From: Deltaproteobacteria bacterium | GTDB taxonomy: Bacteria; Myxococcota; JACPTQ01 | Direction: 5' to 3' | DNA: 64,000 nt | Assembly (NCBI GenBank): GCA_016192705.1 | Contig: JACPTQ010000049.1 | Coordinates: forward strand, 1-64,000 | Shown here: positions 1 to 64,000 of the stretch, piece after piece | Position numbering within the stretch: the stretch's first letter is position 1 | Layout: every line of letters starts with the position of its first letter | Position numbers and translations under genes: made by a program | Notes under the pieces: generated by a model | Told to the model about the DNA's origin: nothing | Seen by the model: the letters and a program-made list of their open reading frames with translations, nothing else | Database searches by the model: none

Positions 1-1020
1 TTTACGCCGTACCTCAATACGCTCTTTCCGCCGCAATCGATCTACTCGGGATTCAACGCCGCGGGCCAAGGGGTGTTCGTCGCGCATTCGGCAAACGCGT
101 CGAATACCGCCGACCAAACGATCGAACTGTTCACGTACGCATCCGCATCGGGCTGGAAGCAAACCGCAACCACCGTCGAGCGGCTTACGCCAACGGCCGG
201 GCAAAACGTATGGATAAGCCTTCTCGCGCTTCACGTGCTTCCGAGCGGAAATTCGAACGTCTTTTACCAACTCAACAAAACGGTTTTCGGCGCGCAGCCG
301 TCGTCGCCGTATGTCGTTACGACGTCGATCGAAGTGCGAAAATATTCGCCGGGCGGCGCGCTCCTCACGCAAGGCAGAATCGCGGAAATGTCGGAGTCGG
401 TGCCGTCCGGGAGCTACGGCAAACTCTACCTTGGCGGCTTCGTTTCGCGCCTGAATCGTCGAGGCGACGCCGTCGCGTGTTACAGCCTGAGCGATGAGTC
501 GGTCCCGAGCAACCGCACATTGACGTTCCTCTGCCGCAAATCGCAGGGCGAATCGGGTTGGGCAGCCGCGGAAGTCATTGCGACGGTCGTTTCACCATCG
601 AACAGAATTGTTGCAACCGCGCTTTCAGAGGCAGGCGATTCGGCCTTCGCCTTTACGGCGAACGGAAAACTTCGTCCGTTTGTTTCGTCGGTGTCAGTGC
701 TCGGCTGGACCGAAAAACCGATCGACGCAGACGACCTGCTCTACCCGGTCATGAACTATTTGCTCGGCGCCTTCTACAAGGCGGACAACGTCGTGCGGCT
801 CGTTTGGCGCACCACAAGCCCCGACGTCACCTTCTATAAAAGCGAGCTTCGCGACGGCGCGTGGACAGCTCGCGCGTCACTCGGAAAATTCGCGGCGACA
901 CCCACGAATTCAGAGGCCGGCTTTCCCGACGGCCCGGTCCTTCAAGGCGGCACCCAAAGCCTTCTCCTTTACCCCTACAACAATTCGGTGCGCATCATCC
1001 TCGCGGGTCTCTGGTTGTAG
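1..1020 (+). CDS. Hypothetical secreted-type protein, 5' end missing
   Basis: The frame is open from the first base and stops with TAG at 1018-1020, so the gene begins left of the window; at least 339 residues are visible. The composition is Ser/Thr/Gly/Tyr rich with short alternating hydrophobic stretches, as in beta-rich extracellular or periplasmic proteins, and no transmembrane helix or catalytic motif is visible. I do not recognise a family. A beta-propeller or beta-sandwich surface protein is a guess. The next gene starts 8 nt downstream on the same strand, so the two may be cotranscribed. Confidence 0.7.
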   Translation, partial: FTPYLNTLFPPQSIYSGFNAAGQGVFVAHSANASNTADQTIELFTYASASGWKQTATTVERLTPTAGQNVWISLLALHVLPSGNSNVFYQLNKTVFGAQPSSPYVVTTSIEVRKYSPGGALLTQGRIAEMSESVPSGSYGKLYLGGFVSRLNRRGDAVACYSLSDESVPSNRTLTFLCRKSQGESGWAAAEVIATVVSPSNRIVATALSEAGDSAFAFTANGKLRPFVSSVSVLGWTEKPIDADDLLYPVMNYLLGAFYKADNVVRLVWRTTSPDVTFYKSELRDGAWTARASLGKFAATPTNSEAGFPDGPVLQGGTQSLLLYPYNNSVRIILAGLWL

Positions 1021-1027
1021 AGGCGGA

Positions 1028-1438
1028 ATGGAGGCGACGGTTTACAGTGTTTACGGCGGGCGTGAGGACCGACACTTGACGATTTCGTACAACTTCGAGC
1101 GGCAGGTCGTTGAATGCGACGACTGGTTCCTTTGGTCTTTTCATCAAGGCGACGAATTCGAGCTCCGGTGCGCACTGAGCGGCGAGCGATTCGCGCCACG
1201 CGACGGACTACTTTACGTCATCCTCGTGCCGCTCTTGGGCGCGTGCGGGGGGATATCATCGACGACCCAGATTCGCCGCGACGACGAGCTGGCGCCGCTC
1301 GTGTGGGAAGCGGACGCGATCATTGTCGGAACCTTAAAGCAGCTCGGGCGCGCCGACGCGGGAAAATATGGGCCGGGCACGCTCCGCACGGTCCTCATTC
1401 CATGGGCGGCAGAAATCGAAGCGCGATTTTCTCGCTGA
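1028..1438 (+). CDS. Small hypothetical protein
   Basis: A 136-residue frame starts with ATG 8 nt after the previous stop and has a purine-rich GAGGCGG just upstream. It holds acidic stretches and one hydrophobic segment (LLYVILVPLLGACGG) too short to be a confident membrane helix. I recognise no family. The stop codon lies inside the palindrome at 1435-1451 that precedes the next gene, so the transcript boundary falls here. Overlapping frames on both strands are weaker candidates. Confidence 0.5.
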   Translation: MEATVYSVYGGREDRHLTISYNFERQVVECDDWFLWSFHQGDEFELRCALSGERFAPRDGLLYVILVPLLGACGGISSTTQIRRDDELAPLVWEADAIIVGTLKQLGRADAGKYGPGTLRTVLIPWAAEIEARFSR

Positions 1439-1467
1439 CCTACTCTGTCAGTGACGCACGTTAGAGT
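1435..1467 (+). promoter_or_regulatory. Palindromic operator plus -10 element, site 1
   Basis: CTGACCTACTCTGTCAG occupies 1435-1451 (CTGAC-N7-GTCAG). After exactly 10 nt comes TAGAGT (1462-1467), a TANNNT -10-like hexamer. The palindrome covers where a -35 element would lie. The same arrangement occurs at 2717-2749 and, on the minus strand, at 7142-7110. The start codon of the RING-finger lipoprotein is 21 nt after the hexamer. Confidence 0.75.
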
Positions 1468-1488
1468 TTGAATCGGAGGAATAGCGTC

Positions 1489-2697
1489 ATGAAACGTGCG
1501 CTGTCCTTGGTTCTGGTATTTCTTGCCGCATGCGATTCGCGCGGGATGGGTGGCGGCTGGAGTGCCGGGTCGCAATCCGCGGCGGAAGGCACAGCCGTGG
1601 CGCGGAAACACGAGAAGGCGATCGTCAAGGCGGCGATTATGGCTGTCGGCCGCCTTGAGGGAACGCCGCTTGTTGCGGGGGTCGAATCGAAGCGTGGGCG
1701 ACGCGCTGTGGTCGATCGCGCGCTTCAGCGGACCGCGACGCTCAAGGCAAAGGATCGCGAACGCGCCATTGCGACGCTGCTCGCAATTCCAGATGACTGG
1801 CCGCGCGCCAAAGAGCGGCGACAGCGACTTCGCGGAATCATTGTTGCCATCGCGCAAAGCGACTTCGCAAAGAAACGGTTCGACGCCTTTGAGAGTCGCT
1901 GCAAGGAGGCCGAGTCGATCGCCGGGTCAAAAAAGGTCGCGTGGTGTGCGCTCGCCCGAAAGCGCCTTGCTGAGCGCATGGACAAAGCGCGCTTCAATGA
2001 CGCTCTCGCAGTTCTGAAAACAGGCGAGGGGACCGTGTTTGTCGATGTAGCGTCGCGCGTCGAGGGGAAGGCGCGCGTCGCGGCGCTATGGGCGAAGGCG
2101 CTTCGTTTTGCGAAGGCGATCGAAGAGACGGCGCCCGAGACTGCGTTCGCGATTGCGCGCGGCTATCCGCCTCACTTAAAGGACGCCCTACGCGCAAAGA
2201 AACTCGCCGAGCGTCTGCGCCCACTCGTCAAAGCAGCGCCAGCACCGACTCAGCTCGCGACCGTGTCGCCGCTTTCACCTGCGCCCGATCCCGTTTCCGC
2301 AACCGCTCCCGATCCCGTTTCCGCAACCGCTCCCGCTGCCGCTCCTGCTCCGGCTACCAAACCCGCAAAACCTGTTCGCGCGAACCTGCTCGCAAGCCCC
2401 ATTGCGCAAACGTTCGTCATTGCTGGTTTCGCCACGATTTCAATGGGCGCCGCCCTCCTTGTTCGCCGCACACGCGCGCGCCGTGCCGCTGCAAGACTCG
2501 CCGAGGAAGAAGTGTTCACCGTTCGCTCTTTCGCGCTCGCCACGAACCACGCGCGCTGCCTCATCTGCGGCCGTGCCTTCGACCTCAACGCACGCCCCGT
2601 CAACTGCGCGCGCTGCGGAACGCCGCATCACATCGAGTGCTGGCAATACAACCGCGTCTGCGCAATCTATGCCTGCGACTCGCGCAAAGCTGCGTGA
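1489..2697 (+). CDS. Membrane-anchored lipoprotein with C-terminal prokaryotic RING finger
   Basis: The ATG at 1489 has GGAGGA 8 nt upstream and opens a lipoprotein signal (LAAC lipobox, Cys15). Asp at +2 is the inner-membrane retention signal in enterobacteria. The 402-residue product then has a helical Lys/Arg/Ala-rich region (about 30-250), a Pro/Ala linker with a duplicated PDPVSATA unit, a transmembrane segment (about 305-330), and a cysteine-rich end: C357, C360, C373, C376, H380/H381, C384, C391, C396. That spacing, with the PHHxxCW core, resembles the Prok-RING family. Members of that family are often membrane-tethered, and some are proposed to act in ubiquitin-like or protein-quality pathways. 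The predicted topology puts the RING in the cytoplasm. The substrate is unknown. The gene has its own operator/promoter shared with the FHA gene. Confidence 0.75.
   Translation: MKRALSLVLVFLAACDSRGMGGGWSAGSQSAAEGTAVARKHEKAIVKAAIMAVGRLEGTPLVAGVESKRGRRAVVDRALQRTATLKAKDRERAIATLLAIPDDWPRAKERRQRLRGIIVAIAQSDFAKKRFDAFESRCKEAESIAGSKKVAWCALARKRLAERMDKARFNDALAVLKTGEGTVFVDVASRVEGKARVAALWAKALRFAKAIEETAPETAFAIARGYPPHLKDALRAKKLAERLRPLVKAAPAPTQLATVSPLSPAPDPVSATAPDPVSATAPAAAPAPATKPAKPVRANLLASPIAQTFVIAGFATISMGAALLVRRTRARRAAARLAEEEVFTVRSFALATNHARCLICGRAFDLNARPVNCARCGTPHHIECWQYNRVCAIYACDSRKAA
2284..2331 (+). repeat. Perfect 24-bp tandem duplication in the RING lipoprotein linker
   Basis: Positions 2284-2307 and 2308-2331 are identical 24-mers encoding PDPVSATA twice, followed by more CCGCTCCCG-like units. 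The Pro/Ala linker seems to grow by slippage. Similar Ala/Pro or Gly/Ser microsatellites occur near 48361-48430, 55787-55850 and 62902-63042. Confidence 0.85.
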
Positions 2698-2716
2698 ATT
2701 GGTGGTCGCGTCCTCG

Positions 2717-2749
2717 CTGACCTGATCTGTCAGTCGCGCCCGTTAGTAT
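2717..2749 (+). promoter_or_regulatory. Palindromic operator plus -10 element, site 2
   Basis: CTGACCTGATCTGTCAG lies at 2717-2733, followed after 10 nt by TAGTAT (2744-2749). The flanking bases also match site 1 (GTCAGT, then CGC, then CGTTAG). It precedes the FHA gene, whose TTG start is 23 nt after the hexamer. The WYL regulator follows the FHA gene by 3 nt, so this site probably drives both. Confidence 0.78.
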
Positions 2750-2772
2750 CGCGCCAGAAGGAGGGCCAGAAC

Positions 2773-3756
2773 TTGAGCACTAGTCGTGAAACAACAGCCG
2801 CCATCCCGACCGATTGCCTCGACGAGAAAACCGAGAAACCGCCCGCCGCTCCACTCCTGGAGGTCGACGGCTTCTCTTTCTTCTCGCAGATTCATCGGCC
2901 GGTTCTCGATTCGATCCGCGATCGCAACGAGGAGGGCATCCAAATCGCGGCCACCCGCGAAGACGTGACCTCTTATTATCCGCGCTTCAGGCAGGCTTCG
3001 GCGTCACCCGAGTTTCTCACCATCGGCACGAGCAACCGATGCGACCTTCAGCTACCTGACGGTGACCCCGGCATTTCGGCACGACACCTGCTTGCGCGGT
3101 ACACCGCGAACGACTTGCGCGACGACGCCGTCTCGCTATTCCTTCTCCACGAAGGGGCCGCTCGAAATGGGTCGGCTTCCGAGAATCGCTCATTCCTTCA
3201 CGCACACAGCCGGCGGTTCGCGATCCGCACGTCCCAGACAGAAATCCTCTTCTTGCCGGTCCGGCGTCGAGCCTGGCGAACATCTGCGGCCGACACTTGG
3301 GAGAAATTGAAGTGCGGCTGCTTGTACTTGAAGGGCCGCTGCCGGAGCTGCACGAAAATGGTGGCCGGCAACGAGCTTACTCGCGGGCTCGTTCCCGTGG
3401 ATGCGCTCGCGTGGCCATCGGCGAACGCGGGAATCGCGGCGGTGCTTAGGCTTAGCGGGGGCAATGGTGGCGTCTCTCGCGTCGTCGGAGTCCCATCGGA
3501 CGCCGACGGAGTCGTAATTGGTCGGCGTTCGCTCGCAGCGATGGGCTACGACCTCCCGTCGATTTCAGAGCCGCACCTTGCGATCGTCCGAGACGGGGCG
3601 GCGGCGAAGGCACGCTATTATGCTGTCGATCTGGCGTCCCAGAACGGGTCGCTCATCAACGGGTGGGGATTCGACCAGGCGCCGCTCGACGCGAACGCAC
3701 GAATTGAGCTTGGCGAATCGATCGAATTGACTTGGGAACAGAGCACATCGTCGTGA
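2773..3756 (+). CDS. Double FHA-domain protein with central zinc-binding motif
   Basis: The TTG start at 2773 is supported by AAGGAGGG about 7 nt upstream; the product has 327 residues. The C-terminal FHA domain (about 236-322) keeps the canonical residues: GRRS at 250-253, H268 in the SxxH position, and NG at 291-292. FHA domains bind phosphothreonine peptides. An N-terminal region (80-160) looks like a second, degenerate FHA domain (GTSN at 85-88, SARH at 102-105). Between them C181, C183, C190 and C193 form a likely zinc knuckle. There is no signal peptide, so it should be a cytoplasmic adaptor. It shares its promoter motif with the RING lipoprotein and lies 3 nt before the WYL regulator. 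No kinase is visible nearby. Confidence 0.8.
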   Translation: MSTSRETTAAIPTDCLDEKTEKPPAAPLLEVDGFSFFSQIHRPVLDSIRDRNEEGIQIAATREDVTSYYPRFRQASASPEFLTIGTSNRCDLQLPDGDPGISARHLLARYTANDLRDDAVSLFLLHEGAARNGSASENRSFLHAHSRRFAIRTSQTEILFLPVRRRAWRTSAADTWEKLKCGCLYLKGRCRSCTKMVAGNELTRGLVPVDALAWPSANAGIAAVLRLSGGNGGVSRVVGVPSDADGVVIGRRSLAAMGYDLPSISEPHLAIVRDGAAAKARYYAVDLASQNGSLINGWGFDQAPLDANARIELGESIELTWEQSTSS

Positions 3757-3759
3757 GGT

Positions 3760-4824
3760 GTGCCGCGTAGAGGAGGTGCCCGAAAAACAGATTGCGGAGC
3801 TCAGGAATTTGCGCTTCGCAGCGTCAGATCGGAAAATTGGCGCGTGGCACGCGAAGCACAACTGACGCGAACGTGGCAACTCATCACGAGCCTCGACCAC
3901 CATCAGAACGGCCTAACTGTCGAGGAGCTTCGTGACGAGCTGCGCGTCACGGAGCGAACGGTGTACCGGGACCTCGCCGCGCTTCAAGAAGCCGGCTTCC
4001 CGATTTTCAGTGACGCGGGCTCAGGGGTCGCCCGAAGGCGGTTTGTCGAGGGGTATCGGTTCGTCAAGGCGCTGCCGCTCAACGTCAAAGAAGCCGCGGC
4101 ACTCGCGCTTGCGGGGGACCTCGTCGGGAGCTTTCATGGGACCTTTTTCGCCGACGCGATGAAATCGGCGTTCGAAAAAGTTCGCGGAACGCTGTCGCCC
4201 GAGGCGCTCGATTACGCGCGGAGCGCGGTGGGAATCCTTGGTGTCAGCGCGACGAAGCGGCACAATTACGAGAAGAAGGCGGCGATCCTTGCGACACTGC
4301 ACGAGGCGACGCGCCTGCGGCGACAGGTCGAAATCGTCTACGAGTCGTTTTCGTCGAACCGCGTGGCCAGGCGAATCGTCGACCCGTATACGCTGCACCT
4401 TCATGGCGGAACGATTTACCTGATTGCTTACTGTCACCGGCGGCGCGATGTGCGGCAGTTCGTGGTTGACCGAGTTCGAAGCGCGAAGACGCTGACCGAA
4501 ACATTCGAGGTTCAAGAGGGCTACGACCCAGAGCGCCACCTCGCATCGGCGTTCAAGATGTTTCGCGGAAAGCCTTTCGTGGCGCGGATTTGCTTCGAGC
4601 GCCGCGCGGCGCGCTACCTCCGCGAGCGGACGTATCACCCATCGCAAACGATTCGTGACTTGAAGGGCGGCGCGATCGAAGTCACGCTCGAAGTTTCCGG
4701 CGTCGACCAACTCGCGGCCTGGGTCGCCTCGTTCGGCGGCGACGCGACCGTCCTCGAGCCCGACAAGCTTCGCCGCGCCGTCGTTCGGCGCGCGAAGGGG
4801 ACGCTGGGGCGATATGGCAGATAA
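3760..4824 (+). CDS. WYL-domain transcriptional regulator (HTH-WYL-WCX)
   Basis: The domain order is a winged helix-turn-helix (about 36-84, DeoR/HTH_11 type), a WYL domain (about 188-245, with the usual Tyr-Leu-Ile-Ala and Val-Asp-Arg strands) and a C-terminal WCX extension (about 270-342). WYL regulators sense nucleic acids or nucleotides and often control phage-defence or DNA-damage genes; the BREX regulator BrxR has this architecture. The frame opens at GTG 3760, but GTG 3844 (Val29) just before the HTH is an alternative, and the SD-like AGAGGAGG at 3769-3776 lies inside the longer version. It follows the FHA gene by 3 nt and is convergent with the helicase. It is the obvious candidate to bind the CTGAC-N7-GTCAG sites, including the one driving its own operon (inference). 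Confidence 0.88.
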   Translation: MPRRGGARKTDCGAQEFALRSVRSENWRVAREAQLTRTWQLITSLDHHQNGLTVEELRDELRVTERTVYRDLAALQEAGFPIFSDAGSGVARRRFVEGYRFVKALPLNVKEAAALALAGDLVGSFHGTFFADAMKSAFEKVRGTLSPEALDYARSAVGILGVSATKRHNYEKKAAILATLHEATRLRRQVEIVYESFSSNRVARRIVDPYTLHLHGGTIYLIAYCHRRRDVRQFVVDRVRSAKTLTETFEVQEGYDPERHLASAFKMFRGKPFVARICFERRAARYLRERTYHPSQTIRDLKGGAIEVTLEVSGVDQLAAWVASFGGDATVLEPDKLRRAVVRRAKGTLGRYGR

Positions 4825-4849
4825 CACGGTTCGGCACTTGCGGTACTGA

Positions 4850-7108
4850 TCATGCGGTCGTTGCTGATGGACCGCTCAAATCCACCTCATCGCGCACAAA
4901 CCTCCATGAGCGAATCTCAAAAAAACGTTCTGCGAACAGTCGCCGTAAGGCAGAGACCTTTGCCGAGTCAACGAAATGGGTGCGGTCTGCAATGACGACG
5001 AGCTTTGACTTGGCGCGACTCATCGCAACGTTAACCAACCGGTCGCCTGTTTCACCGCTAAAGAGGCGACCAACCTTTGTTCCGTCACATTCAACGAGAT
5101 CAATCACGACGACGTCGAATTCGCTCCCCTGAAATGCGTGAACAGTCCCGATTGAAACACGGCGTTCGGATTCAGCCCCAGCGGGTTGCGACACGAGGTC
5201 CTGGAGGAGAAGGCGAAGACGTGCGACGTGTGCGCGATACGGCGCAATGACGCCAATCCGAGCGGTCTTGTTCAAGCGACAATAGGCTCGCGTGAGATTC
5301 GCTGAAAACTGCGCTGTTCCGGCGTTAACCCGAGAACCACCGGCTGTCATCAGCACCCCAGATCCAGGCATGCCTCCTACGTCGATGAGCACCGCAGCCT
5401 TTCCAGAACCGGGTGGCAAATCGACCGCCCTGCGACGCTCAGGATCGCCCATGTTCACATCTGATTTTAGGCGCCCGCCGTAAAAGACGCTGTTCACGCA
5501 GGCGGCGATTTCGGGGGCCATGCGCCTTTGATGGACGAGCATCGCGTAGTCGGAGCGCTCCGATGGGCCAGCCAACTCAGAAGAGAAGCCTCGATAAAAG
5601 AATGCATCGCGATGCAGCCATCGCGCGGCAAGTTCCCCCTGCGAAATGGCAATTGGACCGAGCTGCTTGAAGTCCCCCGCGAGAATGAGGCCTCGAGACG
5701 CACAGGTCGAAACAGCCACGGCGCTCGCAGCAGAGACCATGCTGCTTTCGTCGACGACCGCGATGTCGAACTGGCCATTCGCGATGCCGCTGTCGCTCAC
5801 GGCCTGAGCGATGGTCGTAAACACGACTCGAGACTTTTGGAGATAGCACGAGACAACGTCTTTCAGCAGTCTTTCGAGAGTCGCGATTCGGCTGTTGACT
5901 TCTGCGCGAGACGAAGCATCACTTCGCGGCAATCGATCGCGCTCGATCCGCTTTTGCTTTAGCTCACCGAGGATTCCCTGCCTTTCGGCACGATACCGAA
6001 ACAACCCGGGGTATGCGAACACATCGGGATCCCTGGGATACCCGTAACGGACAACCAACCCCTCCTGAAGAAGCCCCTCCAGCACGGCGCGAGCAGAGCG
6101 CTCGAACGCCTTTACCGTCGCGACCGCGAGTCGATCCACGGCAACGTTGGCGGTTGCGACACCGATCACTCGCAACCCCGAGGTGACGAGTGTGGCGATA
6201 ACCCGCCCGAGCGTATGAGTCTTTCCCGTTCCGGGCGGTCCCCAGATCACAAAGGCCGCGGGCTGCTGATGCATCCGAAGTACCGCTGCGGATTGAGCGT
6301 CATCGAGGTCAATCAATACGGGTTCTGATGAGATTGGTAGCGCCGGCGCCGAGGCGCTGCGCTCGACAATCGCTTTCGCCAGAAACGAAGTCGACGGGTC
6401 GATCCGTGCGATCGCGTCTCGGAGACGTTCAAGCAGCCAGTCGTGATTAGGCTCGAGCGCAATGGGCCTCTCGAACGCGATACTCAAGTCGAGCCGTTTC
6501 TTACAGGCGACCCATACTGTATTGTCAGCTTCATCTATGCTCACCACGATGGCGTCGAACGACGCGTTGGACGTTGTCCTCAGCAGCGCCGGCGCGCCTT
6601 CGGTGACAGGTACGGGCTCGTCGGTGTCGCGCTCGCTTAACATGAATTCGAAAACAAACGGATACTCATCGGCACTCAGCTGCTTTCGAAGTCGCCCGCC
6701 CAAGATTGGAAGCCTCAGCTTCTTGCTCTGATCGCGCACGGCCCGGCGTTCCAACGATATGGCCTCGCACATCTCTTTCAGCTGGTCTGCGAGGGTACCG
6801 GAAGCCGGATGAGTGGCTTCCGGGCCCAGTGACAGGCGTCGCTCTGGGTCTTCAAGTTTCGCCATCAGCTCAGGAAAATCGCGGTTGATGGTGTGCCACT
6901 GGGGTTTCCATTTGTGTAAACCACACCTCACGAAATACCTTGGATTAGCGGAGATCATGCTCCCCACCCGGCTCGCCCGTGATCCCGTACCGGCTCCCAT
7001 AACGACGAATGCGATTTGCGTGAAGGTCAGAGGCACGCAGCGGTCGCTCCTCTGGTACCACATCTTCAGGATGGATATGAGGAGGTCGGAATCAGTCATC
7101 ATCGTCAT
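4850..7108 (-). CDS. Superfamily 1 (UPF1/Dna2-like) DNA/RNA helicase
   Basis: The 752-residue frame has complete SF1 motifs: Walker A GPPGTGKT (290-297), DESS (453-456), GDFKQLGP (478-485), HQRRM (about 526-530), VHAFQGSEFD, and a final VAMSRAKSKLVVI block. Residues 25-80 look like a winged helix with a basic patch. Such AAA_11/AAA_12 helicases translocate on single strands and are frequent partners of defence islands. The gene lies 171 nt after brxL on the same strand but has its own operator/promoter at 7142-7110, so it need not be a BREX subunit. The start is uncertain: the -10 hexamer ends at 7110, so ATG 7108 would be upstream of the transcription start. ATG 7102 or 7099 (leaderless), ATG 7063, or GTG 7036 behind AGAGGAG are better fits. 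Confidence 0.88.
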   Translation of the reverse strand: MTMMTDSDLLISILKMWYQRSDRCVPLTFTQIAFVVMGAGTGSRASRVGSMISANPRYFVRCGLHKWKPQWHTINRDFPELMAKLEDPERRLSLGPEATHPASGTLADQLKEMCEAISLERRAVRDQSKKLRLPILGGRLRKQLSADEYPFVFEFMLSERDTDEPVPVTEGAPALLRTTSNASFDAIVVSIDEADNTVWVACKKRLDLSIAFERPIALEPNHDWLLERLRDAIARIDPSTSFLAKAIVERSASAPALPISSEPVLIDLDDAQSAAVLRMHQQPAAFVIWGPPGTGKTHTLGRVIATLVTSGLRVIGVATANVAVDRLAVATVKAFERSARAVLEGLLQEGLVVRYGYPRDPDVFAYPGLFRYRAERQGILGELKQKRIERDRLPRSDASSRAEVNSRIATLERLLKDVVSCYLQKSRVVFTTIAQAVSDSGIANGQFDIAVVDESSMVSAASAVAVSTCASRGLILAGDFKQLGPIAISQGELAARWLHRDAFFYRGFSSELAGPSERSDYAMLVHQRRMAPEIAACVNSVFYGGRLKSDVNMGDPERRRAVDLPPGSGKAAVLIDVGGMPGSGVLMTAGGSRVNAGTAQFSANLTRAYCRLNKTARIGVIAPYRAHVARLRLLLQDLVSQPAGAESERRVSIGTVHAFQGSEFDVVVIDLVECDGTKVGRLFSGETGDRLVNVAMSRAKSKLVVIADRTHFVDSAKVSALRRLFAERFFEIRSWRFVRDEVDLSGPSATTA

Positions 7109-7109
7109 C

Positions 7110-7142
7110 CAGATACACCCGGGACCTGACAGAACAGGTCAG
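7110..7142 (-). promoter_or_regulatory. Palindromic operator plus -10 element, site 3
   Basis: Read on the minus strand, CTGACCTGTTCTGTCAG (7142-7126) is followed after 10 nt by TATCTG (7115-7110). The asymmetric interior (CCT on the left, TCT on the right) points the same way relative to the gene as at sites 1 and 2. It sits directly in front of the helicase gene and uncouples it from the BREX operon. Confidence 0.75.
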
Positions 7143-7279
7143 TCCGACAGACAGGTCTCATCCCCACCGTTTCGGCTTCCCATTACACGCAAGAACGCTG
7201 CGACCGGCGACGCATTCCGACGCGTGTCGCACCGAATACGATTCGCGTGCAACGACGCCCTCTCGATTCCTGTTTGCGA

Positions 7280-9325
7280 TCAAGCGCCGCCGACAACTTT
7301 CATGGCGGCTGTTTTCGGGTCCCCATAGAAGATTGGGTCCACGTGCTCCATGATGTCGGCGCTCACGTCGAGGAAGTTCCGCTTGTTCTCGATCGGGATG
7401 AGGGCGCGTTTAGCACCGTTGTCCATTGCGACTTGGAGCGGCTCCGTGAGCGAGCGGATCGGCTTGATGTTCCCCTGGACGCTCATGTCTCCGAGGATGA
7501 GCAGACCGGGGCTGACGGATGCCTTTCTCAACGCGGAGTAGCTGGCAACGAAGAATGCCACGCCAGGCTCGGCCTCAACGCGGTTTGCGAGCAGGTCAAT
7601 AACCTCGACGTGAAGGTCGGAAACATCGAGGTCGCGCGCGATGCCGAGGTCCGTCTTCTTGGCGTGCAGGAAGCTGAAGGCTCGCTGGAGGGATTCCTTC
7701 ATCACACCGGCGACGCCGCCGGCCAGCTTGAGTTTGCCCGTGCCGTTCGAGACTGAGATTTCCACGCGGAAGAGACCGACGGTGCCGTCCGACGTCACGC
7801 CCGCACTGTAAACCGTACCGGGGGAGATCGGATCGGTCGAGATGAGATCGCGCCCGCCCTGCTCGGGGACGCCGACGAATCTCTCCTCTCCGGTTTCCTG
7901 AAGCGTGTAGCTGAACGACGTGTGATAGTACTCAAATGAGCCCATTTTCTTGAGTTGTTCCTTCACGCGCCTTCGCCCTTCGAGTGCAAGCTCAAGGATC
8001 TCGCCGAGTTCATTCGGCGTGACGACCCCATGCGGGAACAGGATTTTCACGAGGCCCGACACCGTCTTGCGGACGGCCTTGCGGTCGCGGGCGTTGAGGT
8101 GCGCGCCAAGCGAGAAGTGGCGATCGATGGTCTCAGTGAAGTTGTGCTTCCGCATTTCGCGAAGCGCCTCGGCGAGGTAGTCGACGACGAACCCGTAGTG
8201 GTTCGTGAAAAGGTCGTTCCGCATCTTCGGGATCTCCCAGCCCGGGAGGTAGAAGTGTATTCGGTCGATAAAGGCCATGTCGTCGCGGATGATGTCCGGC
8301 ATCGGCGCGAACAGGTGTCCCGTCTGAACCATCACGTCGACGGGCTGGTTCGTGTTGCCGAACATCGCGATGCTCGCGTCGCCAGAAACCGCCTCCTGGC
8401 CACGCTGGAAGGTGCCGGATTCGCAGTAGGTTTTCATAGTCGTGATGACCTCCTTGGGCATTTTCTGAAGGTCGGCGACTTCGTCGAATCCGACGACGTC
8501 CCAGATTTGAACCATGCCCTTCTGCCGGCCGGACAAGTGGCCGAAAAGGTTCGCGACCGTCGTGCCGCCCGTGAGCAGCGCTGAGTACGGCGACACTTCC
8601 TGCACCACGTAGCTCTTGCCCGTGCCGCGAGGGCCAAGCTCGACGAGGTTGTAGTTGTGCTCGGCGAGCGGGATAAGGCGCACCAGAAAGAGGAGCTTGA
8701 GGCGCCGCGACATGTCGCCCGGCTCGTACCCCATGCTTCGCATGATGAGGTCGAGCCACTCGTCCGTCGTGAGCTCGCCCCGGACGCGACGGTACTCTTC
8801 GAGGTCGAACGTCGCGATCTGGATGGGCGTGAGCTTGTCGATCCAGAAAGGATTCTTTCCACCGGCCTCTTCGTCGGACTGGAATCGCAGATCGAGCTGG
8901 GTCCACACGCCGCCCATGAGCAGGCGCTCGTAGTCGCGCACGTACTGCGTTGGAACGTGGAGAAACTTGTTTCCGAAGTTTACCGCCTCGGCCCAGTAGT
9001 CGGAGTCGACCAGGCGGACCTTCACCTTGTCGATGAACGTGTACCTCCCGTTCTCCTTGACCTTGCTCTGCGCCTTCCCCGACTCGTCGGGTCGGATGTA
9101 ATTGTTGGCGAGCGTGTCGTTGACGACCTGCAACCCCATCTGGATCGCCACCTCATCAGACGACGCGCAGTACTTTCCGAGCAGATACTCGAGCACGAAG
9201 ACAGGGACGTTCGCACCGACCTTCACCTTGCGGACGAGATCCTTGCGAACGACCTTCCCCGCGAAGAGGCGGTTGACCTTGTCGTCGAGTGCGTCGCGTA
9301 TCGGGGTTCCGTTGCTCATGTTCAT
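7280..9325 (-). CDS. brxL: BREX protein BrxL, Lon-like AAA+ protein
   Basis: BrxL is the AAA+/Lon-related DNA-binding motor of type 1 BREX systems. The 681-residue product shows the BrxL N-terminus, Walker A GPRGTGKS at 231-238 and a Walker B region with FDEVADL. It ends in a degenerate Lon protease-like domain (GDMSVQG, GAKRALIPIENK). The ATG at 9325 overlaps the pglZ stop by one base (TGATG); a second ATG lies at 9319. A frame extending further upstream is only overlap with pglZ. It is the last gene of the BREX operon before the separately promoted helicase. Confidence 0.95.
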   Translation of the reverse strand: MNMSNGTPIRDALDDKVNRLFAGKVVRKDLVRKVKVGANVPVFVLEYLLGKYCASSDEVAIQMGLQVVNDTLANNYIRPDESGKAQSKVKENGRYTFIDKVKVRLVDSDYWAEAVNFGNKFLHVPTQYVRDYERLLMGGVWTQLDLRFQSDEEAGGKNPFWIDKLTPIQIATFDLEEYRRVRGELTTDEWLDLIMRSMGYEPGDMSRRLKLLFLVRLIPLAEHNYNLVELGPRGTGKSYVVQEVSPYSALLTGGTTVANLFGHLSGRQKGMVQIWDVVGFDEVADLQKMPKEVITTMKTYCESGTFQRGQEAVSGDASIAMFGNTNQPVDVMVQTGHLFAPMPDIIRDDMAFIDRIHFYLPGWEIPKMRNDLFTNHYGFVVDYLAEALREMRKHNFTETIDRHFSLGAHLNARDRKAVRKTVSGLVKILFPHGVVTPNELGEILELALEGRRRVKEQLKKMGSFEYYHTSFSYTLQETGEERFVGVPEQGGRDLISTDPISPGTVYSAGVTSDGTVGLFRVEISVSNGTGKLKLAGGVAGVMKESLQRAFSFLHAKKTDLGIARDLDVSDLHVEVIDLLANRVEAEPGVAFFVASYSALRKASVSPGLLILGDMSVQGNIKPIRSLTEPLQVAMDNGAKRALIPIENKRNFLDVSADIMEHVDPIFYGDPKTAAMKVVGGA

Positions 9326-11919
9326 CACACTCCAAGTCGTACCGGGATGTCCGCCGGCGATCGATACAGCTCTGCGTCCGTTGCCGGGTCCTGCACCACG
9401 ACACGGAGCGCCGGCCCGCTCTCGTCGCTCAAGAGAAACGCGACCGTCGTGGGCTTCCCGGGCTGCAGCATTACGCACCCCGTCGCGCGATCGAGCTCGG
9501 CCTCGATCGCCATCCCTACGCTGCCCACCTGCCTGCCTGATGCGGTGAGCAGCGGGCGCACGAGCAGCCCGCCAACAGACGTGCTTCCGAGATTGATTTG
9601 CTCTGTGAATGTAAGCGAGACGCTGAAGATACGGTTGGAAACCACGTTGGGAAGGCCGCTTACGGTAACCGGACCAGATGCGAGCTGAACCCCCCTCTCA
9701 GCCCTCAAGCGAACGGTCAGTACCGGAACAATTGCCTCCTGCAGCGACAGCCCACCGTGGTGGAATGCGAGGTCTCCGCCGGCCTTGAAGACACCGCTGC
9801 CAATGGGGAAAACAAACTCGAGATTCGACGCATAGCCCAGCGTCGATGCTTCCACTCTAATGCATCCAGCCGGAGTGGTCCCACCGCGGCCAATCCAGCA
9901 CCGACGGTGAAGCTCGACCTCGTGCCCGCCGGGTTTCTCGATCCGCATCGACTCGTCGCGATCGGCGGGGAAGAACAGATGGCCGTGATCCGCGGAGACG
10001 ACCGAGTGCTCAACGCCAGCCGCTGCGAGTCTCCGGATAGCGCGCGCGAGGTTGTCGATCACGGTGTCCATCACCTGGCGGGCCTGATGGGAAAACCCGG
10101 TCTCGCCGGCGTGATCGATTTCCTGCGACTTGACGACGATGACCTGCGCGCCCTCGATCTTCCTCGCGAGTTTCGACGCCTGTAGGCTGAGGAGTTCGTC
10201 GAGGCCGACGTGGCTGAGCTTAGGGACCTTCGCAGAAGCGAACTTCTTTCGTGCCGATGAGTCCGGAAGGAATGCATCTTCAATGCGCGCGCCGAGTACG
10301 CCATCCTGCTCCACGACGCTGAAACTCGCGGACGCTCCCGGCTGTAAAGCCGCCATTCCAACTGTTGTGATGCTCGGCAGCGCGCAGATGGCGTGCCGCG
10401 TACTGACCTCGGCGCTCTTCGGCAAGCGCTCGGCCAACTCTACGCCCATTTCGAATCGCATAGCGTCAACCAGGAAGTACGCGAGGGGCTTCGGGCGGTC
10501 TGCAACTGCCTCCCTATAGACGCAAGTCTGGTGCAGCACTCCAGGAGTGGCCCACTTGGCCTTCGCGAGAGCACGAGTGAAGCCCTCTGCCATCGCATGG
10601 CACGCGTCTTCGTACGCTCGGCGGACGACACCAAGGGGGCGCTCCTCCGGTTCTTCCTCAAGCTTCGTGATCAGGACTTCGAGCCGCCGCTGCAATTGGT
10701 CGATCCGATACCAACCGTCCTTCGACGCGTACGCATCGATCCACGATACGGGGCCATTGCCGATCTTCGCCATCGCGGCGCGAACTGCGACTATTGCGCC
10801 GCCAAGTTCGGCCATCCGGCGGCACGTTTCCCATTGCGCCTTCCGCCCGACATCGTGGTCCAGCCAGAAGCTGTTCTCGCGTTCGGTGACGATTGCCAGC
10901 GCCTCGTCGAACCCCTGCTCGGCGATGAGCGCTCCGCAATGGGAGAGGAGCGCGCGCTCCTCAAAACGGAAAGTGTCGATCGAGCCGAGCGCGTCGGCTG
11001 CTATCGGCGCATTCCGAAGCCCGAGCTCCTTCTCGACATGGTCCGCCAGGTTCGGGTAGGCGCTCGCGAAGCTCGTTCGGAGACGACGGGCCAACTCTCG
11101 GACGGCGCTTTCATTGTCCTTCGTCTTCGGCGCGGGCACGGCGGCAACGCTCGGAGGAGGGGGGCAGCGCAGGTCCGTCCGGAACTCGCCCGCGAGGACA
11201 TAGCGCAAGGTGATAGCCCGCACCTTCGAGATCGACGCATTCTCGGGAAGCTCCGCACCGAGGCGCGAGCGAATCAGCTTGATGAGCTCGCGCGTCGCCG
11301 CCTTGGTTTCGATGGCGGCGTCGCGGGAGTCACTGGCAAGCCACGCACCGAGGAGCCCATCGTTGCCGGCGGTGTCGTGGAAGACGGACTTCAAGATCGA
11401 CGGCGGCTCCGTCGATGTCGTGTCAGCTGCAGCACGAGCAAGGTCCTCGTAAGACACCTTACGGTCGACCGGCAGCATTTCGTCGACAACCCCCAGCGTG
11501 TACTTCTGGAGGAGTACGTTCTTAGCCAACCGCTTGAGTTGGGGCTCCCAGGTCGTGCCGGCCTTCTCGATCTCCATGAGCACGGAGCCGCGCCGATCGC
11601 GTTCACGGCCTGGGATGAAAAGTAGAGTTGGTTCGGGGGAATCGGCAGCGGCAACCATCTCCACCGCGGTCCGCACTTCGAAAAACGACCCCGAAAACTC
11701 GGCGATCCAGAACGCCTTCCCCGCCGCCTCAACTTCCGTAAGGCCGACTGAAATCCGCGCGTCGTCTTGTGCTGCCAGCTTTCGACTCCGTTCCGTTGCC
11801 TCAAGCTCGCCGATGAACGCCTCAAACTCCCGCCTCGGGTCGTACCAAACAACGATCTTGTTCGCCTTCAACTTATCGGAGAGCTGCTTAGCGACGTAAT
11901 CGTGGAGGGGATGCGTCAT
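9325..11919 (-). CDS. pglZ: BREX protein PglZ, alkaline phosphatase-fold
   Basis: PglZ is the signature BREX protein, with an alkaline-phosphatase superfamily domain of unknown substrate. The 864-residue product carries the metal-site motifs LVDAMRFEMG and VSADHGHL in its C-terminal half, and an N-terminal segment (KIVVWYDPRREFE) typical of the family. The true start is ATG 11919, overlapping the stop of the upstream RelA/SpoT-like gene by 4 nt (ATGA). The frame extends 16 codons further, but those have no support. It overlaps brxL by 1 nt. The tight coupling on both sides makes it part of one polycistronic unit. Confidence 0.95.
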   Translation of the reverse strand: MTHPLHDYVAKQLSDKLKANKIVVWYDPRREFEAFIGELEATERSRKLAAQDDARISVGLTEVEAAGKAFWIAEFSGSFFEVRTAVEMVAAADSPEPTLLFIPGRERDRRGSVLMEIEKAGTTWEPQLKRLAKNVLLQKYTLGVVDEMLPVDRKVSYEDLARAAADTTSTEPPSILKSVFHDTAGNDGLLGAWLASDSRDAAIETKAATRELIKLIRSRLGAELPENASISKVRAITLRYVLAGEFRTDLRCPPPPSVAAVPAPKTKDNESAVRELARRLRTSFASAYPNLADHVEKELGLRNAPIAADALGSIDTFRFEERALLSHCGALIAEQGFDEALAIVTERENSFWLDHDVGRKAQWETCRRMAELGGAIVAVRAAMAKIGNGPVSWIDAYASKDGWYRIDQLQRRLEVLITKLEEEPEERPLGVVRRAYEDACHAMAEGFTRALAKAKWATPGVLHQTCVYREAVADRPKPLAYFLVDAMRFEMGVELAERLPKSAEVSTRHAICALPSITTVGMAALQPGASASFSVVEQDGVLGARIEDAFLPDSSARKKFASAKVPKLSHVGLDELLSLQASKLARKIEGAQVIVVKSQEIDHAGETGFSHQARQVMDTVIDNLARAIRRLAAAGVEHSVVSADHGHLFFPADRDESMRIEKPGGHEVELHRRCWIGRGGTTPAGCIRVEASTLGYASNLEFVFPIGSGVFKAGGDLAFHHGGLSLQEAIVPVLTVRLRAERGVQLASGPVTVSGLPNVVSNRIFSVSLTFTEQINLGSTSVGGLLVRPLLTASGRQVGSVGMAIEAELDRATGCVMLQPGKPTTVAFLLSDESGPALRVVVQDPATDAELYRSPADIPVRLGV

Positions 11920-12986
11920 GAAGTTCCCATGCTGTTGGCAAGCTCCAGGTATCGTGCGGCAATCCACGCTATTCTGGGGGGGCCGCCAATTCCACGCCCC
12001 GTTGGATGGTTGTCTACGATCTGTTGGGCAAGCTTAGGAAGAAGAGACGCCAGCAAGAGATCAGAAGATGTCGGGTCCAGGGTGTATCGGTCATGGCCTG
12101 CTGCAACAAGTTTCTCCGACAAGATAGCTAGCGCTTGCTGCGCGCGCGCGTCGACGTCTCTTGCCTCTCCAACCAATTCTTCGACCTGCTGTGGGGTGGT
12201 GATTCCTAATTGTTGAAGCTCGTCGAAACACTGCCCAGCATGGTTGGTCAGCTCCACACTTGGAAACCACTTGCGCAATCGGGCTACGAAATCGTAGACG
12301 TCCTCGAAAGCCCCCGTCTGCTCCCTTAATCGCCGTTCCGTAGCGGCAAGCAATTGACTGATGATGCCATCGCCTGTGCGACTGAGGTGGCCCAGCGACC
12401 CAAGGAGTTCTTGCTCTGGTTCCGAGAGCCTTCCGCTCAGCGGTTTGTAACCGAGATCATGTTCTATTTCGTTCCACACATGGGACATCATGCTGCAGAC
12501 TTGGACTTCGCAAGGAGTGTTGGCAAGATTCGCGTACGTACCAACCAGTTCGTCGGGCCGCAAATACACCTCGGAGTGGGCCGCACGGTAGAAACTGCCC
12601 GGATTTGCCGCATGCTTGTCCTTGCGATCAACATCAACACCTCCGCCAGCGTTGCCGCAGAAACGTTTCATGATCTCTTGGACCACCTTCACTTCGTCGT
12701 TCTTGTCATACGTTGCCACCCGAACGGCAGCCAGGTCGCGAACAGCATTGAACACTGACTCGACGGTTTTAATGAACCCCGGCGTCGCTTTCTCGATCAA
12801 ACGAATCTTGCCGTCGAAGCTCTTGGAACTTTTGGCACGCGAGGTGACCTGTGCGCGAATCGCGTTTCCTTCCACCACTTCTGAACGACAGATGTCCGCA
12901 ACGCGGGCGCTGAGTTTCAAATACCGGTCATACTCACGTTCATATCTAGAGACGGCCTCGGCAATTATCGTATCTAAGTTCGGCAT
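11916..12986 (-). CDS. RelA/SpoT-type alarmone synthetase-like protein inside the BREX operon
   Basis: The product has 356 residues. The N-terminal ~190 contain a RelA/SpoT synthetase domain with its catalytic signature: RxKxxxS at R50/K52/S56, Asp84 in RDLAAVRV, the G-loop Tyr133 and His137 (YRAAHSEV), Glu160 in EVQVC, and WNEIEHDLGYK at 171-181. Family members transfer pyrophosphate from ATP to GDP/GTP, and some toxic relatives (toxSAS, CapRel) modify ATP or tRNA. The Arg usually found after EIQI is Cys164 here. There is no HD hydrolase domain; residues 200-356 are an unrecognised helical extension. The gene starts 3 nt after pglX and overlaps pglZ by 4 nt, so it is cotranslated with BREX. 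A role in abortive defence or as a BREX effector is inference. Confidence 0.88.
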   Translation of the reverse strand: MPNLDTIIAEAVSRYEREYDRYLKLSARVADICRSEVVEGNAIRAQVTSRAKSSKSFDGKIRLIEKATPGFIKTVESVFNAVRDLAAVRVATYDKNDEVKVVQEIMKRFCGNAGGGVDVDRKDKHAANPGSFYRAAHSEVYLRPDELVGTYANLANTPCEVQVCSMMSHVWNEIEHDLGYKPLSGRLSEPEQELLGSLGHLSRTGDGIISQLLAATERRLREQTGAFEDVYDFVARLRKWFPSVELTNHAGQCFDELQQLGITTPQQVEELVGEARDVDARAQQALAILSEKLVAAGHDRYTLDPTSSDLLLASLLPKLAQQIVDNHPTGRGIGGPPRIAWIAARYLELANSMGTS

Positions 12987-12989
12987 TTC

Positions 12990-15062
12990 TTACGCCTCCG
13001 CGTCTAACGGTCGTCGACGAGAGCCGGCCTTTTTCGCGAGACGTCCAACCTCCGTTTGGAGGATGCTCGCGAGTGCTGCTTTTACGCCGGGTGAGCTGCG
13101 CTCCCGGACCAGCTCGTTGATCGACCGCATTGGTGTTTTGCGAGCCGTCCACTTTCCGTTGCTGTCCTCGGCCCAGAACACGTCTTCCAGTCCGTGCGCG
13201 ATCGCAAGACTGCGATCTGAAGCGCACCTAGGAACGACGCGCTCGGGCCAGAGGTGCATCGCCAGGTGCGCCCAGTCGTACTTGCCTTCGCAGAGCGCGT
13301 TCCAGGTGGACTTCAGCGCCTTCTGCCAGGGCTTGTTCTGCGGGACGAGCCGCCAGAGCGGCGCGAAGTTGATGATGACGCCGTCGTCCAAGGTCGGCTT
13401 CCAAAGCGGCGCGACGCGCTTCACCTCGTCGAGGAAGGCGCGGAGCTCGTCGACGAACGTCTCCTGTGCAGCGAGAACCTTCCGCTGGGCGGCGGTCGCG
13501 CCGTCACGTAGCTCGCTCATGAGCGACTCGAGGCGGCGCTCCTCGTGCGCGAGCTTCGGTGCTGCGTAGTCGTTCTGCACGCGGAAGAGCGTGTCTTTGC
13601 TGAAGGCGTGGATGTAGAGCCACACCGAGTAGCTCGCCGAGGGCGTCGCAAGCTGCCAGTAGATGGGCGCCTTGCGACGGCTCTTCGAGTACATCCTGAT
13701 ATGCAGTGGGAAGAACTCCCTGGCCAGCCACCCACGGAGGTTCTCAGGCGCCTCGACGCGAACGCGCTCGGCGACCGCGCGGGTGCGCGCCGCGAGATCG
13801 GCGGCGTGGCCTTGGTCGTCGACGAGGATGTCGGGCCGTTCCGCCGGCTCTTCGCCCTCGGGGTACATGCCCGGAGAGCGCAAAGGCAACGCCTGGAAGG
13901 GCTCGGGCTCGAGTGGCACCGGACGCTCGCCCGTCGCGAGGCGGGGGTCGAACCGTGCGAAGGCGGCGCCGACGAGCCACGAACCTAGAGTCTCGACCCC
14001 AGCGCCACTCGACACCCCCGACACGTCATCATCACCCAAGTCATCGCCGTCATCGTTGTCTTCATCCGGTGAGGACTCCTCCCTCTCAGCAGGCGCATCT
14101 CCAGTGGAGACAAGGCTTGCAGGGTCCTCCGGGCGGATGCCGTACAGACTGAACCCCGCCTGGTCGATTTCCCTCTGAAGCGTCTCCAACTCGCGAACGA
14201 TGGCGTCAGGATTCAGTCCCGCGACCTTCTCATTCAATCCGCTCGGCAGAATGAACGCATGCGAGGTCTCATTGACCGTGTCGAGCATTCGCCTGAGCGA
14301 CCAGGCACGGCGCGCGAGACGTGCGAACGTCGCAACGTCGCTCGTCGAAAGGTTCGCCAGCGGTGTCTTCTGAATGACGCCCACTTCGTAGGAGCGGGCA
14401 ACCCCTCCGCGGCCAGACGGCTCGGCGGCAGCGAGTTGAAACTCGATGAGCGACCGAAACACTTGACTGTTGGCAAGGGCTCCAAGGGCGAGCAAAAGCT
14501 CAACGTCGTCGTTCTCGACGATAACTGCAGGTCCCTTCGAGCCGAAGATGCAACCGGCCGGCATCACGCGCATCGAAAGGTCGCTCTTGGTCCGAAGCGT
14601 CCAGGTGAGGCCAGGGCGAAGGTAGAGCTCCCGGCTCGGAACAATCGCAAACTTGTACTCTCGAGTGGTAACTCGCTCAGCGAGCAACTCGCTCCCGTCA
14701 GTACCCCAGTTGAGAAGCATATGCGGGTCTGCGTAGAACGGTGACCACCGACCGCCCTTCACGTGCGGTGCCCATTTGCTACCCGCACATTCCCACGCCA
14801 GTCGCAGGAAACGGCCGTCGTCATTGGAGTTGACGCCTCGTTTCGCAACGCGACCGCCTGCTTCGAATCGAGAGAACTTGGCGAAGGCTGCCCGAAGAGT
14901 CTCGCTCACCCAGTAGGCGAACGGAGAACCGGGCACGCTGCGAAACGTCGTCGGATTCACTTCGAAGATTCGGCGATCGGCTCCTGCAGCACTAATCGCA
15001 GCGCGGAGCGCACCATCCTTGTCGTGCACCTCTTCGAGGACGCGGATGAACACCGTGCTCAC
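12990..15062 (-). CDS. pglX: BREX PglX, C-terminal half (specificity/regulatory part)
   Basis: These 690 residues correspond to the C-terminal half of ordinary ~1200-residue PglX: a region with SPFAYWVSETLR, SYEVGVIQKTPL, an LYGIRPED segment, and the long C-terminal domain with YWQLATPSASYSVWLY. They contain no methyltransferase catalytic motif. The GTG start at 15062 overlaps the stop of the N-terminal half (GTGA), the classic arrangement for translational coupling. So PglX is either a true two-subunit enzyme or was split by a single-base shift at the domain boundary. An acidic low-complexity linker lies around residues 325-350. Confidence 0.88.
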   Translation of the reverse strand: MSTVFIRVLEEVHDKDGALRAAISAAGADRRIFEVNPTTFRSVPGSPFAYWVSETLRAAFAKFSRFEAGGRVAKRGVNSNDDGRFLRLAWECAGSKWAPHVKGGRWSPFYADPHMLLNWGTDGSELLAERVTTREYKFAIVPSRELYLRPGLTWTLRTKSDLSMRVMPAGCIFGSKGPAVIVENDDVELLLALGALANSQVFRSLIEFQLAAAEPSGRGGVARSYEVGVIQKTPLANLSTSDVATFARLARRAWSLRRMLDTVNETSHAFILPSGLNEKVAGLNPDAIVRELETLQREIDQAGFSLYGIRPEDPASLVSTGDAPAEREESSPDEDNDDGDDLGDDDVSGVSSGAGVETLGSWLVGAAFARFDPRLATGERPVPLEPEPFQALPLRSPGMYPEGEEPAERPDILVDDQGHAADLAARTRAVAERVRVEAPENLRGWLAREFFPLHIRMYSKSRRKAPIYWQLATPSASYSVWLYIHAFSKDTLFRVQNDYAAPKLAHEERRLESLMSELRDGATAAQRKVLAAQETFVDELRAFLDEVKRVAPLWKPTLDDGVIINFAPLWRLVPQNKPWQKALKSTWNALCEGKYDWAHLAMHLWPERVVPRCASDRSLAIAHGLEDVFWAEDSNGKWTARKTPMRSINELVRERSSPGVKAALASILQTEVGRLAKKAGSRRRPLDAEA

Positions 15063-16897
15063 GGTCGCACTCCTTCGGCCTTCTGCAGGCAGTACGCAGC
15101 CGCCTCGACGACGGCTGTGTCCATCACACCGAGTCCGAGGTCGGCTACAACAACGGGAGGCGCGTCTTGCAGGATGACTTCCTCACGCCAGCGCTGGAAC
15201 CGTGGCAAATAGAAGCCAGTTCGCGAGGTGATTGCGCCGACTCGCCCACCCGTCTTCAGTAGCTCAATGCCACGCTCTACGAATGCAGCGTAGATGTCAT
15301 TCTTGGAGCGCGGGTATGCCTTCTCGAAGTCCACCTTCGCGCGCGCACTTCCAGCACCGAACGGAGGATTCATCAGCACGACATCAAAGGTCTTCTCAGA
15401 GACACCTAGCAGGGCGATGCCGTGCGTCGCGTCGTCGGCGAAGAGTCGCCGTCGCGTACTTGCGCGTGAGCCCTCGTCGCTCACGAAACGTGCGAGCGCC
15501 GCACGGATTCGCTCCTCGGGTGGAGCGAAGAGGTCGCCAGTCTGGCCCCGCTTGCCTTGGCGCGCGACGAGTTGCTCAACGCGCAGGAGCAGCCCCATGT
15601 CGCCCGCAAGATTCAGAGAGCCTACGAGCGAGCTGAACACGCGCCCGAGCTCGGTGTCGCCGAGCTTCGCCACGAACTCCTTGGCGATCTGGTCATCGGC
15701 GACGAGCGGCTCGGCGACGACGATATTCGAACGACGGATGTGTGGTCGATCCGCGCGTCCGACGTTGAACTCCCTGTACGCCTTCTGCGCGCGCATCCAC
15801 AGGGCGAGCTGGGCGATCTGCGCGCAGCGCGGGTCGATGTCCACGCCATGGAGGTTGTGCGCGAGCACGAGCCCTGGGACGGCACTCCGCAGCGCGTCGA
15901 GGCTCGGGTAGTCCTCGGCGAGCGTCTTGCCCGTCGCTTCGCTCGTCGGGCTCTCCGGGTCGGCATGTGCCTCCTCGTAGATCGCGAGGAGCAGGTCGAA
16001 CGCATACAGGAGGAAGTGGCCGCTGCCGCACGCCGGGTCGAGCACGCGCAGATCACGCGGATCCTTCTTCGCGCGCGGCGCAAACTCCTCGCCGGGCTTG
16101 CGGACCATGTACTCGCAGCGCTCGGCAAGCACCGTCTTCGTGCCGCGCATCTCGTACCAGATGCGCCCGAGCGTGTTATCCGTGAGAAACCGCACGACGT
16201 AGCGAGGCGTGAAGAACTGGTTGCGAACAGCCAGCTCGCGACCGTTGCGCGGAACCTGGCTCTCCTCGCGCATCTTTTTGCGCTCGTCCTGACCGTTAAA
16301 GAACTGGTAGACCCAGCCGATCGTCTCGTCCTCGCCCCACACGCGGGCGAGCTCGGTGCCGTTCAGGATCTCGAGGAGCTGCTCGAAGGTGGCGCGTTTC
16401 GGCCAGAGCACGCTCGACGGATCGCGGCGGTCGAAGAGGACCTTCACCTCGGTTGACATCTCGTCGAAGAGCGACTCGATGTAGAGCCGGTAGCACGCAC
16501 TCTCGGGCAGGAGCGGCAGGCCCGGAGCCATGCCGCAGAACTCGCGGTAGCCCGCTGACTGCTCGCCCTTGGTGATGCACTCCTGCACGAGCTCGCGGGC
16601 CTCGAGCATCTTCAGCGCCACGAAGCGGTTGAGCGTGGTGAACGCGGCGTCGCGCAGGTAGTCCGCGACTGAATCCGCAGCGTTCATCCCGGCGGCGCGC
16701 TTGTGCTCGATGGCCGCGACGATGCGCTCACGCTGGAAGGCCTGACGGGGCGAGAGGTGGCCTCCGGCCCTCGCGGCCACCGCGCCGTGATGGTGCACGT
16801 CGAAGTCGCCCTCGAGCTGCGCGGCGAAGTCCTCCTCGAGGAGCTTCCGCGCTCGCTGGGTGGCGCGTTCGATGGCGTTGCGTGTGTCCTTGTCCAT
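15059..16897 (-). CDS. pglX: BREX PglX, N-terminal half: adenine-specific DNA methyltransferase
   Basis: This is the catalytic half of PglX, which methylates one adenine in a non-palindromic site so that host DNA is recognised as self. The 612 residues include the SAM-binding motif DPACGSGHF (287-295) and the catalytic NPPF (510-513). They end soon after the MTase core, at a segment (VADLGLGVMDTAVVEAAAYC) that normally continues into the C-terminal half. The start ATG at 16897 is 13 nt after the brxC stop. Confidence 0.92.
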   Translation of the reverse strand: MDKDTRNAIERATQRARKLLEEDFAAQLEGDFDVHHHGAVAARAGGHLSPRQAFQRERIVAAIEHKRAAGMNAADSVADYLRDAAFTTLNRFVALKMLEARELVQECITKGEQSAGYREFCGMAPGLPLLPESACYRLYIESLFDEMSTEVKVLFDRRDPSSVLWPKRATFEQLLEILNGTELARVWGEDETIGWVYQFFNGQDERKKMREESQVPRNGRELAVRNQFFTPRYVVRFLTDNTLGRIWYEMRGTKTVLAERCEYMVRKPGEEFAPRAKKDPRDLRVLDPACGSGHFLLYAFDLLLAIYEEAHADPESPTSEATGKTLAEDYPSLDALRSAVPGLVLAHNLHGVDIDPRCAQIAQLALWMRAQKAYREFNVGRADRPHIRRSNIVVAEPLVADDQIAKEFVAKLGDTELGRVFSSLVGSLNLAGDMGLLLRVEQLVARQGKRGQTGDLFAPPEERIRAALARFVSDEGSRASTRRRLFADDATHGIALLGVSEKTFDVVLMNPPFGAGSARAKVDFEKAYPRSKNDIYAAFVERGIELLKTGGRVGAITSRTGFYLPRFQRWREEVILQDAPPVVVADLGLGVMDTAVVEAAAYCLQKAEGVRP

Positions 16898-16910
16898 TCG
16901 CGCCTAGCCC

Positions 16911-19900
16911 CTACTCCACGATGACTTTCTTGCCCGAGCCGATCAGCCGCGCGCACTCCTCACGGATTCCGTCGAGCGCGGCGTCGAGCTGCTCCTCGGT
17001 TTCCACGCCACCGGCGAAGTAGCTCCCGAGACTGACGGAGACGACCCGCTCGCCCTCGATGATGCGATGAACCTCGGCAACCGCCGCCCGCACACGCGAC
17101 TCGCATGCGTCGCGCTCCGATCGGACTTGGGGAATCGGGACGCGCGTCTTGTCCTTGGTCATGCCGCGTTCAATCGGAGTTGCGATCCTGCGCTGCTCGT
17201 CTTCGTCGACTTCGCTCCAGCCGGGCGTCTTGATCAGGCGATCGAAAGCCTTCTTGTAGGCCCCAATGCGCGCGTCCATCGCCTCGCCGTAGCGGCGCTC
17301 GTACTCGGCTTCGATCGCGTGAGCGTGCTGCTCGATGGCCGGCAGCTCGCGGAAGAAGGTCTCACGCGCCAACAGATCCTCCAGCGAGCGCGCCTTCGTC
17401 CGGAGGTCTTCGGAGATGTCGGCCTCCTGCTGCAGAAACGGCCACGACACGGCGACGGCCTGCCGCGCCCGCTCCAGATCGTGAAGACGCGGCTCCGTAA
17501 GCGCCTGCTCGAGCTCCGAGGCGCGCTTGACCGCGTCCTTGACCGCACGATGGGAGGAGTTGAAGGTCGCGATCGCGTTGTCCTCGGACCCCCGAAGGAT
17601 CGCCTTCATCTGGCCGAGCGCCCCTTCGAGCACCGCCACGCCCGGAAGCCGATTCGCGGTGAGCAGCCCTGCGGCCGTGGCAACCGTGTCTTCCTGGCGG
17701 GCGACCTCGCGCCGAAGCTCGGCGACGATCGCAGTCGCATTCAGCTCCTTCACCTCGCTCCCGAATGTGTCCCGGAACGCCTCGGACGCCTTCACGAGCT
17801 CGGCAAACTCGATGCCCTTCTTGGGCCGAAACGATGCCTGCCTGAAGATGTTGTTGTTCGAGAACGTCTCGCGGGCCTCGACCCCCGTCGTCGACTCGAT
17901 CGTCTGCCCCTTGCTCGTCGCCTCGACGTTTCCGGCGCGCAGGAGCGACAGAACAAGCAGCCGCACCGCCTCGAAGTCCCATCCGAACGGTTCCTTGGCG
18001 AGCTCGTCCGCGAGGAATCGTCCACTCGCTGTCTCGCCGTAGTGCGCCCGCTCCTCGATGCGGCTCATGACCTCGGCGAGAGGACCGCTCTCGACGCGGA
18101 AGATGGTCTTGCCCTTCTCGTCGCGCAGAAGTGCCAGGCTGCCGAAGACTGGGGGCAGCCCCTGTAGATTCTCGGCCGTGAAGAGTGCCTCAACGCCCTT
18201 CTTCACGTCGTTCGTTCGTGCAGCCGCCTCCTTGAACCGGTCGAACACCTCGGGCAGCACCTGGCCAAGGATCTCGGAAGCGCTCTTCCCGACATCGGCC
18301 GCGCGATCGCCGGGGCTGCGGTCGTTGCCGCGGAAGTAGACGCTGCCTGACAAACAAGCCGCCTTCAGGAGGCGACGGAGCTCGTCCTGGTGCCGGCGCT
18401 GTCGGACCTTCTCCTCCGCGATCAGCGCAGGGGCCTCGTCGCCCTTTGTCTCGCGCTCCTTCCGCGCGAGCGTCTCCTTCGACCGGAACAGCTCGACCGT
18501 CTCGCGATCGATGGCGTCGTTCAGCGCGATGGCCCAGAAGACGGCCTTCCTCTCCTGCTGGCTGCGAGTGCGGAGCTCGGACGCGAGCGACTGGAGCTCC
18601 TTCCCGTCGTCCGCGAGCTGGAGTTGGAACACCATGTCCCCATCGACGACGTCACGTCCGTGGATCGCAAGGCCGGCCTTGAAGGTCTTGGTGTCGAGCA
18701 GGGTATGCGAAGGCAGCGGCTGCCAAAACGACGTGAGAACTTCAGCGTAGATGCGTTGCGCATCGCCCGGCTTTGGGTTGATTCCGTTGCGAAGGCGCTC
18801 CCAGTCGTCCTCGGCCGGACTCGGAATCCGGTAGCCATCATCGCCCCGACGAATCTTGTGAGCGGCCTCGAGCTGGCGCAGTGCCTCTTTCATGGCGGCG
18901 AGTTGCGAGTCAGCGGCGACACCGGGATGGAGCCCGGCCGCGATGTTCTCCGCCGTTCGGTGCACGCTCTTCACGTATTGGAGGAGACAGATGACCTTCG
19001 CCACCGACTGCGCAAGGGGGTGATCGACCTCCTTGGCGATGGCCGTGATCTTCGCGCGCACCTCCGAACCGATGTTGCCCTCGACGAGGTCGAAGACCTG
19101 GTCGAGGCGCGCGAGAGCTCCCAGCGGCTCTTCGGCCAGGTTCACGGCGGGGTTGATCAGGAGCTGCTGCGCGAGTTTGATGATCGTGCGGTTGGCGCCT
19201 CCAACGTGCTTGCTCGTGCCACCCTGAGTGCGCAGCCCGGAGACGACCTGGATGACGAGGTCGATCTGGTAGGGGAGCAGAGGATAGAGATCGACGAATC
19301 CGTCTCGGGTCAGATCCGGGAGCTTGATGTCCGCCGTGAGTCGGGTGTGTTCGGTCAGCCGGCCTCTATGTTCGTCGAAGAGCTTCCCAAGAACTTCCTG
19401 AGCGCTGGCGTTCTTCGAGAGAACGCGCCGGCTGGTGACTTCCGAAATGTCGGAGGGCTCGAGATGGACGTGCAGCGGGAAGCGGTCCATCAGCCGTGCG
19501 AGCTCGATCTTCTTGTCGTCGAGACCGCTGACGAGCTCGCCGAGCTTCTCCTGTGACGTCACGACGACCCAGTGCTTGCCGCGCCCCTTCACGCCGAGGC
19601 TCTGCACGACCGCCTGAAGGTCGAGCATCTTCTGAACGTCGCGCGCGACAAACTGACCTACCTCGTCGACGACGAACAAAAGGCTCTGGCCCGGCCGCCG
19701 ACGCTTCATCAGCTCGTTGGCTCGTTCGGCCAGCTTCCCCGGGCTGATGTCTGCCTTGTTCTTGACCGCCTTCACCCAGGAGTCGGCCATCGGGTACGTC
19801 TCCGCGTCGAGATTGTGAAGAACACGGCTCGCTTCGCTGAGCGCGAAGGCGACCTTGCCCTTCTCGACGCTCCACTCCTTGTTGAAGAGGCGCCGGTACT

Positions 19901-20355
19901 CGTCCTCGAAACGCTGGAGCTGTCCCTTCTCTTCGAGCGCGATTTCGAGCTCGGAGAGGTCGAGGTCCTTCGCGTAGCCGAGGCTTTGGAGAAAGAGTCC
20001 GTACATGATCTCGGTGAGCGTCTGATTCCCGCTGCGGATACCGCGATCCGTGGAGACGTCGAAGATTCGCGATCGAAAGCCCGAGCATCTTGGCGAAGCT
20101 CGACTTGCCGGATCCGAAGAACCCCGAGACCCAGATCGCGATCCCCTCGTGCGGTTTGTTCGGGGTCTCACCATAAGCTTCGAAGATGTTCGTGTAGTGG
20201 GACCGAATCGCATCGGTGACCACGTACTCGCTGATCTCGTCGCGGAGGATCTCCTCGTCGGTCTGGTCGACCTTGATGACTTCTTCGATCCGTCGATGGA
20301 TGTCGTTCGCGAAGAGGGCTTTGATGTGCTGTGTGGTCATGGCTGGTGTCCCCAT
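16911..20355 (-). pseudogene. brxC: BREX ATPase BrxC, disrupted by a frameshift with internal deletion
   Basis: BrxC is the large P-loop ATPase of BREX. The start is ATG 20355, overlapping the brxB stop, or ATG 20340. The first ~95 codons are in one frame and include the Walker A stretch GFFGSGKSSFAKML (78-91). Between about 20079 and 20066 the reading continues only in another frame, beginning IFDVSTDRGIRSG, and runs ~1050 codons to 16911 with the Walker B-like LLFVVDEVGQF. In the family as I remember it, about 45-50 residues separate these two segments, so a deletion that is not a multiple of three seems to have occurred. Together the parts give ~1146 residues against ~1200 expected. An assembly or sequencing error is the alternative. 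If real, BREX would be defective unless suppressed. Confidence 0.85.
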
Positions 20356-20930
20356 CAGAAGATCTTCGGGCGGTAGTTGTGCTCCGGATCGAGCGCGCCC
20401 ATGAAGCGAAGGCCCGCAGCTCCATCGAGGTCGCCCGGATAGAAAAGAATTGTGGGCACGTGGACCTGCCCCTTGAGCTGCTCGAGGAGCGAGAAGGTTC
20501 GATAGACGGGAAAGAGCGCTCCCGCCCGCAGAACGAACACGACGTCTCGGAGTGGATCGGGATCGTCCGGCATCCTCGCCGCAACGAGCTCAACGAGCGG
20601 TTTGTACTCGGAGAGCACCGAGTGGACAGTCTCGACGATGATCTCCACGCCTTGCTCGTGCTCAGCGGTGAACCAGTCCTCGAGCGGCCGCTGTGAACGC
20701 ATCGCTTCGTCGAGACACTCAGCGAGCGAAATCCGTCGGATGCGCTTGCCCTTCTGAGTCAGCCGCGTTTCGAGCATCGTGACCTGCTTGCGAAGCTCGA
20801 ACTCCTCCTCGGGGTCGTAGCGGAACAGCGCGTACGGCATGTCGTGGTACGCGCTGATTCGCTTGCGCGGGTCGGCCAGCTCGAGCACAGGCTCGAGGAC
20901 GTTCTTGATGCGCAGTTCGAGGTCGCTCAA
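20355..20930 (-). CDS. brxB: BREX protein BrxB (DUF1788)
   Basis: This 191-residue protein matches BrxB by size, by position between brxA and brxC, and by an N-terminus of the DUF1788 type (RISAYHDMPYALFRYDP). It has a C-terminal strand set (VVFVLRAGALFP, ILFYPGDLDG, LRFMGALDPEHNYRPKIF). BrxB is essential in studied BREX systems but its biochemical role is unknown. Its start overlaps brxA by 4 nt and its stop overlaps brxC. Confidence 0.92.
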   Translation of the reverse strand: MSDLELRIKNVLEPVLELADPRKRISAYHDMPYALFRYDPEEEFELRKQVTMLETRLTQKGKRIRRISLAECLDEAMRSQRPLEDWFTAEHEQGVEIIVETVHSVLSEYKPLVELVAARMPDDPDPLRDVVFVLRAGALFPVYRTFSLLEQLKGQVHVPTILFYPGDLDGAAGLRFMGALDPEHNYRPKIF

Positions 20931-21712
20931 GCAACCATCCTCTCTGCGTACTCGCGTGAATTGGAGCAGGGCAGCGTGAGCTGCACGAGGCTTCCGGCAA
21001 CTTGGTATTCGAGCTTCCGGAACTGGTGAAGCCGCAGGAGCTCCTGCTCGACGTCCGACGGCCGCATCAAGAACATGCGCCAGTCCTGGGCGTCGATCAC
21101 CTTCTGTGGGCTCTGCTTCTCCTCGCGCAATGCGTGGAGGAGGTAGAGGAAGCTTCGCTCCGGAAGGTGATAGGACGCGAACTCCTTGACGACACTGCCG
21201 CGGAGAAGACCGAAGTCGACCGCCATCTTCATCAAGCCCGCGGCAACGCGCTTGAGCGTCGTGTCAGTCCATGCGTGTTCCGTTGTGCCGCCACGCTTAC
21301 GGATACCTTTGAGGTAGCTGTGCAGCTCCTCGGGTCGGACGCGGAAGGCGCCCCCGTCGTACGTCGGGAAGAGCCAGTTCTGGAGAAAGTCGCGCAGCAG
21401 GAACTCGTCGCGCGTGATGTGCCAGAGCAGAAGCGGCCTCCATTCGTCGAGATCGCAACCGTTCTTCGCCAGCACGACTAGGGCGTGGTCGCGGCCGTCG
21501 GGTTCGAAGCGTCGGTTCAGGACTTTCGCAACGTCGCGAAGCCAGGTCGAGGTACCGGCGCCGATGAAATTCTCCTCGCGCAAACGGTCGAGGTTCGCGC
21601 GCTTCGATCGCGCGAAGTCCCACGCGGCGAAGACCGACTGGGTCTCGTCGATCATTGCGCCCTTCACGATGGTGAAGGACGAGGCGACGTTGGCGCGCGA
21701 GGCAAGCTTCAT
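20927..21712 (-). CDS. brxA: BREX protein BrxA (DUF1819, NusB-like)
   Basis: A 261-residue all-helical protein with the BrxA pattern: LREENFIGAGTSTW near the N-terminus, ALVVLAKNGCDLDEWRPLLLWH in the middle, and a C-terminal winged-helix-like part. BrxA is a small NusB-like DNA-binding subunit. It overlaps brxE by 4 nt upstream and brxB by 4 nt downstream. Confidence 0.9.
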   Translation of the reverse strand: MKLASRANVASSFTIVKGAMIDETQSVFAAWDFARSKRANLDRLREENFIGAGTSTWLRDVAKVLNRRFEPDGRDHALVVLAKNGCDLDEWRPLLLWHITRDEFLLRDFLQNWLFPTYDGGAFRVRPEELHSYLKGIRKRGGTTEHAWTDTTLKRVAAGLMKMAVDFGLLRGSVVKEFASYHLPERSFLYLLHALREEKQSPQKVIDAQDWRMFLMRPSDVEQELLRLHQFRKLEYQVAGSLVQLTLPCSNSREYAERMVA

Positions 21713-22284
21713 GAATTTCCCCGTCGCGCGTATGGGACCGCCAGGGCTCCCATTTCGGCGCGTGCGAACCCAAGTGCCAGTAGCGTCACGTCGGTATCAG
21801 TCGGAGAGAACACGCCGGGCAAAGGGACTGCGCGCCCTTCCGCGGAGCGTCGCAAACGAGATAGGCCTTCGGCGTCGCGATCGCTGACCACCTCGAACGC
21901 GCGCAACGCCGCGACGAGATCCGTACCGCGGAGCGTTTCGAGTTTCTGGAAGAACGGCTGCCATTCGGCCGAGCGATCGAGCCAGTGCTCCCATCGCGTG
22001 TCGAACTCCTCCTCGATCGCTTCTGGGAGGCGCCAGAGCGTCACGCACCCCGGAGGCTCAAACACCTCGGCGCAGCGATGCGCGGCTACGGCGAAAACGG
22101 AACGTGCCTGCGCGAAGTGATGCGTGCGAGGAAAGCCGCGACGAAGGGCTGCCGCTCCAAGGTGCCCAAGCTGCCCCTTCGTGTTCCACCACTTCGCGAG
22201 ATCCATCTCGCCGAAACGTGCGATGACGAGGCGGAGCTTCAGCAGGCGGTCGAAATCAATTGCGTGGACGCTCACAATAGCCAT
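21709..22284 (-). CDS. brxE: BREX protein BrxE
   Basis: The 191 residues match the BrxE family as I know it: an FDRLLKLRLVIARFGEMD opening, WWNTKGQLG, a RGFPRTHHFAQARSVF segment and a C-terminal RRSAEGRAVPLPG. BrxE was named from type 6 BREX, where it leads a brxE-A-B-C-pglX-pglZ-brxD-brxHI operon; here the operon ends in brxL instead. Its function is unknown. It is the first gene of the operon, starting at ATG 22284 and overlapping brxA by ATGA. Confidence 0.8.
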   Translation of the reverse strand: MAIVSVHAIDFDRLLKLRLVIARFGEMDLAKWWNTKGQLGHLGAAALRRGFPRTHHFAQARSVFAVAAHRCAEVFEPPGCVTLWRLPEAIEEEFDTRWEHWLDRSAEWQPFFQKLETLRGTDLVAALRAFEVVSDRDAEGLSRLRRSAEGRAVPLPGVFSPTDTDVTLLALGFARAEMGALAVPYARRGNS

Positions 22285-22509
22285 GGAATCTCAATGCTCT
22301 CGGTTTGGATGAGCGCCGCGCCGTCAACGGCCTGAGATCGAATCGGTCGGTCGGCCGCGCAGACGCGTACGTCCTGGTTCGTAACACTCGCAACGCGGAC
22401 CCCATCGTTGTGTGGTTCGCGGGCAATGACGACGAACGCCGACCCATCGGTGAGGAAGTCGCTTTCTGTGACGCCAAGCCGCAATCCGCTGTAATGGTAA
22501 CTGATAGGT

Positions 22510-22524
22510 GGGTGTTTTTCACCC
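22510..22524. promoter_or_regulatory. Short inverted repeat in the brxE/XRE divergent region
   Basis: GGGTG-TTTTT-CACCC lies 25 nt upstream of the XRE regulator start, in the 264-nt space between it and brxE. It could be the regulator's own operator. No clear -35/-10 pair could be assigned for either direction, and the rest of 22285-22548 shows nothing else I can support. Confidence 0.35.
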
Positions 22525-22548
22525 GCAATCGGCTGGACGCTCGGTGGC

Positions 22549-22815
22549 GTGGAACGTCTGCGAGCGGATCGCGTTTTAAGGGCTGTAGGGCGCCGGTTCG
22601 CGGAGCTACGAGCGAGGCGCGGCCTAACACAGGAAACGCTTGCAGAGCGGATCGGCGTGTCACTCAAGTATCTTCAGAGAATTGAAGCGGGGCGCGAGAA
22701 CCTCACGCTCAAGTCGCTTGTCGAGCTTGCAAACACATTTCGCGTCAAGGTCGACGATCTCTTTCGCCGTCCGGTGTCGCTTGCGGTGCGCCGCGGTAGA
22801 CCCCGAAAACGCTAA
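22549..22815 (+). CDS. XRE-family helix-turn-helix regulator
   Basis: An 88-residue protein with one HTH_3 domain (about 15-70; LRARRGLTQETLAERIGVS and LQRIEAGRENLTLKSLVELA) and a basic tail ending RRGRPRKR. It starts with GTG at 22549 and is divergent from brxE, where it could repress BREX or itself. It may equally belong to the mobile element on its right. It differs from the WYL-type BrxR usually seen with BREX. Confidence 0.88.
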   Translation: MERLRADRVLRAVGRRFAELRARRGLTQETLAERIGVSLKYLQRIEAGRENLTLKSLVELANTFRVKVDDLFRRPVSLAVRRGRPRKR

Positions 22816-22999
22816 CAGCAACATTGAAGGGTTTTCTCCGACGCGTAAAACGGCCGGTGGGTATGTTTTTGAGCGGCCGCTGGAATTCAAGCACCGGGAG
22901 CGCGCGCTTGAAAAGTCGCCGGCTACGAAAAAACGCCCCCCCGGGGGTGGGGTTGAAGAGCCGCGCAAATCCGCGTATCGATTGGGCGCGAGGTGAGAG

Positions 23000-23614
23000 A
23001 TGGGATTTGCAGACACGACGCGACGACCGCCGAAAACGCTGACGGAAGTGGAGCAGGCTCGTCTGCTGAAAGTGACCGGCGAGCATCGCGCGGGGTTTAG
23101 GGACCACGTGCTTTTCTCTGTGGCGCTGGGCTCCGGATTGCGCGTGTCGGAGATTGCGGCGCTCGACGTCGGCGATGTCTCGCACGACGGGAAACGCGTT
23201 CGACGCCGCGTCACGCTCCGCGTATTCAAGCGCTCGTTCAAGAATGGTGGCGCGCAGGAGGTTTTTCTACCCGACGCGCTCATTTACAAGCTGGAAAAGT
23301 TCCTTCGATGGAAGGCAGCTCGCGGCGAAAGTCTCGCGCTCGACGCCCCGCTCTTTGTAAGTCGCAACCACCGCCGCCTCTCTGCCGGCATGGCGAGTGC
23401 GGCGTTCAAGACTTGGCAACGTCGCGCGGGATTCGACGGCCTGCACACGTTTCACGCGCTTCGCCACTCGTGTCTCACGAACGTCTACAGAACCACGCGC
23501 GACATTCGGCTCGTGCAGCGCGTCGCCCGCCACAAGAACATTGCGACAACGACGATTTACGCGGCCCCCACGGACGAAGATATTCTTCGCGCTGTTCGGA
23601 CTCTGCCCTGCTGA
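23000..23614 (+). CDS. Tyrosine recombinase, short form
   Basis: 204 residues covering essentially the catalytic domain: Arg48 (SGLRVSEI), His152-x-x-Arg155 (HALRH), His178 and the nucleophile Tyr187 (TTTIYAAP). The N-terminal core-binding domain of full integrases is reduced to a few residues. It resembles XerC-like recombinases carried by plasmids and phages. ATG 23000 follows a GAGAG purine run. It probably belongs to a mobile element distinct from, or nested with, the integrase at 31937. Confidence 0.85.
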
Positions 23615-23663
23615 TCGACGAAAGTCGCAATTCGCGTATTGAATTTGCGGCTTTGGGGCGTCT

Positions 23664-24374
23664 CTAACCCCGTGGATTCTCGTCGCCGTCGTTGGCCGAA
23701 TTGAGACTTTTATGTGGAACCTTCAATTCGTCCGGGCCGGTATCGGCGATGGGGCTTGAAGCCGGTTTGACGTATTCGATTTCGCCTCGGCATTGCGCGC
23801 ACAGCTCGGCAACCATGCCACATGCTGCGGGCGGGGCGTTCCTCGCGGCGCGCGCCTCGGCGTATAGGCGCTGTAGCTCGTCGAGCGACGGCAGGTCGCG
23901 ACGCCGTGATTCCTTGCTGGCCTTTGTCTCGGCGATAGCCTCTTTCAAACGAACCGCGGCCGCCACGTCGGCGATCGACGGCACAGGCACTCGGTCGTCA
24001 TTCACTGCGGATTCAAACAAGCCGACAAATTTGTCCAACAGTTTCTCAAGGTCGGCGATCGAACGCGCCGCCGGGCGCGGCGCCCCTTTCGCTACCAGCG
24101 TCTCCGCGTTGTCGCCTATGCCTTTGAGAAACTTCTCGCGCCGTTTCAACCAGTTCTGCTTTTTCGCGAAATAGCCGAGCAACGACCGGCTGACGCTGTG
24201 TTTCTCGGACAACGCGCGGATGGACAAGAACGTCCGCGGCTCCGTCCCATTTTCGCCGTCGGCCAGATCGGCCCCGTACACATACTCCACCTCGATTTCG
24301 CGCCACGGTATCGACGGGCGATTTGCCTTTTTGTAACGCCCTCGTCGGACCTGTTGTTGAATGAAGTCGCTCAC
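23664..24374 (-). CDS. Phage-type HTH protein, possibly terminase small-subunit-like
   Basis: 236 residues from GTG 24374. Residues 45-90 form a helix-turn-helix followed by a WLKRREK motif (SIRALSEKHSVSRSLLGYF), seen in N-termini of phage small terminases and related packaging proteins. A C-terminal CAQC plus C180-type cysteine pair may bind zinc. No ATPase or portal gene lies nearby, so packaging is not shown. A DNA-binding protein of the integrated element is the safer call. Confidence 0.6.
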   Translation of the reverse strand: MSDFIQQQVRRGRYKKANRPSIPWREIEVEYVYGADLADGENGTEPRTFLSIRALSEKHSVSRSLLGYFAKKQNWLKRREKFLKGIGDNAETLVAKGAPRPAARSIADLEKLLDKFVGLFESAVNDDRVPVPSIADVAAAVRLKEAIAETKASKESRRRDLPSLDELQRLYAEARAARNAPPAACGMVAELCAQCRGEIEYVKPASSPIADTGPDELKVPHKSLNSANDGDENPRG

Positions 24375-24379
24375 GACTC

Positions 24380-25389
24380 AAAGGATAACGCCGATCGTCT
24401 CGATTCCGGTAATCCACCGGACTCGCAAGCGCGCGCTTCGCGGCGAGCTTCGCGGCGTTGGCCGCCTTGGGTAAGGAAAGCCCCCCGCCGCGCACCTTCT
24501 CGAATAACTCGGGCGCCTTGGCGTGCAGACTCAACGCCGCCCCCATGGTGCTCGGCGAAACGCCAGCCTCAGCGGCGAGAATGACGCGTTCGCGCTTTTG
24601 CTCTACGGGTCCGGTACAACGTTGTACCGCAACGGTAGGCTTGCCTTTGAACTTCCCGCCGCTGCGGGGTTGCGCCCTTGTTGCTTCGCTTCGCGCCTCG
24701 TTTGCGCTTCGCGCCGCCTTCTCTCGCGCCGCGCGCCACGCCTCGGACTCTCGGCGGAACGCCACCCATAACGCCGCCTTTTGACCAGGCTCTAAGTGCC
24801 GCCGCGTTGCGTTCGCGTCCCAGACGAACCGCCAGGGGGTCAGCGGCAGCGTCGAAATACCCGCCGCTGCCAAAACTCGCGCCGCGCTTTCCACCGACCG
24901 CGGCGACACCGCCGTAAGCGCCGCCGCCTGCGCACTCGCCTTACTGTTTGCTTCGCGCAAATTTGCGCTAAGCAAAGCCCCGCCCGCCGCGTTGCCGCTC
25001 CTTCGCCGCCGCCTCGAATAGCGGCTTCGCGCGCGCCGCCGTCAGCGAGCAGTGAGACCTCCAATTCAGCGCACTCGTCGGCGCTTAACGGCGGGATAAG
25101 GTCGCGAAGCTCGGGATCGACGATGATCGTCGTGTGAACGGCGCCCGCGAGCCCGTGTCGCTCAAGTGGCGTCACCGACGAAGCACCTGGAGAGCCTCCG
25201 CCGTTAAGCGGCCCCGTCGCGGCCGTTTGAGCCTCGTTGGCTACGTTCGCCTCCAGTTGCCCCGCGGCCGTCGCGAGGCTGTGCTGTTTCCGTCACCAGC
25301 GATGGCGCAGGTAGCGGCGTCGATGCGGCCTCGCCCGGCGCTGCCTCCATCTCCGACGCGAGACCTTCCTCGAACTTCAGATCAGCCAT
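24380..25389 (-). pseudogene. ParB/Srx-like protein, decayed
   Basis: Pieces of one ParB-like gene lie in different frames. ATG 25389 with AAGGAAGGG upstream begins MADLKFEEGLASEM. A second frame from about 25230 holds VDPELRDLIPPLSADECAELE, the typical start of a ParB-like nuclease domain. A third frame from about 24975 continues with REANSKASAQ, a VSPRSVESAARVL helix-turn-helix and KAANAAKLAAKRALAS. The conserved centre of the domain (the DGHNR-type region) is absent. So there are at least two frame changes and one internal loss. It overlaps or abuts the next gene near 24380. Confidence 0.65.
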
Positions 25390-25517
25390 CGTGCTTTTCC
25401 CTTCCTTTCAGCGTCCGCTTCAGTGACGCATTTCCTCTCGTTCACGTTTCCGGCTGAGGCCTCAAGCTTCATGACCTGAGCCTGCCATGAATCGCGTTTT
25501 TCTCACGTCGCGCCCCC

Positions 25518-25955
25518 TCAATGTTTCTGTCGCCCGTGTTTGATTTCATTCAGGTGCTTGCGCGCGTCTCGCAACGCTTGCTCCTCATGGTTTTCGCTCG
25601 CGCCGCCGTTCGCGGTGGGCACTCCCTGGGAACGGCTTCGCTTCAACGGCTCACCGTTTCGTAAAAGTGCCACCATTCGACCGTCGAACATTTCGGCGAT
25701 GCTACTCAGCTTCACGATCTCCTCGGGCGTGTACTCAAAGCGATCTTCCGTTGTCCGAGCCGGAACGAGCCAAAACGTGCCGAATGGCGACTCAAACTTC
25801 ACTTCAACGCCGAGCTTCTTGAAGCTCGCGACGTCCTCGCTCGTGAGGGCAACGGGACCGGTTCTCTGCGGGGCTGGAGGGCCAGACTTCGTGGGAGCTG
25901 CTCCCAAGTTAGTTGAGTTGACGCTTTTCCCTTTGTGGTCTCGGTTTCTTCGCAT
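25518..25955 (-). CDS. Small hypothetical protein of the integrated element
   Basis: The ATG at 25955 behind GAGGCG gives 145 residues; a longer frame to 26093 overlaps the upstream gene and looks spurious. A central segment (VALTSEDVASFKKLGVEVKF, then FGTFWLVPARTTED) with an EYTPEEIVKL helix resembles small accessory proteins of plasmid-like elements, but I recognise no family. The C-terminus is charged and helical. It overlaps no neighbour and follows the TubC-like gene by 7 nt. Confidence 0.6.
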   Translation of the reverse strand: MRRNRDHKGKSVNSTNLGAAPTKSGPPAPQRTGPVALTSEDVASFKKLGVEVKFESPFGTFWLVPARTTEDRFEYTPEEIVKLSSIAEMFDGRMVALLRNGEPLKRSRSQGVPTANGGASENHEEQALRDARKHLNEIKHGRQKH

Positions 25956-25962
25956 TTGCGCC

Positions 25963-26670
25963 TCACATTCTCCAGCACGCGCCGCAAAGGCGGCTGTCGT
26001 CGTCCATGATGAGAAACACGGTTGCCTCGGTTGTTTGGCAGTTTCGACACACCGGCGTTTGCGCCCACAGCGGAAGTCGACCATGGGGCTCACGCGCTAA
26101 ACTGCACGCCAAGTCATTGGAATCATCGTTTTGAGGTGAGGCTGATTCTCCTCGCCCCGCCGGTTTTGAGGATTCTGCGAATATTGCGAAGGCATCCAGG
26201 CAAACCCGCTCGTGCGCGAGTGTGGATTCAAGCAGGGCAGTTTCGTCAACCGGGGCGTCGCGAAGAAACTTGCTCGCCTCGGCCCCCACGCGGGACCAGG
26301 CCCGATCTACTTCCGACCATGCGGGTGGGTTCGCGACCCTGAGTCTTTCGTGAAACCCTTGAGCACCATCAGGGAACGCCGCGCTCAGGCGCTCCCCTGA
26401 TTCCCAGATCACACTGTTTACGCGGGCCACCCGCAATGGGTCGAAGGGATTGGCCTGCTCGCCCGTGCTTTTTTCGTTCTCCCGTCGGGTTGCCGGCACA
26501 AGGGATTCGTTGTCGAGCCGTGCCAGGACCGCTGACTTCAATTCCACCAGAACGCCCCGAATCTTTTCCGTCAGCACGTCTCTCGGCCCCGTCACCCGAA
26601 GCCCCTTCGGCCCTCGCGACACATGAACGCCGCGGGCGCGTAGGTATTTGAGCAGTTCCTCGACGGTCAC
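25963..26670 (-). CDS. TubC-type docking-domain protein with C-terminal zinc ribbon
   Basis: 235 residues. The N-terminal ~52 (VEELLKYLRARGVHVSRGP ... LKSAVLARL) match the small TubC_N docking fold also found in primase-associated proteins of mobile elements. The C-terminus has CRNC and CGAC, a likely zinc ribbon. The GTG/ATG start at 26670 overlaps the DUF3987 gene by 4 nt, so the two are translated together and probably work in element replication. A copy of the TTYTGCGAATTRTGCGAAT motif is encoded near residues 160-170 (26164-26192). Confidence 0.7.
   Translation of the reverse strand: MTVEELLKYLRARGVHVSRGPKGLRVTGPRDVLTEKIRGVLVELKSAVLARLDNESLVPATRRENEKSTGEQANPFDPLRVARVNSVIWESGERLSAAFPDGAQGFHERLRVANPPAWSEVDRAWSRVGAEASKFLRDAPVDETALLESTLAHERVCLDAFAIFAESSKPAGRGESASPQNDDSNDLACSLAREPHGRLPLWAQTPVCRNCQTTEATVFLIMDDDSRLCGACWRM
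26164..26192 (+). repeat. Iteron-like motif, copy a
   Basis: TTTTGAGGATTCTGCGAAT followed by ATTGCGAAGG, inside the TubC-like gene. It matches copy b over about 24 positions in opposite orientation. Consensus of the four copies: TTYTGCGAATTRTGCGAAT. Confidence 0.6.
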
Positions 26671-28325
26671 AGGTCGACCTCGATAACCTCACCAGCCGCC
26701 GCATAATTCGCAGAATCCTCAAAATCGGCCTGCGTCGGTTCCGGTGCTGCGCTGCCCGCATTCTGCGAATTGTGCGAATCGCTTGGGCCCTCCTCCCAGC
26801 GTTCGGCCCGCAGTGCCGGGTTAACATCGATCACCGCGCTCGACGGACGCCCGGGCCCACCGCGTGGTTCTGGCGGGCGTTCGCGCAAGAAGTTGTGTTC
26901 GCCAAGAATCTTTAGCGCGGGGGCAAGTTGGTCAACTCGGCGGAATCGTCCCTTCAGCCATTCAAAGAGATCCCGTTTCGTGAAACTGCGCAGGCCCTTC
27001 CGCTCGATCGTTCGAAGGACCGTCTTGGCGGCCTCTACGTCTGGATCCGCGCCCATTTGTTCAAACGCGACGAGGGCGTGTGCGAGCAAATACTCCCCGA
27101 TTTCGGCCGCGCGTTGCATAACCCCCTCGCCGACCTTTTCTGACAGCGGGTGCGTTCCTCCCGCATGGTCGGCGACATGGAGAAGCCCCGCGATTCGCGC
27201 GACCGCGCCAGCGAATTTTCCGGCCCAATCCTGGATGGCAAAAAGGTTGCCGCCCTCACCGAGTGTGGGCTCGACTGTCTTCGCGAACTCCAACCAACGA
27301 GCGTACGCGCCGCTTGAGAGCTTGAGCGCTGGCGGGTCCTCCGAGGGGTCTCCGCCCTCCAGCCGAAGAATGTTAACAAGGCACTCCTCAAACCGCGCGA
27401 GAACCGCCGGATTGGCCGGGACTGGATCCACCTGACGATGCCCGACCGGGCTCTTTGGAAGCGAGTACAAAAAGCGACCAAGCAGACCGCGCCCACGGAA
27501 TCCCGGCTTGTCGTGCATCGAGCGAAGAACGTCGGGCTGGACCGTCAGCCCGAAGGTGATCGCGGGGGACCTCAGGAACTCACCTTCTCGCGAGACGCGG
27601 TCGACGCGGTAGGAATCGCCCGCATGTCCCTTCAGGATGAGGTCTAGGTTCGGGATCTTGTCCTGATACCGCCCCGCAAGGAGCTCAAAAATGCCCCCCT
27701 CCGGCGAGAACACCCCGATGCGCTCGCCCTGCTGGAAGATAATCGTGCACAGTTTTTCGGGCGTCGTGTCGTCGGCAAGGAATTGTGGGAGCGCCTCGAC
27801 CTTCTCGAACACGAGTTCCTGCGCAATCTGCTTGGCCTCTTCGGCGGATTGATCGGGATCCGCGCCTTTCTTTCCGGCGGCGTCGGCCTTGAGCTTTTCC
27901 AGCTTCTTTTGTTTTATTTCCCTCTCAACCTTCGCCGCCTCGATTCTCGGGCGCGCGGCTTCAACAAGACAGGATTCGAGGTCGCGAATGGGTTCGGTTA
28001 CGTGGCGAAAAACCGCCGATTTGCGGTTCGCGGGGGGGAGAACCACAACGACGTAGATGTTGAGGGGTTCACGATAGGTTCCAATGATTTCGATTCTTAT
28101 CTTGCGCGCCGCTCCGACCGCGACGGAGGCGAGACACAGCATGCCCGCGAGATCCGCCGGAGTCTGGGTATCGCGAGCAACTTCTATTACGAAATCGCGC
28201 AACCACGGCGACAAACAATCCACAGGGAACGTGGGAAGGTTTGTGTGGCCGAATGGGATCGGCGGCCCCCAGGCGTCGGCGGGAGCGTTATCAAAAAGCA
28301 CCTCGAATGATGGTTTCTCGTCCAT
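26667..28325 (-). CDS. DUF3987 (YfjI-like) replication ATPase
   Basis: The ATG at 28325 gives 552 residues; 15 further upstream codons are unsupported. The protein follows the DUF3987 plan: an N-terminal FPVDCLSPWLRDFV block, VVVVLPPANRKSA (an unusual Walker A-like segment), a Glu/Lys-rich helical insertion, FSPEGGIFELLAGRY, GRGLLGRFLYSLP, and a C-terminal winged-helix region. Such proteins sit next to prim-pol genes in phages and integrative elements and are thought to act as helicase or loader. It follows the primase by 5 nt. The C-terminal tail encodes two copies of the iteron-like motif. Confidence 0.82.
   Translation of the reverse strand: MDEKPSFEVLFDNAPADAWGPPIPFGHTNLPTFPVDCLSPWLRDFVIEVARDTQTPADLAGMLCLASVAVGAARKIRIEIIGTYREPLNIYVVVVLPPANRKSAVFRHVTEPIRDLESCLVEAARPRIEAAKVEREIKQKKLEKLKADAAGKKGADPDQSAEEAKQIAQELVFEKVEALPQFLADDTTPEKLCTIIFQQGERIGVFSPEGGIFELLAGRYQDKIPNLDLILKGHAGDSYRVDRVSREGEFLRSPAITFGLTVQPDVLRSMHDKPGFRGRGLLGRFLYSLPKSPVGHRQVDPVPANPAVLARFEECLVNILRLEGGDPSEDPPALKLSSGAYARWLEFAKTVEPTLGEGGNLFAIQDWAGKFAGAVARIAGLLHVADHAGGTHPLSEKVGEGVMQRAAEIGEYLLAHALVAFEQMGADPDVEAAKTVLRTIERKGLRSFTKRDLFEWLKGRFRRVDQLAPALKILGEHNFLRERPPEPRGGPGRPSSAVIDVNPALRAERWEEGPSDSHNSQNAGSAAPEPTQADFEDSANYAAAGEVIEVDL
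26701..26725 (-). repeat. Iteron-like motif, copy b
   Basis: On the minus strand this reads TTTTGAGGATTCTGCGAAT then TATGC, coding DFEDSANYA at the DUF3987 C-terminus. It is nearly identical to copy a in the opposite orientation. Confidence 0.6.
26758..26782 (+). repeat. Iteron-like motif, copy c
   Basis: Reads TTCTGCGAATTGTGCGAAT on the plus strand, an exact match to the consensus. It lies 34 nt from copy b and within the same DUF3987 C-terminus (DSHNSQNA). Confidence 0.65.
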
Positions 28326-28330
28326 TATCT

Positions 28331-29860
28331 CTAGTCCGTTCCTTTCTGTTTCCTCGCGGCCGCGTCCCATCTGGACCCGCAGTGCGTGTCGACGATTTCG
28401 TGTCCAAAGAAATCAATGACGTCGCGGATACGACGGTTGTCACAGTGGGCATGAAGGCACCGAAAACTCGGCCACTTCCCGTCCGTGGCTTCCCAGACGG
28501 CGGCCGAGGTGTCGCGTGCATTGGCGCTTTTCGTGGAGTGCTCGCCCGACCAAGGGCATACGACCGCGTGTCGTCCGCCTAAAAGCGGTCTCAAGTAGAG
28601 CCCGTGCGTTTCAAAAAGGCGCACGATATCGAGCGTTGAGTAGTCTCCACGGCCCGCGTCCCCCGCGCGACGCACGGTCCTTGTCGCGGTACGGCTGGGC
28701 GGCGATTCCTGTTGCGGAAGCCACGTCAAATCAAAAACGGGAACGCTGCTCAGCTCGGGCAGTGGATCGCCGTCCGCCCACTGGTATCGCCCGCCCGACG
28801 GGTGAACGCTCCCCGGCAAAACGAACTGGTTGCCCTCCGCGAGCAAGCTGACGCCTTCGTGTTCGCCGGTTCGGATCGTGAGTCCGGGCGGTACGACTTT
28901 CCTGGGCCGCAGCGGAATGCCGACGTGCCACCTATAAACAAAATGCGCTCCTGTCCCGGAGCCGGAAATTGTTCGAAACGGCGTCGCGGGCATGTTCGAT
29001 GCCGCCCAGTCGCGGCATGCGGGGCCGTCGCAGTCGAGCGCGACGAATCCGGTAGATCCGCAAATGAGGCCAATGTTTGCGTTGGGAGTTGCGGCCCAGA
29101 TGAGGTCGACATCGTCCGCGGTGAGCGAGAGGTGCGGCCAGTCATTATCCCACGGTCGTTTCTCCCGCGGCTGGACCGGTACGATAGAGAGGCCATGTTC
29201 ATGGAATCGTTTCGCGGCAAGGCCGAGCTCGGACGTCGCTGATAATCCTTCCCCTCGACCGCGGGAGCGCAATTGAACGTAGGGAAGGAATTCGCTGAAA
29301 CCGACACAGAGCCCCGGCCGCCACGTTTCGAGTCGTAGGACCGCCCCCTGTGCCGAGAACGTACGTGACGATCGACGCAAGACGATGCTGCGACGGGAGC
29401 AGCCAGGCGACTTACCCCCGAGCGCTCGTCCCAGCAATCTGGCAAGCCGGAGCACAGCGTTTGGTGGCGCCGGTTCGGTGAGCAACCAAATCAGGTACAG
29501 GCGATCGCAGCCGTACAAGACGCCCGCCGGCGGAACCGCAACCTTGTTGACTCGCTCGCGGCATTCGGCCTCGCCACCTTCGTACGACGCGAACGGTAAC
29601 TCGACACACACAACGCGTGTCGGCATTTCGAGTGACGGCCCACCCGACTCTGGGACAAGCCTCGGAAACAGGCTGAGGCCGATATCAGCCGCCCGGGAAT
29701 TCGCATAATTCGCAAAATTCGGAAGCTCGGCCTCGAGCTGGTCGATGTTCGACGCCCGCAAGAGACCAAGAAACGGGCCTCGATCGGAATCGTTGAGCAA
29801 CCAGAGTTCGAGAAGGTGCGGGTAGACCAAATCGAGCAACGCTTGGAGCAGTTGTTTCAT
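28331..29860 (-). CDS. Bifunctional DNA primase/polymerase (prim-pol) protein
   Basis: The ATG at 29860 gives 509 residues. The C-terminal half holds a prim-pol domain: KRFHEHGLSIVPVQPREKRP, NIGLICGSTGFVALDCDG (metal-binding acidic pair), a GSGTGAHFVYRW block and FVLPGSVHPSGGRYQW. Near the C-terminus C and H residues (CPWSGEH, CLHAHCDN) could form a zinc site. The N-terminal ~200 residues are unrecognised. Prim-pol proteins start replication of phages and integrative plasmids. It is followed by DUF3987 at 5 nt, a common pair. Confidence 0.85.
   Translation of the reverse strand: MKQLLQALLDLVYPHLLELWLLNDSDRGPFLGLLRASNIDQLEAELPNFANYANSRAADIGLSLFPRLVPESGGPSLEMPTRVVCVELPFASYEGGEAECRERVNKVAVPPAGVLYGCDRLYLIWLLTEPAPPNAVLRLARLLGRALGGKSPGCSRRSIVLRRSSRTFSAQGAVLRLETWRPGLCVGFSEFLPYVQLRSRGRGEGLSATSELGLAAKRFHEHGLSIVPVQPREKRPWDNDWPHLSLTADDVDLIWAATPNANIGLICGSTGFVALDCDGPACRDWAASNMPATPFRTISGSGTGAHFVYRWHVGIPLRPRKVVPPGLTIRTGEHEGVSLLAEGNQFVLPGSVHPSGGRYQWADGDPLPELSSVPVFDLTWLPQQESPPSRTATRTVRRAGDAGRGDYSTLDIVRLFETHGLYLRPLLGGRHAVVCPWSGEHSTKSANARDTSAAVWEATDGKWPSFRCLHAHCDNRRIRDVIDFFGHEIVDTHCGSRWDAAARKQKGTD
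29695..29722 (-). repeat. Iteron-like motif, copy d
   Basis: On the minus strand it reads TTTTGCGAATTATGCGAAT, coding NFANYANS in the N-terminal part of the primase. It is about 3 kb from the other three copies. Confidence 0.62.
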
Positions 29861-29891
29861 GGGGCCGAACCTCTTGGCGCCTGCGTCGGCA

Positions 29892-30137
29892 TCAGTGACC
29901 CAGTTCGTCCTCGCGAACGCTGAGTCGTTCGAACACCGTGGATTGCACCTGTAGGTTGCGGGTGCCGTCCTCGACCGGCCCACACGTTATGACCATCTGA
30001 AAGTCTCCAGCACGCACGAGCTGCATAAGGATCAAAGCGATTTCGTTTATCGCCGGAGGCAGCACGTCGTAATCACTCGCCTCCAGGAAAATTCCGTTCC
30101 GTGGTTTCGTCTTGGGTCCTCCGCGTTCAGCGTCCAT
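29892..30137 (-). CDS. Small hypothetical protein
   Basis: 81 residues from ATG 30137, overlapping the excisionase-like gene by 11 nt and ending 31 nt before the primase. It is predicted alpha/beta with no known motif. Its position in the element's replication operon is the only clue. Confidence 0.55.
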   Translation of the reverse strand: MDAERGGPKTKPRNGIFLEASDYDVLPPAINEIALILMQLVRAGDFQMVITCGPVEDGTRNLQVQSTVFERLSVREDELGH

Positions 30138-30426
30138 TGCGGTTAACCTTCTCGGTGTTCGTGAAGTTGCCTATCTCCGGCGAGCACGGATCACTCGCCC
30201 GGGAGCCGCCGTGCGTGTTTTCGGCAATGAGGTTTACGAGCGCACGCTTGGGGATTCGCCGGCTGCGGCCGATTTTCACGAACGGTAGTTGGCCATCGTC
30301 CATCAACTGATAAACGCTCGAGCGACTCCGACAAAGGAAACTCGCCGCCGATCGAATGCTGACGAGACCTTCATCGAGGAAGGCTTCGCCTGATTCAGTA
30401 CAAACCTGCGGACGATTGGTTGACAT
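30127..30426 (-). CDS. Excisionase/MerR-like helix-turn-helix protein
   Basis: 99 residues. Residues 20-70 match the excisionase-type winged HTH (SIRSAASFLCRSRSSVYQLM, GQLPFVKIGRSRRIPKRALV). Such proteins direct excision with a tyrosine integrase or activate element genes. It is divergent from the gene at 30545 and is the first gene of the minus-strand replication operon, so it may regulate both sides of the 118-nt space. The cognate integrase is probably the one at 31937. Confidence 0.85.
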   Translation of the reverse strand: MSTNRPQVCTESGEAFLDEGLVSIRSAASFLCRSRSSVYQLMDDGQLPFVKIGRSRRIPKRALVNLIAENTHGGSRASDPCSPEIGNFTNTEKVNRNGR

Positions 30427-30544
30427 TCAGATCTCCTTCCGTAGACGTATGTGCTTGACGCCCAACGCCCGGGAAGATAACAGTTGCGAAAAATGGCACC
30501 CGCTAATCATGGTTAAAGGGTGCTATCTGTTCGCGGAGGATAAG

Positions 30545-31792
30545 GTGGCTCGAGAAGATCGCGCGAGAGCGCGCAAGAAGATACGGGACGAGGCGGAGGC
30601 CTATCTAATGGGTAATCTCAAGTCGCTCAACCCGGTAGTTTTCGAAAGGGTCTTCGACGAATGGTGCGCTGACGACCTTGCCATCACCAATGAACACTTA
30701 AAGGGGCTTCTTGACCTCTACAAAGCAGAACTCAGATACGTGGCCAAGCTGAGGCATCAAATTGAAATATCTAGTCCGGTAAGAGAGCGGGGAGATTCGA
30801 ACGAAGGAGTTTCGTCGTCGACGCCGAAACAAGTCGTGGTCGGCGAGCGGCGGTTTGATCGGCTCGCACAGCCAATTGGCGCAACCCCAAATGCTCGACC
30901 CCGCCACGCGGTTAGCTCCGGCAACCCTTGGATCGGCAGAGATCGGATCAATGCGCTCAAGCCGTTATTCGGCCTGCGCGCGAGTCAGACGGGAGAGGTC
31001 ATAGCGTTCCGAAAGAGGCACCTGATGCGGGGGCTGATCGATCGCGAGAACTTCGTTGATTGGGTTCGCGCGGCGGCAAAAAGGGACGGCGCAGCCAGAG
31101 CGACAACCAGGATCGTTTTATCAAAGGGAACAACGTGGCGCGAGACCAGCAGCGGGAAGATCGTGCCCAATCGTAACGTCGAGGCAAACTGCTTTCTCGA
31201 AGTACCTTCTGTCGAGAGTCTCAAGTTTAATGTTGGCGGTTTGCAAGGTGACCTGGAAATCCCTATTGCGCCTGGAGGCAAACTCGACGCCCTGCGAAGG
31301 GTTGGCGTCACACTGGCCAATTTATTTCCCTGGCGATTCATAGATGCGCTTGTGTTCGTCGTCACCGGACGCGTGCCAAACCCCGTCTCGATTGGGCACA
31401 CGATCGTTCGAAGTACGGGGCCTTCCGTTTTGACTCGCCTCGTTCTCAATCTCGACCCGCTTTGCGCAATCAACGAAGTCACGACCTATTTCATTAACGC
31501 TCGCAAGATGCTCCTCAAGGGAAGAAAGCGGCGACAAGGCAACCGAAGTCTGGCGCTGGCGAACTATGTTCTAGGTCAAATCGACTCGCTAAATCTGCCA
31601 AAGGGGCCGGGCGCCAGGCGCCGCTGGAATGCGTTGCAAAAGGGATGGGAAAAAGCGCACCCGACCGAGCCAAAAAAGGCGCCAAGGTTATTTCGTCGTT
31701 ACTGCCGAATGAGCATCGAGCGTGCTCTGAATCCAATCGAGTGGAAGAGGCAGAAGAATCAGCCGCAGGTGGTGTTCGTGAGAAGGAGGTAG
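30545..31792 (+). CDS. Hypothetical element protein of 415 residues
   Basis: The GTG at 30545 with GGAGGA 5 nt upstream is preferred; ATG 30509 and more distant starts lack a ribosome site. The protein is basic and mixed alpha/beta. Residues 1-80 look helical (REDRARARKKIRDEAEAYLM), and a C-terminal block contains VFVVTGRVPNPVSIGHT and a LVLNLDPLCAINEVTTYF core. I recognise no family. It sits between the excisionase and the integrase on the integrase strand, so it may be cargo of the element, perhaps a defence or regulatory gene. That is only positional inference. Confidence 0.7.
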   Translation: MAREDRARARKKIRDEAEAYLMGNLKSLNPVVFERVFDEWCADDLAITNEHLKGLLDLYKAELRYVAKLRHQIEISSPVRERGDSNEGVSSSTPKQVVVGERRFDRLAQPIGATPNARPRHAVSSGNPWIGRDRINALKPLFGLRASQTGEVIAFRKRHLMRGLIDRENFVDWVRAAAKRDGAARATTRIVLSKGTTWRETSSGKIVPNRNVEANCFLEVPSVESLKFNVGGLQGDLEIPIAPGGKLDALRRVGVTLANLFPWRFIDALVFVVTGRVPNPVSIGHTIVRSTGPSVLTRLVLNLDPLCAINEVTTYFINARKMLLKGRKRRQGNRSLALANYVLGQIDSLNLPKGPGARRRWNALQKGWEKAHPTEPKKAPRLFRRYCRMSIERALNPIEWKRQKNQPQVVFVRRR

Positions 31793-31794
31793 CA

Positions 31795-31944
31795 GTGACG
31801 AGACGCCGGGATTGGGATGAAGGGTCGATCCTCAAGCGGGCGCGGGGGTATGCGGCGCGGGAGCGCCTCTTGTATCCAAAGTATGTTGCTCTTGGCGAGA
31901 GTTGGCGAAACGAAGAAAAACTAGGGAGGCGAAGAAATGAGTAA
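31795..31944 (+). CDS. 49-residue ORF resembling an integrase N-terminus
   Basis: The GTG at 31795, 2 nt after the preceding stop, has AGAAGGAGG 5 nt upstream. Its opening RRRDWDEGSILKRARGY parallels RRGRGEGSIFKRGDGVW of the integrase that starts at 31937. The rest is unrelated and the ORF overlaps the integrase start by 8 nt. It is either a remnant of a duplicated or replaced integrase start, or a short coupled leader. Confidence 0.5.
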   Translation: MTRRRDWDEGSILKRARGYAARERLLYPKYVALGESWRNEEKLGRRRNE

Positions 31945-33067
31945 ACGACGTGGGCGAGGTGAAGGGTCGATATTCAAGCGCGGCGACGGGGTGTGGTGCG
32001 CGACGATCACCGCTGGGTACGACGAGAACGGGAAGCGGCGACGAGCGGTGTTGTATGGCGACACAAAACAGGCCGTTCAAGAGAAGCTCGTTCGCGCACA
32101 GAGCCAGATGCATTCGGGAACGTTCGTAAGGCCGGACCGAATGAGCGTCGCTGAGTTTCTCAAGGCATGGCTTGAAAACTCAGCGCGGCCGTCGGTCCGA
32201 AAGACGACGTATACGCGTTATGAGAGCGTCGTCCGGGTTCACCTCGTGCCGCGAATCGGTGGAATCGCGCTCGCGAAGCTCGATCCGGCGACGGTGCAAG
32301 CCATGTATGCGCAAATGGAAAGGGACGGCGCGTCGGCGCGCGCATGTGAAATGACTCACCTCGTGCTCCACCGCGCGCTCAAGCAGGCATTGAAGTGGAC
32401 GTACGTTGCTCGAAACGTTTGCGACTCGGTCGACAAGCCTCGCTCGGATGAGCATGAGCTAAACGTGTTCTCAATCGAGCAAGTCGGTGCGCTCCTTCGC
32501 GCGGCCGAGAGCGATCGCCTGCACGCTTTGTATGTCCTTGCGATCGACAGCGGCATGCGCCAGGGCGAGATCTTCGGGCTTCAATGGGCCGACGTCGATT
32601 TGAAGGTGGGAGCGATATCGGTATCGCGAACGCTGGTCGAGGTGAACGGCGAGATCGAACCAGGGGAGCCCAAGAGCAAGAAGGGAAAACGCCGAATTGA
32701 TATCTCGCACGCCTCCATCGACGCGCTTCGCGAGCACCGAAAAAGAATGTTCGCTGAAGGATTGAGCGCAGCGCCATGGGTCTTTTGCGATTCGACGGGC
32801 GGTCCGCTTCGCAAGAGCAACTTTCTGCGGCGTTCGTTCCACCCGATCTTGAAACGCGCCGGGCTGCCGCATTGCCGCTTCCACGACTTGCGGCATAGCA
32901 GCGCCGTGCTCATGTTGTCGGAGGGCGTGCACCCGAAGGTCGCGCAAGAGCGGCTCGGGCATTCGCAGATCGGCGTCACGATGAATGTCTACACGCATGT
33001 CCTTCCGTCCATGCAGCGCGAGGTCGCGGCTAAGTTCGATCGAGTGTTTCAGGCGCTGAAAGAGTAG
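31937..33067 (+). CDS. int: Tyrosine-type site-specific integrase
   Basis: 376 residues with full phage-integrase architecture: an N-terminal arm-binding domain (RGEGSIFKRGDGVWCATI), a SAM-like core-binding domain (about 67-165), and a catalytic domain with Arg208, His316/Arg319, His342 and Tyr352. ATG 31937 has GGGAGG about 10 nt upstream. The gene ends 104 bp from the 3' end of tRNA-Arg, the usual geometry for integration into a tRNA gene. It probably mobilises the replication cluster on its left. Confidence 0.95.
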   Translation: MSKRRGRGEGSIFKRGDGVWCATITAGYDENGKRRRAVLYGDTKQAVQEKLVRAQSQMHSGTFVRPDRMSVAEFLKAWLENSARPSVRKTTYTRYESVVRVHLVPRIGGIALAKLDPATVQAMYAQMERDGASARACEMTHLVLHRALKQALKWTYVARNVCDSVDKPRSDEHELNVFSIEQVGALLRAAESDRLHALYVLAIDSGMRQGEIFGLQWADVDLKVGAISVSRTLVEVNGEIEPGEPKSKKGKRRIDISHASIDALREHRKRMFAEGLSAAPWVFCDSTGGPLRKSNFLRRSFHPILKRAGLPHCRFHDLRHSSAVLMLSEGVHPKVAQERLGHSQIGVTMNVYTHVLPSMQREVAAKFDRVFQALKE

Positions 33068-33073
33068 CCCTGA

Positions 33074-33095
33074 GTTTGGCTACAGTTTGGCTACA
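33074..33095 (+). repeat. Tandem 11-bp repeat after the integrase gene
   Basis: GTTTGGCTACA occurs twice without spacing (33074-33084, 33085-33095), between the integrase stop and tRNA-Arg. It is a plausible integrase arm-type binding site. Confidence 0.7.
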
Positions 33096-33170
33096 AATTG
33101 AAGTTTTGTGCTGCGATTCGCCGACGCCGGATTCGGCGCAACTGGTGTATTTTATTCACTAAATGAAAAC

Positions 33171-33243
33171 GGGGACGAGACGATTCGAACGTCCGACCGA
33201 CGGTTCCGTAGACCGTTGCTCTATCCAGCTGAGCTACGTCCCC
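33171..33243 (-). tRNA. tRNA-Arg (ACG)
   Basis: On the minus strand the 73 nt fold as a cloverleaf: acceptor GGGGACG/CGTCCCC, D-arm GCTC/GAGC, anticodon stem ACGGT/ACCGT with loop CTACGGA (anticodon ACG), and T-loop TTCGAAT. The discriminator and CCA are not encoded. The 3' end faces the integrase gene, marking a likely attachment site. I could not find the second att copy in the window. Confidence 0.97.
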
Positions 33244-33266
33244 AAAAAAACGAGCGCCAACACCGC

Positions 33267-33357
33267 GTCTGCGGCGTTACCTGCGTCGCTCGGGCACTCA
33301 GCGTACATCTGAGTACAGCTTCGTGCCCTCGCTCCTTGGTGCCTTGCAGCCGCAGCG
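33267..33357. repeat. Dispersed repeat R3, copy 1
   Basis: About 90 bp between tRNA-Arg and serS that align at roughly 65-70% with 42865-42955. Shared blocks include GTCTGC-GCGTT-CCT-CGTCG and CTCCT-GG-GCCTTGCA, with a weak inverted repeat around GTAC in the middle. Both copies lie in intergenic DNA. Confidence 0.65.
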
Positions 33358-33415
33358 TTTCCGCTCGTTTTGCGGCGAACGCAGCCCAGTCCAAACACCT
33401 CAGAGCCACTCCCGT

Positions 33416-34681
33416 CTACTCTATAATCGTCGCGCCGCCCATGTAGGGCACCAGCGCGTCGGGGATGCGTATCTTACCATCTTTCGTCTGATTGTTTTCA
33501 AGTACCGCGACAAGCGTTCGCCCCACCGCGAGCGCGCTACCGTTAATCGTGTGTGGAAACCGCGGCTTCCCTTTGCCGTCGCGAACCCTTACGCCAATGC
33601 GTCGCGCCTGATAATCACCGAAATTACTGCACGATGAAATCTCGCGATACTCACCCGGCCCTGGCAACCACACCTCGAGATCAAAACACTCGGCCGCGCT
33701 AAAACCGATGTCGCCGGTGCATAGATGCATGCGCCGATACGGAAGGCCGAGCGCTTCAAGAATTTCCTCGGCGTGCCGCGTCAGCGTTTCATGCTCGTCG
33801 ACCGAAGTTTCGGGCGCGACAATCTTGACGAGTTCGACTTTATTGAACTGGTGCTGCCGAATAAGGCCCTTCGTATCCTTGCCGTAGCTGCCCGCTTCGC
33901 GCCGAAAGCACGGCGTGTACGCCGCGAGCTTTATCGGCAACGTCGTCGCCTCGAGAATTTCATCCTGATAGATGTTCGTGAGCGGCACCTCCGCCGTCGG
34001 CACGAGGAACAGCGCGCCGCCTTCGAGGGAGAACGCATCCTCCTCGAACTTTGGGAGTTGCCCCGTTCCAATCATCGCACGCCGATTCACGATAAACGGT
34101 GGCAGTGTTTCGTCGTAACCGCGCTCGCGCGCGTGGTCGAGCATGAAGTTGATGAGCGCCCGTTCGAGCCGCGCGCCCGCGGCCCGCACCAATGTGAACC
34201 GGCTCTGCGCGAGCTTTGCCCCGCGTTCAAAATCGAGAATCCCGAGCCGCGTCCCGAGCTCGTCGTGCGTGAGCGGCTTGAAATCAAACACCGGCAACGC
34301 GCCCCAGCGCTTACGCTCGACGTTCTGCGCTGCGTCGGCTCCCCGCGGCACTGACTCGCGCGGGATGTTCGGAATGTAAAGCAGCTGTTCGCGGAGCGCC
34401 TCCTCAACGGTGCGGAGCTCTGTTTCAGCCGCCTTAGCGCGCTCCGACAACCCGCGCATCTCGTCGCGCAGCGCCGCGAAAGCCGGCGACTTCTTGTCCG
34501 CCTTCTGCATCGACTCCGACGCGCGATTCTGCGCCGACCGCGCCACTTCGTACGCTTGAATAAGCTCCTTGCGGCGCCGCGACAATTCAACGACTTGAGA
34601 CAAATCGATCGAAGCGCCACGCGCGTCGAGAGCCGCTCGAACGGCCTCCGGGTTGTCGCAAACGAACTTCAGGTCAAGCAT
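33416..34681 (-). CDS. serS: Seryl-tRNA synthetase
   Basis: 421 residues, the normal length. The N-terminal 100 residues form the coiled-coil arm that grips the tRNA-Ser long variable arm. The class II catalytic core has motif 2 ([20 protein letters not shown]) and motif 3 ([12 protein letters not shown]). It charges tRNA-Ser in the cytoplasm. It is monocistronic here and divergent from the thiolase, on the chromosomal side of the tRNA-Arg integration site. Confidence 0.97.
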
Positions 34682-34750
34682 CGAAGCGCGTGACTAACAA
34701 ACGATCGCCGCGCGCGTCAACGAATCTCGACATCGTTGCCCCGATCGCGC

Positions 34751-34807
34751 TGTGTCGGGGCCCCGACACACACCGCATTGACAGATGTGAAAATTAGTTC
34801 GTATGCT
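34751..34807 (+). promoter_or_regulatory. Sigma70-like promoter with upstream perfect palindrome
   Basis: TGTGTCGGGGCCCCGACACA (34751-34770) is a perfect 20-bp palindrome. Seven nt later come TTGACA (34778-34783), an 18-nt spacer and TATGCT (34802-34807). This suits a promoter for the thiolase (start 34857), with the palindrome as operator for a dimeric regulator, for example of TetR or GntR type (inference). Confidence 0.65.
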
Positions 34808-34856
34808 AAATAATTGAGGCGCACGGGGCGCCGCCGTTACCGAAAGGGGCTAAGTC

Positions 34857-36002
34857 ATGCGTGATGCAGTGATCGTCGATGTCGTCCGAACGGCTCGAGG
34901 CAAAAAAAAGGGCTCGCTAAAAAACACCCACCCGATGGACCTTCTGGCCCATTGCTACAAAGGCGTCTTGAAGCGAAATAATGTCGACGCGAAGCACGTT
35001 GACGACGCCATCGCTGGCTGCGTGACGCAAACGAACGAGCAGGGATTGAACATCGGGCGCGGGGCCGTTCTCGCTGCCGGATTGCCGATGGAAATCCCCG
35101 GCACGACGATCAACCGCTTCTGCGGATCGGGACTCCAGGCGATCAATTTCGCCGCGCAGGCGGTCATGAGTGGCGCCGAGGATGTTGTCCTTGCGGGCGG
35201 CGTCGAGTCGATGACGCGCGTCATGATGGGCAGCGATTTTGGGCCACCGCCAACGTCTCTCACCGAAAAATACGCGCTCGTTCCGCAGGGTATTTCGGCG
35301 GAAATGGTTGCCGAAAAGTGGGGAATCTCGCGTGAGGAGTGCGATCGCTTCGGATACGAGTCGCAACGGAAGGCGGTTGCGGCGATTGAGGCCGGAAAGT
35401 TCAAAAATGAAATCCTCGCGATCGAAGTCGAGAACGACGACGGCACGAAGCGACTCTTCGACAGCGAGGAACATCCGCGCCCCGACGCATCGGTCGAGAA
35501 AATGGGAACGCTGATGCCGTCCTTCAAGCCGGATGGCGTCATTACGGCGGGGAATTCGTCGGGAATCGTCGATGGCGCAGCGGTCGCGCTTGTCATGACG
35601 TCCGACAAGGCCAAATCGCTTGGTCTCAAGCCGCGCGCGCGTGTCGTCTCGATGGCGATCGTCGGGAGCGAGCCGGTCATCATGTTGACGGGCCCTATGC
35701 CCGCGACCGAACTCGCGCTCAAAAAGGCTGGGCTCCGCATGGACCAAATCGATTTGTACGAAGTGAACGAAGCGTTCGCGCCGGTGCCGATCGCCTGGAC
35801 GCGCGATATGAAGGCCGACCCCGCAAAGCTCAATGTGAATGGCGGCGCCATCGCGCTTGGACATCCGCTCGGCGCAACGGGGTGCATTCTCACGGGGACG
35901 ATCATCGGCGAGCTCGAGCGGCGCAAGGCGCGCTACGGCCTCGTGACGCTGTGCATCGGCTACGGGATGGGGATCGCGACGATTTTCGAGCGGCTGGGTT
36001 AA
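34857..36002 (+). CDS. Acetyl-CoA acyltransferase (thiolase)
   Basis: 381 residues with all thiolase signatures: the acylated Cys89 (NRFCGSG), NEAFAPV, the His of GGAIALGHPLGATG and the Cys of LCIGYGMG. It cleaves 3-ketoacyl-CoA in beta-oxidation or condenses acetyl-CoA; sequence alone does not decide which. AAAGGGG lies upstream of ATG 34857. It has a recognisable promoter with palindromic operator and no fatty-acid gene next to it; the following gene is pssA. Confidence 0.94.
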   Translation: MRDAVIVDVVRTARGKKKGSLKNTHPMDLLAHCYKGVLKRNNVDAKHVDDAIAGCVTQTNEQGLNIGRGAVLAAGLPMEIPGTTINRFCGSGLQAINFAAQAVMSGAEDVVLAGGVESMTRVMMGSDFGPPPTSLTEKYALVPQGISAEMVAEKWGISREECDRFGYESQRKAVAAIEAGKFKNEILAIEVENDDGTKRLFDSEEHPRPDASVEKMGTLMPSFKPDGVITAGNSSGIVDGAAVALVMTSDKAKSLGLKPRARVVSMAIVGSEPVIMLTGPMPATELALKKAGLRMDQIDLYEVNEAFAPVPIAWTRDMKADPAKLNVNGGAIALGHPLGATGCILTGTIIGELERRKARYGLVTLCIGYGMGIATIFERLG

Positions 36003-36011
36003 GAAAAAAGA

Positions 36012-36060
36012 TTCACCACGGAGGCACTCGGGCACGGAGAATATGGTATCTTCCGTGCCC
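36012..36060. repeat. Dispersed repeat R2, copy 1 (CACGGAGG-type)
   Basis: CACCACGGAGGCACTCGGG then CACGGAGAA and, inverted, CTTCCGTGCCCCGTGG, filling the space between the thiolase stop and the pssA start. A second copy precedes the CoA transferase at 59410-59452. Short CACGGAGG tandem elements of this kind recur in many bacterial genomes. Confidence 0.7.
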
Positions 36061-36061
36061 C

Positions 36062-36805
36062 GTGGCGCTCCTAAAGCCAAAAGATTACGTCACCTGCCTG
36101 AACGTCGCCTGCGGATTTGGGTCGATGGTTCTCTCGCTCAAGTCGATGCTCGATTGGGCGGCCTATCTCATCGTCATCGGATACATCTTTGACGTTCTCG
36201 ACGGCGTCGTCGCGCGCTTCACGGGCGGCGGCAACAAATTCGGCGCGGAGCTCGACAACACCGCGGACCTCATCACGTACAGCATCGCGCCCGCCGTCCT
36301 CGCAACCGCGCACTACGACCAATGGACTGACGCCTTCGGCTATTACACGCTCCCGGTCGCCGCGCTCGTCGGCCTGTTTCCGATTCTCTTTGGGACCATT
36401 CGATTCGCGCGCTTCAACGTCAAGCGAATCGAGTACCCCGGGGTTTGGTTCGGCGCCCCGCGACCCGCAACCGGGCTTGCCATCGCCGCTTTCCTTTCGT
36501 CGCGCATCTTCGCAACTGACGCGGGGCATTGGGCCGGCCTCGCGCTCATTCCAGCGTTGTCCGTTATGAACATCGCGCTCTGGCCGGTCGTCGGACACCA
36601 CAATCGAAAATTCCACCCGCTCGTCAAACTCTTACTCTTTGTCGTGGCCGCGAGCTGTGCGGCTGGCGCAGCGTTTGGATTCATTTGGGACGTACTCATC
36701 GGCTGGACGACTCTCTACATCTTTCTGTCGTGGCTCTATGTTTCACCTGACGAGCGCGGGCGAATCCGAGCCTTTGTGGCGAGCTGGCGAAAATCGGACG
36801 GTTAG
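36062..36805 (+). CDS. pssA: CDP-diacylglycerol--serine O-phosphatidyltransferase
   Basis: The GTG at 36062 gives 247 residues beginning MALLKPKDYVTCLN; longer frames run into the thiolase. The CDP-alcohol phosphatidyltransferase motif DGVVAR-x8-GAELD-x3-D is intact near residues 45-70, and about six to seven transmembrane helices follow. It makes phosphatidylserine, which the decarboxylase at 61596-62567 converts to phosphatidylethanolamine, so both steps are in this window though not adjacent. The start region overlaps repeat R2. Confidence 0.93.
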   Translation: MALLKPKDYVTCLNVACGFGSMVLSLKSMLDWAAYLIVIGYIFDVLDGVVARFTGGGNKFGAELDNTADLITYSIAPAVLATAHYDQWTDAFGYYTLPVAALVGLFPILFGTIRFARFNVKRIEYPGVWFGAPRPATGLAIAAFLSSRIFATDAGHWAGLALIPALSVMNIALWPVVGHHNRKFHPLVKLLLFVVAASCAAGAAFGFIWDVLIGWTTLYIFLSWLYVSPDERGRIRAFVASWRKSDG

Positions 36806-36961
36806 CGCGCTCTCCATGGATCGCGAGACCCCGCACCGCGCCACGATGTCCCACCTGATCACGGGATCGTTTCAAAAAAACGGCCTTTTTCATCGAGAAT
36901 TCTGGCGCAGGCCTTGCTGCTCAAGTTGACCTTACAGGGAAGGAAGAAGGAGGGCCGATAG

Positions 36962-37651
36962 ATGCTCCGCTTTTCGCTCAATGCAAATCGCTCTGTGTTG
37001 CAATTGTTAACATTGCCGACCTTGGTTCTGACGATTGCTGCGGCCGGCTGCGGATCGAACGCACCGGATAACCGTGGAAGCAATACCGGAACTGGGCCTG
37101 GCGGCAACGTTCCGCCAGCGAACGAGACAGCGGCCGACGCGGGCGCGCCGCCTCCATCGACGGCCCTGGATGCCGGGCCGGTTGTCACACCGGTGGTTGA
37201 TGCGGGGCCCGCGTACCGCTACGGAAGCTGCTTGCAAACAATGCAGTGCTTCCAAGCGGCGAGCTGCTACGCGACCTCTTGCTCCGCCGCGTGTCTCAAC
37301 GATTCGGCGCCCGATATTCGAGACGAGGCGACGGCGCTTCTTTCGTGCGTCGAGGCCAACGGATGCCGCGACAGCATCCAGTGTATCGGGCAGAAATGCA
37401 TTTCGGAGGGCAGCGCGTGCGGCCTCGCGGGCGAAGGGACGGCGACTTGTGCGCAGACGTTGACGTGCGCGATCGGTTGCGACCGAAGTGATACGGGCTG
37501 TTACGCGGGATGCCTCGGATCGGCGAGTCCCGCGGCGCGTCAAAAGGTTCAAGCGATTGTCGGATGCGCTGTACAGAGTGGATGCGGTCAAGACCAGGCC
37601 TGCATTTTGTCCCGCTGCGGAACTGAAATTCAAGCCTGTATGGGTTCCTGA
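36962..37651 (+). CDS. Cysteine-rich lipoprotein
   Basis: 229 residues with a lipoprotein signal ending IAAAGC, a linker with several DAGP/DAGA units, and a C-terminal domain of about 150 residues with some 18 cysteines in CxxxxxC patterns, surely disulfide-bonded in the periplasm or at the surface. Such proteins abound in Myxococcota, with unknown roles. GGAAGGAAGGAGG precedes the ATG. Confidence 0.85.
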   Translation: MLRFSLNANRSVLQLLTLPTLVLTIAAAGCGSNAPDNRGSNTGTGPGGNVPPANETAADAGAPPPSTALDAGPVVTPVVDAGPAYRYGSCLQTMQCFQAASCYATSCSAACLNDSAPDIRDEATALLSCVEANGCRDSIQCIGQKCISEGSACGLAGEGTATCAQTLTCAIGCDRSDTGCYAGCLGSASPAARQKVQAIVGCAVQSGCGQDQACILSRCGTEIQACMGS

Positions 37652-37797
37652 TACCGCTTGCAGCGCCACCCCAAACCGATCTTTTCAGAGAACAAGAAAT
37701 CTCGACCGCTTTCATCCCACCGGTCGGCGAGACCGTTATCGCCGCGCCAGAGTCCGTCGTATAATGTTACAGACTTGAACGAAGAGAGAGTGCTTGC

Positions 37798-40095
37798 ATG
37801 AAGATCGTTTGCGAGAAATGTAACTCCCGCTATTCGCTTTCGGATGACAAGGTCCGCAACATCGGGCGCACGCGATTCGGTGTGCGTTGCAAGACGTGCG
37901 GAAACTTGATCCGCGTGACGGTGATCGAAGCGCCGATCGAGCCGACGCCCGAGGAGCTTCGCGGGTTCACGCCGGCCCCGCCGCCACCGAAGGAAAAGAG
38001 CGGCGTCGATATTTTCGCGGACGCGGATCTCGACGGTGAGTTCGGAAAGGCGTTCGGAGGGCAGTCTGCGTCGCGTGCGGCGAGCGCGGTCGAGCCGGCG
38101 GCCCGCGGGGGAGCGGCATCGGCAGGCCCACCGAGTGCAAGTTTTGGTGCCGCCGGTGCGACGAAGAAAAAACGCGAAGACACGAAACTATACGACTACC
38201 GAGAGTTTCAATCGCTTCTCAAAGAAAAGGGACTCCTCGGCGCTGCCACCAAACCGAAAACACCACAGGAGCCGGAAGTCGAATGGTACCTGGCGCTCGA
38301 CGGACAGCAGACCGGTCCTTACGTGCGCAAGGCCGCGGAGGCGAAAGTCGCGGCCGATGGCGATCTCGCCGAAAATGGTTTCGCTTGGAAAGACGGCCTC
38401 GCGGATTGGCTTCCGATCGTCGACATTCCGGAGTTGAAGGAAGCGGCGCGAAAAGCGATCGCGTCGCGCGTGGCGCCGCCACCACCCATTTCGGTCGCGC
38501 CCGGCGCTCGCCCGGTCGCGCAAGCCGCACAACCGGCGTCGCATCCGGCGGCCGCCGCAAAGCCGCCCGAACCGGCTGCGCCTCCGGCCGTGGCCACGAC
38601 AAAAAGCGGTGGCCTCTTCGCTGCCGCCGCGCCTCAAGCCGAACCAGAGGCCCCCAAGGCCCGAAACGAGCAGTCGGTTCTCTTTTCGTTGGACGCCCTC
38701 AAAGCGTCGACGTTTGCGGCCAAGGAAGAGCCGCCCGTGCCAGCAACACCTCCCAAGCCCAGCAACGGCCAGTCAATCGCGATCGCTGATACAACCTCGA
38801 CGGCTTCGGCGCCAAGCGTCAACCCTGAGCCCGCGCCACCCGCGGCGGTGAAGCCCGTACCCGCGGCGGCTAAGCCCGTCATCGCTCGTCCGATCGCAAC
38901 CCCGATTCAGGTTGGCCGACCGTCTCCGTTCGCAGCAGCGCATCCAAAGACCTCCGCGCCGCGCGCAAAGAGATCGAATGGGCTCTGGATAGGACTTGGG
39001 ATCGCTGTTGTAGCCGGCGGTGGCGCCGCGATCGCGTACTTCGCGGTCCAGCAGAATCCCGCAAAGCCGCAACAACTCGCCCAAACGTCCGCGGACTCCG
39101 ATTCTCGCCGAGCCCGAGATGACACGACGGCTCGACCAGCCGGTGACGAAAGAAAGCCAGACGAAACGCGAGTCATGGCGCCAACTGCGGCTGCGATTTC
39201 TGGCCGGGCCGAGATTCAAACCGACGGGCGTGCGGACGCGCGAGAGGCCGCGCGCTTGCCGCTTCCCGAGGGTACCGGCGCAACGCCCGCCCCGGCTGTG
39301 ACTGGCAGCAGCGCCAGCCCAGCACAACCGGCCGCTGCGGCTCGGGTCGACGCGCGCGCGACCGAAACACAACGACCCGCGGTCGCCACCGCCAGACAAG
39401 ACGACGACGAACCGCGTGATCGCCGACGTCGCCGCGGAAAACGGCGGCACGCCCGCCAGACCGCAGCGGCGTCGTCCAGAGCAGCGACATCAGCCGCACG
39501 CGACACGGCGTCGAGAGCCACCGAATCGTCCACCGAACTCTCCGAAACCCCGGCGCGCATCGCCGTACCACCGGCCAGTGCGGCGCGGGGTGATGCGGTT
39601 CTCGACGACATCTTGGGTGGCGGTGGAAGCAGCTCACCACCGGCTCGCACCACGTTCGCGCGTCCCGCCCGCCGAGCAGATGCGCGTCGAGCCGAAGTGC
39701 GTGCGGCCCCCGCGCCGCGACGCGAAGAGACAGCTCCTGAACCGCAACCGCGTCAAGACCCGCCCCGCGAACCGGCGCGTGCCGCCGCCGACTCTTCACT
39801 CCCGCGAACACTCGACGGCGCCGATATCAAATCGAAGGTCGAGCGCAATCGCCACCGCGTTAATTTGTGCTACAGCTCAACCGTCGCCGACAAAAGCGAA
39901 AAAAAGGGGCGCCTCGTCGTGAGCTTCACGATTGAGCGCAACGGCCGACCCTCACGCGTCGGCGTCGATCGCGCCGGCTACTGGGGCCCTGAGATGGCGT
40001 CGTGCGTGACGACGGCGTTTTCGAAACTCCGTTTCGGCCAATTCTCGGGCGATCCGATCGAGGTTCGCTTCCCGTTCGTGCTCGGCGATTTCTAG
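37798..40095 (+). CDS. gltJ: GltJ/AgmX-like protein: zinc ribbon, GYF, TM, TonB-like C-terminus
   Basis: 765 residues. An MJ0042 zinc ribbon at 1-40 (C5, C8, C31, C34) is followed by a linker, a GYF_2 domain at about 160-215 (EWYLALDGQQTGPY), a long Pro/Ala region, one transmembrane helix at about 396-420, an Arg/Ala-rich periplasmic stretch, and a C-terminal TonB-like/AgmX domain (NRHRVNLCYSSTV ... LVVSFTIERNGRPSRVGV). This matches GltJ (AgmX) of the Myxococcus gliding machinery, whose cytoplasmic zinc finger binds the polarity switch. Related proteins also occur in non-gliding relatives, so motility is not proven. No other glt gene is in the window. Confidence 0.8.
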   Translation: MKIVCEKCNSRYSLSDDKVRNIGRTRFGVRCKTCGNLIRVTVIEAPIEPTPEELRGFTPAPPPPKEKSGVDIFADADLDGEFGKAFGGQSASRAASAVEPAARGGAASAGPPSASFGAAGATKKKREDTKLYDYREFQSLLKEKGLLGAATKPKTPQEPEVEWYLALDGQQTGPYVRKAAEAKVAADGDLAENGFAWKDGLADWLPIVDIPELKEAARKAIASRVAPPPPISVAPGARPVAQAAQPASHPAAAAKPPEPAAPPAVATTKSGGLFAAAAPQAEPEAPKARNEQSVLFSLDALKASTFAAKEEPPVPATPPKPSNGQSIAIADTTSTASAPSVNPEPAPPAAVKPVPAAAKPVIARPIATPIQVGRPSPFAAAHPKTSAPRAKRSNGLWIGLGIAVVAGGGAAIAYFAVQQNPAKPQQLAQTSADSDSRRARDDTTARPAGDERKPDETRVMAPTAAAISGRAEIQTDGRADAREAARLPLPEGTGATPAPAVTGSSASPAQPAAAARVDARATETQRPAVATARQDDDEPRDRRRRRGKRRHARQTAAASSRAATSAARDTASRATESSTELSETPARIAVPPASAARGDAVLDDILGGGGSSSPPARTTFARPARRADARRAEVRAAPAPRREETAPEPQPRQDPPREPARAAADSSLPRTLDGADIKSKVERNRHRVNLCYSSTVADKSEKKGRLVVSFTIERNGRPSRVGVDRAGYWGPEMASCVTTAFSKLRFGQFSGDPIEVRFPFVLGDF

Positions 40096-40096
40096 G

Positions 40097-41734
40097 CTAA
40101 AACGAATATCGCGCCTGAACAAAAATCGCGTCGTTGTTGTCGAACAACGCGCCCACCGACGCCGGCTTCCCCTGGCTATCGTACTTTCCTTGGTAGACAT
40201 TGTACCCAGCCGCAATTCGAACAGCCCGCCAAGGCCGATACGACGCGGTTCCGCGAAGGAGGATGTCCTGCAGCGTCAAATTCGACATGCCCTGCACCGC
40301 GAATTCGAGATCGCCATCGAGCAACGTCCAGCGGATGAGGAAGCCGAGATTCACCATCGACTCCTTGAACAGGACGAGCGGCTCCGCGGATGTGGTCCCG
40401 ATCAAGAACGAATGGAGCATCTGCAACTGCGCAAAAAACTTGTCCTCGTAACTGTAGTCCGCGCCAAACACGTACGAGAACATGCCAAACCGGCGCGGCA
40501 CCGCGGTTCCGTCGGACGCCGTGACGTACATTGTTTGCGTGGGCATCCCGCCAAAATCGAGACGCAATCCGAACGATCCGAGCGTCGTTCCCACGTCCCC
40601 GGCCACAACGTGTTGCCGTGAAAAGTACGCCGTGTAGAGCGACTGCCCGGCGCCAACGAGCTGCGCCATCCGAACCGCTGCCCCCGTCATTCGCGCCGGG
40701 TCGGGCTGCGCCTTCTGCGACTCAACGAGGAATGCGACGAGCGCCGGATCCGCAAACGCCTGCGGCACGCGATCCCATCCGTAGACGTAAGTGATTCCGA
40801 AATCGAACCCAGCCTTGTGCGCCTCCAGCCGAAGCCCAACGGTCGAATTCGAAACGGATTCCTCAGGAAGTTGCGTCGCCATGACGAACGGTTGGAGTTT
40901 GTCGACAACCGACGGGTCAACGAGCCCCGTGAGATCGGGCGCCGCGATGACACCGTTCGCGCGCAGAATCGCAAAGTCCGAACCGTACGCGTACATCTTA
41001 TGCGGCGTGAAAAACGGCGCCCACGCGAGCGTCGCGCTGTAACCGGACTTCGACACCGTCACCGTCCCCGCGAAAACAGGTATCTTCACCGGGTCGGTTG
41101 CGTCGCCAACCGGTCCCTCGCGAAAATCCATCGGGTTCAAAACGTCGCCCGGTGCAAAAAAATCGTTCGCGCCCCATCCAAACCGTTGGTTCCCGACACG
41201 CAACTTGAGCCACTTCTTCAAATACAGGTCGACATAGATTTCATCCGGCAGCGCCTCGTACTCGTGCCGCACGCGCCCCGCGCTCGTCAAAATAAAGCCG
41301 CCCGACTCGCTTCGCTCGCCGACGGTCCACCAATTGAATCGTCCGCCCACGTACACCTTGGCGTTCTCTCGCCACTGGTAGTTCACGTAGAGGTGCAGCT
41401 TTGATCGAAACTCAAGCACATGCTCCGTTCCGTTTTCGAAATACGGATCGAGCGCAAACCGCCCAAGCAGCGATCCGCCAAAGTTCGCACGCACAAGCGG
41501 CACCGGAGCGTCGTCGCACGGCGGGCAATCGAGTTTCGCGATCGGCGTTTCTTTGAAGACTTCCTTCGGCTTATCAGGCGCCTTATCACCCTTCGGGCCA
41601 TCTTTCGGGCACCCACCCTCATCCTCGGGGTCGCAAAACTTTTTCGCATCCTGCGCGCGCGCCCCGCCCGGCGAGAAAAACGCAGCCCCCAAAAAAAGCG
41701 CGAGACAACGATTTCGCACGCGCCGAGCGTTCAC
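40097..41734 (-). CDS. Outer-membrane beta-barrel protein (DUF1302-like)
   Basis: 545 residues with a signal peptide ending GGARA, a short Cys/Asp/Lys linker, and a long run of amphipathic strands (VLEFRSKLHLYVNYQW, KLRVGNQRFGWGANDFF), ending RYSF with a terminal Phe as expected for BAM substrates. It resembles DUF1302-type barrels found with LolA-like lipoprotein-sorting proteins and RND exporters. The LolA-like gene lies 10 nt upstream, so they form an operon. Its cargo is unknown. The stop is 1 nt from that of the convergent gltJ-like gene. Confidence 0.82.
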   Translation of the reverse strand: MNARRVRNRCLALFLGAAFFSPGGARAQDAKKFCDPEDEGGCPKDGPKGDKAPDKPKEVFKETPIAKLDCPPCDDAPVPLVRANFGGSLLGRFALDPYFENGTEHVLEFRSKLHLYVNYQWRENAKVYVGGRFNWWTVGERSESGGFILTSAGRVRHEYEALPDEIYVDLYLKKWLKLRVGNQRFGWGANDFFAPGDVLNPMDFREGPVGDATDPVKIPVFAGTVTVSKSGYSATLAWAPFFTPHKMYAYGSDFAILRANGVIAAPDLTGLVDPSVVDKLQPFVMATQLPEESVSNSTVGLRLEAHKAGFDFGITYVYGWDRVPQAFADPALVAFLVESQKAQPDPARMTGAAVRMAQLVGAGQSLYTAYFSRQHVVAGDVGTTLGSFGLRLDFGGMPTQTMYVTASDGTAVPRRFGMFSYVFGADYSYEDKFFAQLQMLHSFLIGTTSAEPLVLFKESMVNLGFLIRWTLLDGDLEFAVQGMSNLTLQDILLRGTASYRPWRAVRIAAGYNVYQGKYDSQGKPASVGALFDNNDAIFVQARYSF

Positions 41735-41744
41735 CGATCTTTGT

Positions 41745-42527
41745 TTAATTGCAAGGGCGTCCCTGCTTCAAAGTCTCGAGTTGAAAGACCTCGTCGCCCA
41801 AATCGTCGACCTTAAACGTGATCGACTCGACCGCGAGAACCGTCGAGTGTCTCTTCTTGACGTTTTGCATCTTTGACACCTTGACGTACTCACGCCCCTC
41901 GGCCACCGCCGTTTCCTTGACAAACATCGTCTTCAGATGCGCGCCCCTCTTGTCGAAGAACTTCGCGCGCCGCGCAATGTAACTCTGCTTGTCGATCCAA
42001 TAAATAATCTTCGAATAGATATCGCTGTTCTTCGCACTCTCCTTCGGCGTCACCTCGATCACATGCGTCCCCAGCTCATCCTCGGGCAGCGACTTATATT
42101 CAGCGTCGTCGACATTCTGCGATTCAAGGTCCGCATACGCGAAATCGGTCCCCATGAAGCTCCCCGACCGCTGCGACGCCGCAATGCGCCGCACCTTCGA
42201 CAGCTCCGGCAAAAAAAGAAACTGGTCGTCCTTGCGACCACGCTTTTCGTTGACGAGAAACGACGTGCCCTTCACGTCATCCGGCGACGCGAAGCACACG
42301 ACCGTATTTCGAAGGCCCCCAAACTTCCGCGACTTCGACAACACAACCCGCTCACTCGTTTCACCGCGTCGATTCGAAAGTTCCATCTTCACGCGCGATA
42401 CCGCCCCCTCCATTCCGAACGTGTTCTTGTCGATCGATTTCCGAAAGATCTCCTTGGCGTCGTCGTCTTGACCAAAAGCCGGCGCCGCAAACGCAACCCC
42501 GCAAAGAATCGCAAATATCTTTTTCAT
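41745..42527 (-). CDS. Outer-membrane lipoprotein-sorting (LolA-like) protein
   Basis: 260 residues with a signal peptide (ends AFG) and the fold of COG2834-type LolA-like proteins: KMELSNRRGE, GTSFLVNEKRG, FLFLPELSKVRRI, SGSFMGTDFAYAD, YWIDKQSYIARRAKFFDKRG. Such proteins pair with barrels and MMPL exporters in hydrophobic-compound or lipid transport. The ATG overlaps the upstream 91-residue gene by 4 nt, and the barrel gene follows after 10 nt. Confidence 0.88.
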   Translation of the reverse strand: MKKIFAILCGVAFAAPAFGQDDDAKEIFRKSIDKNTFGMEGAVSRVKMELSNRRGETSERVVLSKSRKFGGLRNTVVCFASPDDVKGTSFLVNEKRGRKDDQFLFLPELSKVRRIAASQRSGSFMGTDFAYADLESQNVDDAEYKSLPEDELGTHVIEVTPKESAKNSDIYSKIIYWIDKQSYIARRAKFFDKRGAHLKTMFVKETAVAEGREYVKVSKMQNVKKRHSTVLAVESITFKVDDLGDEVFQLETLKQGRPCN

Positions 42528-42799
42528 TCAAAACTCCTCGCTCGAGCCCCAACCAACTCCCGAATCCAAGGCGACAAGTATACACCACTCACGTCAAACC
42601 CTCGAAGCGCCCCAACGAGCGCGGAAATCCGCTCTGCGACCGGCGCTTCGCCGTCGAGAATCACTTTTTGTTTGTCGTACACCCGGCAATAACCGCAATG
42701 CGCCGGCGTCTCCGATTCAGCGAGCGCATCGTGAACAACCGTTAAGTGAAGGCGATCGGCGAGGTCGAGGAGTTCATCGAGGATTCGCTGCGGATCCAC
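42524..42799 (-). CDS. Small conserved hypothetical protein
   Basis: 91 residues from GTG 42799. Features are CGYCRVYDKQKVILDGEAP, a helical middle and a VYLSPWIREL end. I believe similar small proteins occur in related delta-type genomes, with no known role. It is translationally coupled (ATGA) to the LolA-like gene. Confidence 0.65.
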   Translation of the reverse strand: MDPQRILDELLDLADRLHLTVVHDALAESETPAHCGYCRVYDKQKVILDGEAPVAERISALVGALRGFDVSGVYLSPWIRELVGARARSFE

Positions 42800-42864
42800 A
42801 CCGGGCTTATATCAGCGGCCCAAGCGCGGCGGCAAGTTTTACCCCAATCCAGCGATAACGGCCC

Positions 42865-42955
42865 GTCTGCTGCGTTGCCTTCGTCGTTCGCAGCCTCAAC
42901 GTATACAGAATACGCCTCAGCTGCTCTCTCCTCGGCGCCTTGCACCCGAGCCGTC
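42865..42955. repeat. Dispersed repeat R3, copy 2
   Basis: This matches copy 1 (33267-33357) across about 90 bp, including CTCCTCGGCGCCTTGCA. It fills the 194-bp space between the cupredoxin-like lipoprotein and the 91-residue gene. Confidence 0.65.
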
Positions 42956-42993
42956 CTCGCCGGATTGGATTGCCTCGGTGACCAGCGTGTTTG

Positions 42994-44001
42994 TCAGCCC
43001 GCGAGGTCGAAATCGACGCGCGCCTCTTTACCGGCCTCAACTTTCACCTTCTTCTCAACGATCTTCGGCGCCGCGTAAATCGCCCGTCCATCTGATTCCG
43101 TCCGTTCAACGTTCCACCCCTCGTGCCACGCGCGAATCGTGTATTCGCCAGGCGGCACGTCCGTTAGCTTGAACTCCCCCTTGTCGTTCGTTACGTGGTG
43201 ATAAGGGTGGTCAACAACGAGAATGAACGCGCTCATCCAAACGTGGATGTCGCACTTCACCTCCATCAGCCCCTTCTTCCGCAACCGCTGCGGATCGCGC
43301 TGCCCCTTGAGCGCCTGCGCCAAGTTAAACAGCTCGGTCCCCTCAAGCGACGGGTGAACGTTGTGGTTAACCGAGTCCGAGTTCACGACCTCGAGTTGCG
43401 TCCCCTTTGTCGCAACCTGAACGTGCGGGTCGTAGGTGCACCCCTTTTGATCGAGCACCGCGTCCTTCTTCTCGACCGGCCGTCCCTTGCGAATATCGGC
43501 AAGCGACACGATCGTGTTTTTCACGCCCTTTGTCGCTCCATCGACATACAACCGCTCGCTCGGTCGCTCGCCATTTGCGCTTCCGCACACCTTCTCATCC
43601 TTCGGCTTGAACTTGAGTGGCGGCAACTTGACAGCGCCGCCCGTCCACTTCACAGCGCCGACGATCGTTCCACCGCCTTCGACCTTCGCGATCTCTTCGT
43701 ATTCGCCATCGCCACCCACTGCGGCCGTTGGCGTCGTCGGCGTCGCGGGCGCGGCCGGCACCGCGGTTGGCGTCGTCGGCGTTGGAGTCGGCGTCGTGGG
43801 TGGCGCAACCGGCACCGCAGCGGGGGCCTCAACCCGCGCCGCCGGAGCCGCAGCGGGCACCGGCACCGCAACCGCTGGATTGATGACCACCGGCTTCATC
43901 GCAGGCGGCTTCGCCGACTCCTCGCCGCGTCGCTTGCATCCACCAAGCGCAAACAACAACGCCGCTCCTCCGACTGCAAAAACTGTCACTCTTGTTTTCA
44001 T
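42994..44001 (-). CDS. Lipoprotein with cupredoxin-like copper site
   Basis: 335 residues: lipobox ALGGC, a 75-residue Pro/Ala/Thr linker, then a domain with VNSDSVNHNVHP and VKCDIHVWMSAF. The His / Cys-x-x-His / Met arrangement is that of type 1 copper sites in plastocyanin-like and methylamine-utilisation proteins. A C-terminal CarboxypepD_reg-like strand set (DKGEFKLTDVPPGEYTIRAW) follows. It lies 33 nt after the eight-haem cytochrome with AAGGAGGG before the ATG, so it is probably an electron-transfer partner in the periplasm. Confidence 0.8.
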   Translation of the reverse strand: MKTRVTVFAVGGAALLFALGGCKRRGEESAKPPAMKPVVINPAVAVPVPAAAPAARVEAPAAVPVAPPTTPTPTPTTPTAVPAAPATPTTPTAAVGGDGEYEEIAKVEGGGTIVGAVKWTGGAVKLPPLKFKPKDEKVCGSANGERPSERLYVDGATKGVKNTIVSLADIRKGRPVEKKDAVLDQKGCTYDPHVQVATKGTQLEVVNSDSVNHNVHPSLEGTELFNLAQALKGQRDPQRLRKKGLMEVKCDIHVWMSAFILVVDHPYHHVTNDKGEFKLTDVPPGEYTIRAWHEGWNVERTESDGRAIYAAPKIVEKKVKVEAGKEARVDFDLAG

Positions 44002-44034
44002 CGCTGACCCTCCTTAACCCCCGGCCTCCCAGTG

Positions 44035-47000
44035 CTACAGCCCGTCCCATGTGACGAGCAAGTCCCGAATCATACGGACCCGCTTCGCCGTGTCACCCTG
44101 CCACGGCCCCGGCGTCTTTTCCCACCCCGCGCGCGGCATGTTCACTCCGGCTTGAACCTTCAACGGATCGTTCAACCACGGAATAAGCCAATCGGGCCGA
44201 AGCCGGTCGGGTCCAAGCGCGAGCGACGGCGCGCGCACCGGCTCGTTGACGTGGCACGCAGGACATCCCAGCGCCGTGAACAGCTCCTTCGCCTTCGGGC
44301 GATCCTCCGCAGACAGTTCCGGCTGGTCGTAGTGCTTGAACGGGTACTCCGCCTTGTTGGTCGACGCGAAATACCACGCGAGCGACGTCGCCTGATCATC
44401 GGTGAACCCAAACGTCGGCATTCGAAGGTCAAGCCACGGTCGCAGCTTCCACGGGTGCTTCAAAAACCCAAACAACCATTCGCTCCGAACCTTCGAACCC
44501 TCGCCGTTCAAAACCGGCGGACCGTACGACTTATCGCTGTACTCTGCGAGAATGTCGCCGCCCTTCTGCTCAATCACGTGGCACCCTTGGCAATTGTGGA
44601 AACGCACGCGATCGCGCCCGCGCTCGACCGCCTGGCGCTCATCCGACAACTTCTTCACGAACTCCTCGCCGTGAATCTCGTGTCCACGCAAGCTCCGCAA
44701 AAAAACCATCAGGTTCTCGATCCGCTCGGCTCCCCGCTTCGCGTCACGCGCGCCCGGCTTAACCGCCGCCTCTTTCGCATCAACGTCAAAGGTAAACTTC
44801 GGCATGCGCAACCGAATACGCTGCGTCTCGTACTGCCGCGGGTCATTCAACTTGCCGCGCACCCAATCGTGCCACGTAATTCGATTCTGTTTCGTGACGG
44901 GGTCTTTTTCGCGCCACGCCTCCTCGAGATACCCAAAGTCGAGCTGCTCCTCGATCTTGGAGCCGATTTCGTTGAGCTCGATCCCAATCTTCGATTCCTT
45001 CTCGGTCCCCTTGATTTCGTGGCAGCCAAAACACCCAAAATTCTTGACGAGCGCCAAACCCGCCTCGACATCGCCCTTCACGAATTTCGGTGCCGCATAC
45101 GCTTTCGCGCGCGTCGCGACGAGAAATTCGACGATGTCGCCCGCTTCGTCGCGCGTCAGCCTAAGGCTCGGCATGGCCGTCGTCGAATTGTGCGCCCGCG
45201 GATTTAATATCCACGACGTGAGGTGACTCTTGGCCGCGTCGGTCGCCGCGATCTTGTTGCCCACGCGCGTGAGCTCGGGTGCGAATTCGGACCCAACAAA
45301 CTTGCCGCCTTCAACGAGGCCGTGGCAGCCAAGACACCCAACCGACTTGATGAGCGCGAGACCGGATTTGCGTCGCTCTTCGGGGGACTTCGCGAGAGCG
45401 GGAGAAGAAGTTAAACGCAAAGGCGCGGAGACGCCAAGGGGAGAGGCTTTTTTTTCTGGGTCTTGGCGGCTTGGCGCCTTAGCGTTGAAATCCCCTGCCG
45501 GTGCGGGTTTGGGCCCAAGCCACCCCGACATGTTCGTCTTCGCCGCTTCTTCCGGCGTCGGTACTTTCGCCTTTTGGTCGATCAAAAAAGCCGTAATCTG
45601 CCGCGCCTGCTCATCACTCAAAAAGAACTGCGGCATCCGCGTCCCGGGGCGATACTCCTGCGGATTCTTGAGCCACGCGTAAACCCAACCCGCGTCGAGC
45701 TTCGTCCCCGCGCTCATCAGCGTCGGCCCGACCTTCTCCAACGCATCGAAAAGCCCCGAGTTGTGACACCCGATGCACCCAATCCGCTTAAACTCAGCCA
45801 TCCCGGCGTTCAACTTTTCCGCCCCCGCGATCTCGGCCACCCCCTCGTGACACTTCCGGCACCCCGACTCCGCGAACCGCCCCTTCTGCATCGGGTCTTC
45901 CCAATACCCCGCCCAACCGTGCCCCGCCTTCTCCATCGTCGCAATCCCTTGCCCACCATGACATGGAGTACAACCGAACTTCTCGACCGGATGCTTCCCC
46001 AAAAGCTCGTGCCGCCGCGGGTGCGTCTCCAAAACCTTCGGAATTTCAATCGGCTGAATCGCCTTTCGCGCCGCCTTCTCATCCCGCTGAACCCACATCG
46101 CAACTTTGCTCGCGATTCCCGACACGGTTTCCGGCGACTCCGCGAGGCTCGCCGCGATCACCTGAACCGCCGTCGTCTCTTTCCCCGCCTTCTTGAGCGC
46201 CGCGAACTCCCGCGCCGCGAGCCACTGCAACAAGTCCTTCTTTAGAACACAGAATTTCGTCGCCATCTCCAGAACGAGCTTCCCGCGCTCGACCTTCAAA
46301 AACTTTTTCGCGGCCTTGTCGTCTTCCGTATCTTCAATTTTCTTCGCCTGGTCTTTCAGTTCCGCTTCGCGCGCCTCAAACGTCCGCGCAATCTCGGCCG
46401 CCGACGAATACCCGCAACTGTCAACCGCCATATGGCACGACTGGCAACGATCGATGAGGTGAATCTTCGGATTGACCACCTGCACGATTTCGGTACCCGA
46501 CGTCTCCTTCGAATTCTTGATTCGCCGATCGACGTCTTCGATGTCTTTGAGCAGATCCTTTTTCTTTTCCTTAAGCGCGTCGAGCTGCCCCACGACCGCT
46601 GCAAGCGCGACCTTCGACTCTTTCACCGCACGCTCTTCGCCCGCAATGACAACATCCTGTTTCGCAATTCGCGCGTCAAAATCCGCGAGTTTCTTTTCCG
46701 ACTCCTTCTGATTCTTTCCCGCTTCCAGCGCGTGCTTCTTAATCTTCGCCAGCTTCGCTTCATCTTTTGCCGTCCGCGCCCGCTCGGCATCCTCGTGCGC
46801 CTTGAACACCTCGAGCGTCGCAAGGTAATGGAGGTAGTACTCCGCGTCCGACTCACTCTTGATGAACGACTTTTGCTGTTCCGCATCCTTAAATCGCGCT
46901 TTCGCTTTGTCGACGTTCGAATGGAGCTCGTTGACGCGCTTGACCATTTCGGGCGTCTTCAGCGCCGTTTCGAACGACGCAATCTGGCCGTCAAGCGACT

Positions 47001-47253
47001 TAAGTTTCCCTTGGCCAGCGGGCGATTCAAGCTCTTCGATGAGGCCCAATCGCTCGCGTTCAAGCTTGTCGAGGCGCAGCTTGAAAAACGCGTTCTGATG
47101 ATGCTTCCAGGGGCGCCGCGAAAACGTCTCGTCGTAAAGCGCCCAGGCCGACACACCAAGGAACATCGACCCGAGGATAAACATGTGAACGTTGTACGAC
47201 TTCGACTCGACCGGCACGCTGTCGATTCGCTTGGGTTTCTCAGCACTTCCCAC
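44035..47253 (-). CDS. Membrane-anchored eight-haem cytochrome c
   Basis: 1072 residues from GTG 47253. One N-terminal transmembrane helix (FILGSMFLGVSAWALY) is followed by a long charged coiled coil (about 45-270) and a C-terminal part with eight CxxCH haem sites: CQSCH, CTPCH, CRKCH, CIGCH, CLGCH, CFGCH, CQGCH, CPACH. Several lie in repeated ~120-residue cytochrome c modules with distal Met ligands. It likely carries electrons in the periplasm to the cupredoxin-like lipoprotein downstream. The partner oxidase or reductase is not in the window. Between the fourth and fifth haem modules the gene contains repeat R1 in frame. Confidence 0.9.
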   Translation of the reverse strand: MGSAEKPKRIDSVPVESKSYNVHMFILGSMFLGVSAWALYDETFSRRPWKHHQNAFFKLRLDKLERERLGLIEELESPAGQGKLKSLDGQIASFETALKTPEMVKRVNELHSNVDKAKARFKDAEQQKSFIKSESDAEYYLHYLATLEVFKAHEDAERARTAKDEAKLAKIKKHALEAGKNQKESEKKLADFDARIAKQDVVIAGEERAVKESKVALAAVVGQLDALKEKKKDLLKDIEDVDRRIKNSKETSGTEIVQVVNPKIHLIDRCQSCHMAVDSCGYSSAAEIARTFEAREAELKDQAKKIEDTEDDKAAKKFLKVERGKLVLEMATKFCVLKKDLLQWLAAREFAALKKAGKETTAVQVIAASLAESPETVSGIASKVAMWVQRDEKAARKAIQPIEIPKVLETHPRRHELLGKHPVEKFGCTPCHGGQGIATMEKAGHGWAGYWEDPMQKGRFAESGCRKCHEGVAEIAGAEKLNAGMAEFKRIGCIGCHNSGLFDALEKVGPTLMSAGTKLDAGWVYAWLKNPQEYRPGTRMPQFFLSDEQARQITAFLIDQKAKVPTPEEAAKTNMSGWLGPKPAPAGDFNAKAPSRQDPEKKASPLGVSAPLRLTSSPALAKSPEERRKSGLALIKSVGCLGCHGLVEGGKFVGSEFAPELTRVGNKIAATDAAKSHLTSWILNPRAHNSTTAMPSLRLTRDEAGDIVEFLVATRAKAYAAPKFVKGDVEAGLALVKNFGCFGCHEIKGTEKESKIGIELNEIGSKIEEQLDFGYLEEAWREKDPVTKQNRITWHDWVRGKLNDPRQYETQRIRLRMPKFTFDVDAKEAAVKPGARDAKRGAERIENLMVFLRSLRGHEIHGEEFVKKLSDERQAVERGRDRVRFHNCQGCHVIEQKGGDILAEYSDKSYGPPVLNGEGSKVRSEWLFGFLKHPWKLRPWLDLRMPTFGFTDDQATSLAWYFASTNKAEYPFKHYDQPELSAEDRPKAKELFTALGCPACHVNEPVRAPSLALGPDRLRPDWLIPWLNDPLKVQAGVNMPRAGWEKTPGPWQGDTAKRVRMIRDLLVTWDGL
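45411..45508 (-). repeat. Coding repeat R1, copy 1 (in cytochrome c)
   Basis: About 98 bp starting AAACGCAAAGGCGCGGAGAC and ending GCGTTGAAATCCCCTGCCGG on the plus strand. Read in the gene direction it is ~90% identical to copy 2 and uses the same frame, coding FNAKAPSRQDPEKKASPLG and then VSAPLRLTSSP. It lies in a linker between haem modules. Confidence 0.92.
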
Positions 47254-48006
47254 GAATTTCGCTCTCCAAAAGTTGTCTACCGGTCGACTCGATTAACACT
47301 TCGCGACGCGGCTCGTCAATTCGAAGTCATCCCTCGATTCCCGGTTAACGGCCAAGACCAGAGTGGGGCGGTCGGGTTTGGGCTCGCTCCGGCTCGCGGA
47401 AGTCCTCGGGTCTGACATGAAATGTGAGTCTGCACGAAATGAATCAAACATCATCAGAACGGCAATTCCATGCCCCATCGGCACCTCATCCCCTGCGGAC
47501 GCGAACCTCCGCTTGCCCAATCCCCGCCCGCCCAACCAGGAACAGGCCGTTCCCCTGGAACGGCGGTTGAGAGACTTGGGGGTCGATCGATCGTCAGTCG
47601 ACACCCAGCGGGTGAACTCTTCGTACAGCCCTCAAGCCTAAGAAACACGTCCCCGGAAAGCGGTCGGCAGGGATTTGCGTGGGGTCGGCAGGGACGCCGC
47701 AGAGGCGCGCCTATTCCGCGAGCAGTCTGTCGGCAAGCCAGCGGCTTGCCGGCGCGAGCGGAATGGCGAGGGCGACGGAACGGAGCCCGCAGCCCCACCT
47801 TTGCGCAGGGTCTGCAGCGTGATATCGGCTTGGAGCATCGAGCTTTCGCGTGCCTCTGACCCGCGGATCGTTCGCACGCCTCAAATCAGACCCGAGGACA
47901 TCGGCGCGCCGAAGCGGGCTCCTGTCGACCCTCACGCTCACGAGCGACCGGACCGCTTAACCGGGGATCGGGGGAAGTCATCGTCTGAAAGCGGTGTTAA
48001 TGTACA
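47254..48006. other. 753-bp intergenic region with two hairpins
   Basis: No convincing gene is found between the divergent cytochrome and TPR genes. It holds two perfect inverted repeats, GCCGTTCC-CCT-GGAACGGC near 47549-47567 and CGGCAAGCC-AGC-GGCTTGCCG at 47731-47751. Open frames crossing them are short and unsupported. It may hold promoters for both neighbours and REP-like elements. Confidence 0.6.
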
Positions 48007-49173
48007 ATGGTTCTCATGTTGGGGCGCATCACGATTTTCGCGTTGATGGGTGGCGTATTGACCGCCGGGACTGCGCGTGCGGAGACGGCGCGCGAGGCGG
48101 CCGAGAAGCTTGCGAAGGCGGGCGATGGTTACGCGAAGCAGGGCGACGCGAAACTCGCGGTGATGGCGTATCGGCGCGCGATTGACCGCGACGCGACGTT
48201 CGCGCCACCTTACGCGGGGATTGGGTATTTGCTGCTCAAGGCCGGCGAGAAGCGGGAGGCCGCGGTTTTTTTTGACCGGTACCTGGCGCTCGAGACAAGG
48301 CCGTCGGAGGCGGCGAACGTTGCGCGCGTCAACGAGGCGCTCGCGGGCATTCGACCGAAGGCCGCTCCCGCGCCCGCACCCGTAACCGCTCCCGCAGCCG
48401 CTGGCGCTCCCGCACCCGCTCCCGCAGCGGATTTCAACGCCAAGGCGCCAAGCCGCAAAGACCCAGAAAAAAAAGCCTCTTCCCTTGGCGTCTCCGCGCC
48501 TTCGCGTTTAACTTCTTCTCCCACACCCGCAACCGCCTCATCACTCCGCGACGCCGACCAGCTCTTTCGCCGACGCGATTACAAAGCCGCGGCCGCCGCC
48601 TACCAAAAACTTGCCGCCGCTTCGAAGACCGCCACGGAACCTCGCTTCAAGCTCGCTGTCGCGCTCACCGCCCTCGCACGCTGGAAGGAAGCGCTCGCCG
48701 CATGGGATGACGTTCTCGCCGTCGATCCAAAGAACGCCGCGGCTCGGCTCTACCGAGAGCGCGTCGCCGAAAAAGCCGCGAAAGTCATCGACGCCGCTCT
48801 GCTGCCCGCCGACGACGCCGTCAAGCGCGCCGCAATCGCCCTCGGCGACGGTTCGCCAAGCTTAACGCTCCGCCTGACCGGAAGCGTCCTCGCGACGACG
48901 CCCGACCGCGCCGATGCGCTCATTCTCCGTGCGCGCGCCTTCGCCGCCCTCGGTCGCTTCGACGACGCCGTGACCGCCGTTCGCCGCGCGCTCTCGCAAA
49001 ATCCCGGCGACCCTCGCGCGCACTTCGCTCTCGGCGAAACGCACCGAGCCCTCGGTGAACGCGACAAGGCCCGCGCTGCGTTTTTGCGCTTCCTCGCGAT
49101 CGTCGACGCGACCGACGCCAACTTCGCACGCGACATCGCCTTCGCGCGCCGTTACGTCGAGAGCCAACCGTGA
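48007..49173 (+). CDS. TPR-repeat periplasmic protein
   Basis: 388 residues from ATG 48007 (48016 is an alternative) with a signal peptide ending TARA. Two TPR units at about 30-95 are followed by an Ala/Pro linker, then five to six TPR-like helices pairs from about 180 to the end (ALDDVLAVDPKNAAARLY, ALSQNPGDPRAHFALGE). It is a scaffold for protein interactions, partner unknown. The linker at about 141-175 is repeat R1 plus CCGCTCCCG-type microsatellite. It is followed closely by the RMD1-like and YqaA-ApbE genes. Confidence 0.85.
   Translation: MVLMLGRITIFALMGGVLTAGTARAETAREAAEKLAKAGDGYAKQGDAKLAVMAYRRAIDRDATFAPPYAGIGYLLLKAGEKREAAVFFDRYLALETRPSEAANVARVNEALAGIRPKAAPAPAPVTAPAAAGAPAPAPAADFNAKAPSRKDPEKKASSLGVSAPSRLTSSPTPATASSLRDADQLFRRRDYKAAAAAYQKLAAASKTATEPRFKLAVALTALARWKEALAAWDDVLAVDPKNAAARLYRERVAEKAAKVIDAALLPADDAVKRAAIALGDGSPSLTLRLTGSVLATTPDRADALILRARAFAALGRFDDAVTAVRRALSQNPGDPRAHFALGETHRALGERDKARAAFLRFLAIVDATDANFARDIAFARRYVESQP
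48429..48530 (+). repeat. Coding repeat R1, copy 2 (in TPR protein)
   Basis: Same orientation relative to the gene and same frame as copy 1: FNAKAPSRKDPEKKASSLG then VSAPSRLTSSP. It is flanked on the left by (CCGCTCCCGCA)n-like DNA. Confidence 0.92.
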
Positions 49174-49183
49174 GGTCACGATA

Positions 49184-50305
49184 ATGGTTCGCCACGCTGA
49201 GATAAAAGTCGCGTCGGGCGAAATTGTCGTCTATCGACTCTTCGACGTTGCGGACGCCATCGACCTCACGCGCGCCGAAACCGCCTTGCGCGCCGGAACA
49301 TTGCCGCGCCTGTCATTTCGCCGCGCCGGTTACCGCTCGATCGAGTTGCCGAATCCACCCGCGACCGTTGATCTCGGAACGCAATCGATCGAGCTCGGCT
49401 CGGCGACGCTCCACTGCGACTGCTCGGCGCGCATCTACGACGTCGGCTCGCTGTCGATCCAGGTGCGGATCCCCATCGCGCGCGGAACACCGTTTGACGA
49501 CATCGTCGCGCTCTCACCACTCATCGACGACAATATCTCGCTCGAGCAGCTCACGCGCCGCCTCGCCGACGAGCTCTCGCACCGCCTCGCGCCGGCCTCC
49601 GAGCGCTCGCACCACTGGGCCACACGCGAGGAGTACACCGTTTTCTTCGTGCGCGAATTCGCGCCATCTCTGAGCGCCGACCAAGCCCTCGAACGACTCG
49701 ACATCGCGCGACTCTTGCTCGGTGAACCATCCGCCGCAAAGCTCTCCGACCGCGAACGCGAAGACGTCTTGAAGCGCCGCCTCTCCTACTTCGACGACGA
49801 CGTCGCCGTCATCGACTGGAACAGCGCCTTCGTGCTCGAACCATCCGGCGCGCGCGACATCCCCGACCTTCTCGAGTTCGCAACCACGCAGCTCCTCGAA
49901 TTGCGCTACTACGACGCGCTCCTCGATCGCGAACTCGCGCAAACGTACGACCAGTTCGACGCGCTCGGCGGCCGCACGGTGCTCATTAACCTCGGACGCT
50001 ACACCGCACTCTCACGACGCCTCTTGCGCCTCTCCGTTGAAATCTCGGAAATCACGGAGCGCATCGACAACAGCCTCAAAATCATCGGCGACTTCGCACT
50101 CGCGCGGGTTTACCAGGCCGCCGTCGATCGCTTTCGCATCGCGCACTGGCAGCGCTCCATCGACCGCAAAGAGGCGATCATCCTTCAAATCTACAACTTG
50201 CTTCACAATCAAATCACCGCGTCGCGGAACCTCATCTTGGAAGGCGCGATCGTTCTCCTCTTCGTGCTCGACCTCATCCTTCTCTTCTTGGTCAAGGCGA
50301 AGTAA
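49184..50305 (+). CDS. C-tail-anchored membrane protein, RMD1/DUF155-like
   Basis: ATG 49184 gives 373 residues. The plan resembles the RMD1/DUF155 family: an N-terminal beta-rich part (VYRLFDVADAIDL), a middle helical part with RREEYTVFFV-like and SYFDDDVAVIDWNSAFV segments, a coiled region (LSRRLLRLSVEISEITERI) and a single C-terminal transmembrane helix (ILEGAIVLLFVLDLILLFLV). Function is unknown in bacteria. It ends 3 nt before the YqaA-ApbE gene and starts 10 nt after the TPR gene, so the three look like one operon. Confidence 0.7.
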   Translation: MVRHAEIKVASGEIVVYRLFDVADAIDLTRAETALRAGTLPRLSFRRAGYRSIELPNPPATVDLGTQSIELGSATLHCDCSARIYDVGSLSIQVRIPIARGTPFDDIVALSPLIDDNISLEQLTRRLADELSHRLAPASERSHHWATREEYTVFFVREFAPSLSADQALERLDIARLLLGEPSAAKLSDREREDVLKRRLSYFDDDVAVIDWNSAFVLEPSGARDIPDLLEFATTQLLELRYYDALLDRELAQTYDQFDALGGRTVLINLGRYTALSRRLLRLSVEISEITERIDNSLKIIGDFALARVYQAAVDRFRIAHWQRSIDRKEAIILQIYNLLHNQITASRNLILEGAIVLLFVLDLILLFLVKAK

Positions 50306-50308
50306 CGC

Positions 50309-51826
50309 GTGACCTACGCAACGGGTCTCGTTCTCGGCTTTTTCGGAACAACGTTTTGGTTCGTCAGCGCCGAGACGTACGTTGTCGCGAAGTCGCCGTC
50401 GCTCAGTTGGCCAATGCTCCTCGTCGTCTGTGCCGCGTGCGGACAGGTCGCGGGGTTCACGGCGCTCTACTTTCTCGGTGAAAAGATTCTGCGACGATTG
50501 AAGCGACTGCGCGCGAAGGTCGAGACGTTCGACGTCAGCCGTTTCCAAAAATCGACCTACGGCGTTCTCGCCGCGTCAAGCGTTTTGGGCTTTCCGCCGC
50601 TTTCGGTCGTCGCGGTCGCCTCGGGCACAATTCGTCTCAAGTATTCGACGTTTTTCCCGTTCGCGCTCGTCGGGCGCATCATCCGGTTCACGATCGTATT
50701 GTTGCTGGGTCAACAGTTTCTCGCGCTGACGTGCGCGGGGGAAGGAATCAAACGCAAAGGCGCCGAGACGCCAAGGGAGGAGGCTTCTTTTTTGGGGCCT
50801 CTGCGGCTTAGCGCCTTGGCGTTGAAATCCCCTTGGGATGCGGGAGCGGCCCGCGAAGTCGTTCGGCGTTCGCGCGTGCAGATGGGGACGACGGTGTCGT
50901 TCAGCGCGGTTGGTGACGAAACCCACGTGGCGCGGGCGTTTGACGAGGCGTTCACCGAGATCGAGCGCTTCGAAGCGATGGCGAGTGAGTACCGCCCCGA
51001 CAGTGTCATATCGACGCTGAATGAAAACGCGGGCAGACGACCCGTCGACATTCCCGACGACCTCTTCGCGCTCATCGAGCGTTGCCTCGCGCTTTCGCGC
51101 GAATCAGGCGGCGCCTTCGACGTCACGTTTCTCGGCATGGGAAAAATTTGGGATTTCCGCGCCGACCCACCACGCGTTCCCGACGCAAAGCTTGTTGAAA
51201 CCGAACGCAAGCGCATCGACCACCGCCGACTTCGCCTCGACGCCGTCAAAAAAACGGCCTTCCTCGAACGCGCGGGAATGCGCGTCGGGCTTGGCGCCAT
51301 CGGCAAGGGCCAAGCGATCGATCGCGCGGCAACGATCTTTCGCCGCCACGGCCTCGCGAATTTTCTCGCAGCGGCGAGCGGCGACCTTTACGTCGCCGGG
51401 TCGAAACCGGGCGGCGCACCGTGGCAAATCGGAATCCAGCATCCGCGCGATCCCACGCGGCTCGTGGCTCGCCTCACCGTTCGCGATCGCGGCGTCTCGA
51501 CGTCGGGCGATTACGAGCGCTTCTTTGTCGCGCAGGGACGCCGCTTCCACCACATCATTGATCCGCGCACCGGCTACCCGGCCGACGGTCTCGCGAGCGT
51601 GACCGTCATCGCACCCGACGCAACAACATCGGACAGCCTCTCAACCGCCGCCTTCGTTCTTGGTCCCGCACGCGCTCTCGATTTTCTCGCGAAGCACCCC
51701 GGTGTCGACGCACTCCTCATCGACACGCGCGGCCGCATCACCCTAACGCCCGGCTTTCGCGCGCTCGTTCGGTTCGAGCCGCCGGCCACGGAGTCCCACG
51801 CAGGCGGCGACTTTTATCGCCCGTAG
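50309..51826 (+). CDS. Fusion of YqaA/VTT-like membrane domain with ApbE flavin transferase
   Basis: 505 residues from GTG 50309. Residues 1-145 have about four hydrophobic helices and a VTT/YqaA-like core (FPPLSVVAVASGTIRL, VGRIIRF). Residues 180-505 are an ApbE FMN transferase: GAIGKGQAIDR, AASGDLYVAG, STSGDYERFF, HHIIDPRTGYP and TSDSLSTAAFVLG. ApbE flavinylates Thr in RNF/NQR-type or FMN-binding proteins, outside the inner membrane and with Mg2+. Normal ApbE has its own signal peptide; here the membrane domain replaces it. Repeat R1 (about residues 147-178) lies exactly at the junction. The C-terminal tail EPPATESHAGG comes from repeat R5. A frame-preserving gene fusion by R1 is likely. 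Confidence 0.85.
   Translation: MTYATGLVLGFFGTTFWFVSAETYVVAKSPSLSWPMLLVVCAACGQVAGFTALYFLGEKILRRLKRLRAKVETFDVSRFQKSTYGVLAASSVLGFPPLSVVAVASGTIRLKYSTFFPFALVGRIIRFTIVLLLGQQFLALTCAGEGIKRKGAETPREEASFLGPLRLSALALKSPWDAGAAREVVRRSRVQMGTTVSFSAVGDETHVARAFDEAFTEIERFEAMASEYRPDSVISTLNENAGRRPVDIPDDLFALIERCLALSRESGGAFDVTFLGMGKIWDFRADPPRVPDAKLVETERKRIDHRRLRLDAVKKTAFLERAGMRVGLGAIGKGQAIDRAATIFRRHGLANFLAAASGDLYVAGSKPGGAPWQIGIQHPRDPTRLVARLTVRDRGVSTSGDYERFFVAQGRRFHHIIDPRTGYPADGLASVTVIAPDATTSDSLSTAAFVLGPARALDFLAKHPGVDALLIDTRGRITLTPGFRALVRFEPPATESHAGGDFYRP
50747..50843 (+). repeat. Coding repeat R1, copy 3 (at the YqaA-ApbE junction)
   Basis: Opposite orientation relative to the gene compared with copies 1 and 2: it codes IKRKGAETPREEASFLGP then LRLSALALKSP. 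Starts AAACGCAAAGGCGCCGAGAC, ends near GTTGAAATCCCC. Confidence 0.92.
51773..51808 (+). repeat. Repeat R5, copy 1
   Basis: 36 bp with GCCGCCGGCC and GGCGGC ends (imperfect palindrome), matching 53043-53078 at 34 of 36 positions. It forms the last codons of the ApbE fusion gene. Confidence 0.88.
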
Positions 51827-51900
51827 AACCCGCGTGTAAGCGAATGTAAGCGGTGCGCGCGGTCGAGTCGGTCTATCGTCAAGACTTTCAATGGAGGTTG

Positions 51901-53028
51901 ATGGAAATGAATCGATTAGCTCTCGCGCTGCTCGTGCCAGCCTGCGGCGTTTGGCAAGCCGAATCGCAGAAGGCTCCACAACAACATTCTTCGTCGCTTC
52001 AAGAACGCGCGACGCCGTCGTCGACTCGAAGGTACGCGGCGGCCCCCGGAACCGAGTCCGATGCAAAACGCACAGCGGCGGTGACAATCGCTCCCAGCGA
52101 CTGCCCCGTCGATATGGCGGCCGACATCGAATCGCGGTCGATCGACACGCGCAAGGCGCCGCCCGCGGAGCGCAGCGTCGACACGCGGCGTGGACGTCCC
52201 AAAACCCTCAAGGCGCCGAAGCGTGTGGCCTGGGTTCGCGGACATCGAAAACCGGTAGCCCCCTCCTTCGCCCTCGAGCCCTCGAAGGCGGTGGACCAGG
52301 CTCTCGACATCGAGAAAACAAACATGACCAACATCCCCGCGGGTTTCAGGTCGCGGGTCGCCGCATCTCCACGCGACGCGTCGCTTCGACTCGAATTAGC
52401 ACGCTGTGAACTCCGTACCCCCGCGACACGGCGCCGCGCAAGTTATGACGCCGCCGTCGCGCTTCTCCTCGGGGCGCCGCGCGAACAGGTCGAGCCGGTT
52501 CTACTCGAAGCGACGGAAAACGAGAGCAACACCAACAACAGCTTTAGGTCGTGCGACGGGGCGTCGTCCTGCCCGAGCGGAATGGCGTGCGATCGCGGTT
52601 ACTGCCTAAACGCCTTCGGCAGCGCTGTTTCCTTCATCTCGAAAGCCGACCTGGCGATCGAGGACACGCTCTCGCGGGCACTTTGGAAAGTGGCACGGGA
52701 CACGGACCGCACGGCGTCGCGGCGAAAAACTGGCGCGGACTGGTGGCTCCTCCGGCGCCTCCACAAATGCGGAAAACACGTTTGCTCGTTCGAGGAGTAT
52801 GCCGCGCGCGAGGGCACGGCGCTCGTTCGTTGGGATCGCCGCGACGGGGGCGAAGTCGTTACGATTAAGCGGAATCTGACGCCGGGCGAAAAGGCGATTC
52901 TCGCCGCCAAAACTCGATGCTGGGAGCGGACGGGGTGGCAAACGCGTGGGAGTTGTTTACAGATGTGCGAAGTGCGAATGCAAGGGGCCGGCTGTCGAAC
53001 AAGCTGCTACGCCCACTGCTCCCTTTGA
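51901..53028 (+). CDS. Cysteine-containing putative lipoprotein
   Basis: ATG 51901 (or 51907) follows TGGAGG and opens a short lipoprotein-like signal (LALALLVPAC). About 375 residues follow: a low-complexity Arg/Pro/Ala stretch, a helical middle and a cysteine cluster at the C-terminus (CLQMCEVRMQGAGCRTSCYAHC). There is also a CPSGMACDRGYC motif of the kind seen in myxobacterial surface lipoproteins. No family recognised. Confidence 0.7.
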   Translation: MEMNRLALALLVPACGVWQAESQKAPQQHSSSLQERATPSSTRRYAAAPGTESDAKRTAAVTIAPSDCPVDMAADIESRSIDTRKAPPAERSVDTRRGRPKTLKAPKRVAWVRGHRKPVAPSFALEPSKAVDQALDIEKTNMTNIPAGFRSRVAASPRDASLRLELARCELRTPATRRRASYDAAVALLLGAPREQVEPVLLEATENESNTNNSFRSCDGASSCPSGMACDRGYCLNAFGSAVSFISKADLAIEDTLSRALWKVARDTDRTASRRKTGADWWLLRRLHKCGKHVCSFEEYAAREGTALVRWDRRDGGEVVTIKRNLTPGEKAILAAKTRCWERTGWQTRGSCLQMCEVRMQGAGCRTSCYAHCSL

Positions 53029-53042
53029 TCTCGCTCACACCT

Positions 53043-53078
53043 TTCGAGCCGCCGGCCACAGAGTCCCACGCGGGCGGC
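53043..53078 (+). repeat. Repeat R5, copy 2
   Basis: Same 36-bp unit as 51773-51808 with two mismatches, here 15 bp after the lipoprotein stop and in the same orientation. The space to 53246 holds nothing else that I can support. Confidence 0.88.
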
Positions 53079-53246
53079 ACGTTTGACAATCACGCGCCCC
53101 CGACGCGCTAAGACCGCACCCCGACATCTTTTTCAGCGCCCCCAACACGGTTCTGCCCTCCCCGGACACAGTTTTGGGCGTCCATCACGCAATGGGAGCA
53201 TTTTCTGCCGTGAATCTGGCGGCTTCTTGGCGGATCGCGCGCGAAA

Positions 53247-56200
53247 TTATTGCTGAAAAACGGCGAAGTATTGCCGCGGGAGACCACCGATCGTCGTGAA
53301 GTCGCCCCCCGCGTACAAGAGGCCCCCCGAGACCGCGAGCGCCCAGGGCGTGTTGTTCGCATTCGGGTTCCAGGCGGTCGCGAGTCCAGCGTCGTCGATC
53401 GCCGCGATGTAGTTTCGGCCCGCGTCGCCGATGTTGTTGAAGTCGCCGCCCACGTAAACCAGGCCGCCAGAGACCGTGAGCGCGTTGACCCCCTGGTCCG
53501 GGTTCGGGTTCCAGGCCGTCGCGAGCCCCGCGTCGTCGAGCGCCGCGATATTGTTACGGCCCGCGTCGCCGATGGTCGTGAAACCCCCGCCCGCGTAAAC
53601 CAATCCGTCCGAGACCGTGAGTTCGGAAACCGAGCTGCTTGGCGCGTTCGGGTTCCAGGCCGTCGCGAGGCCGGCGTCATCGAGCGCCGCGATGCGGTTC
53701 CGGCCAGCGTCGCCGATGCTCGTGAAAGAACCGCCCGCGTACACAATGCCCCCCGAGACCGCGAGCACGTCAACATAGCTGCCCGCGTTCGGGTTCCAGG
53801 CCGTCGCGAGAGCGGCGTCGTCGAGCGCCGCGATGTAGTTTCGTCCCGCGTCGCCAATGCTCGTGAAAGAACCCCCCGCGTAAACTAGGCCCCCCGAGAC
53901 CGCGAGCGCCCGGACCGAACCGATCGGCGCATTCGGGTTCCAGGCCGTCGCAAGGCCAGCGTCATCGAGCGCCGCGATGCGGTTCCGGCCCGCGTCGCCG
54001 ATATTCGTGAACGAACCCCCCGCGTAAACCAGGCCCCCCGAGACCGCGAGCGCCAGTACATCGGAACTGGCGTTTGGGTTCCACGCCGTTGCTGCCCCAG
54101 TTCCATCGAGCGCCGCGATTCGATTTCGGTTCGCGCCACCGAAGCTCGTGAAAAACCCCCCCGCGGAAACCCAACCGTTCGAGACCGCCAGCGCGTTGAT
54201 TTGGCCGCCTGCGTTTGGGTTCCAAGTCGTCGCGACGCCGGTGCCATCAATCGCCGCGATGTAGTTCCGGCCCGCGTCGCCGATGCTCGTGAATACGCCC
54301 GCGGCGTAAACCAGGCCCCCTGAGACGACGAGTTCGCTGACCGTGCTGTTCGCGTTTGGGTCCCAGGCCGTCGCAAGCCCAGCGTCATCGAGCGCCGCGA
54401 TTCGACTTCGGCCCGCGTCGCCGATACTCGTGAACGAACCCCCCGCATAAACCAGGCCCCCCGAGGCGGCGAGCACGTTGACCGCGCTGCTCGCGTTCGG
54501 GTCCCAGGCCGTCGCAAACCCGTCGCCATCGAGCGCTGCGATGTATTTTCGGCCCGCGTCACCGATGGTTGTGAAGTTTCCCCCCGCGTAAACCAGGCCC
54601 CCCGAGGCGGCGAGCGTGTAAACCGAGCTGCTCGCGTTCGGATTCCAGGCCGTCGCGAGGCCGGCGTCGTCGAGCGCCGCAATGTATTTTCGGCCGGCAT
54701 CGCCGATCGTCGTGAAAAATCCGCCCGCGTAGACCAGGCCCCCCGACACCGCGAGAGCGGTGACTGTGCCATTCCCGTTCGGATTCCAGGCTGTTGCGAC
54801 GCCGGTGCTATCGATCGCCGCAAGTCGGTTTCGGCCCGCATCGCCGATCGTCGAGAAGGCCCCGCCCGCGTAAACCAGATTCCCCGACACCGCGAGCGCG
54901 GAAACCTGGCTGCCCGCGTTCGGGTTCCATGCCGGATCGACGTCGCCGCTCGCAAGAATATGCGCGATTCGATTTCTCGTTTGCCCGTTCACGGTTAAGA
55001 ATTGGCCGCCGATATACCAGCCCCCCGCGTCGTCGCTCGCGATGGCACTGACGTCACCATCGACGCGCAACCAAGTGAGCGTCACCTTCGCCGTCGTTTC
55101 GTTGATTGCGACGAACGACCCGGTCGGCGGCCCAACGTGTGTGAACTTCCCGCCGATATAAACAAGCCCGTCCGATTCCGCGATCGCAAACACCGTTTGG
55201 TTCGCGACCCAGAAGTAGTCGAGCGGCGAATCGGGGTTTTTCCGATAACCGGGGTCGACGGTCGACAAGCCGCCGTCAGAGCCGCCGACCGACGCGAGGC
55301 AGCGATACCAGCGCCGGTGCCCGTTCGCGGGTGCTCCCACGTCATCGAACGATGCGCCAGTTCCTCCATCAAGATCGGTCGGGTAAGGATCATTCTCGTC
55401 GCGAAGGACCTGCCATTGGCACGCGATGTCACCTCCACGATACCCCGTGTCCGCCGCTGACCACGCGCTCGCGTCGATCGAGTTCTTCGCCCGCACCTTG
55501 TAACTCGACACGGCGCCGCCCGCCACGCTCGCGCCCGAGAGGGTGAGCGCGACGTGAGTCGTGTAGGTTCCGTCCGATGCGGTCGCATTGCCCGCCGAAG
55601 CCAGTACCCGCGGGGGTGCGCCGTAGTCCTCGAACGAAGTCGTCGATACCTCGGCCAACCCAGCGTCGTCCCTCGAAACGAGATAGCTCGTCGCGCCCAC
55701 GCTCGCGTCCCACGTGACGAGAACGTGCGTGCTGAATATTCCGTCGGATGCGACAACGCCCGTCGGAGCTTCGGGTGGTGACCCAGCATCTAAACCCGCG
55801 CCCGCATCCGCACCGGCGCCACCATCCGCTCCCGCGCCCGCATCGGACGAGGTGCAAAAAACGCCCGCCGCGCAGACGTAATTCAGCGTAACGACCTTTG
55901 CGCCGCCTCCGAATTGAATCGGCTGGAGCGCGTCGGTCACGGTCGAGACGGCTTCCGCGACGATCTCGATATTCCCCGCGTTCGTCCGATAGATTCTCCC
56001 CAGCACATTAAACCCATTACCGAGGGGATCGCCGGATAAGGAAAGCGCCCACGAAAGCTGACTCGTGAAAGGATTCGACAGCGCGCTCACTTTCCCTTCG
56101 AGTTTTCCGTCGCCATCAACATCGCCAACTTCGAAGCTGTACGGAATCCCGTCGGCCACACCTTGCGTGACCGCGCGCGCCTCGGCGTAGAGCGAACCGG

Positions 56201-56438
56201 CGTCAGTGGGTTCGTCGAGAATGGTATGAATCTGCGAAATGGTGGCGCGAACGTCAGTCAAGAAACCCACGGGGAGCTGGTGGCGGATTTCGATAGTCTT
56301 TGACGTATCGACCACCGTGGTTGTGCATCGAAGCGTGAGCACGGCGGCGATACAACCGACCCAGCAGCGAGCGAAATCGATGCGCGGCCCGTTGCCCACG
56401 ATTGCCAATGTAGCACGTGGGCTACTCAACTTGAACAA
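53247..56438 (-). CDS. Large secreted protein with FN3-like domain and ~12 propeller-like repeats
   Basis: 1063 residues. An N-terminal signal region is followed by an unknown domain (to about 195), an Asp/Ala/Gly linker, an FN3-like stretch (PTGVVASDG ... TWDASVGATSYLVSRDD), and from about residue 400 a run of ~44-residue units. Each unit carries LVYAGGSFTSIGDAGRN, RIAALDDAGLATAWNPN; WNPN/WDPN occurs 12 times. This resembles the DUF5122/delta-60 propeller repeats of surface proteins. The DNA of the units (about 53290-55000) is strongly homogenised, indicating recent duplication or recombination, and is a likely place for assembly error. The role is probably adhesion or binding (inference). 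Confidence 0.85.
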   Translation of the reverse strand: MFKLSSPRATLAIVGNGPRIDFARCWVGCIAAVLTLRCTTTVVDTSKTIEIRHQLPVGFLTDVRATISQIHTILDEPTDAGSLYAEARAVTQGVADGIPYSFEVGDVDGDGKLEGKVSALSNPFTSQLSWALSLSGDPLGNGFNVLGRIYRTNAGNIEIVAEAVSTVTDALQPIQFGGGAKVVTLNYVCAAGVFCTSSDAGAGADGGAGADAGAGLDAGSPPEAPTGVVASDGIFSTHVLVTWDASVGATSYLVSRDDAGLAEVSTTSFEDYGAPPRVLASAGNATASDGTYTTHVALTLSGASVAGGAVSSYKVRAKNSIDASAWSAADTGYRGGDIACQWQVLRDENDPYPTDLDGGTGASFDDVGAPANGHRRWYRCLASVGGSDGGLSTVDPGYRKNPDSPLDYFWVANQTVFAIAESDGLVYIGGKFTHVGPPTGSFVAINETTAKVTLTWLRVDGDVSAIASDDAGGWYIGGQFLTVNGQTRNRIAHILASGDVDPAWNPNAGSQVSALAVSGNLVYAGGAFSTIGDAGRNRLAAIDSTGVATAWNPNGNGTVTALAVSGGLVYAGGFFTTIGDAGRKYIAALDDAGLATAWNPNASSSVYTLAASGGLVYAGGNFTTIGDAGRKYIAALDGDGFATAWDPNASSAVNVLAASGGLVYAGGSFTSIGDAGRSRIAALDDAGLATAWDPNANSTVSELVVSGGLVYAAGVFTSIGDAGRNYIAAIDGTGVATTWNPNAGGQINALAVSNGWVSAGGFFTSFGGANRNRIAALDGTGAATAWNPNASSDVLALAVSGGLVYAGGSFTNIGDAGRNRIAALDDAGLATAWNPNAPIGSVRALAVSGGLVYAGGSFTSIGDAGRNYIAALDDAALATAWNPNAGSYVDVLAVSGGIVYAGGSFTSIGDAGRNRIAALDDAGLATAWNPNAPSSSVSELTVSDGLVYAGGGFTTIGDAGRNNIAALDDAGLATAWNPNPDQGVNALTVSGGLVYVGGDFNNIGDAGRNYIAAIDDAGLATAWNPNANNTPWALAVSGGLLYAGGDFTTIGGLPRQYFAVFQQ

Positions 56439-56467
56439 AGCGCTGGCCGTTGCGATTTGCGCGTAAT

Positions 56468-57787
56468 TCAGTTCGGAACGTCGCGCCCCTCGACGTCGTC
56501 GTCCTTCACTTCCCCCGGCTTCGGCGGCCGGAGCCCATGGTCACGCGACCTCCCGCGCATCTTCTTTCGCTCCACGTCCTGCGGCGTCTCCGGCGTCGCC
56601 GCGACGCTGGAACCCGCGCCCCGCTTTGGCGCCGCCTTGCCGCCCAACGTCTTTTGAAAGTAATCGACGTTCTTCGTGTGTTCGCCGTACGTCCGCGTAA
56701 AAACGTGGCTCCCGTCGTTCTTCGACACGAAAAAGAAAAACTCCGTTCGCTCGGGCTTTATCGCCGCGCGGAGCGCATCCTCGCCTGGACTCGCGATCGG
56801 ACCCGGTGGCAAGCCCTTGACGTGGTACGTGTTGTACGGGTGCGCGATCCGAATGTTCGCGAGTGTGATGTTGCACTTCGACTTTTTCCACCCCTCGACC
56901 TCGTTGATCGCGTAACACGTCGTCGGGTCGGTCTGTAGAAACCACGCGGGTTTCGCGCGCAACCGATTGTGAAACACGCTCGAAATGAGCGGCCGCTCCT
57001 CGGCACGCCCCGTCTCCTTCTCGATGATCGAGGCAAGCGTCACGACCTTGTGCAAATCGAGCGCGTGCTCCGCGCCCTTTTCCTCGAGCTCAAGGCGCCT
57101 CTTCGCGTTCAAAAACTGCTTCACCATCGTTTTCATGATCGTCTTAGCGTCGGCGCCGAGCGGAAACGTATACCGTGCTGGATAGAGGTACCCTTCGATG
57201 CGAGGCGGCACACGCGCGGCCCTGAACGAATCAAGCGCCTCTTTCGGCAACCCGAGCTCGAGAAAAAATTTCGGGTCGGTCGCCGCTGCGAGAAATTCGG
57301 ATGCGCTGACAATCTTCTTCTCCTCGAAGCGCCACGCGATTTCGTGCAGGTTGAACCCTTCCGGCACCGTCACGTTCCGCACGAACTGCACCGGTTCGCC
57401 GTACAGCGTCTTCAAAACATCGGCCGGCTTCATCGACGCGTGAAACGCGAACGTCCCCGCCTTGATGCTCCCCGACTTCAGTTTTTGTGGTTCCTCGATT
57501 TTCGCAAAAATCTTGAAGATAAGTTCGTTCGCAATGAGCCCATCCACGGCAAGCTGCGCCGCGACCGACTTGAACGTCGCGCCTTTTGTGATTTCGACGA
57601 AACGGTATCCGTCCACGACAAACTGCTCGCGCAAGTCGGCATCGGCAATTCGCGGAACCTTGAGGCGCGGCTCTGTGACGCCTTGCGCGGGGCTCGACCG
57701 GAAATCCTCGTACACGAAAAGCGCTGCGCCGCCCGCCGCCACGGCAAAAAACAAAAGAAACGACAGCGGCAAAATCACTTTTCTCAT
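56468..57787 (-). CDS. mltG: Endolytic murein transglycosylase MltG
   Basis: 439 residues with one N-terminal transmembrane helix, a LysM-like segment (GATFKSVAAQLAVDG) and the YceG catalytic domain: Glu256 in ASIIEKETG, VFHNRL, LQTDPTTCYA and YHVKGLPPGPIASPG. MltG cuts nascent glycan strands in the periplasm and sets their length. The C-terminal ~55 residues form a charged tail beyond the usual family end. ATG overlaps the ruvX stop by 4 nt, a frequent pairing. Confidence 0.95.
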   Translation of the reverse strand: MRKVILPLSFLLFFAVAAGGAALFVYEDFRSSPAQGVTEPRLKVPRIADADLREQFVVDGYRFVEITKGATFKSVAAQLAVDGLIANELIFKIFAKIEEPQKLKSGSIKAGTFAFHASMKPADVLKTLYGEPVQFVRNVTVPEGFNLHEIAWRFEEKKIVSASEFLAAATDPKFFLELGLPKEALDSFRAARVPPRIEGYLYPARYTFPLGADAKTIMKTMVKQFLNAKRRLELEEKGAEHALDLHKVVTLASIIEKETGRAEERPLISSVFHNRLRAKPAWFLQTDPTTCYAINEVEGWKKSKCNITLANIRIAHPYNTYHVKGLPPGPIASPGEDALRAAIKPERTEFFFFVSKNDGSHVFTRTYGEHTKNVDYFQKTLGGKAAPKRGAGSSVAATPETPQDVERKKMRGRSRDHGLRPPKPGEVKDDDVEGRDVPN

Positions 57788-58209
57788 TTTTTCCTCGCCG
57801 ACAAGAACTCCTCAAGTATCACGGCCGCCGCGGCTCCGTCGATTCGCCGCTTGCGCTCGCGCTTAAACCGCGCGCTGTTCGGCGCCGCGACCCGAAGCCG
57901 CTCGGCCGCCGCGACCGTCGAAAACCGCTCATCCCACGTCAGAACCGGCACCCGCACCCGCGCACGCAACGCCTCCACAAACTCTAAGACGTTTGCCGCC
58001 GCCTTTCCGATCTCTCCGTCGCGACCAAACGGTACCCCAACGACGACGCCCTCAAACTCCCCCTCCTCGATATAGCGTGCAAGCGCCGCAAGGTCCTTTT
58101 CGCGCCCCACGCGTTCGAGCGGCTCGTCCGGCGTCACCACGATTTCGAACGCGTCGCAGTGTGCGCGCCCAATCCGCCGCGAGCCGTAATCAAGCGCCAA
58201 AAACCGCAT
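57784..58209 (-). CDS. ruvX: Putative pre-16S rRNA nuclease / Holliday junction resolvase-like YqgF
   Basis: 141 residues with the RNase H-like fold of YqgF: LALDYGSRRIGRA with the catalytic Asp, VVVGVPFGRDGE, VLTWDERFSTVAA and a final DGAAAVILEEFL with the last Asp. Involved in 16S rRNA 5' processing in E. coli. Coupled to mltG. Confidence 0.93.
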   Translation of the reverse strand: MRFLALDYGSRRIGRAHCDAFEIVVTPDEPLERVGREKDLAALARYIEEGEFEGVVVGVPFGRDGEIGKAAANVLEFVEALRARVRVPVLTWDERFSTVAAAERLRVAAPNSARFKRERKRRIDGAAAAVILEEFLSARKK

Positions 58210-58251
58210 CGCGCCGCAGCATTACGAGGATCGCGACGAATTGTAAAGTGT

Positions 58252-59403
58252 TCAGGAAATCCCAAGCATTGCAAGAATTTCCGCGGTGTGCTCGCCAAGA
58301 CGTGGTGGCGGCCGATCAAGAGCACCCGGCGTCTCGGCGAGTTTCACCGGAATCCCGATCTGCGGAACGTCGCCGGTGACAGGGTGTTTGACCGTTGTCA
58401 CCATGCCGCGCGCGCGAAGCTGCGGGTGCGCGAGTGCCTCAGCGACCGTGTTGATCCGCCCCGCGGGGATGTCGGCCGCCTCAAACTTCGAAACCCACGA
58501 ATCAACCGGCGCCGTCATGAACGCCGCTTGGAGCTCCTCAAACAGTGCGTCGCGATGGGCCACGCGATCGGGATTTGTCGCAAAGCGCACATCCCGCGCG
58601 AGATCGGGCCGCCCGATCGCCTCGCACGCCTTTCGAAAATGGCCGTCGTTCGCAGCCGCTAAATTGAAGTAGCCGTCCGCCGCGCGAAACGTCTCGTACG
58701 GCACAATCGACGGATGCCGATTCCCGGCGCGCGTCGCCGTTCGCCCCGACGTCATCGTGCTCGCCGCCTGAAACGTGAGAAGCGACGTGAGCGCGTCTTG
58801 GAGCGACACATCGACGTGCTGCCCGCGCCCCGTTTTCTCGCGCACCAAGAGCGCCAGCAAAATCCCCTGCACGGCGTACAGCCCCGACGCGAGGTCGGCG
58901 ATCGAAACGCCCGTCTTCATCGGTGGCCCCGCGGGATCCCCCGTGAGCGACTGCACCCCGCAAAGCCCCTGGATGATGAGGTCGTAACCCGGTTTCGCCG
59001 AAAACTCCCGAATCCCCGACTGCCCATACCCCGTGATGCTGCACGTCACAAGCCGCGGGTTCTCCGCGCGCAGCCCGTCGAGCCCGAGACCCAGCCGCTC
59101 GAGCGTCCCCGGCCGAAAATTCTCGACGCACACATCCGAAACCCGCGCAAGCGCCCGCACCACCTCGCGCCCGCGCTCCGATTTCAAATCGAGCGCAACC
59201 GATCGCTTTCCGCGATTCACGCTCATAAAATACGTCGACTCGCCCGCGATGAACGGCGGCCCAAACGCCCGCGCATCGTCGCCCCCCTTCGGATGCTCGA
59301 GTTTCACGACGTCCGCGCCCATATCCGCGAGGTGCATCGTCGCGAACGGCCCCGACAGCACCCGCGACAGGTCGAGCACGCGAACCCCATCGAGAGGTTT
59401 CAT
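58252..59403 (-). CDS. CaiB/BaiF-type CoA transferase
   Basis: ATG 59403 is preferred over 59409 because GGAGG (59414-59410) is 6 nt upstream of it but directly abuts the other. 383 residues of family III CoA transferase: VRVLDLSRVLSGPF, ADVVKLEHPKGGD, the catalytic Asp170 (SIADLASG) and FTFQAAST-like region. It moves CoA between carboxylic acids; the substrate cannot be told. The ribosome site is supplied by repeat R2. Confidence 0.93.
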   Translation of the reverse strand: MKPLDGVRVLDLSRVLSGPFATMHLADMGADVVKLEHPKGGDDARAFGPPFIAGESTYFMSVNRGKRSVALDLKSERGREVVRALARVSDVCVENFRPGTLERLGLGLDGLRAENPRLVTCSITGYGQSGIREFSAKPGYDLIIQGLCGVQSLTGDPAGPPMKTGVSIADLASGLYAVQGILLALLVREKTGRGQHVDVSLQDALTSLLTFQAASTMTSGRTATRAGNRHPSIVPYETFRAADGYFNLAAANDGHFRKACEAIGRPDLARDVRFATNPDRVAHRDALFEELQAAFMTAPVDSWVSKFEAADIPAGRINTVAEALAHPQLRARGMVTTVKHPVTGDVPQIGIPVKLAETPGALDRPPPRLGEHTAEILAMLGIS

Positions 59404-59409
59404 GGCCAT

Positions 59410-59452
59410 CCTCCGTGAAACCTCCGTGGTTCAGTGCCTCCGTGGTTTCTCT
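59410..59452. repeat. Dispersed repeat R2, copy 2
   Basis: On the minus strand, three CACGGAGG/CCACGGAGG units occur in about 40 bp directly upstream of the CoA transferase start. The last GGAGG acts as its Shine-Dalgarno sequence. Confidence 0.75.
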
Positions 59453-59459
59453 TTATTCC

Positions 59460-60140
59460 TTACGCGTTCACGACGCGCGCCGGCGCCGCGTGCGGCTTAT
59501 TCCAGAACGCGATTCGGTACGCGATGTATCCGACCAAGAGCCCGCCAAAGCTGTCGACGACGTAATGCTGCTTCGTCGTGAGAATCGACACAGCCAAGCA
59601 AAGCGCCATCCCGATCGTCACCAAGCCCGAGCGCTTGTTATCGCGGAATGTGCTCAAGGCGCACGCGAACGAGAGCGCCACGTGCGACGAGGGGAACGTG
59701 TTGTTCGCGACGTCGATCTGCCGCACCCATTGAAGAAACGAAACATGCCAGTAATGGGTTCCGTCTGGGAGATCCGGCCGCGGGTAGCTCGACGGCACCG
59801 AAAGAAAAAACGCGCAGCAGATGACCATCCCGATTGCGATGCTCCCGAGCGTGCGGAAATAGATCTCGCGCTTACGAATGGAAAAGGTGGAGACGTGAAA
59901 AATAAGGACGTAAAACGGCAGATAACACCAAACCGTCCACGGCCAAAACGGGACCCAGTTGTCGATTTCAAGGTAAAACGCGGTCTGGCGCGCCGCGGTG
60001 AACTCGCCAATCCAGGTGTAAAGGAAGTAGCAGCATCCCGCGAACGTTAGGCTCCAGACGTATTTCTCGAGCTGCCACTGCCAGGTCAATTTTTCAGTTT
60101 TCTCGTCCACGCCTTCTCCGAAGCGAAAATCCGACACCAT
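59460..60140 (-). CDS. PAP2-family phosphatase / inositol-phosphorylceramide synthase-like membrane protein
   Basis: 226 residues with about six transmembrane helices and the PAP2 catalytic motifs: PSSHVALS with the active-site region, and KQHYVVDSFGG with the final His and Asp. Related to the PAP2_3 group of lipid phosphatases and phosphoinositol ceramide synthases, so lipid head-group exchange at the membrane is plausible. It starts at the base after the stop of the VOC gene. Confidence 0.88.
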   Translation of the reverse strand: MVSDFRFGEGVDEKTEKLTWQWQLEKYVWSLTFAGCCYFLYTWIGEFTAARQTAFYLEIDNWVPFWPWTVWCYLPFYVLIFHVSTFSIRKREIYFRTLGSIAIGMVICCAFFLSVPSSYPRPDLPDGTHYWHVSFLQWVRQIDVANNTFPSSHVALSFACALSTFRDNKRSGLVTIGMALCLAVSILTTKQHYVVDSFGGLLVGYIAYRIAFWNKPHAAPARVVNA

Positions 60141-60590
60141 TTATACCATAAGTCCGGTTTGCGGTTCAACGCCTTCCTGCGGGTAATGGCTGACGGCGAC
60201 GCGATTCCCCTCAGGGTCCCGAAAATACAAGGAAAAATCTGTGTTCGCCTCAACAGGAACGCCCATGTCGGCGAGACGGCGTTCGAACGCGACGCGCTCT
60301 CCGGGCGCCACTCGAAACGCCAAAAGGAACGGTCCCAGCCCAACGCCGAGAACGCGCCTTGCCTTGTCGTCCGTGCGCTCAATCATTAACGTCGCACCCC
60401 CACCCACGTTAAGCCAGATCGAACGAAGTTTTCCAGCGGCGTCGGGGTGCCGCGCGATTTCGGCAAGTCCAAACGTGTCGCGGTAAAACGCCGCGACGCC
60501 CGCGACGTCGTGCGCGCCCAGCGCGAGGTGGTGGATTTTGGACAGTGACGCGCCCGAATGAATAAGACCGTCGTTGTCGACGTCTAACAT
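60141..60590 (-). CDS. VOC/glyoxalase-family protein
   Basis: 149 residues with two beta-alpha-beta-beta-beta modules of the vicinal oxygen chelate fold: KIHHLALGAHDVAGVAAFY with a metal His, and FSLYFRDPEGNRVAVSHY with the second half. Similar to methylmalonyl-CoA epimerase or glyoxalase I-like proteins; the substrate is open. Confidence 0.85.
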   Translation of the reverse strand: MLDVDNDGLIHSGASLSKIHHLALGAHDVAGVAAFYRDTFGLAEIARHPDAAGKLRSIWLNVGGGATLMIERTDDKARRVLGVGLGPFLLAFRVAPGERVAFERRLADMGVPVEANTDFSLYFRDPEGNRVAVSHYPQEGVEPQTGLMV

Positions 60591-60643
60591 CGTGTGGGAC
60601 CATTACCGCAAATCGGGGGGCACGTTAAGAGGGAGGAGACTCG

Positions 60644-61210
60644 ATGATCTACGGCCGTTTTTTCAATCTCGTGGGGATCGCGACGATTGCCGCTTCCGCC
60701 GGGTCGGCGAACGCGGCCGGGACCGCGTCCGACCGCGAGGATTGGATGATCCAGGCGCTCACGGGAACCTTCCGTCCGCACGACCGTTACAGCGCGAAGT
60801 CGTTTTCGCTCCTCGTGCTAAAGCGCGACAAGATTTACCACTTCGAAAAAGACGCGTCGTGCAACGCACGCGCGCGCGCGTCGTGCCCAGCAGGGGAGTC
60901 GAAGACGGGCGGTTTCTCCGTGAAGAAAAAGGGCGCGCAAATTGAGCTCACGCTCGCGCTGACAAAGGGCGGAAGCCGGGTTTATCTGGTGACGCCGATC
61001 GACAAGCCCGGGTCGTACGCGCTTTCGATGAAGCCGGCGTCGGGAATGACGATACAGCTCTTTCGCGCGAAGAAGGTCTCGGAGTTTTGGTGCGAGCACA
61101 AGAAAGACTGCGAAAAGCAGGGGATGCCGCGGCTCTGCGAGGGCGGGCCGTCGGAGCTCTCGTGCGCGCGAAATCGATGCGCGGCGAAGTGCCTGCCGAT
61201 GGGCGATTGA
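60644..61210 (+). CDS. Secreted cysteine-rich protein
   Basis: 188 residues from ATG 60644 behind GGGAGGAG. Signal peptide cut after ANA; a beta-rich body (SFSLLVLKRDKIYHF) and a C-terminal cluster of cysteines (WCEHKKDCEKQGMPRLCEGG ... CARNRCAAKC) suggest disulfide-stabilised periplasmic location. No family recognised. Confidence 0.75.
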   Translation: MIYGRFFNLVGIATIAASAGSANAAGTASDREDWMIQALTGTFRPHDRYSAKSFSLLVLKRDKIYHFEKDASCNARARASCPAGESKTGGFSVKKKGAQIELTLALTKGGSRVYLVTPIDKPGSYALSMKPASGMTIQLFRAKKVSEFWCEHKKDCEKQGMPRLCEGGPSELSCARNRCAAKCLPMGD

Positions 61211-61216
61211 AACTCT

Positions 61217-61588
61217 GTGAACGGCTGGTTTGTCGCGGCGGCCGCGGTGTCCGTAGTGGCATTCGGCATTCATTTCTTTTTGGGCGGGCGAGACACCGCA
61301 CGGCCGCTCCTTGCGGCGTCGGACATCGAACCAACCGCAAAATTCACGCACTACTTCGGTTGGCATATCATTTCGATCATCCTCGTTGCGATGCCGGTCG
61401 GGTTTATTATGGCCGCGTTTCGGATCGAGTCGCGCGCGCTCGCCTGGATGATGACGGCGCTCGCCGTGAGCTTCGCGATCTGGAACCTTGCGCTTATCGC
61501 GTGGAAATATCGCTATCCGTGGCGGCTTCCTCAGTGGACTCTGTTTCTTCCGATCTCGGCGTTGGGCGCAATCGGGCTCATCGTATAA
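61217..61588 (+). CDS. Small four-helix membrane protein
   Basis: 123 residues from GTG 61217, 6 nt after the previous stop. About four hydrophobic helices (WFVAAAAVSVVAFGIHFF, WHIISIILVAMPVGFIMA, WMMTALAVSFAIWNLALI, LFLPISALGAIGLIV). Unknown function; probably cotranscribed with the secreted protein upstream. Confidence 0.75.
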   Translation: MNGWFVAAAAVSVVAFGIHFFLGGRDTARPLLAASDIEPTAKFTHYFGWHIISIILVAMPVGFIMAAFRIESRALAWMMTALAVSFAIWNLALIAWKYRYPWRLPQWTLFLPISALGAIGLIV

Positions 61589-61595
61589 ACCGACG

Positions 61596-62567
61596 TCAGT
61601 TGGAGACGCCGACACGCTCGCCGATGCGCACGCGGACTTCGTAGCCAGCTGCGGCGTGGCGAACGAGGTCGTCGTCGAAGGCGATGCGGTTTTTCGGAAA
61701 GAGGACGACCAGCGTTGAGCCACCGAAGCGAAAGCGGCTTTTCTCGTCGCCTTTTTTCACGGTGCGCCCGGGATTAAAAACCGATTCGATCGAACTGATG
61801 AGAAAACCGCCGACGTCAACAAGCGCGAGGCGGCCAAAGCGTGCGGAGTCGAACGTCGTCACGGTGCGCTGGTTGCGCGTGAAAAATGTCGGGTTCAACC
61901 TCCGTTCCGTCGGTCTCCCCATTTTCGCCGCGCACGAAAGCCGCTGGCTTTCGCACCTTTGCGGCGAATATAAAGCGATGTCGTTGCCCGGGAGCGGGCT
62001 CACCGAATAGTAGGCGCCGGGAACGAGTCGCGGAACGCCGGGAACGCCGTCACATGGAAAGTAGAGGCGGTGGCAATCGGCGAGATAGAGGCGAAAGATG
62101 GCCGCGGCGCCGCCTTCGAACGCCGAAGCGAGCTCTGCGTCGTCGAGAAGCTCGGCGAGCGTGAACCGGACGCCTTTCACGTCGAGTCGCGCGCCCTCGT
62201 GAAGCGAGGGGAAGACCTGGAGTTTAGAATCCGCAGGCGACGCAAAAACGTTTGGGTCGCGATCGAACGGGCGCAGCTCCGGCTTGAGTCGCCGCGTAAA
62301 AAAATCGTTGAACGACTTGAAGCCACCCGGCGGGACGATCATCTCGGACATGTCGATCCCCGCGCGGGCGGCGAAGCGTGCGATGAGGCGTCGCGAGTGG
62401 GCGCTGTCGGCATAGCGCTCGACGGCGCGGTGGAGCGCGCGCGATTCGAAAACGAGCGGTTGTAGTCGCCGCCCCAACGCGTTCGTCATCATGAAACGAA
62501 AAAACGGTCCCAACGCAATCGACTCGTCGGTCACGTCGAGCGTGTGCCGATCGATGATGCCACCCAT
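61596..62567 (-). CDS. psd: Phosphatidylserine decarboxylase
   Basis: ATG 62567 overlaps the sulfatase stop (TAATG), giving 323 residues. Motifs: FNDFFTRRLKPELRPF, FRLYLADCHRLYFPCDG, and RFRFGGSTLVVLFPKN whose GGST supplies the pyruvoyl serine after self-cleavage. It converts phosphatidylserine (made by pssA) into phosphatidylethanolamine. In the middle, the peptide PQRCESQRLSCAAKMGRPTE is unlike the family and is coded by a strong palindrome (61924-61968), so a small element seems to have inserted in frame. Confidence 0.93.
   Translation of the reverse strand: MGGIIDRHTLDVTDESIALGPFFRFMMTNALGRRLQPLVFESRALHRAVERYADSAHSRRLIARFAARAGIDMSEMIVPPGGFKSFNDFFTRRLKPELRPFDRDPNVFASPADSKLQVFPSLHEGARLDVKGVRFTLAELLDDAELASAFEGGAAAIFRLYLADCHRLYFPCDGVPGVPRLVPGAYYSVSPLPGNDIALYSPQRCESQRLSCAAKMGRPTERRLNPTFFTRNQRTVTTFDSARFGRLALVDVGGFLISSIESVFNPGRTVKKGDEKSRFRFGGSTLVVLFPKNRIAFDDDLVRHAAAGYEVRVRIGERVGVSN
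61924..61968. repeat. 45-bp nested palindrome inside psd
   Basis: TTCGCCGC and GCGGCGAA enclose CGAAAGCC-GCT-GGCTTTCG, so almost the whole element folds on itself. The inner AAGCC-N3-GGCTT is shared with the intergenic hairpin at 47731-47751. It is in frame and keeps psd open. Confidence 0.8.
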
Positions 62568-64000
62568 TAGTCTCTTCCTTTCGTCGTCGCTGGGCGATTC
62601 TCGAACGCGAACCACTCGGCGAGCCGCCCACGCAGCGCGCGCAGAACGGCCGGCTCGGTGCGAATCAGATTCCGCGACTCGCCGGAATCGCCATCGAGCC
62701 GAAAAAGTTCCTCAGCGCCACCGCGCCACAACACATACTTGCAACGCCCCCACGTTACCGACACCACGCGATCGAGAACAATTGAAAACGCTGGGCGAGA
62801 TGCTTGGGGCGTCGACAGCGAATTCGGCGTCTTCATCTTATAGAGGTCCCTGAGCCCATTCACGAGATCGACGGTCGACACCGTTGCATCAACGATCTGC
62901 CCCCCGCCTCCGCTACCGCTCCCGCATCCGCCACCGCAGGGGATTTCAACGCCAAGACGCAAAGTCGCAAAGCCTGAACCCTCTTCCCTTTGCGTCTCCG
63001 CGTCTTTGCGTTGATCTCTTCTCCCGCTCCCGCTACCGCTCGTCCCCCACGTCCCCACAATAAACGGCACGCGCACCAACTCCTCATACACCGTATGCGC
63101 ATGACCGACCGACCCGTGCTCCCAAAACTCTTCACCGTGGTCCGCCGTGATGACAACAAGTGTCTCCTTCGCAAGCCCCATCGCATCCAGCGCCTTCATC
63201 AACTCTCCAAACGCGAAGTCGGTGTACTCGACCGCGCCGTCGTACAGCGCGTGCAAGAACGCTCGATCGCGTTCGCCAAGACGCAGCGCGCGGGTCTTAA
63301 TAAGGTCGAGCTGGTCGCCGGTTTTCGCCGGCACCAATGGGCCGACGTATCGCCCTGGAAAAAACCGCGACCAGAAGCGGCGCGGCGGATTGTACGGTAC
63401 GTGCGGGTCGACAGGCTGCATGTGCAAGAAAAACGGTTTTCTATCCGCCTTCGCGCGAAGCCACTTGAGCGCGATGTCGTTCAACCGCTCCGCGCGATAC
63501 GGACGCCCTTCGCGAAGCGGGTTCCTCACAAAGTCGAAGCCGCGAACAAAGCCGTGCTGCGCGGCGATGTAGCCGTTTGCGACCACCGCCGCCGTTGCGT
63601 GCCCGGCGGCGCGAAACTGCTCGGCCATCGTCGGCATCGCCTTTGTCGCTGGGAGTTTGTCGTCGTGCGCGTTGCACCCATGCGCGCCCGGGTAGAGCCC
63701 CGTGAGGAGCGTCGCGATCGTCGGCTTCGACCAAGACGATGTCGCAACCGCGCGCTCGAAGCGAACGCCGTTTGCCGCAATGCGGTCGAAGTTCGGCGTC
63801 TTGACACGGTGAAGCGCGCGCCCCACATGGTCGGCTCGGAGCGTGTCGACGACATAGAAGAGAACATTGGGCAACGCGGTGATCCCCGCAAACGGATTCA
63901 CAGGCGATGCGGGAACCGCGCATTCCGCCAGGGGCGGCGCCGCGCTCGGCACCTCAGATGGAACAGAGGCAAGCGAGACTGCGGCAAACGGCTGGCCGGT
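62567..64000 (-). CDS. Sulfatase-family hydrolase, 5' end outside the window
   Basis: The frame stays open from the right edge of the window; GTG 63952 is only an internal candidate. About 477 residues are visible. Alkaline-phosphatase-fold sulfatase motifs: VLFYVVDTLRADHVG (metal Asp), SSWSKPTIATLLTGLYPG (Ser at the nucleophile position), and VVITADHGEEFWEHGSVGHAH (metal Asp/His). It hydrolyses a sulfate or phosphate ester; the substrate is unknown. Repeat R1 and flanking Gly/Ser microsatellite interrupt a surface loop between VPFIVGTWG and VDATVSTVDLVNG. It overlaps psd by one base. Confidence 0.88.
   Translation of the reverse strand, partial: TGQPFAAVSLASVPSEVPSAAPPLAECAVPASPVNPFAGITALPNVLFYVVDTLRADHVGRALHRVKTPNFDRIAANGVRFERAVATSSWSKPTIATLLTGLYPGAHGCNAHDDKLPATKAMPTMAEQFRAAGHATAAVVANGYIAAQHGFVRGFDFVRNPLREGRPYRAERLNDIALKWLRAKADRKPFFLHMQPVDPHVPYNPPRRFWSRFFPGRYVGPLVPAKTGDQLDLIKTRALRLGERDRAFLHALYDGAVEYTDFAFGELMKALDAMGLAKETLVVITADHGEEFWEHGSVGHAHTVYEELVRVPFIVGTWGTSGSGSGRRDQRKDAETQREEGSGFATLRLGVEIPCGGGCGSGSGGGGQIVDATVSTVDLVNGLRDLYKMKTPNSLSTPQASRPAFSIVLDRVVSVTWGRCKYVLWRGGAEELFRLDGDSGESRNLIRTEPAVLRALRGRLAEWFAFENRPATTKGRD
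62941..63025 (-). repeat. Coding repeat R1, copy 4 (in sulfatase)
   Basis: Shorter, more diverged copy: GGATTTCAACGCCAAGACGC at the left and CTTTGCGTTGATCTCTTCTC at the right. Relative to the gene it has the orientation of copy 3 and codes DQRKDAETQREEG then LRLGVEIPCGG. It is flanked on both sides by CCGCTCCCG-type repeats coding Gly/Ser. Confidence 0.85.

Follow-up and report, generated by a model that had tools for sequence, protein, structure and literature searches.

What joins a gene for a RING-finger lipoprotein to the neighbouring gene for a double-FHA protein, and what might a bacterium use the two for? A preliminary description of the locus had presented them as a pair sharing a promoter design and a WYL regulator, and had guessed at a signalling or protein-tagging role, switched on together with a helicase during phage attack or DNA damage. 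The two genes were followed up within the window, by which we mean the whole stretch of 64 kb that was analysed (contig C57:1-64000), and across the genome and phylum to which it belongs.

Profile search bore out both identities. The RING gene (1489-2697, + strand) encodes a protein of 402 aa with a lipobox, a helical periplasmic part, a Pro/Ala linker, one transmembrane segment and a C-terminal C4HC3 finger, which matches Prok-RING_1 (PF14446) at residues 354-396 (E 2.7e-8; 34 bits against a curated cut-off of 29.1). The lipobox-like sequence is LAAC15, and the single hydrophobic segment, from about residue 307, is followed by RRTRARR; the RING finger is therefore predicted, from this topology, to be cytoplasmic. 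Fold prediction, made from an alignment of four rows only, gave three strands and a pLDDT of 50-67 over the finger. The double-FHA gene (2773-3756, + strand; TTG start, 327 aa) matches Pfam FHA over two stretches (E 5.7e-11), with CxC-x6-CxxC between the FHA domains. The second FHA domain retains GR, SxxH and NG, which we take to be the phosphothreonine-pocket motif, and the first has GT for GR.

Both genes are real, but the unit is not the two-gene pair that had been supposed. They are two members of a five-gene cassette, in the order Y (divergent), X, RING, FHA and WYL, and DNA comparison revealed that the entire unit is repeated in diverged copies. We count at least four copies in this genome and possibly up to six, as two loci are split over contigs (C13/C72 and C78/C57) and these presumed joins are uncertain; the ends of C13 and C72 share an overlap of 184 bases, 4 of them mismatched. 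When the genome to which the window belongs was searched at the protein level, the FHA gene turned up at four full loci and as one fragment. Protein identity between copies was 94-95% for WYL, 90-91% for FHA, 84-86% for X, 78-79% for RING and 75-81% for Y. In every pair, dN/dS was 0.06-0.26 for all five genes, indicating purifying selection, and synonymous divergence between copies was 0.19-0.75. A recent assembly duplication was rejected as their origin on the strength of that divergence.

Y and X are predicted lipoproteins, the N-termini of Y, X and RING having been recognised by eye as lipobox-like. In the window, the contig break cuts X at base 1, so that its start is lost and only the C-terminal part is left (1-1020, + strand). 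Complete copies of X, in L027, L028 and L030, are 490-495 aa long and carry an LFAC/LGAC lipobox. The protein is predicted to be all-beta and has no Pfam match, and its AlphaFold model has a pLDDT of 38. A 136-aa ORF (1028-1438, + strand; no Pfam match) lies between X and RING in this copy only, outside the common cassette; DNA homology to the other copies ends near 1043 and restarts near 1415-1428, around this ORF. The ORFs were called by a custom script, with which small genes may be missed.

The common promoter design that had been proposed was recovered, and it extends well beyond the pair. Y, X, RING and FHA-WYL each have before them a dyad, CTGACC-N5-TGTCAG, followed at a fixed distance by a -10 box. 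Exact copies of CTGACCTNNTCTGTCAG lie at 1435+, 2717+ and 7126-; at up to 3 mismatches the 64 kb window holds four matches, against 0.84 expected, and none of 100 shuffles reached four. The first site (1435-1451) precedes the RING gene, with a -10-like TAGAGT at 1462-1467, and the second (2717-2733) precedes FHA-WYL, with TAGTAT at 2744-2749. The third (7126-7142, - strand) is situated between brxL and a helicase gene, at the helicase start, in agreement with the suggested co-control of a helicase. Across the 5.2 Mb genome, 22 sites were found at up to 2 mismatches, compared with 1 for the reversed pattern, and 19 of the 22 fell within cassette loci. Besides the BREX-side helicase, the dyad precedes a second RING gene in C63 and stands about 0.3 kb before a DruE-like operon in C72. 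The RING-FHA pair makes up half of a larger module whose presence, repetition and operator are well supported.

The -10 hexamer, NAnnnT, takes the same offset in 19 of 20 promoters; none of the other 24 offsets tested had it in more than 4 of 20. These promoters, which include one added site with 3 mismatches, are paralogous and fall into seven classes, and in six of the seven the offset holds in all members. Left out of the set were the sites at window position 27130 and at L028:5829, neither of which precedes a cassette-linked gene, and those in C8 and C47. At 17 bp, the RING promoter has CCTACT, which agrees with a -35 element at 2 of 6 positions and is thus no -35 match. The ATG start codon of the second RING gene is placed six bases past its -10, which suggests a leaderless transcript. 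The arrangement TGTCAGT-N9-TAGNNT resembles what we take to be the PafBC promoter consensus. Such constancy of spacing would also suit a promoter for an alternative sigma factor, in which dyad and -10 together are read by the sigma factor and no WYL operator is involved. We think this very improbable, because dyad symmetry suits a dimeric HTH protein, a WYL gene is present in every copy whose end is sequenced, and the sites are scarce outside cassettes. We infer that the dyad is a WYL site.

The WYL gene itself lies within the unit, as had been claimed (3844-4824, + strand), and encodes a PafBC-like protein with HTH_11, WYL and WCX domains. The nearest solved structures were PafBC (7e-22), DriD (1.5e-6), BrxR (6e-4, partial) and CapW (about 1e-3); no close relation to BrxR was found, given its partial match at 6e-4 against 7e-22 for PafBC. 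In the alignment, five of the six PafB ssDNA-binding residues tested are kept (R181, Y196, R204, R208 and R214, here R177, Y192, R200, R204 and R210). The sixth, PafB R211, is replaced by V207, at a position that is not arginine in any of nine aligned sequences. In the published accounts of PafBC and DriD (PMC11804915, PMC12340889), ssDNA in the WYL domain activates both proteins; PafBC makes contact with a -26 motif, and the DriD sites, which cover a poor -35, keep a constant distance to the -10. By analogy, the cassette WYL protein may likewise be activated by ssDNA.

The protein could also be a repressor of the BrxR/CapW/Sll7009 type, with its promoters blocked until ssDNA or another ligand releases them. 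A WYL regulator from a Synechocystis plasmid gave a 29.8% match to the cassette WYL. We take this protein to be Sll7009, which represses the CRISPR I-D system of Synechocystis; with a repressor among its homologues, the cassette WYL may act with either sign. The dyad is just upstream of the -10, so a bound protein could block polymerase; BrxR is described as binding inverted repeats and repressing, with 48% of its homologues near defence systems (PMC9122601). Against repression, the activators PafBC and DriD score far above BrxR and CapW, the missing -35 match at 17 bp is as in DriD promoters, and the fixed spacing from dyad to -10 is a need of activator promoters. We consider repression a real possibility, if the less likely one, and continue with activation as the preferred reading.

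Does the cassette belong to BREX, which adjoins it in the window? The SF1 helicase gene (4850-7108, - strand; AAA_11/AAA_12), a partial match to MkoA, is the one preceded by its own dyad, and beyond it lies a type 1 BREX system (7280-21712, - strand) with brxL, pglZ, a RelA/SpoT-domain gene, pglX in two ORFs, brxC, brxB and brxA. All six of brxA, brxB, brxC, pglX, pglZ and brxL are present, and the system is complete. The RelA/SpoT-domain gene (11916-12986) sits inside the operon between pglX and pglZ and overlaps pglZ. The two PglX ORFs (12990-16897) overlap by four bases and match separate N- and C-terminal PADLOC models. Past BREX, DUF3987 and primase-polymerase genes (26667-29983) suggest an integrated mobile element.

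The defence setting anticipated in the preliminary description was confirmed for the window copy, and every other copy was found to adjoin a different defence system. The copy in C57 adjoins BREX, that in C3 the HsdM and HsdR of a type I restriction-modification system (HsdS was not identified), that in C63 HmaA, HmaB and HmaC, and that in C72 an array of a DruE-like helicase, a DpdE/DrmD-like helicase and a DrmMI-like methylase. The last three genes are consecutive at L029:2189-14998 and L051:1-3990. This gene set resembles ARMADA as described in PMC12458937. As a control, seven loci elsewhere in this genome were searched with PADLOC at 1e-30, through 53 proteins out of 58 listed ORFs 250 aa or longer, and the only matches were to PD-T4-6, mad6 and a kinase model, with one protein each. 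That the pair is specific to BREX was rejected, as the three other copies adjoin other systems. At up to 2 mismatches, the operator was not found before core BREX, restriction-modification or hmaA genes, only single neighbouring genes having one; any control of the defence systems themselves is therefore conjectural. The module may act in phage attack or DNA damage, and any anti-phage role is presumptive.

The islands bear marks of mobility, and the cassette might be a passenger or selfish part of them, kept by linked genes and not for a role in defence. An integrase is found beside tRNA-Arg in L030, a recombinase beside tRNA-His in L028, and the primase-polymerase gene in the island of the window; a Phd-ParE pair is attached to the cassette end in two copies, C3 and C63, with ParE broken in C63. 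Purifying selection on all five genes after such long divergence argues against a passenger, as does the reach of the operators into neighbouring genes, and we judge this explanation unlikely.

RING and FHA were not found as neighbours outside this genome, which by the criterion set in the preliminary description counts against a conserved pair, although three more pairs occur within it. At 18 loci of high-scoring WYL relatives in other genomes, no RING was found and a distant FHA was found at one; the full promoter pattern was present at none of the 18, and a CTGACN7GTCAG dyad at two (L145 and L154). Nor was WYL or FHA found within about 1.5 kb at 20 RING loci of other genomes. The closest FHA relatives have unrelated gene contexts. 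Searches found no FHA relative in plasmids and, with two to six short query peptides each, no FHA relative in genome contigs or viral contigs, no WYL relative in genome contigs and no RING relative in viral contigs. X has no homologue among 194 further genomes of the phylum, so that independent conservation offers no check on the cassette. Of the 195 genomes, 160, this one included, contain some WYL match at 1e-10. At the loci L142-L159, WYL relatives of the phylum often adjoin CRISPR-Cas genes of types I-G, I-E and I-B. Cas proteins were above cut-off in six of the eight WYL-relative loci tested with Pfam, with I-G type genes in two, Cse1 in one, Cas8b in one and Cas3 in two more. The WYL relatives are therefore often associated with defence themselves, in agreement with earlier work on WYL proteins (PMC4012209).

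What might the RING protein do? The genome has 11 Prok-RING_1 matches. All four cassette copies are above cut-off, and so is the second RING, a short membrane protein of 182 aa (L028:12283-12831, in C63; 5.7e-8) that has its own operator and is encoded just upstream of the Hma genes. Outside the defence islands, Prok-RING_1 matches occur among non-defence genes in C10, C64, C74, C15 and C68 (L135-L139). The C4HC3 pattern of eight zinc ligands was seen in all five cassette-linked RINGs and in all five examined from other genomes; as read, it was not seen in two of the five other RINGs examined from this genome (C15 and C68).

The guess at protein tagging gained ground, through an E1-Ubl-E2-JAB operon in this genome and Prok-RING_1 proteins in related operons of four others, although the cassette RING is only a candidate for such a role. 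The single E2 of the genome (UQ_con, 2.6e-11) is encoded in an operon at C82 with a ThiF-type E1, a ubiquitin-like protein (Ubl; YukD model, 3e-13) and a JAB protease. The complete operon occupies L163:8681-11508 (about G000:C82:70680-73507), and its E2 carries HPN...C and its JAB a JAMM motif. E1, E2 and Ubl are accordingly encoded in the same cell as the cassette RING. Of 195 genomes of the phylum, five have an E2; nine have Prok-RING_1 above cut-off, including all five with the E2, and these five contain all the strongest RING matches. The hypergeometric probability of this co-occurrence is 6e-8 by genomes and 0.004 by genera, the latter being the fairer figure because four of the five E2 genomes are of one genus. 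In the other four E2 genomes, RING and E2 are 1.7-1.8 kb apart on one strand, and the neighbouring proteins match the operon of this genome: Ubl at 46-48% in all four, JAB at 36-37% in three, E1 at 47-48% in two and E2 at 29-30% in two. The C4HC3 pattern is common to these operon RINGs and the cassette RINGs. Co-occurrence, closeness and the common pattern make the cassette RING a reasonable candidate for a membrane-anchored E3, with a putative ligase activity.

The RING could, however, be a zinc-binding domain for structure or protein contact, part of a membrane signalling protein that has nothing to do with Ubl conjugation. In this genome the E1-E2 operon has no RING, and an E2 is absent from 12 of the 17 genomes in which Prok-RING_1 matched. 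The confinement of the strongest RING matches to E2 genomes and the short distance in four of them argue the other way, as do accounts of prokaryotic RINGs as C4HC3 proteins (PMC11354881) and as RING-type E3 parts of complete prokaryotic Ubl systems (PMC7159879). We rate a non-ligase function only slightly below an even chance.

Taking the candidate E3 and the presumed activator together, the module might work as follows. A WYL homodimer bound to the dyad would stand in for a -35 element. Single-stranded DNA from phage replication or DNA damage would fill the WYL domain and RNA polymerase would be recruited, as by PafBC and DriD. Induction would raise Y and X in the envelope, the RING in the membrane, the FHA protein and the regulator's own level, along with a neighbouring helicase or second RING. 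The membrane-anchored RING E3 would take the Ubl supplied by the E1-E2 pair, whose genes lie elsewhere, and transfer it to inner-membrane targets, the FHA protein would tie the module to Ser/Thr kinase signalling, and the whole would prepare the cell, and perhaps the defence system next door, for the infection under way. That a portable cassette Y-X-RING-FHA-WYL heads defence islands in this genome and acts by such a WYL, ssDNA and E3 mechanism is a reading that we hold tentatively, with somewhat more doubt than belief. Several findings count against it: the valine in place of PafB R211, a repressor (Sll7009) among the WYL homologues, core defence genes lacking the operator, an E1-E2 operon that has no operator either and is on a different contig from the cassette, RINGs among non-defence genes at other loci, and weak fold predictions. 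The wider proposal is of a mobile control module coupling immunity to membrane Ubl tagging, in which each island's ssDNA-sensing WYL would switch on a membrane E3, an FHA reader and two envelope lipoproteins, the cell's single E1-E2-Ubl set would act in trans, and any defence system (BREX, type I restriction-modification, Hma or the DruE/DrmD array) might adjoin; this we think rather unlikely in its entirety.

Regulators beside many defence systems and bacterial ubiquitin-like pathways are already known. BrxR/CapW (PMC9122601; see also PMC9122588) is likewise described as a WYL and HTH protein with an inverted-repeat operator, linked to BREX, type I restriction-modification, CRISPR and other systems, whereas the cassette WYL is nearer to PafBC/DriD and is joined to a RING, an FHA protein and two lipoproteins, four times over in a single genome. 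The accounts of PafBC/DriD (PMC11804915, PMC12340889) share with the cassette the HTH-WYL-WCX architecture, most of the ssDNA residues and a site at fixed distance to the -10 with no good -35; unlike these, the cassette WYL is a single gene with a palindromic site, a regulon confined to defence islands and one WYL arginine replaced. Bil, Bub and those Ubl systems that include a prokaryotic RING E3 are reported to have a similar E1, Ubl, E2 and JAB operon and a C4HC3 RING predicted to be an E3 (PMC13373217, PMC11354881, PMC7159879), but the RING genes here are outside the operon, multiplied and mostly membrane-anchored, with five in defence-island cassettes. CapK+CapS is described as a DNA-damage regulator pair that is also upstream of diverse immune operons (PMC13373217); the cassette proteins differ from it, and CapK+CapS as presented there is without envelope or RING components. 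The open-licence PubMed Central literature yielded no repeated cassette in which a WYL regulator is combined with lipoproteins, an FHA protein and a candidate membrane E3. If the proposal is true, a single cell has fitted one and the same control unit to four unrelated defence systems, and bacterial RING proteins would gain a role in immunity that can be tested with a defined E2, Ubl and promoter.

Follow-up and report, generated by a model that had tools for sequence, protein, structure and literature searches.

The question raised by this locus is how a YqaA/DedA-like (VTT) membrane domain and an ApbE flavin transferase came to be read as one protein across a copy of a dispersed palindromic repeat, referred to here as R1, and whether the repeat made the fusion. 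The locus lies in a 64,000-nucleotide stretch of a Myxococcota genome (the window). The genome is 5.2 Mb in 88 contigs.

The fused ORF begins with a GTG codon directly 3' of the stop of the upstream gene and continues for 505 codons without interruption. Codon-usage scores favour one shared frame on the VTT side and on the ApbE side of R1. The repeat covers amino acids 146-176, precisely where one domain gives way to the other, and makes up the entire VTT-ApbE linker. This segment is predicted to be disordered in the structure model. Because this copy of R1 has no stop in the frame connecting VTT to ApbE, a single protein composed of VTT, the R1 linker, and ApbE is predicted. The stop of VTT and the signal peptide of ApbE are both absent, and R1 is found in their place and in that of any spacer. 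The coordinates of the features are listed in Table 1.

Table 1. Features of the VTT-ApbE locus and other R1 copies in the window.
Feature	Position	Strand	Details
Fused ORF, VTT membrane domain - R1 - ApbE	50309-51826	+	505 aa, GTG start
VTT (YqaA/DedA-like) membrane domain, intact up to its natural C-terminus	50309-50740	+	PF09335 (sub-threshold) and stand-alone relatives
R1 copy, imperfect palindrome forming the whole linker	50745-50836	+	Frame +2, approximately GIKRKGAETPREEASFLGPLRLSALALKSP
Possible internal ApbE start within R1	50775-50794	+	Shine-Dalgarno-like GGGAGGAGG at 50775-50783, in-frame TTG at 50792-50794
ApbE (FAD:protein FMN transferase) domain with characteristic motifs, lacking its own signal peptide	50858-51718	+	PF02424, PDB 4xdt, pLDDT
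R1 copy in TPR protein 48007-49173	48423-48514	-	In-frame type I peptide
R1 copy within multihaem cytochrome gene 44035-47253	45408-45499	+	Type I peptide, minus-strand reading
R1 copy just past the sulfatase domain in ORF 62570-64000	62935-63018	-	Type II peptide

The VTT domain matches its family weakly. VTT_dom (PF09335) aligns with residues 36-135 at an E-value of 5.9e-7 and 30.4 bits, and the domain searched alone reaches 32.1 bits, against a curated cut-off of 33.9. The assignment is nevertheless backed by two full-length stand-alone VTT relatives from genomes of the phylum (G004 and G009), which are 31-32% identical. These relatives stop no more than about six residues from the position at which R1 starts, and their C-termini (...QQVLAWFGL* and ...QTFAAWFKA*) align with ...QQFLALTCAGEG of the fusion, directly before R1. 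The domain calls, the ends of these relatives, and the predicted start of the ApbE fold agree in placing R1 at the exact YqaA-ApbE junction, as the earlier note had claimed. The VTT region is poorly predicted in both structure models, with a confidence too low for topology. The loop at residues 57-80 contains positive charges, which suggests that it is cytoplasmic, and the R1 peptide contains lysines and arginines directly after the last VTT helix, a feature that makes a periplasmic ApbE less certain.

The ApbE part is matched by PF02424 at residues 192-470 (E-value 3.9e-82) and by PDB 4xdt (E-value 1.3e-50). Its first strand is predicted at residues 184-191, just past R1, and pLDDT is mostly above 80-90 from residue 184 onward. 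By its predicted fold and conserved motifs, the flavin transferase is complete after R1. In ApbE relatives from the phylum, a signal peptide is located directly upstream of the MGT motif, which is the position of R1 in the fusion. No N-terminal signal or lipobox belonging to ApbE itself was identified in the fusion. In the other ApbE of the genome (contig C27, 130094-130987, in the segment 126000-134000), the N-terminus is of the lipobox type, MAKRLRLLIGLSLLCLGC. A single FMN_bind protein was found in the genome (C27, 128087-128284), approximately 2 kb from this second ApbE.

ApbE transferases, which are usually extracytoplasmic and membrane-anchored, couple FMN to target proteins (PMC12052999). 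The fusion contains the whole domain with the motifs typical of these transferases, but where the usual ApbE has an N-terminal lipoprotein or signal peptide, it has the VTT membrane domain and the R1 peptide. As a natural fusion of ApbE, that source names the one with fumarate reductase in trypanosomatids, whereas the partner here is VTT. Cytosolic ApbEs without a signal also exist (PMC12052999). The VTT helices may now tether ApbE to the membrane, such that extracytoplasmic targets would still be flavinylated. The protein would then be a periplasmic ApbE anchored by VTT.

Two other repeats are located at or near the 3' end of the fusion. A 36-nucleotide direct repeat (FEPPATESHAGG) is present at 51773-51808, in the C-terminus of the fusion, and at 53043-53078, just past the next gene. 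It has only these two copies in the genome, and they flank gene 51853-53028. The repeat is possibly a duplication made on the arrival of that gene. ORF 53247-56438 (minus strand, 1063 aa) contains many 141-nucleotide (47-residue) repeats (SGGLVYAGGSFT...) and, judged from its sequence, is like a repeat-rich propeller protein.

R1 is best explained as a palindrome of approximately 92 bp that is, or once was, mobile. The palindrome is imperfect, with inverted arms of 27-33 nucleotides that are 73-85% complementary. A covariance model built from 28 copies locates R1 at about 84 places in the genome. The copy in the fusion has an RNA fold z of -2.85, and its closest other copy shares 78 of 92 bases. 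Its left and right halves have different nearest copies, with differences that are small and unclear, and recombination between two copies now in the genome was rejected as its origin. R1 as a structured RNA family was likewise rejected, there being no Rfam match in 44000-64000. The possibility of a REP/REPIN moved by a RAYT was also set aside: the search of the whole genome for a mobilising enzyme returned no Y1 (IS200-like) transposase (PF01797). Among 58 genomes of the same phylum, including that of the window, related palindromes were found in only one other (G013). The palindrome of that genome (TCACGCAAAGACGC...GCGTCTTTGCGTGA) is present in about 18 places. In contrast to R1, it has no clear coding-frame preference and often lacks coding flanks. 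G+C-rich hexamer tracts (for example, CCCGCTCCCGCA), which read as Pro-Ala runs, often flank R1, as at three example loci.

The frame in which R1 is read was assessed from the DNA around every copy, using a codon score trained on 164 long ORFs. Sixty-eight copies have a clear coding context. R1 is read in frame -1 in 43 of these, in frame +2 in 21, and in one of the other four frames in only 4. Those four frames are nonetheless often open (56, 55, 48, and 15 copies). The two favoured frames therefore account for 64 of 68 copies where 27.6 would be expected under a random open frame (P approximately 2e-24), on a score that depends on flanking codons and may include the G+C-rich tails beside R1. 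Because of this dependence, the assignments were cross-checked by protein families, and in most of 40 R1 proteins, Pfam domains are present in the assigned frame. In-frame passage through R1 is thus the normal behaviour of the element and no special event at VTT-ApbE.

Each favoured frame encodes one peptide of about 30 residues, type I (approximately DFNAKAQRSKDARNETSSLGVSAPLRQIPAP) and type II (approximately QRKDAETQREEASFLAPSRLGVLALNP). Neither is matched in Pfam or NCBIfam up to E = 1. The copy in the fusion is type II. In most copies, frame +2 contains a stop, the TGA of TTTGACGC; the sequence here is TCAAACGC. Third-position diversity is 0.205 in the frame -1 copies (versus 0.174 and 0.162 for the other positions) and 0.237 in the frame +2 copies (versus 0.184 and 0.206), and copies with no assigned frame have no third-position excess. 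Strong selection on the peptide was rejected on this weak excess. Since third-position diversity is only slightly raised, the proteins probably tolerate the peptide more than they need it.

R1 is also found inside conserved enzymes. Compared with solved structures, methylenetetrahydrofolate reductase (MTHFR) advances from residue 150 to 178 while the reference chain advances from 114 to 119, D-Ala ligase from 174 to 216 while the reference advances from 94 to 115, and a DegT aminotransferase from 264 to 301 while the reference advances from 291 to 298. At R1, these three enzymes contain roughly 20-30 extra residues relative to distant homologues. Elsewhere, R1 lies between the Hpt and P2 domains of CheA, between MoCoBD_1 and MoCoBD_2 of xanthine dehydrogenase (a molybdopterin oxidoreductase), and between kinase and PEGA domains, and it adjoins the catalytic domain of a tyrosine recombinase. 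A NarJ-like protein contains two copies. Genes with two copies, each in frame, were seen at four loci. In at least three genes, R1 forms a C-terminal tail, in every case in the frame used by the fusion.

Translated palindromes that spread within genes are best known from Rickettsia. R1 is well supported as an element of this kind outside that genus: it is a dispersed palindrome, it occurs in frame inside unrelated genes, and it encodes a conserved peptide. The Rickettsia palindromic elements (RPEs) are likewise short palindromes of many copies that lie in frame in unrelated genes, including those of metabolic enzymes, and are translated (Ogata et al. 2000, 2002, via PMC10969869). They are about 150 bp long, whereas R1 is about 92 bp and belongs to a 5.2-Mb genome that is not that of a Rickettsia. 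Nearly half of the 44 RPEs of R. conorii are within ORFs (PMC10969869), compared with about three quarters of R1 copies that are intragenic and in frame (64 of 84). Unlike the RPEs, one R1 copy makes up the whole of the linker in a protein of two fused domains. R1 is called RPE-like and not RPE, as its peptides have no family match; it is set apart at the level of peptide models and Rfam. Intragenic MITE- and ERIC-type elements with ORFs also belong to the small, non-autonomous palindromic repeats, and they can contribute peptides to genes (PMC10969869; PMC2759123). Those are described as mainly intergenic with some intragenic copies, whereas R1 is mainly intragenic and has a strict choice of two frames. 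Literature searches for the R1 core motif, for a combination of VTT and ApbE, and for the topology of DedA proteins returned nothing relevant.

The VTT-ApbE fusion was then sought in other genomes. It was absent from 195 genomes of the phylum, from 398 genomes of another phylum, and from 12 further genomes. An old and widespread fusion, which the earlier note had named as a finding that would speak against a repeat-made origin, is thereby rejected, and no R1-free form was seen in this sample, in which the nearest relatives are related only at the phylum level. The 398 genomes of the other phylum contain 15 VTT relatives in open frames of 137-289 aa. The arrangement that the note had proposed as support, two separate adjacent genes in relatives lacking R1, did not appear: VTT and ApbE were seen as separate neighbours in no genome, and the only two VTT-bearing genomes of the phylum have no ApbE gene beside VTT. 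The upstream gene (49187-50302, 372 aa) encodes a C-terminal hydrophobic segment and matches no Pfam family above the cut-off; 121 of 193 genomes of the phylum contain relatives of it. Synteny through this gene was tried at 19 phylum loci and discarded, with neither VTT nor ApbE located within 1.5 kb. No relative with adjacent VTT and ApbE genes was found, so the origin of the fusion remains inferred.

In the proposed course of events, a copy of R1 would have landed downstream of a VTT coding sequence and ahead of an ApbE gene, and its arrival, or recombination at R1, would have made the fusion. With R1 at the 3' end of VTT and no stop after it, reading would continue into the next gene. The C-terminal tails formed by R1 are in the frame of the fusion; therefore, a copy at the 3' end of VTT could extend into the next gene. 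That an RPE-like R1 bridged two genes at this locus is given an even chance or marginally better. The VTT domain is intact as far as R1, a complete ApbE fold follows, and the signal peptides of the ApbE relatives are at the position of R1. Against this, a fusion formed by another route with R1 entering the linker later would look identical, the genome search turned up no Y1 transposase as a mobilising enzyme, and the order of events is not readable from one genome whose nearest relatives share only its phylum. More generally, it can be suggested tentatively that a coding palindrome with a constant frame is a ready-made linker that joins genes, either by landing at a gene end or by recombination of in-frame copies, with VTT-ApbE as one recent product.

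Bridging by R1 has to be weighed against an ordinary deletion that fused VTT and ApbE, with R1 entering the linker later, as it has done in numerous linkers elsewhere in the genome. R1 is indeed common in the linkers of established architectures, such as those of CheA, xanthine dehydrogenase, and the kinase-PEGA protein. This order of events is considered rather unlikely, as the older linker would be reduced to a few residues on either side of R1, and the R1-free fusion it passes through is absent from the approximately 600 genomes, a sample without close relatives. It is improbable that R1 instead supplies the signals for separate initiation of ApbE (ribosome-binding site and TTG start codon), in which case ApbE would be produced mainly on its own and translation running on from VTT would be incidental. 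The in-frame TTG is 8 nucleotides from GGGAGGAGG, but the same purine-rich stretch is common to R1 copies deep within genes, VTT and ApbE have no stop between them, and the resulting N-terminus would have only a short hydrophobic stretch and no convincing signal peptide. Least probable is an assembly chimera at a repeat. A genome in 88 contigs with about 84 copies of R1 invites such an error. The similarity of the fusion's copy to its nearest counterpart is, however, at a level that assemblers normally resolve, a single coding frame is shared by the two flanks, and the fusion sits well within its contig.

The R1 family, with about 64 in-frame copies that include housekeeping enzymes, allows the tolerance or use of such insertions by proteins to be tested in bacteria that are not obligate intracellular ones. 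Should R1 have built VTT-ApbE, the locus would be a clear case of an element of this kind creating a new domain fusion.
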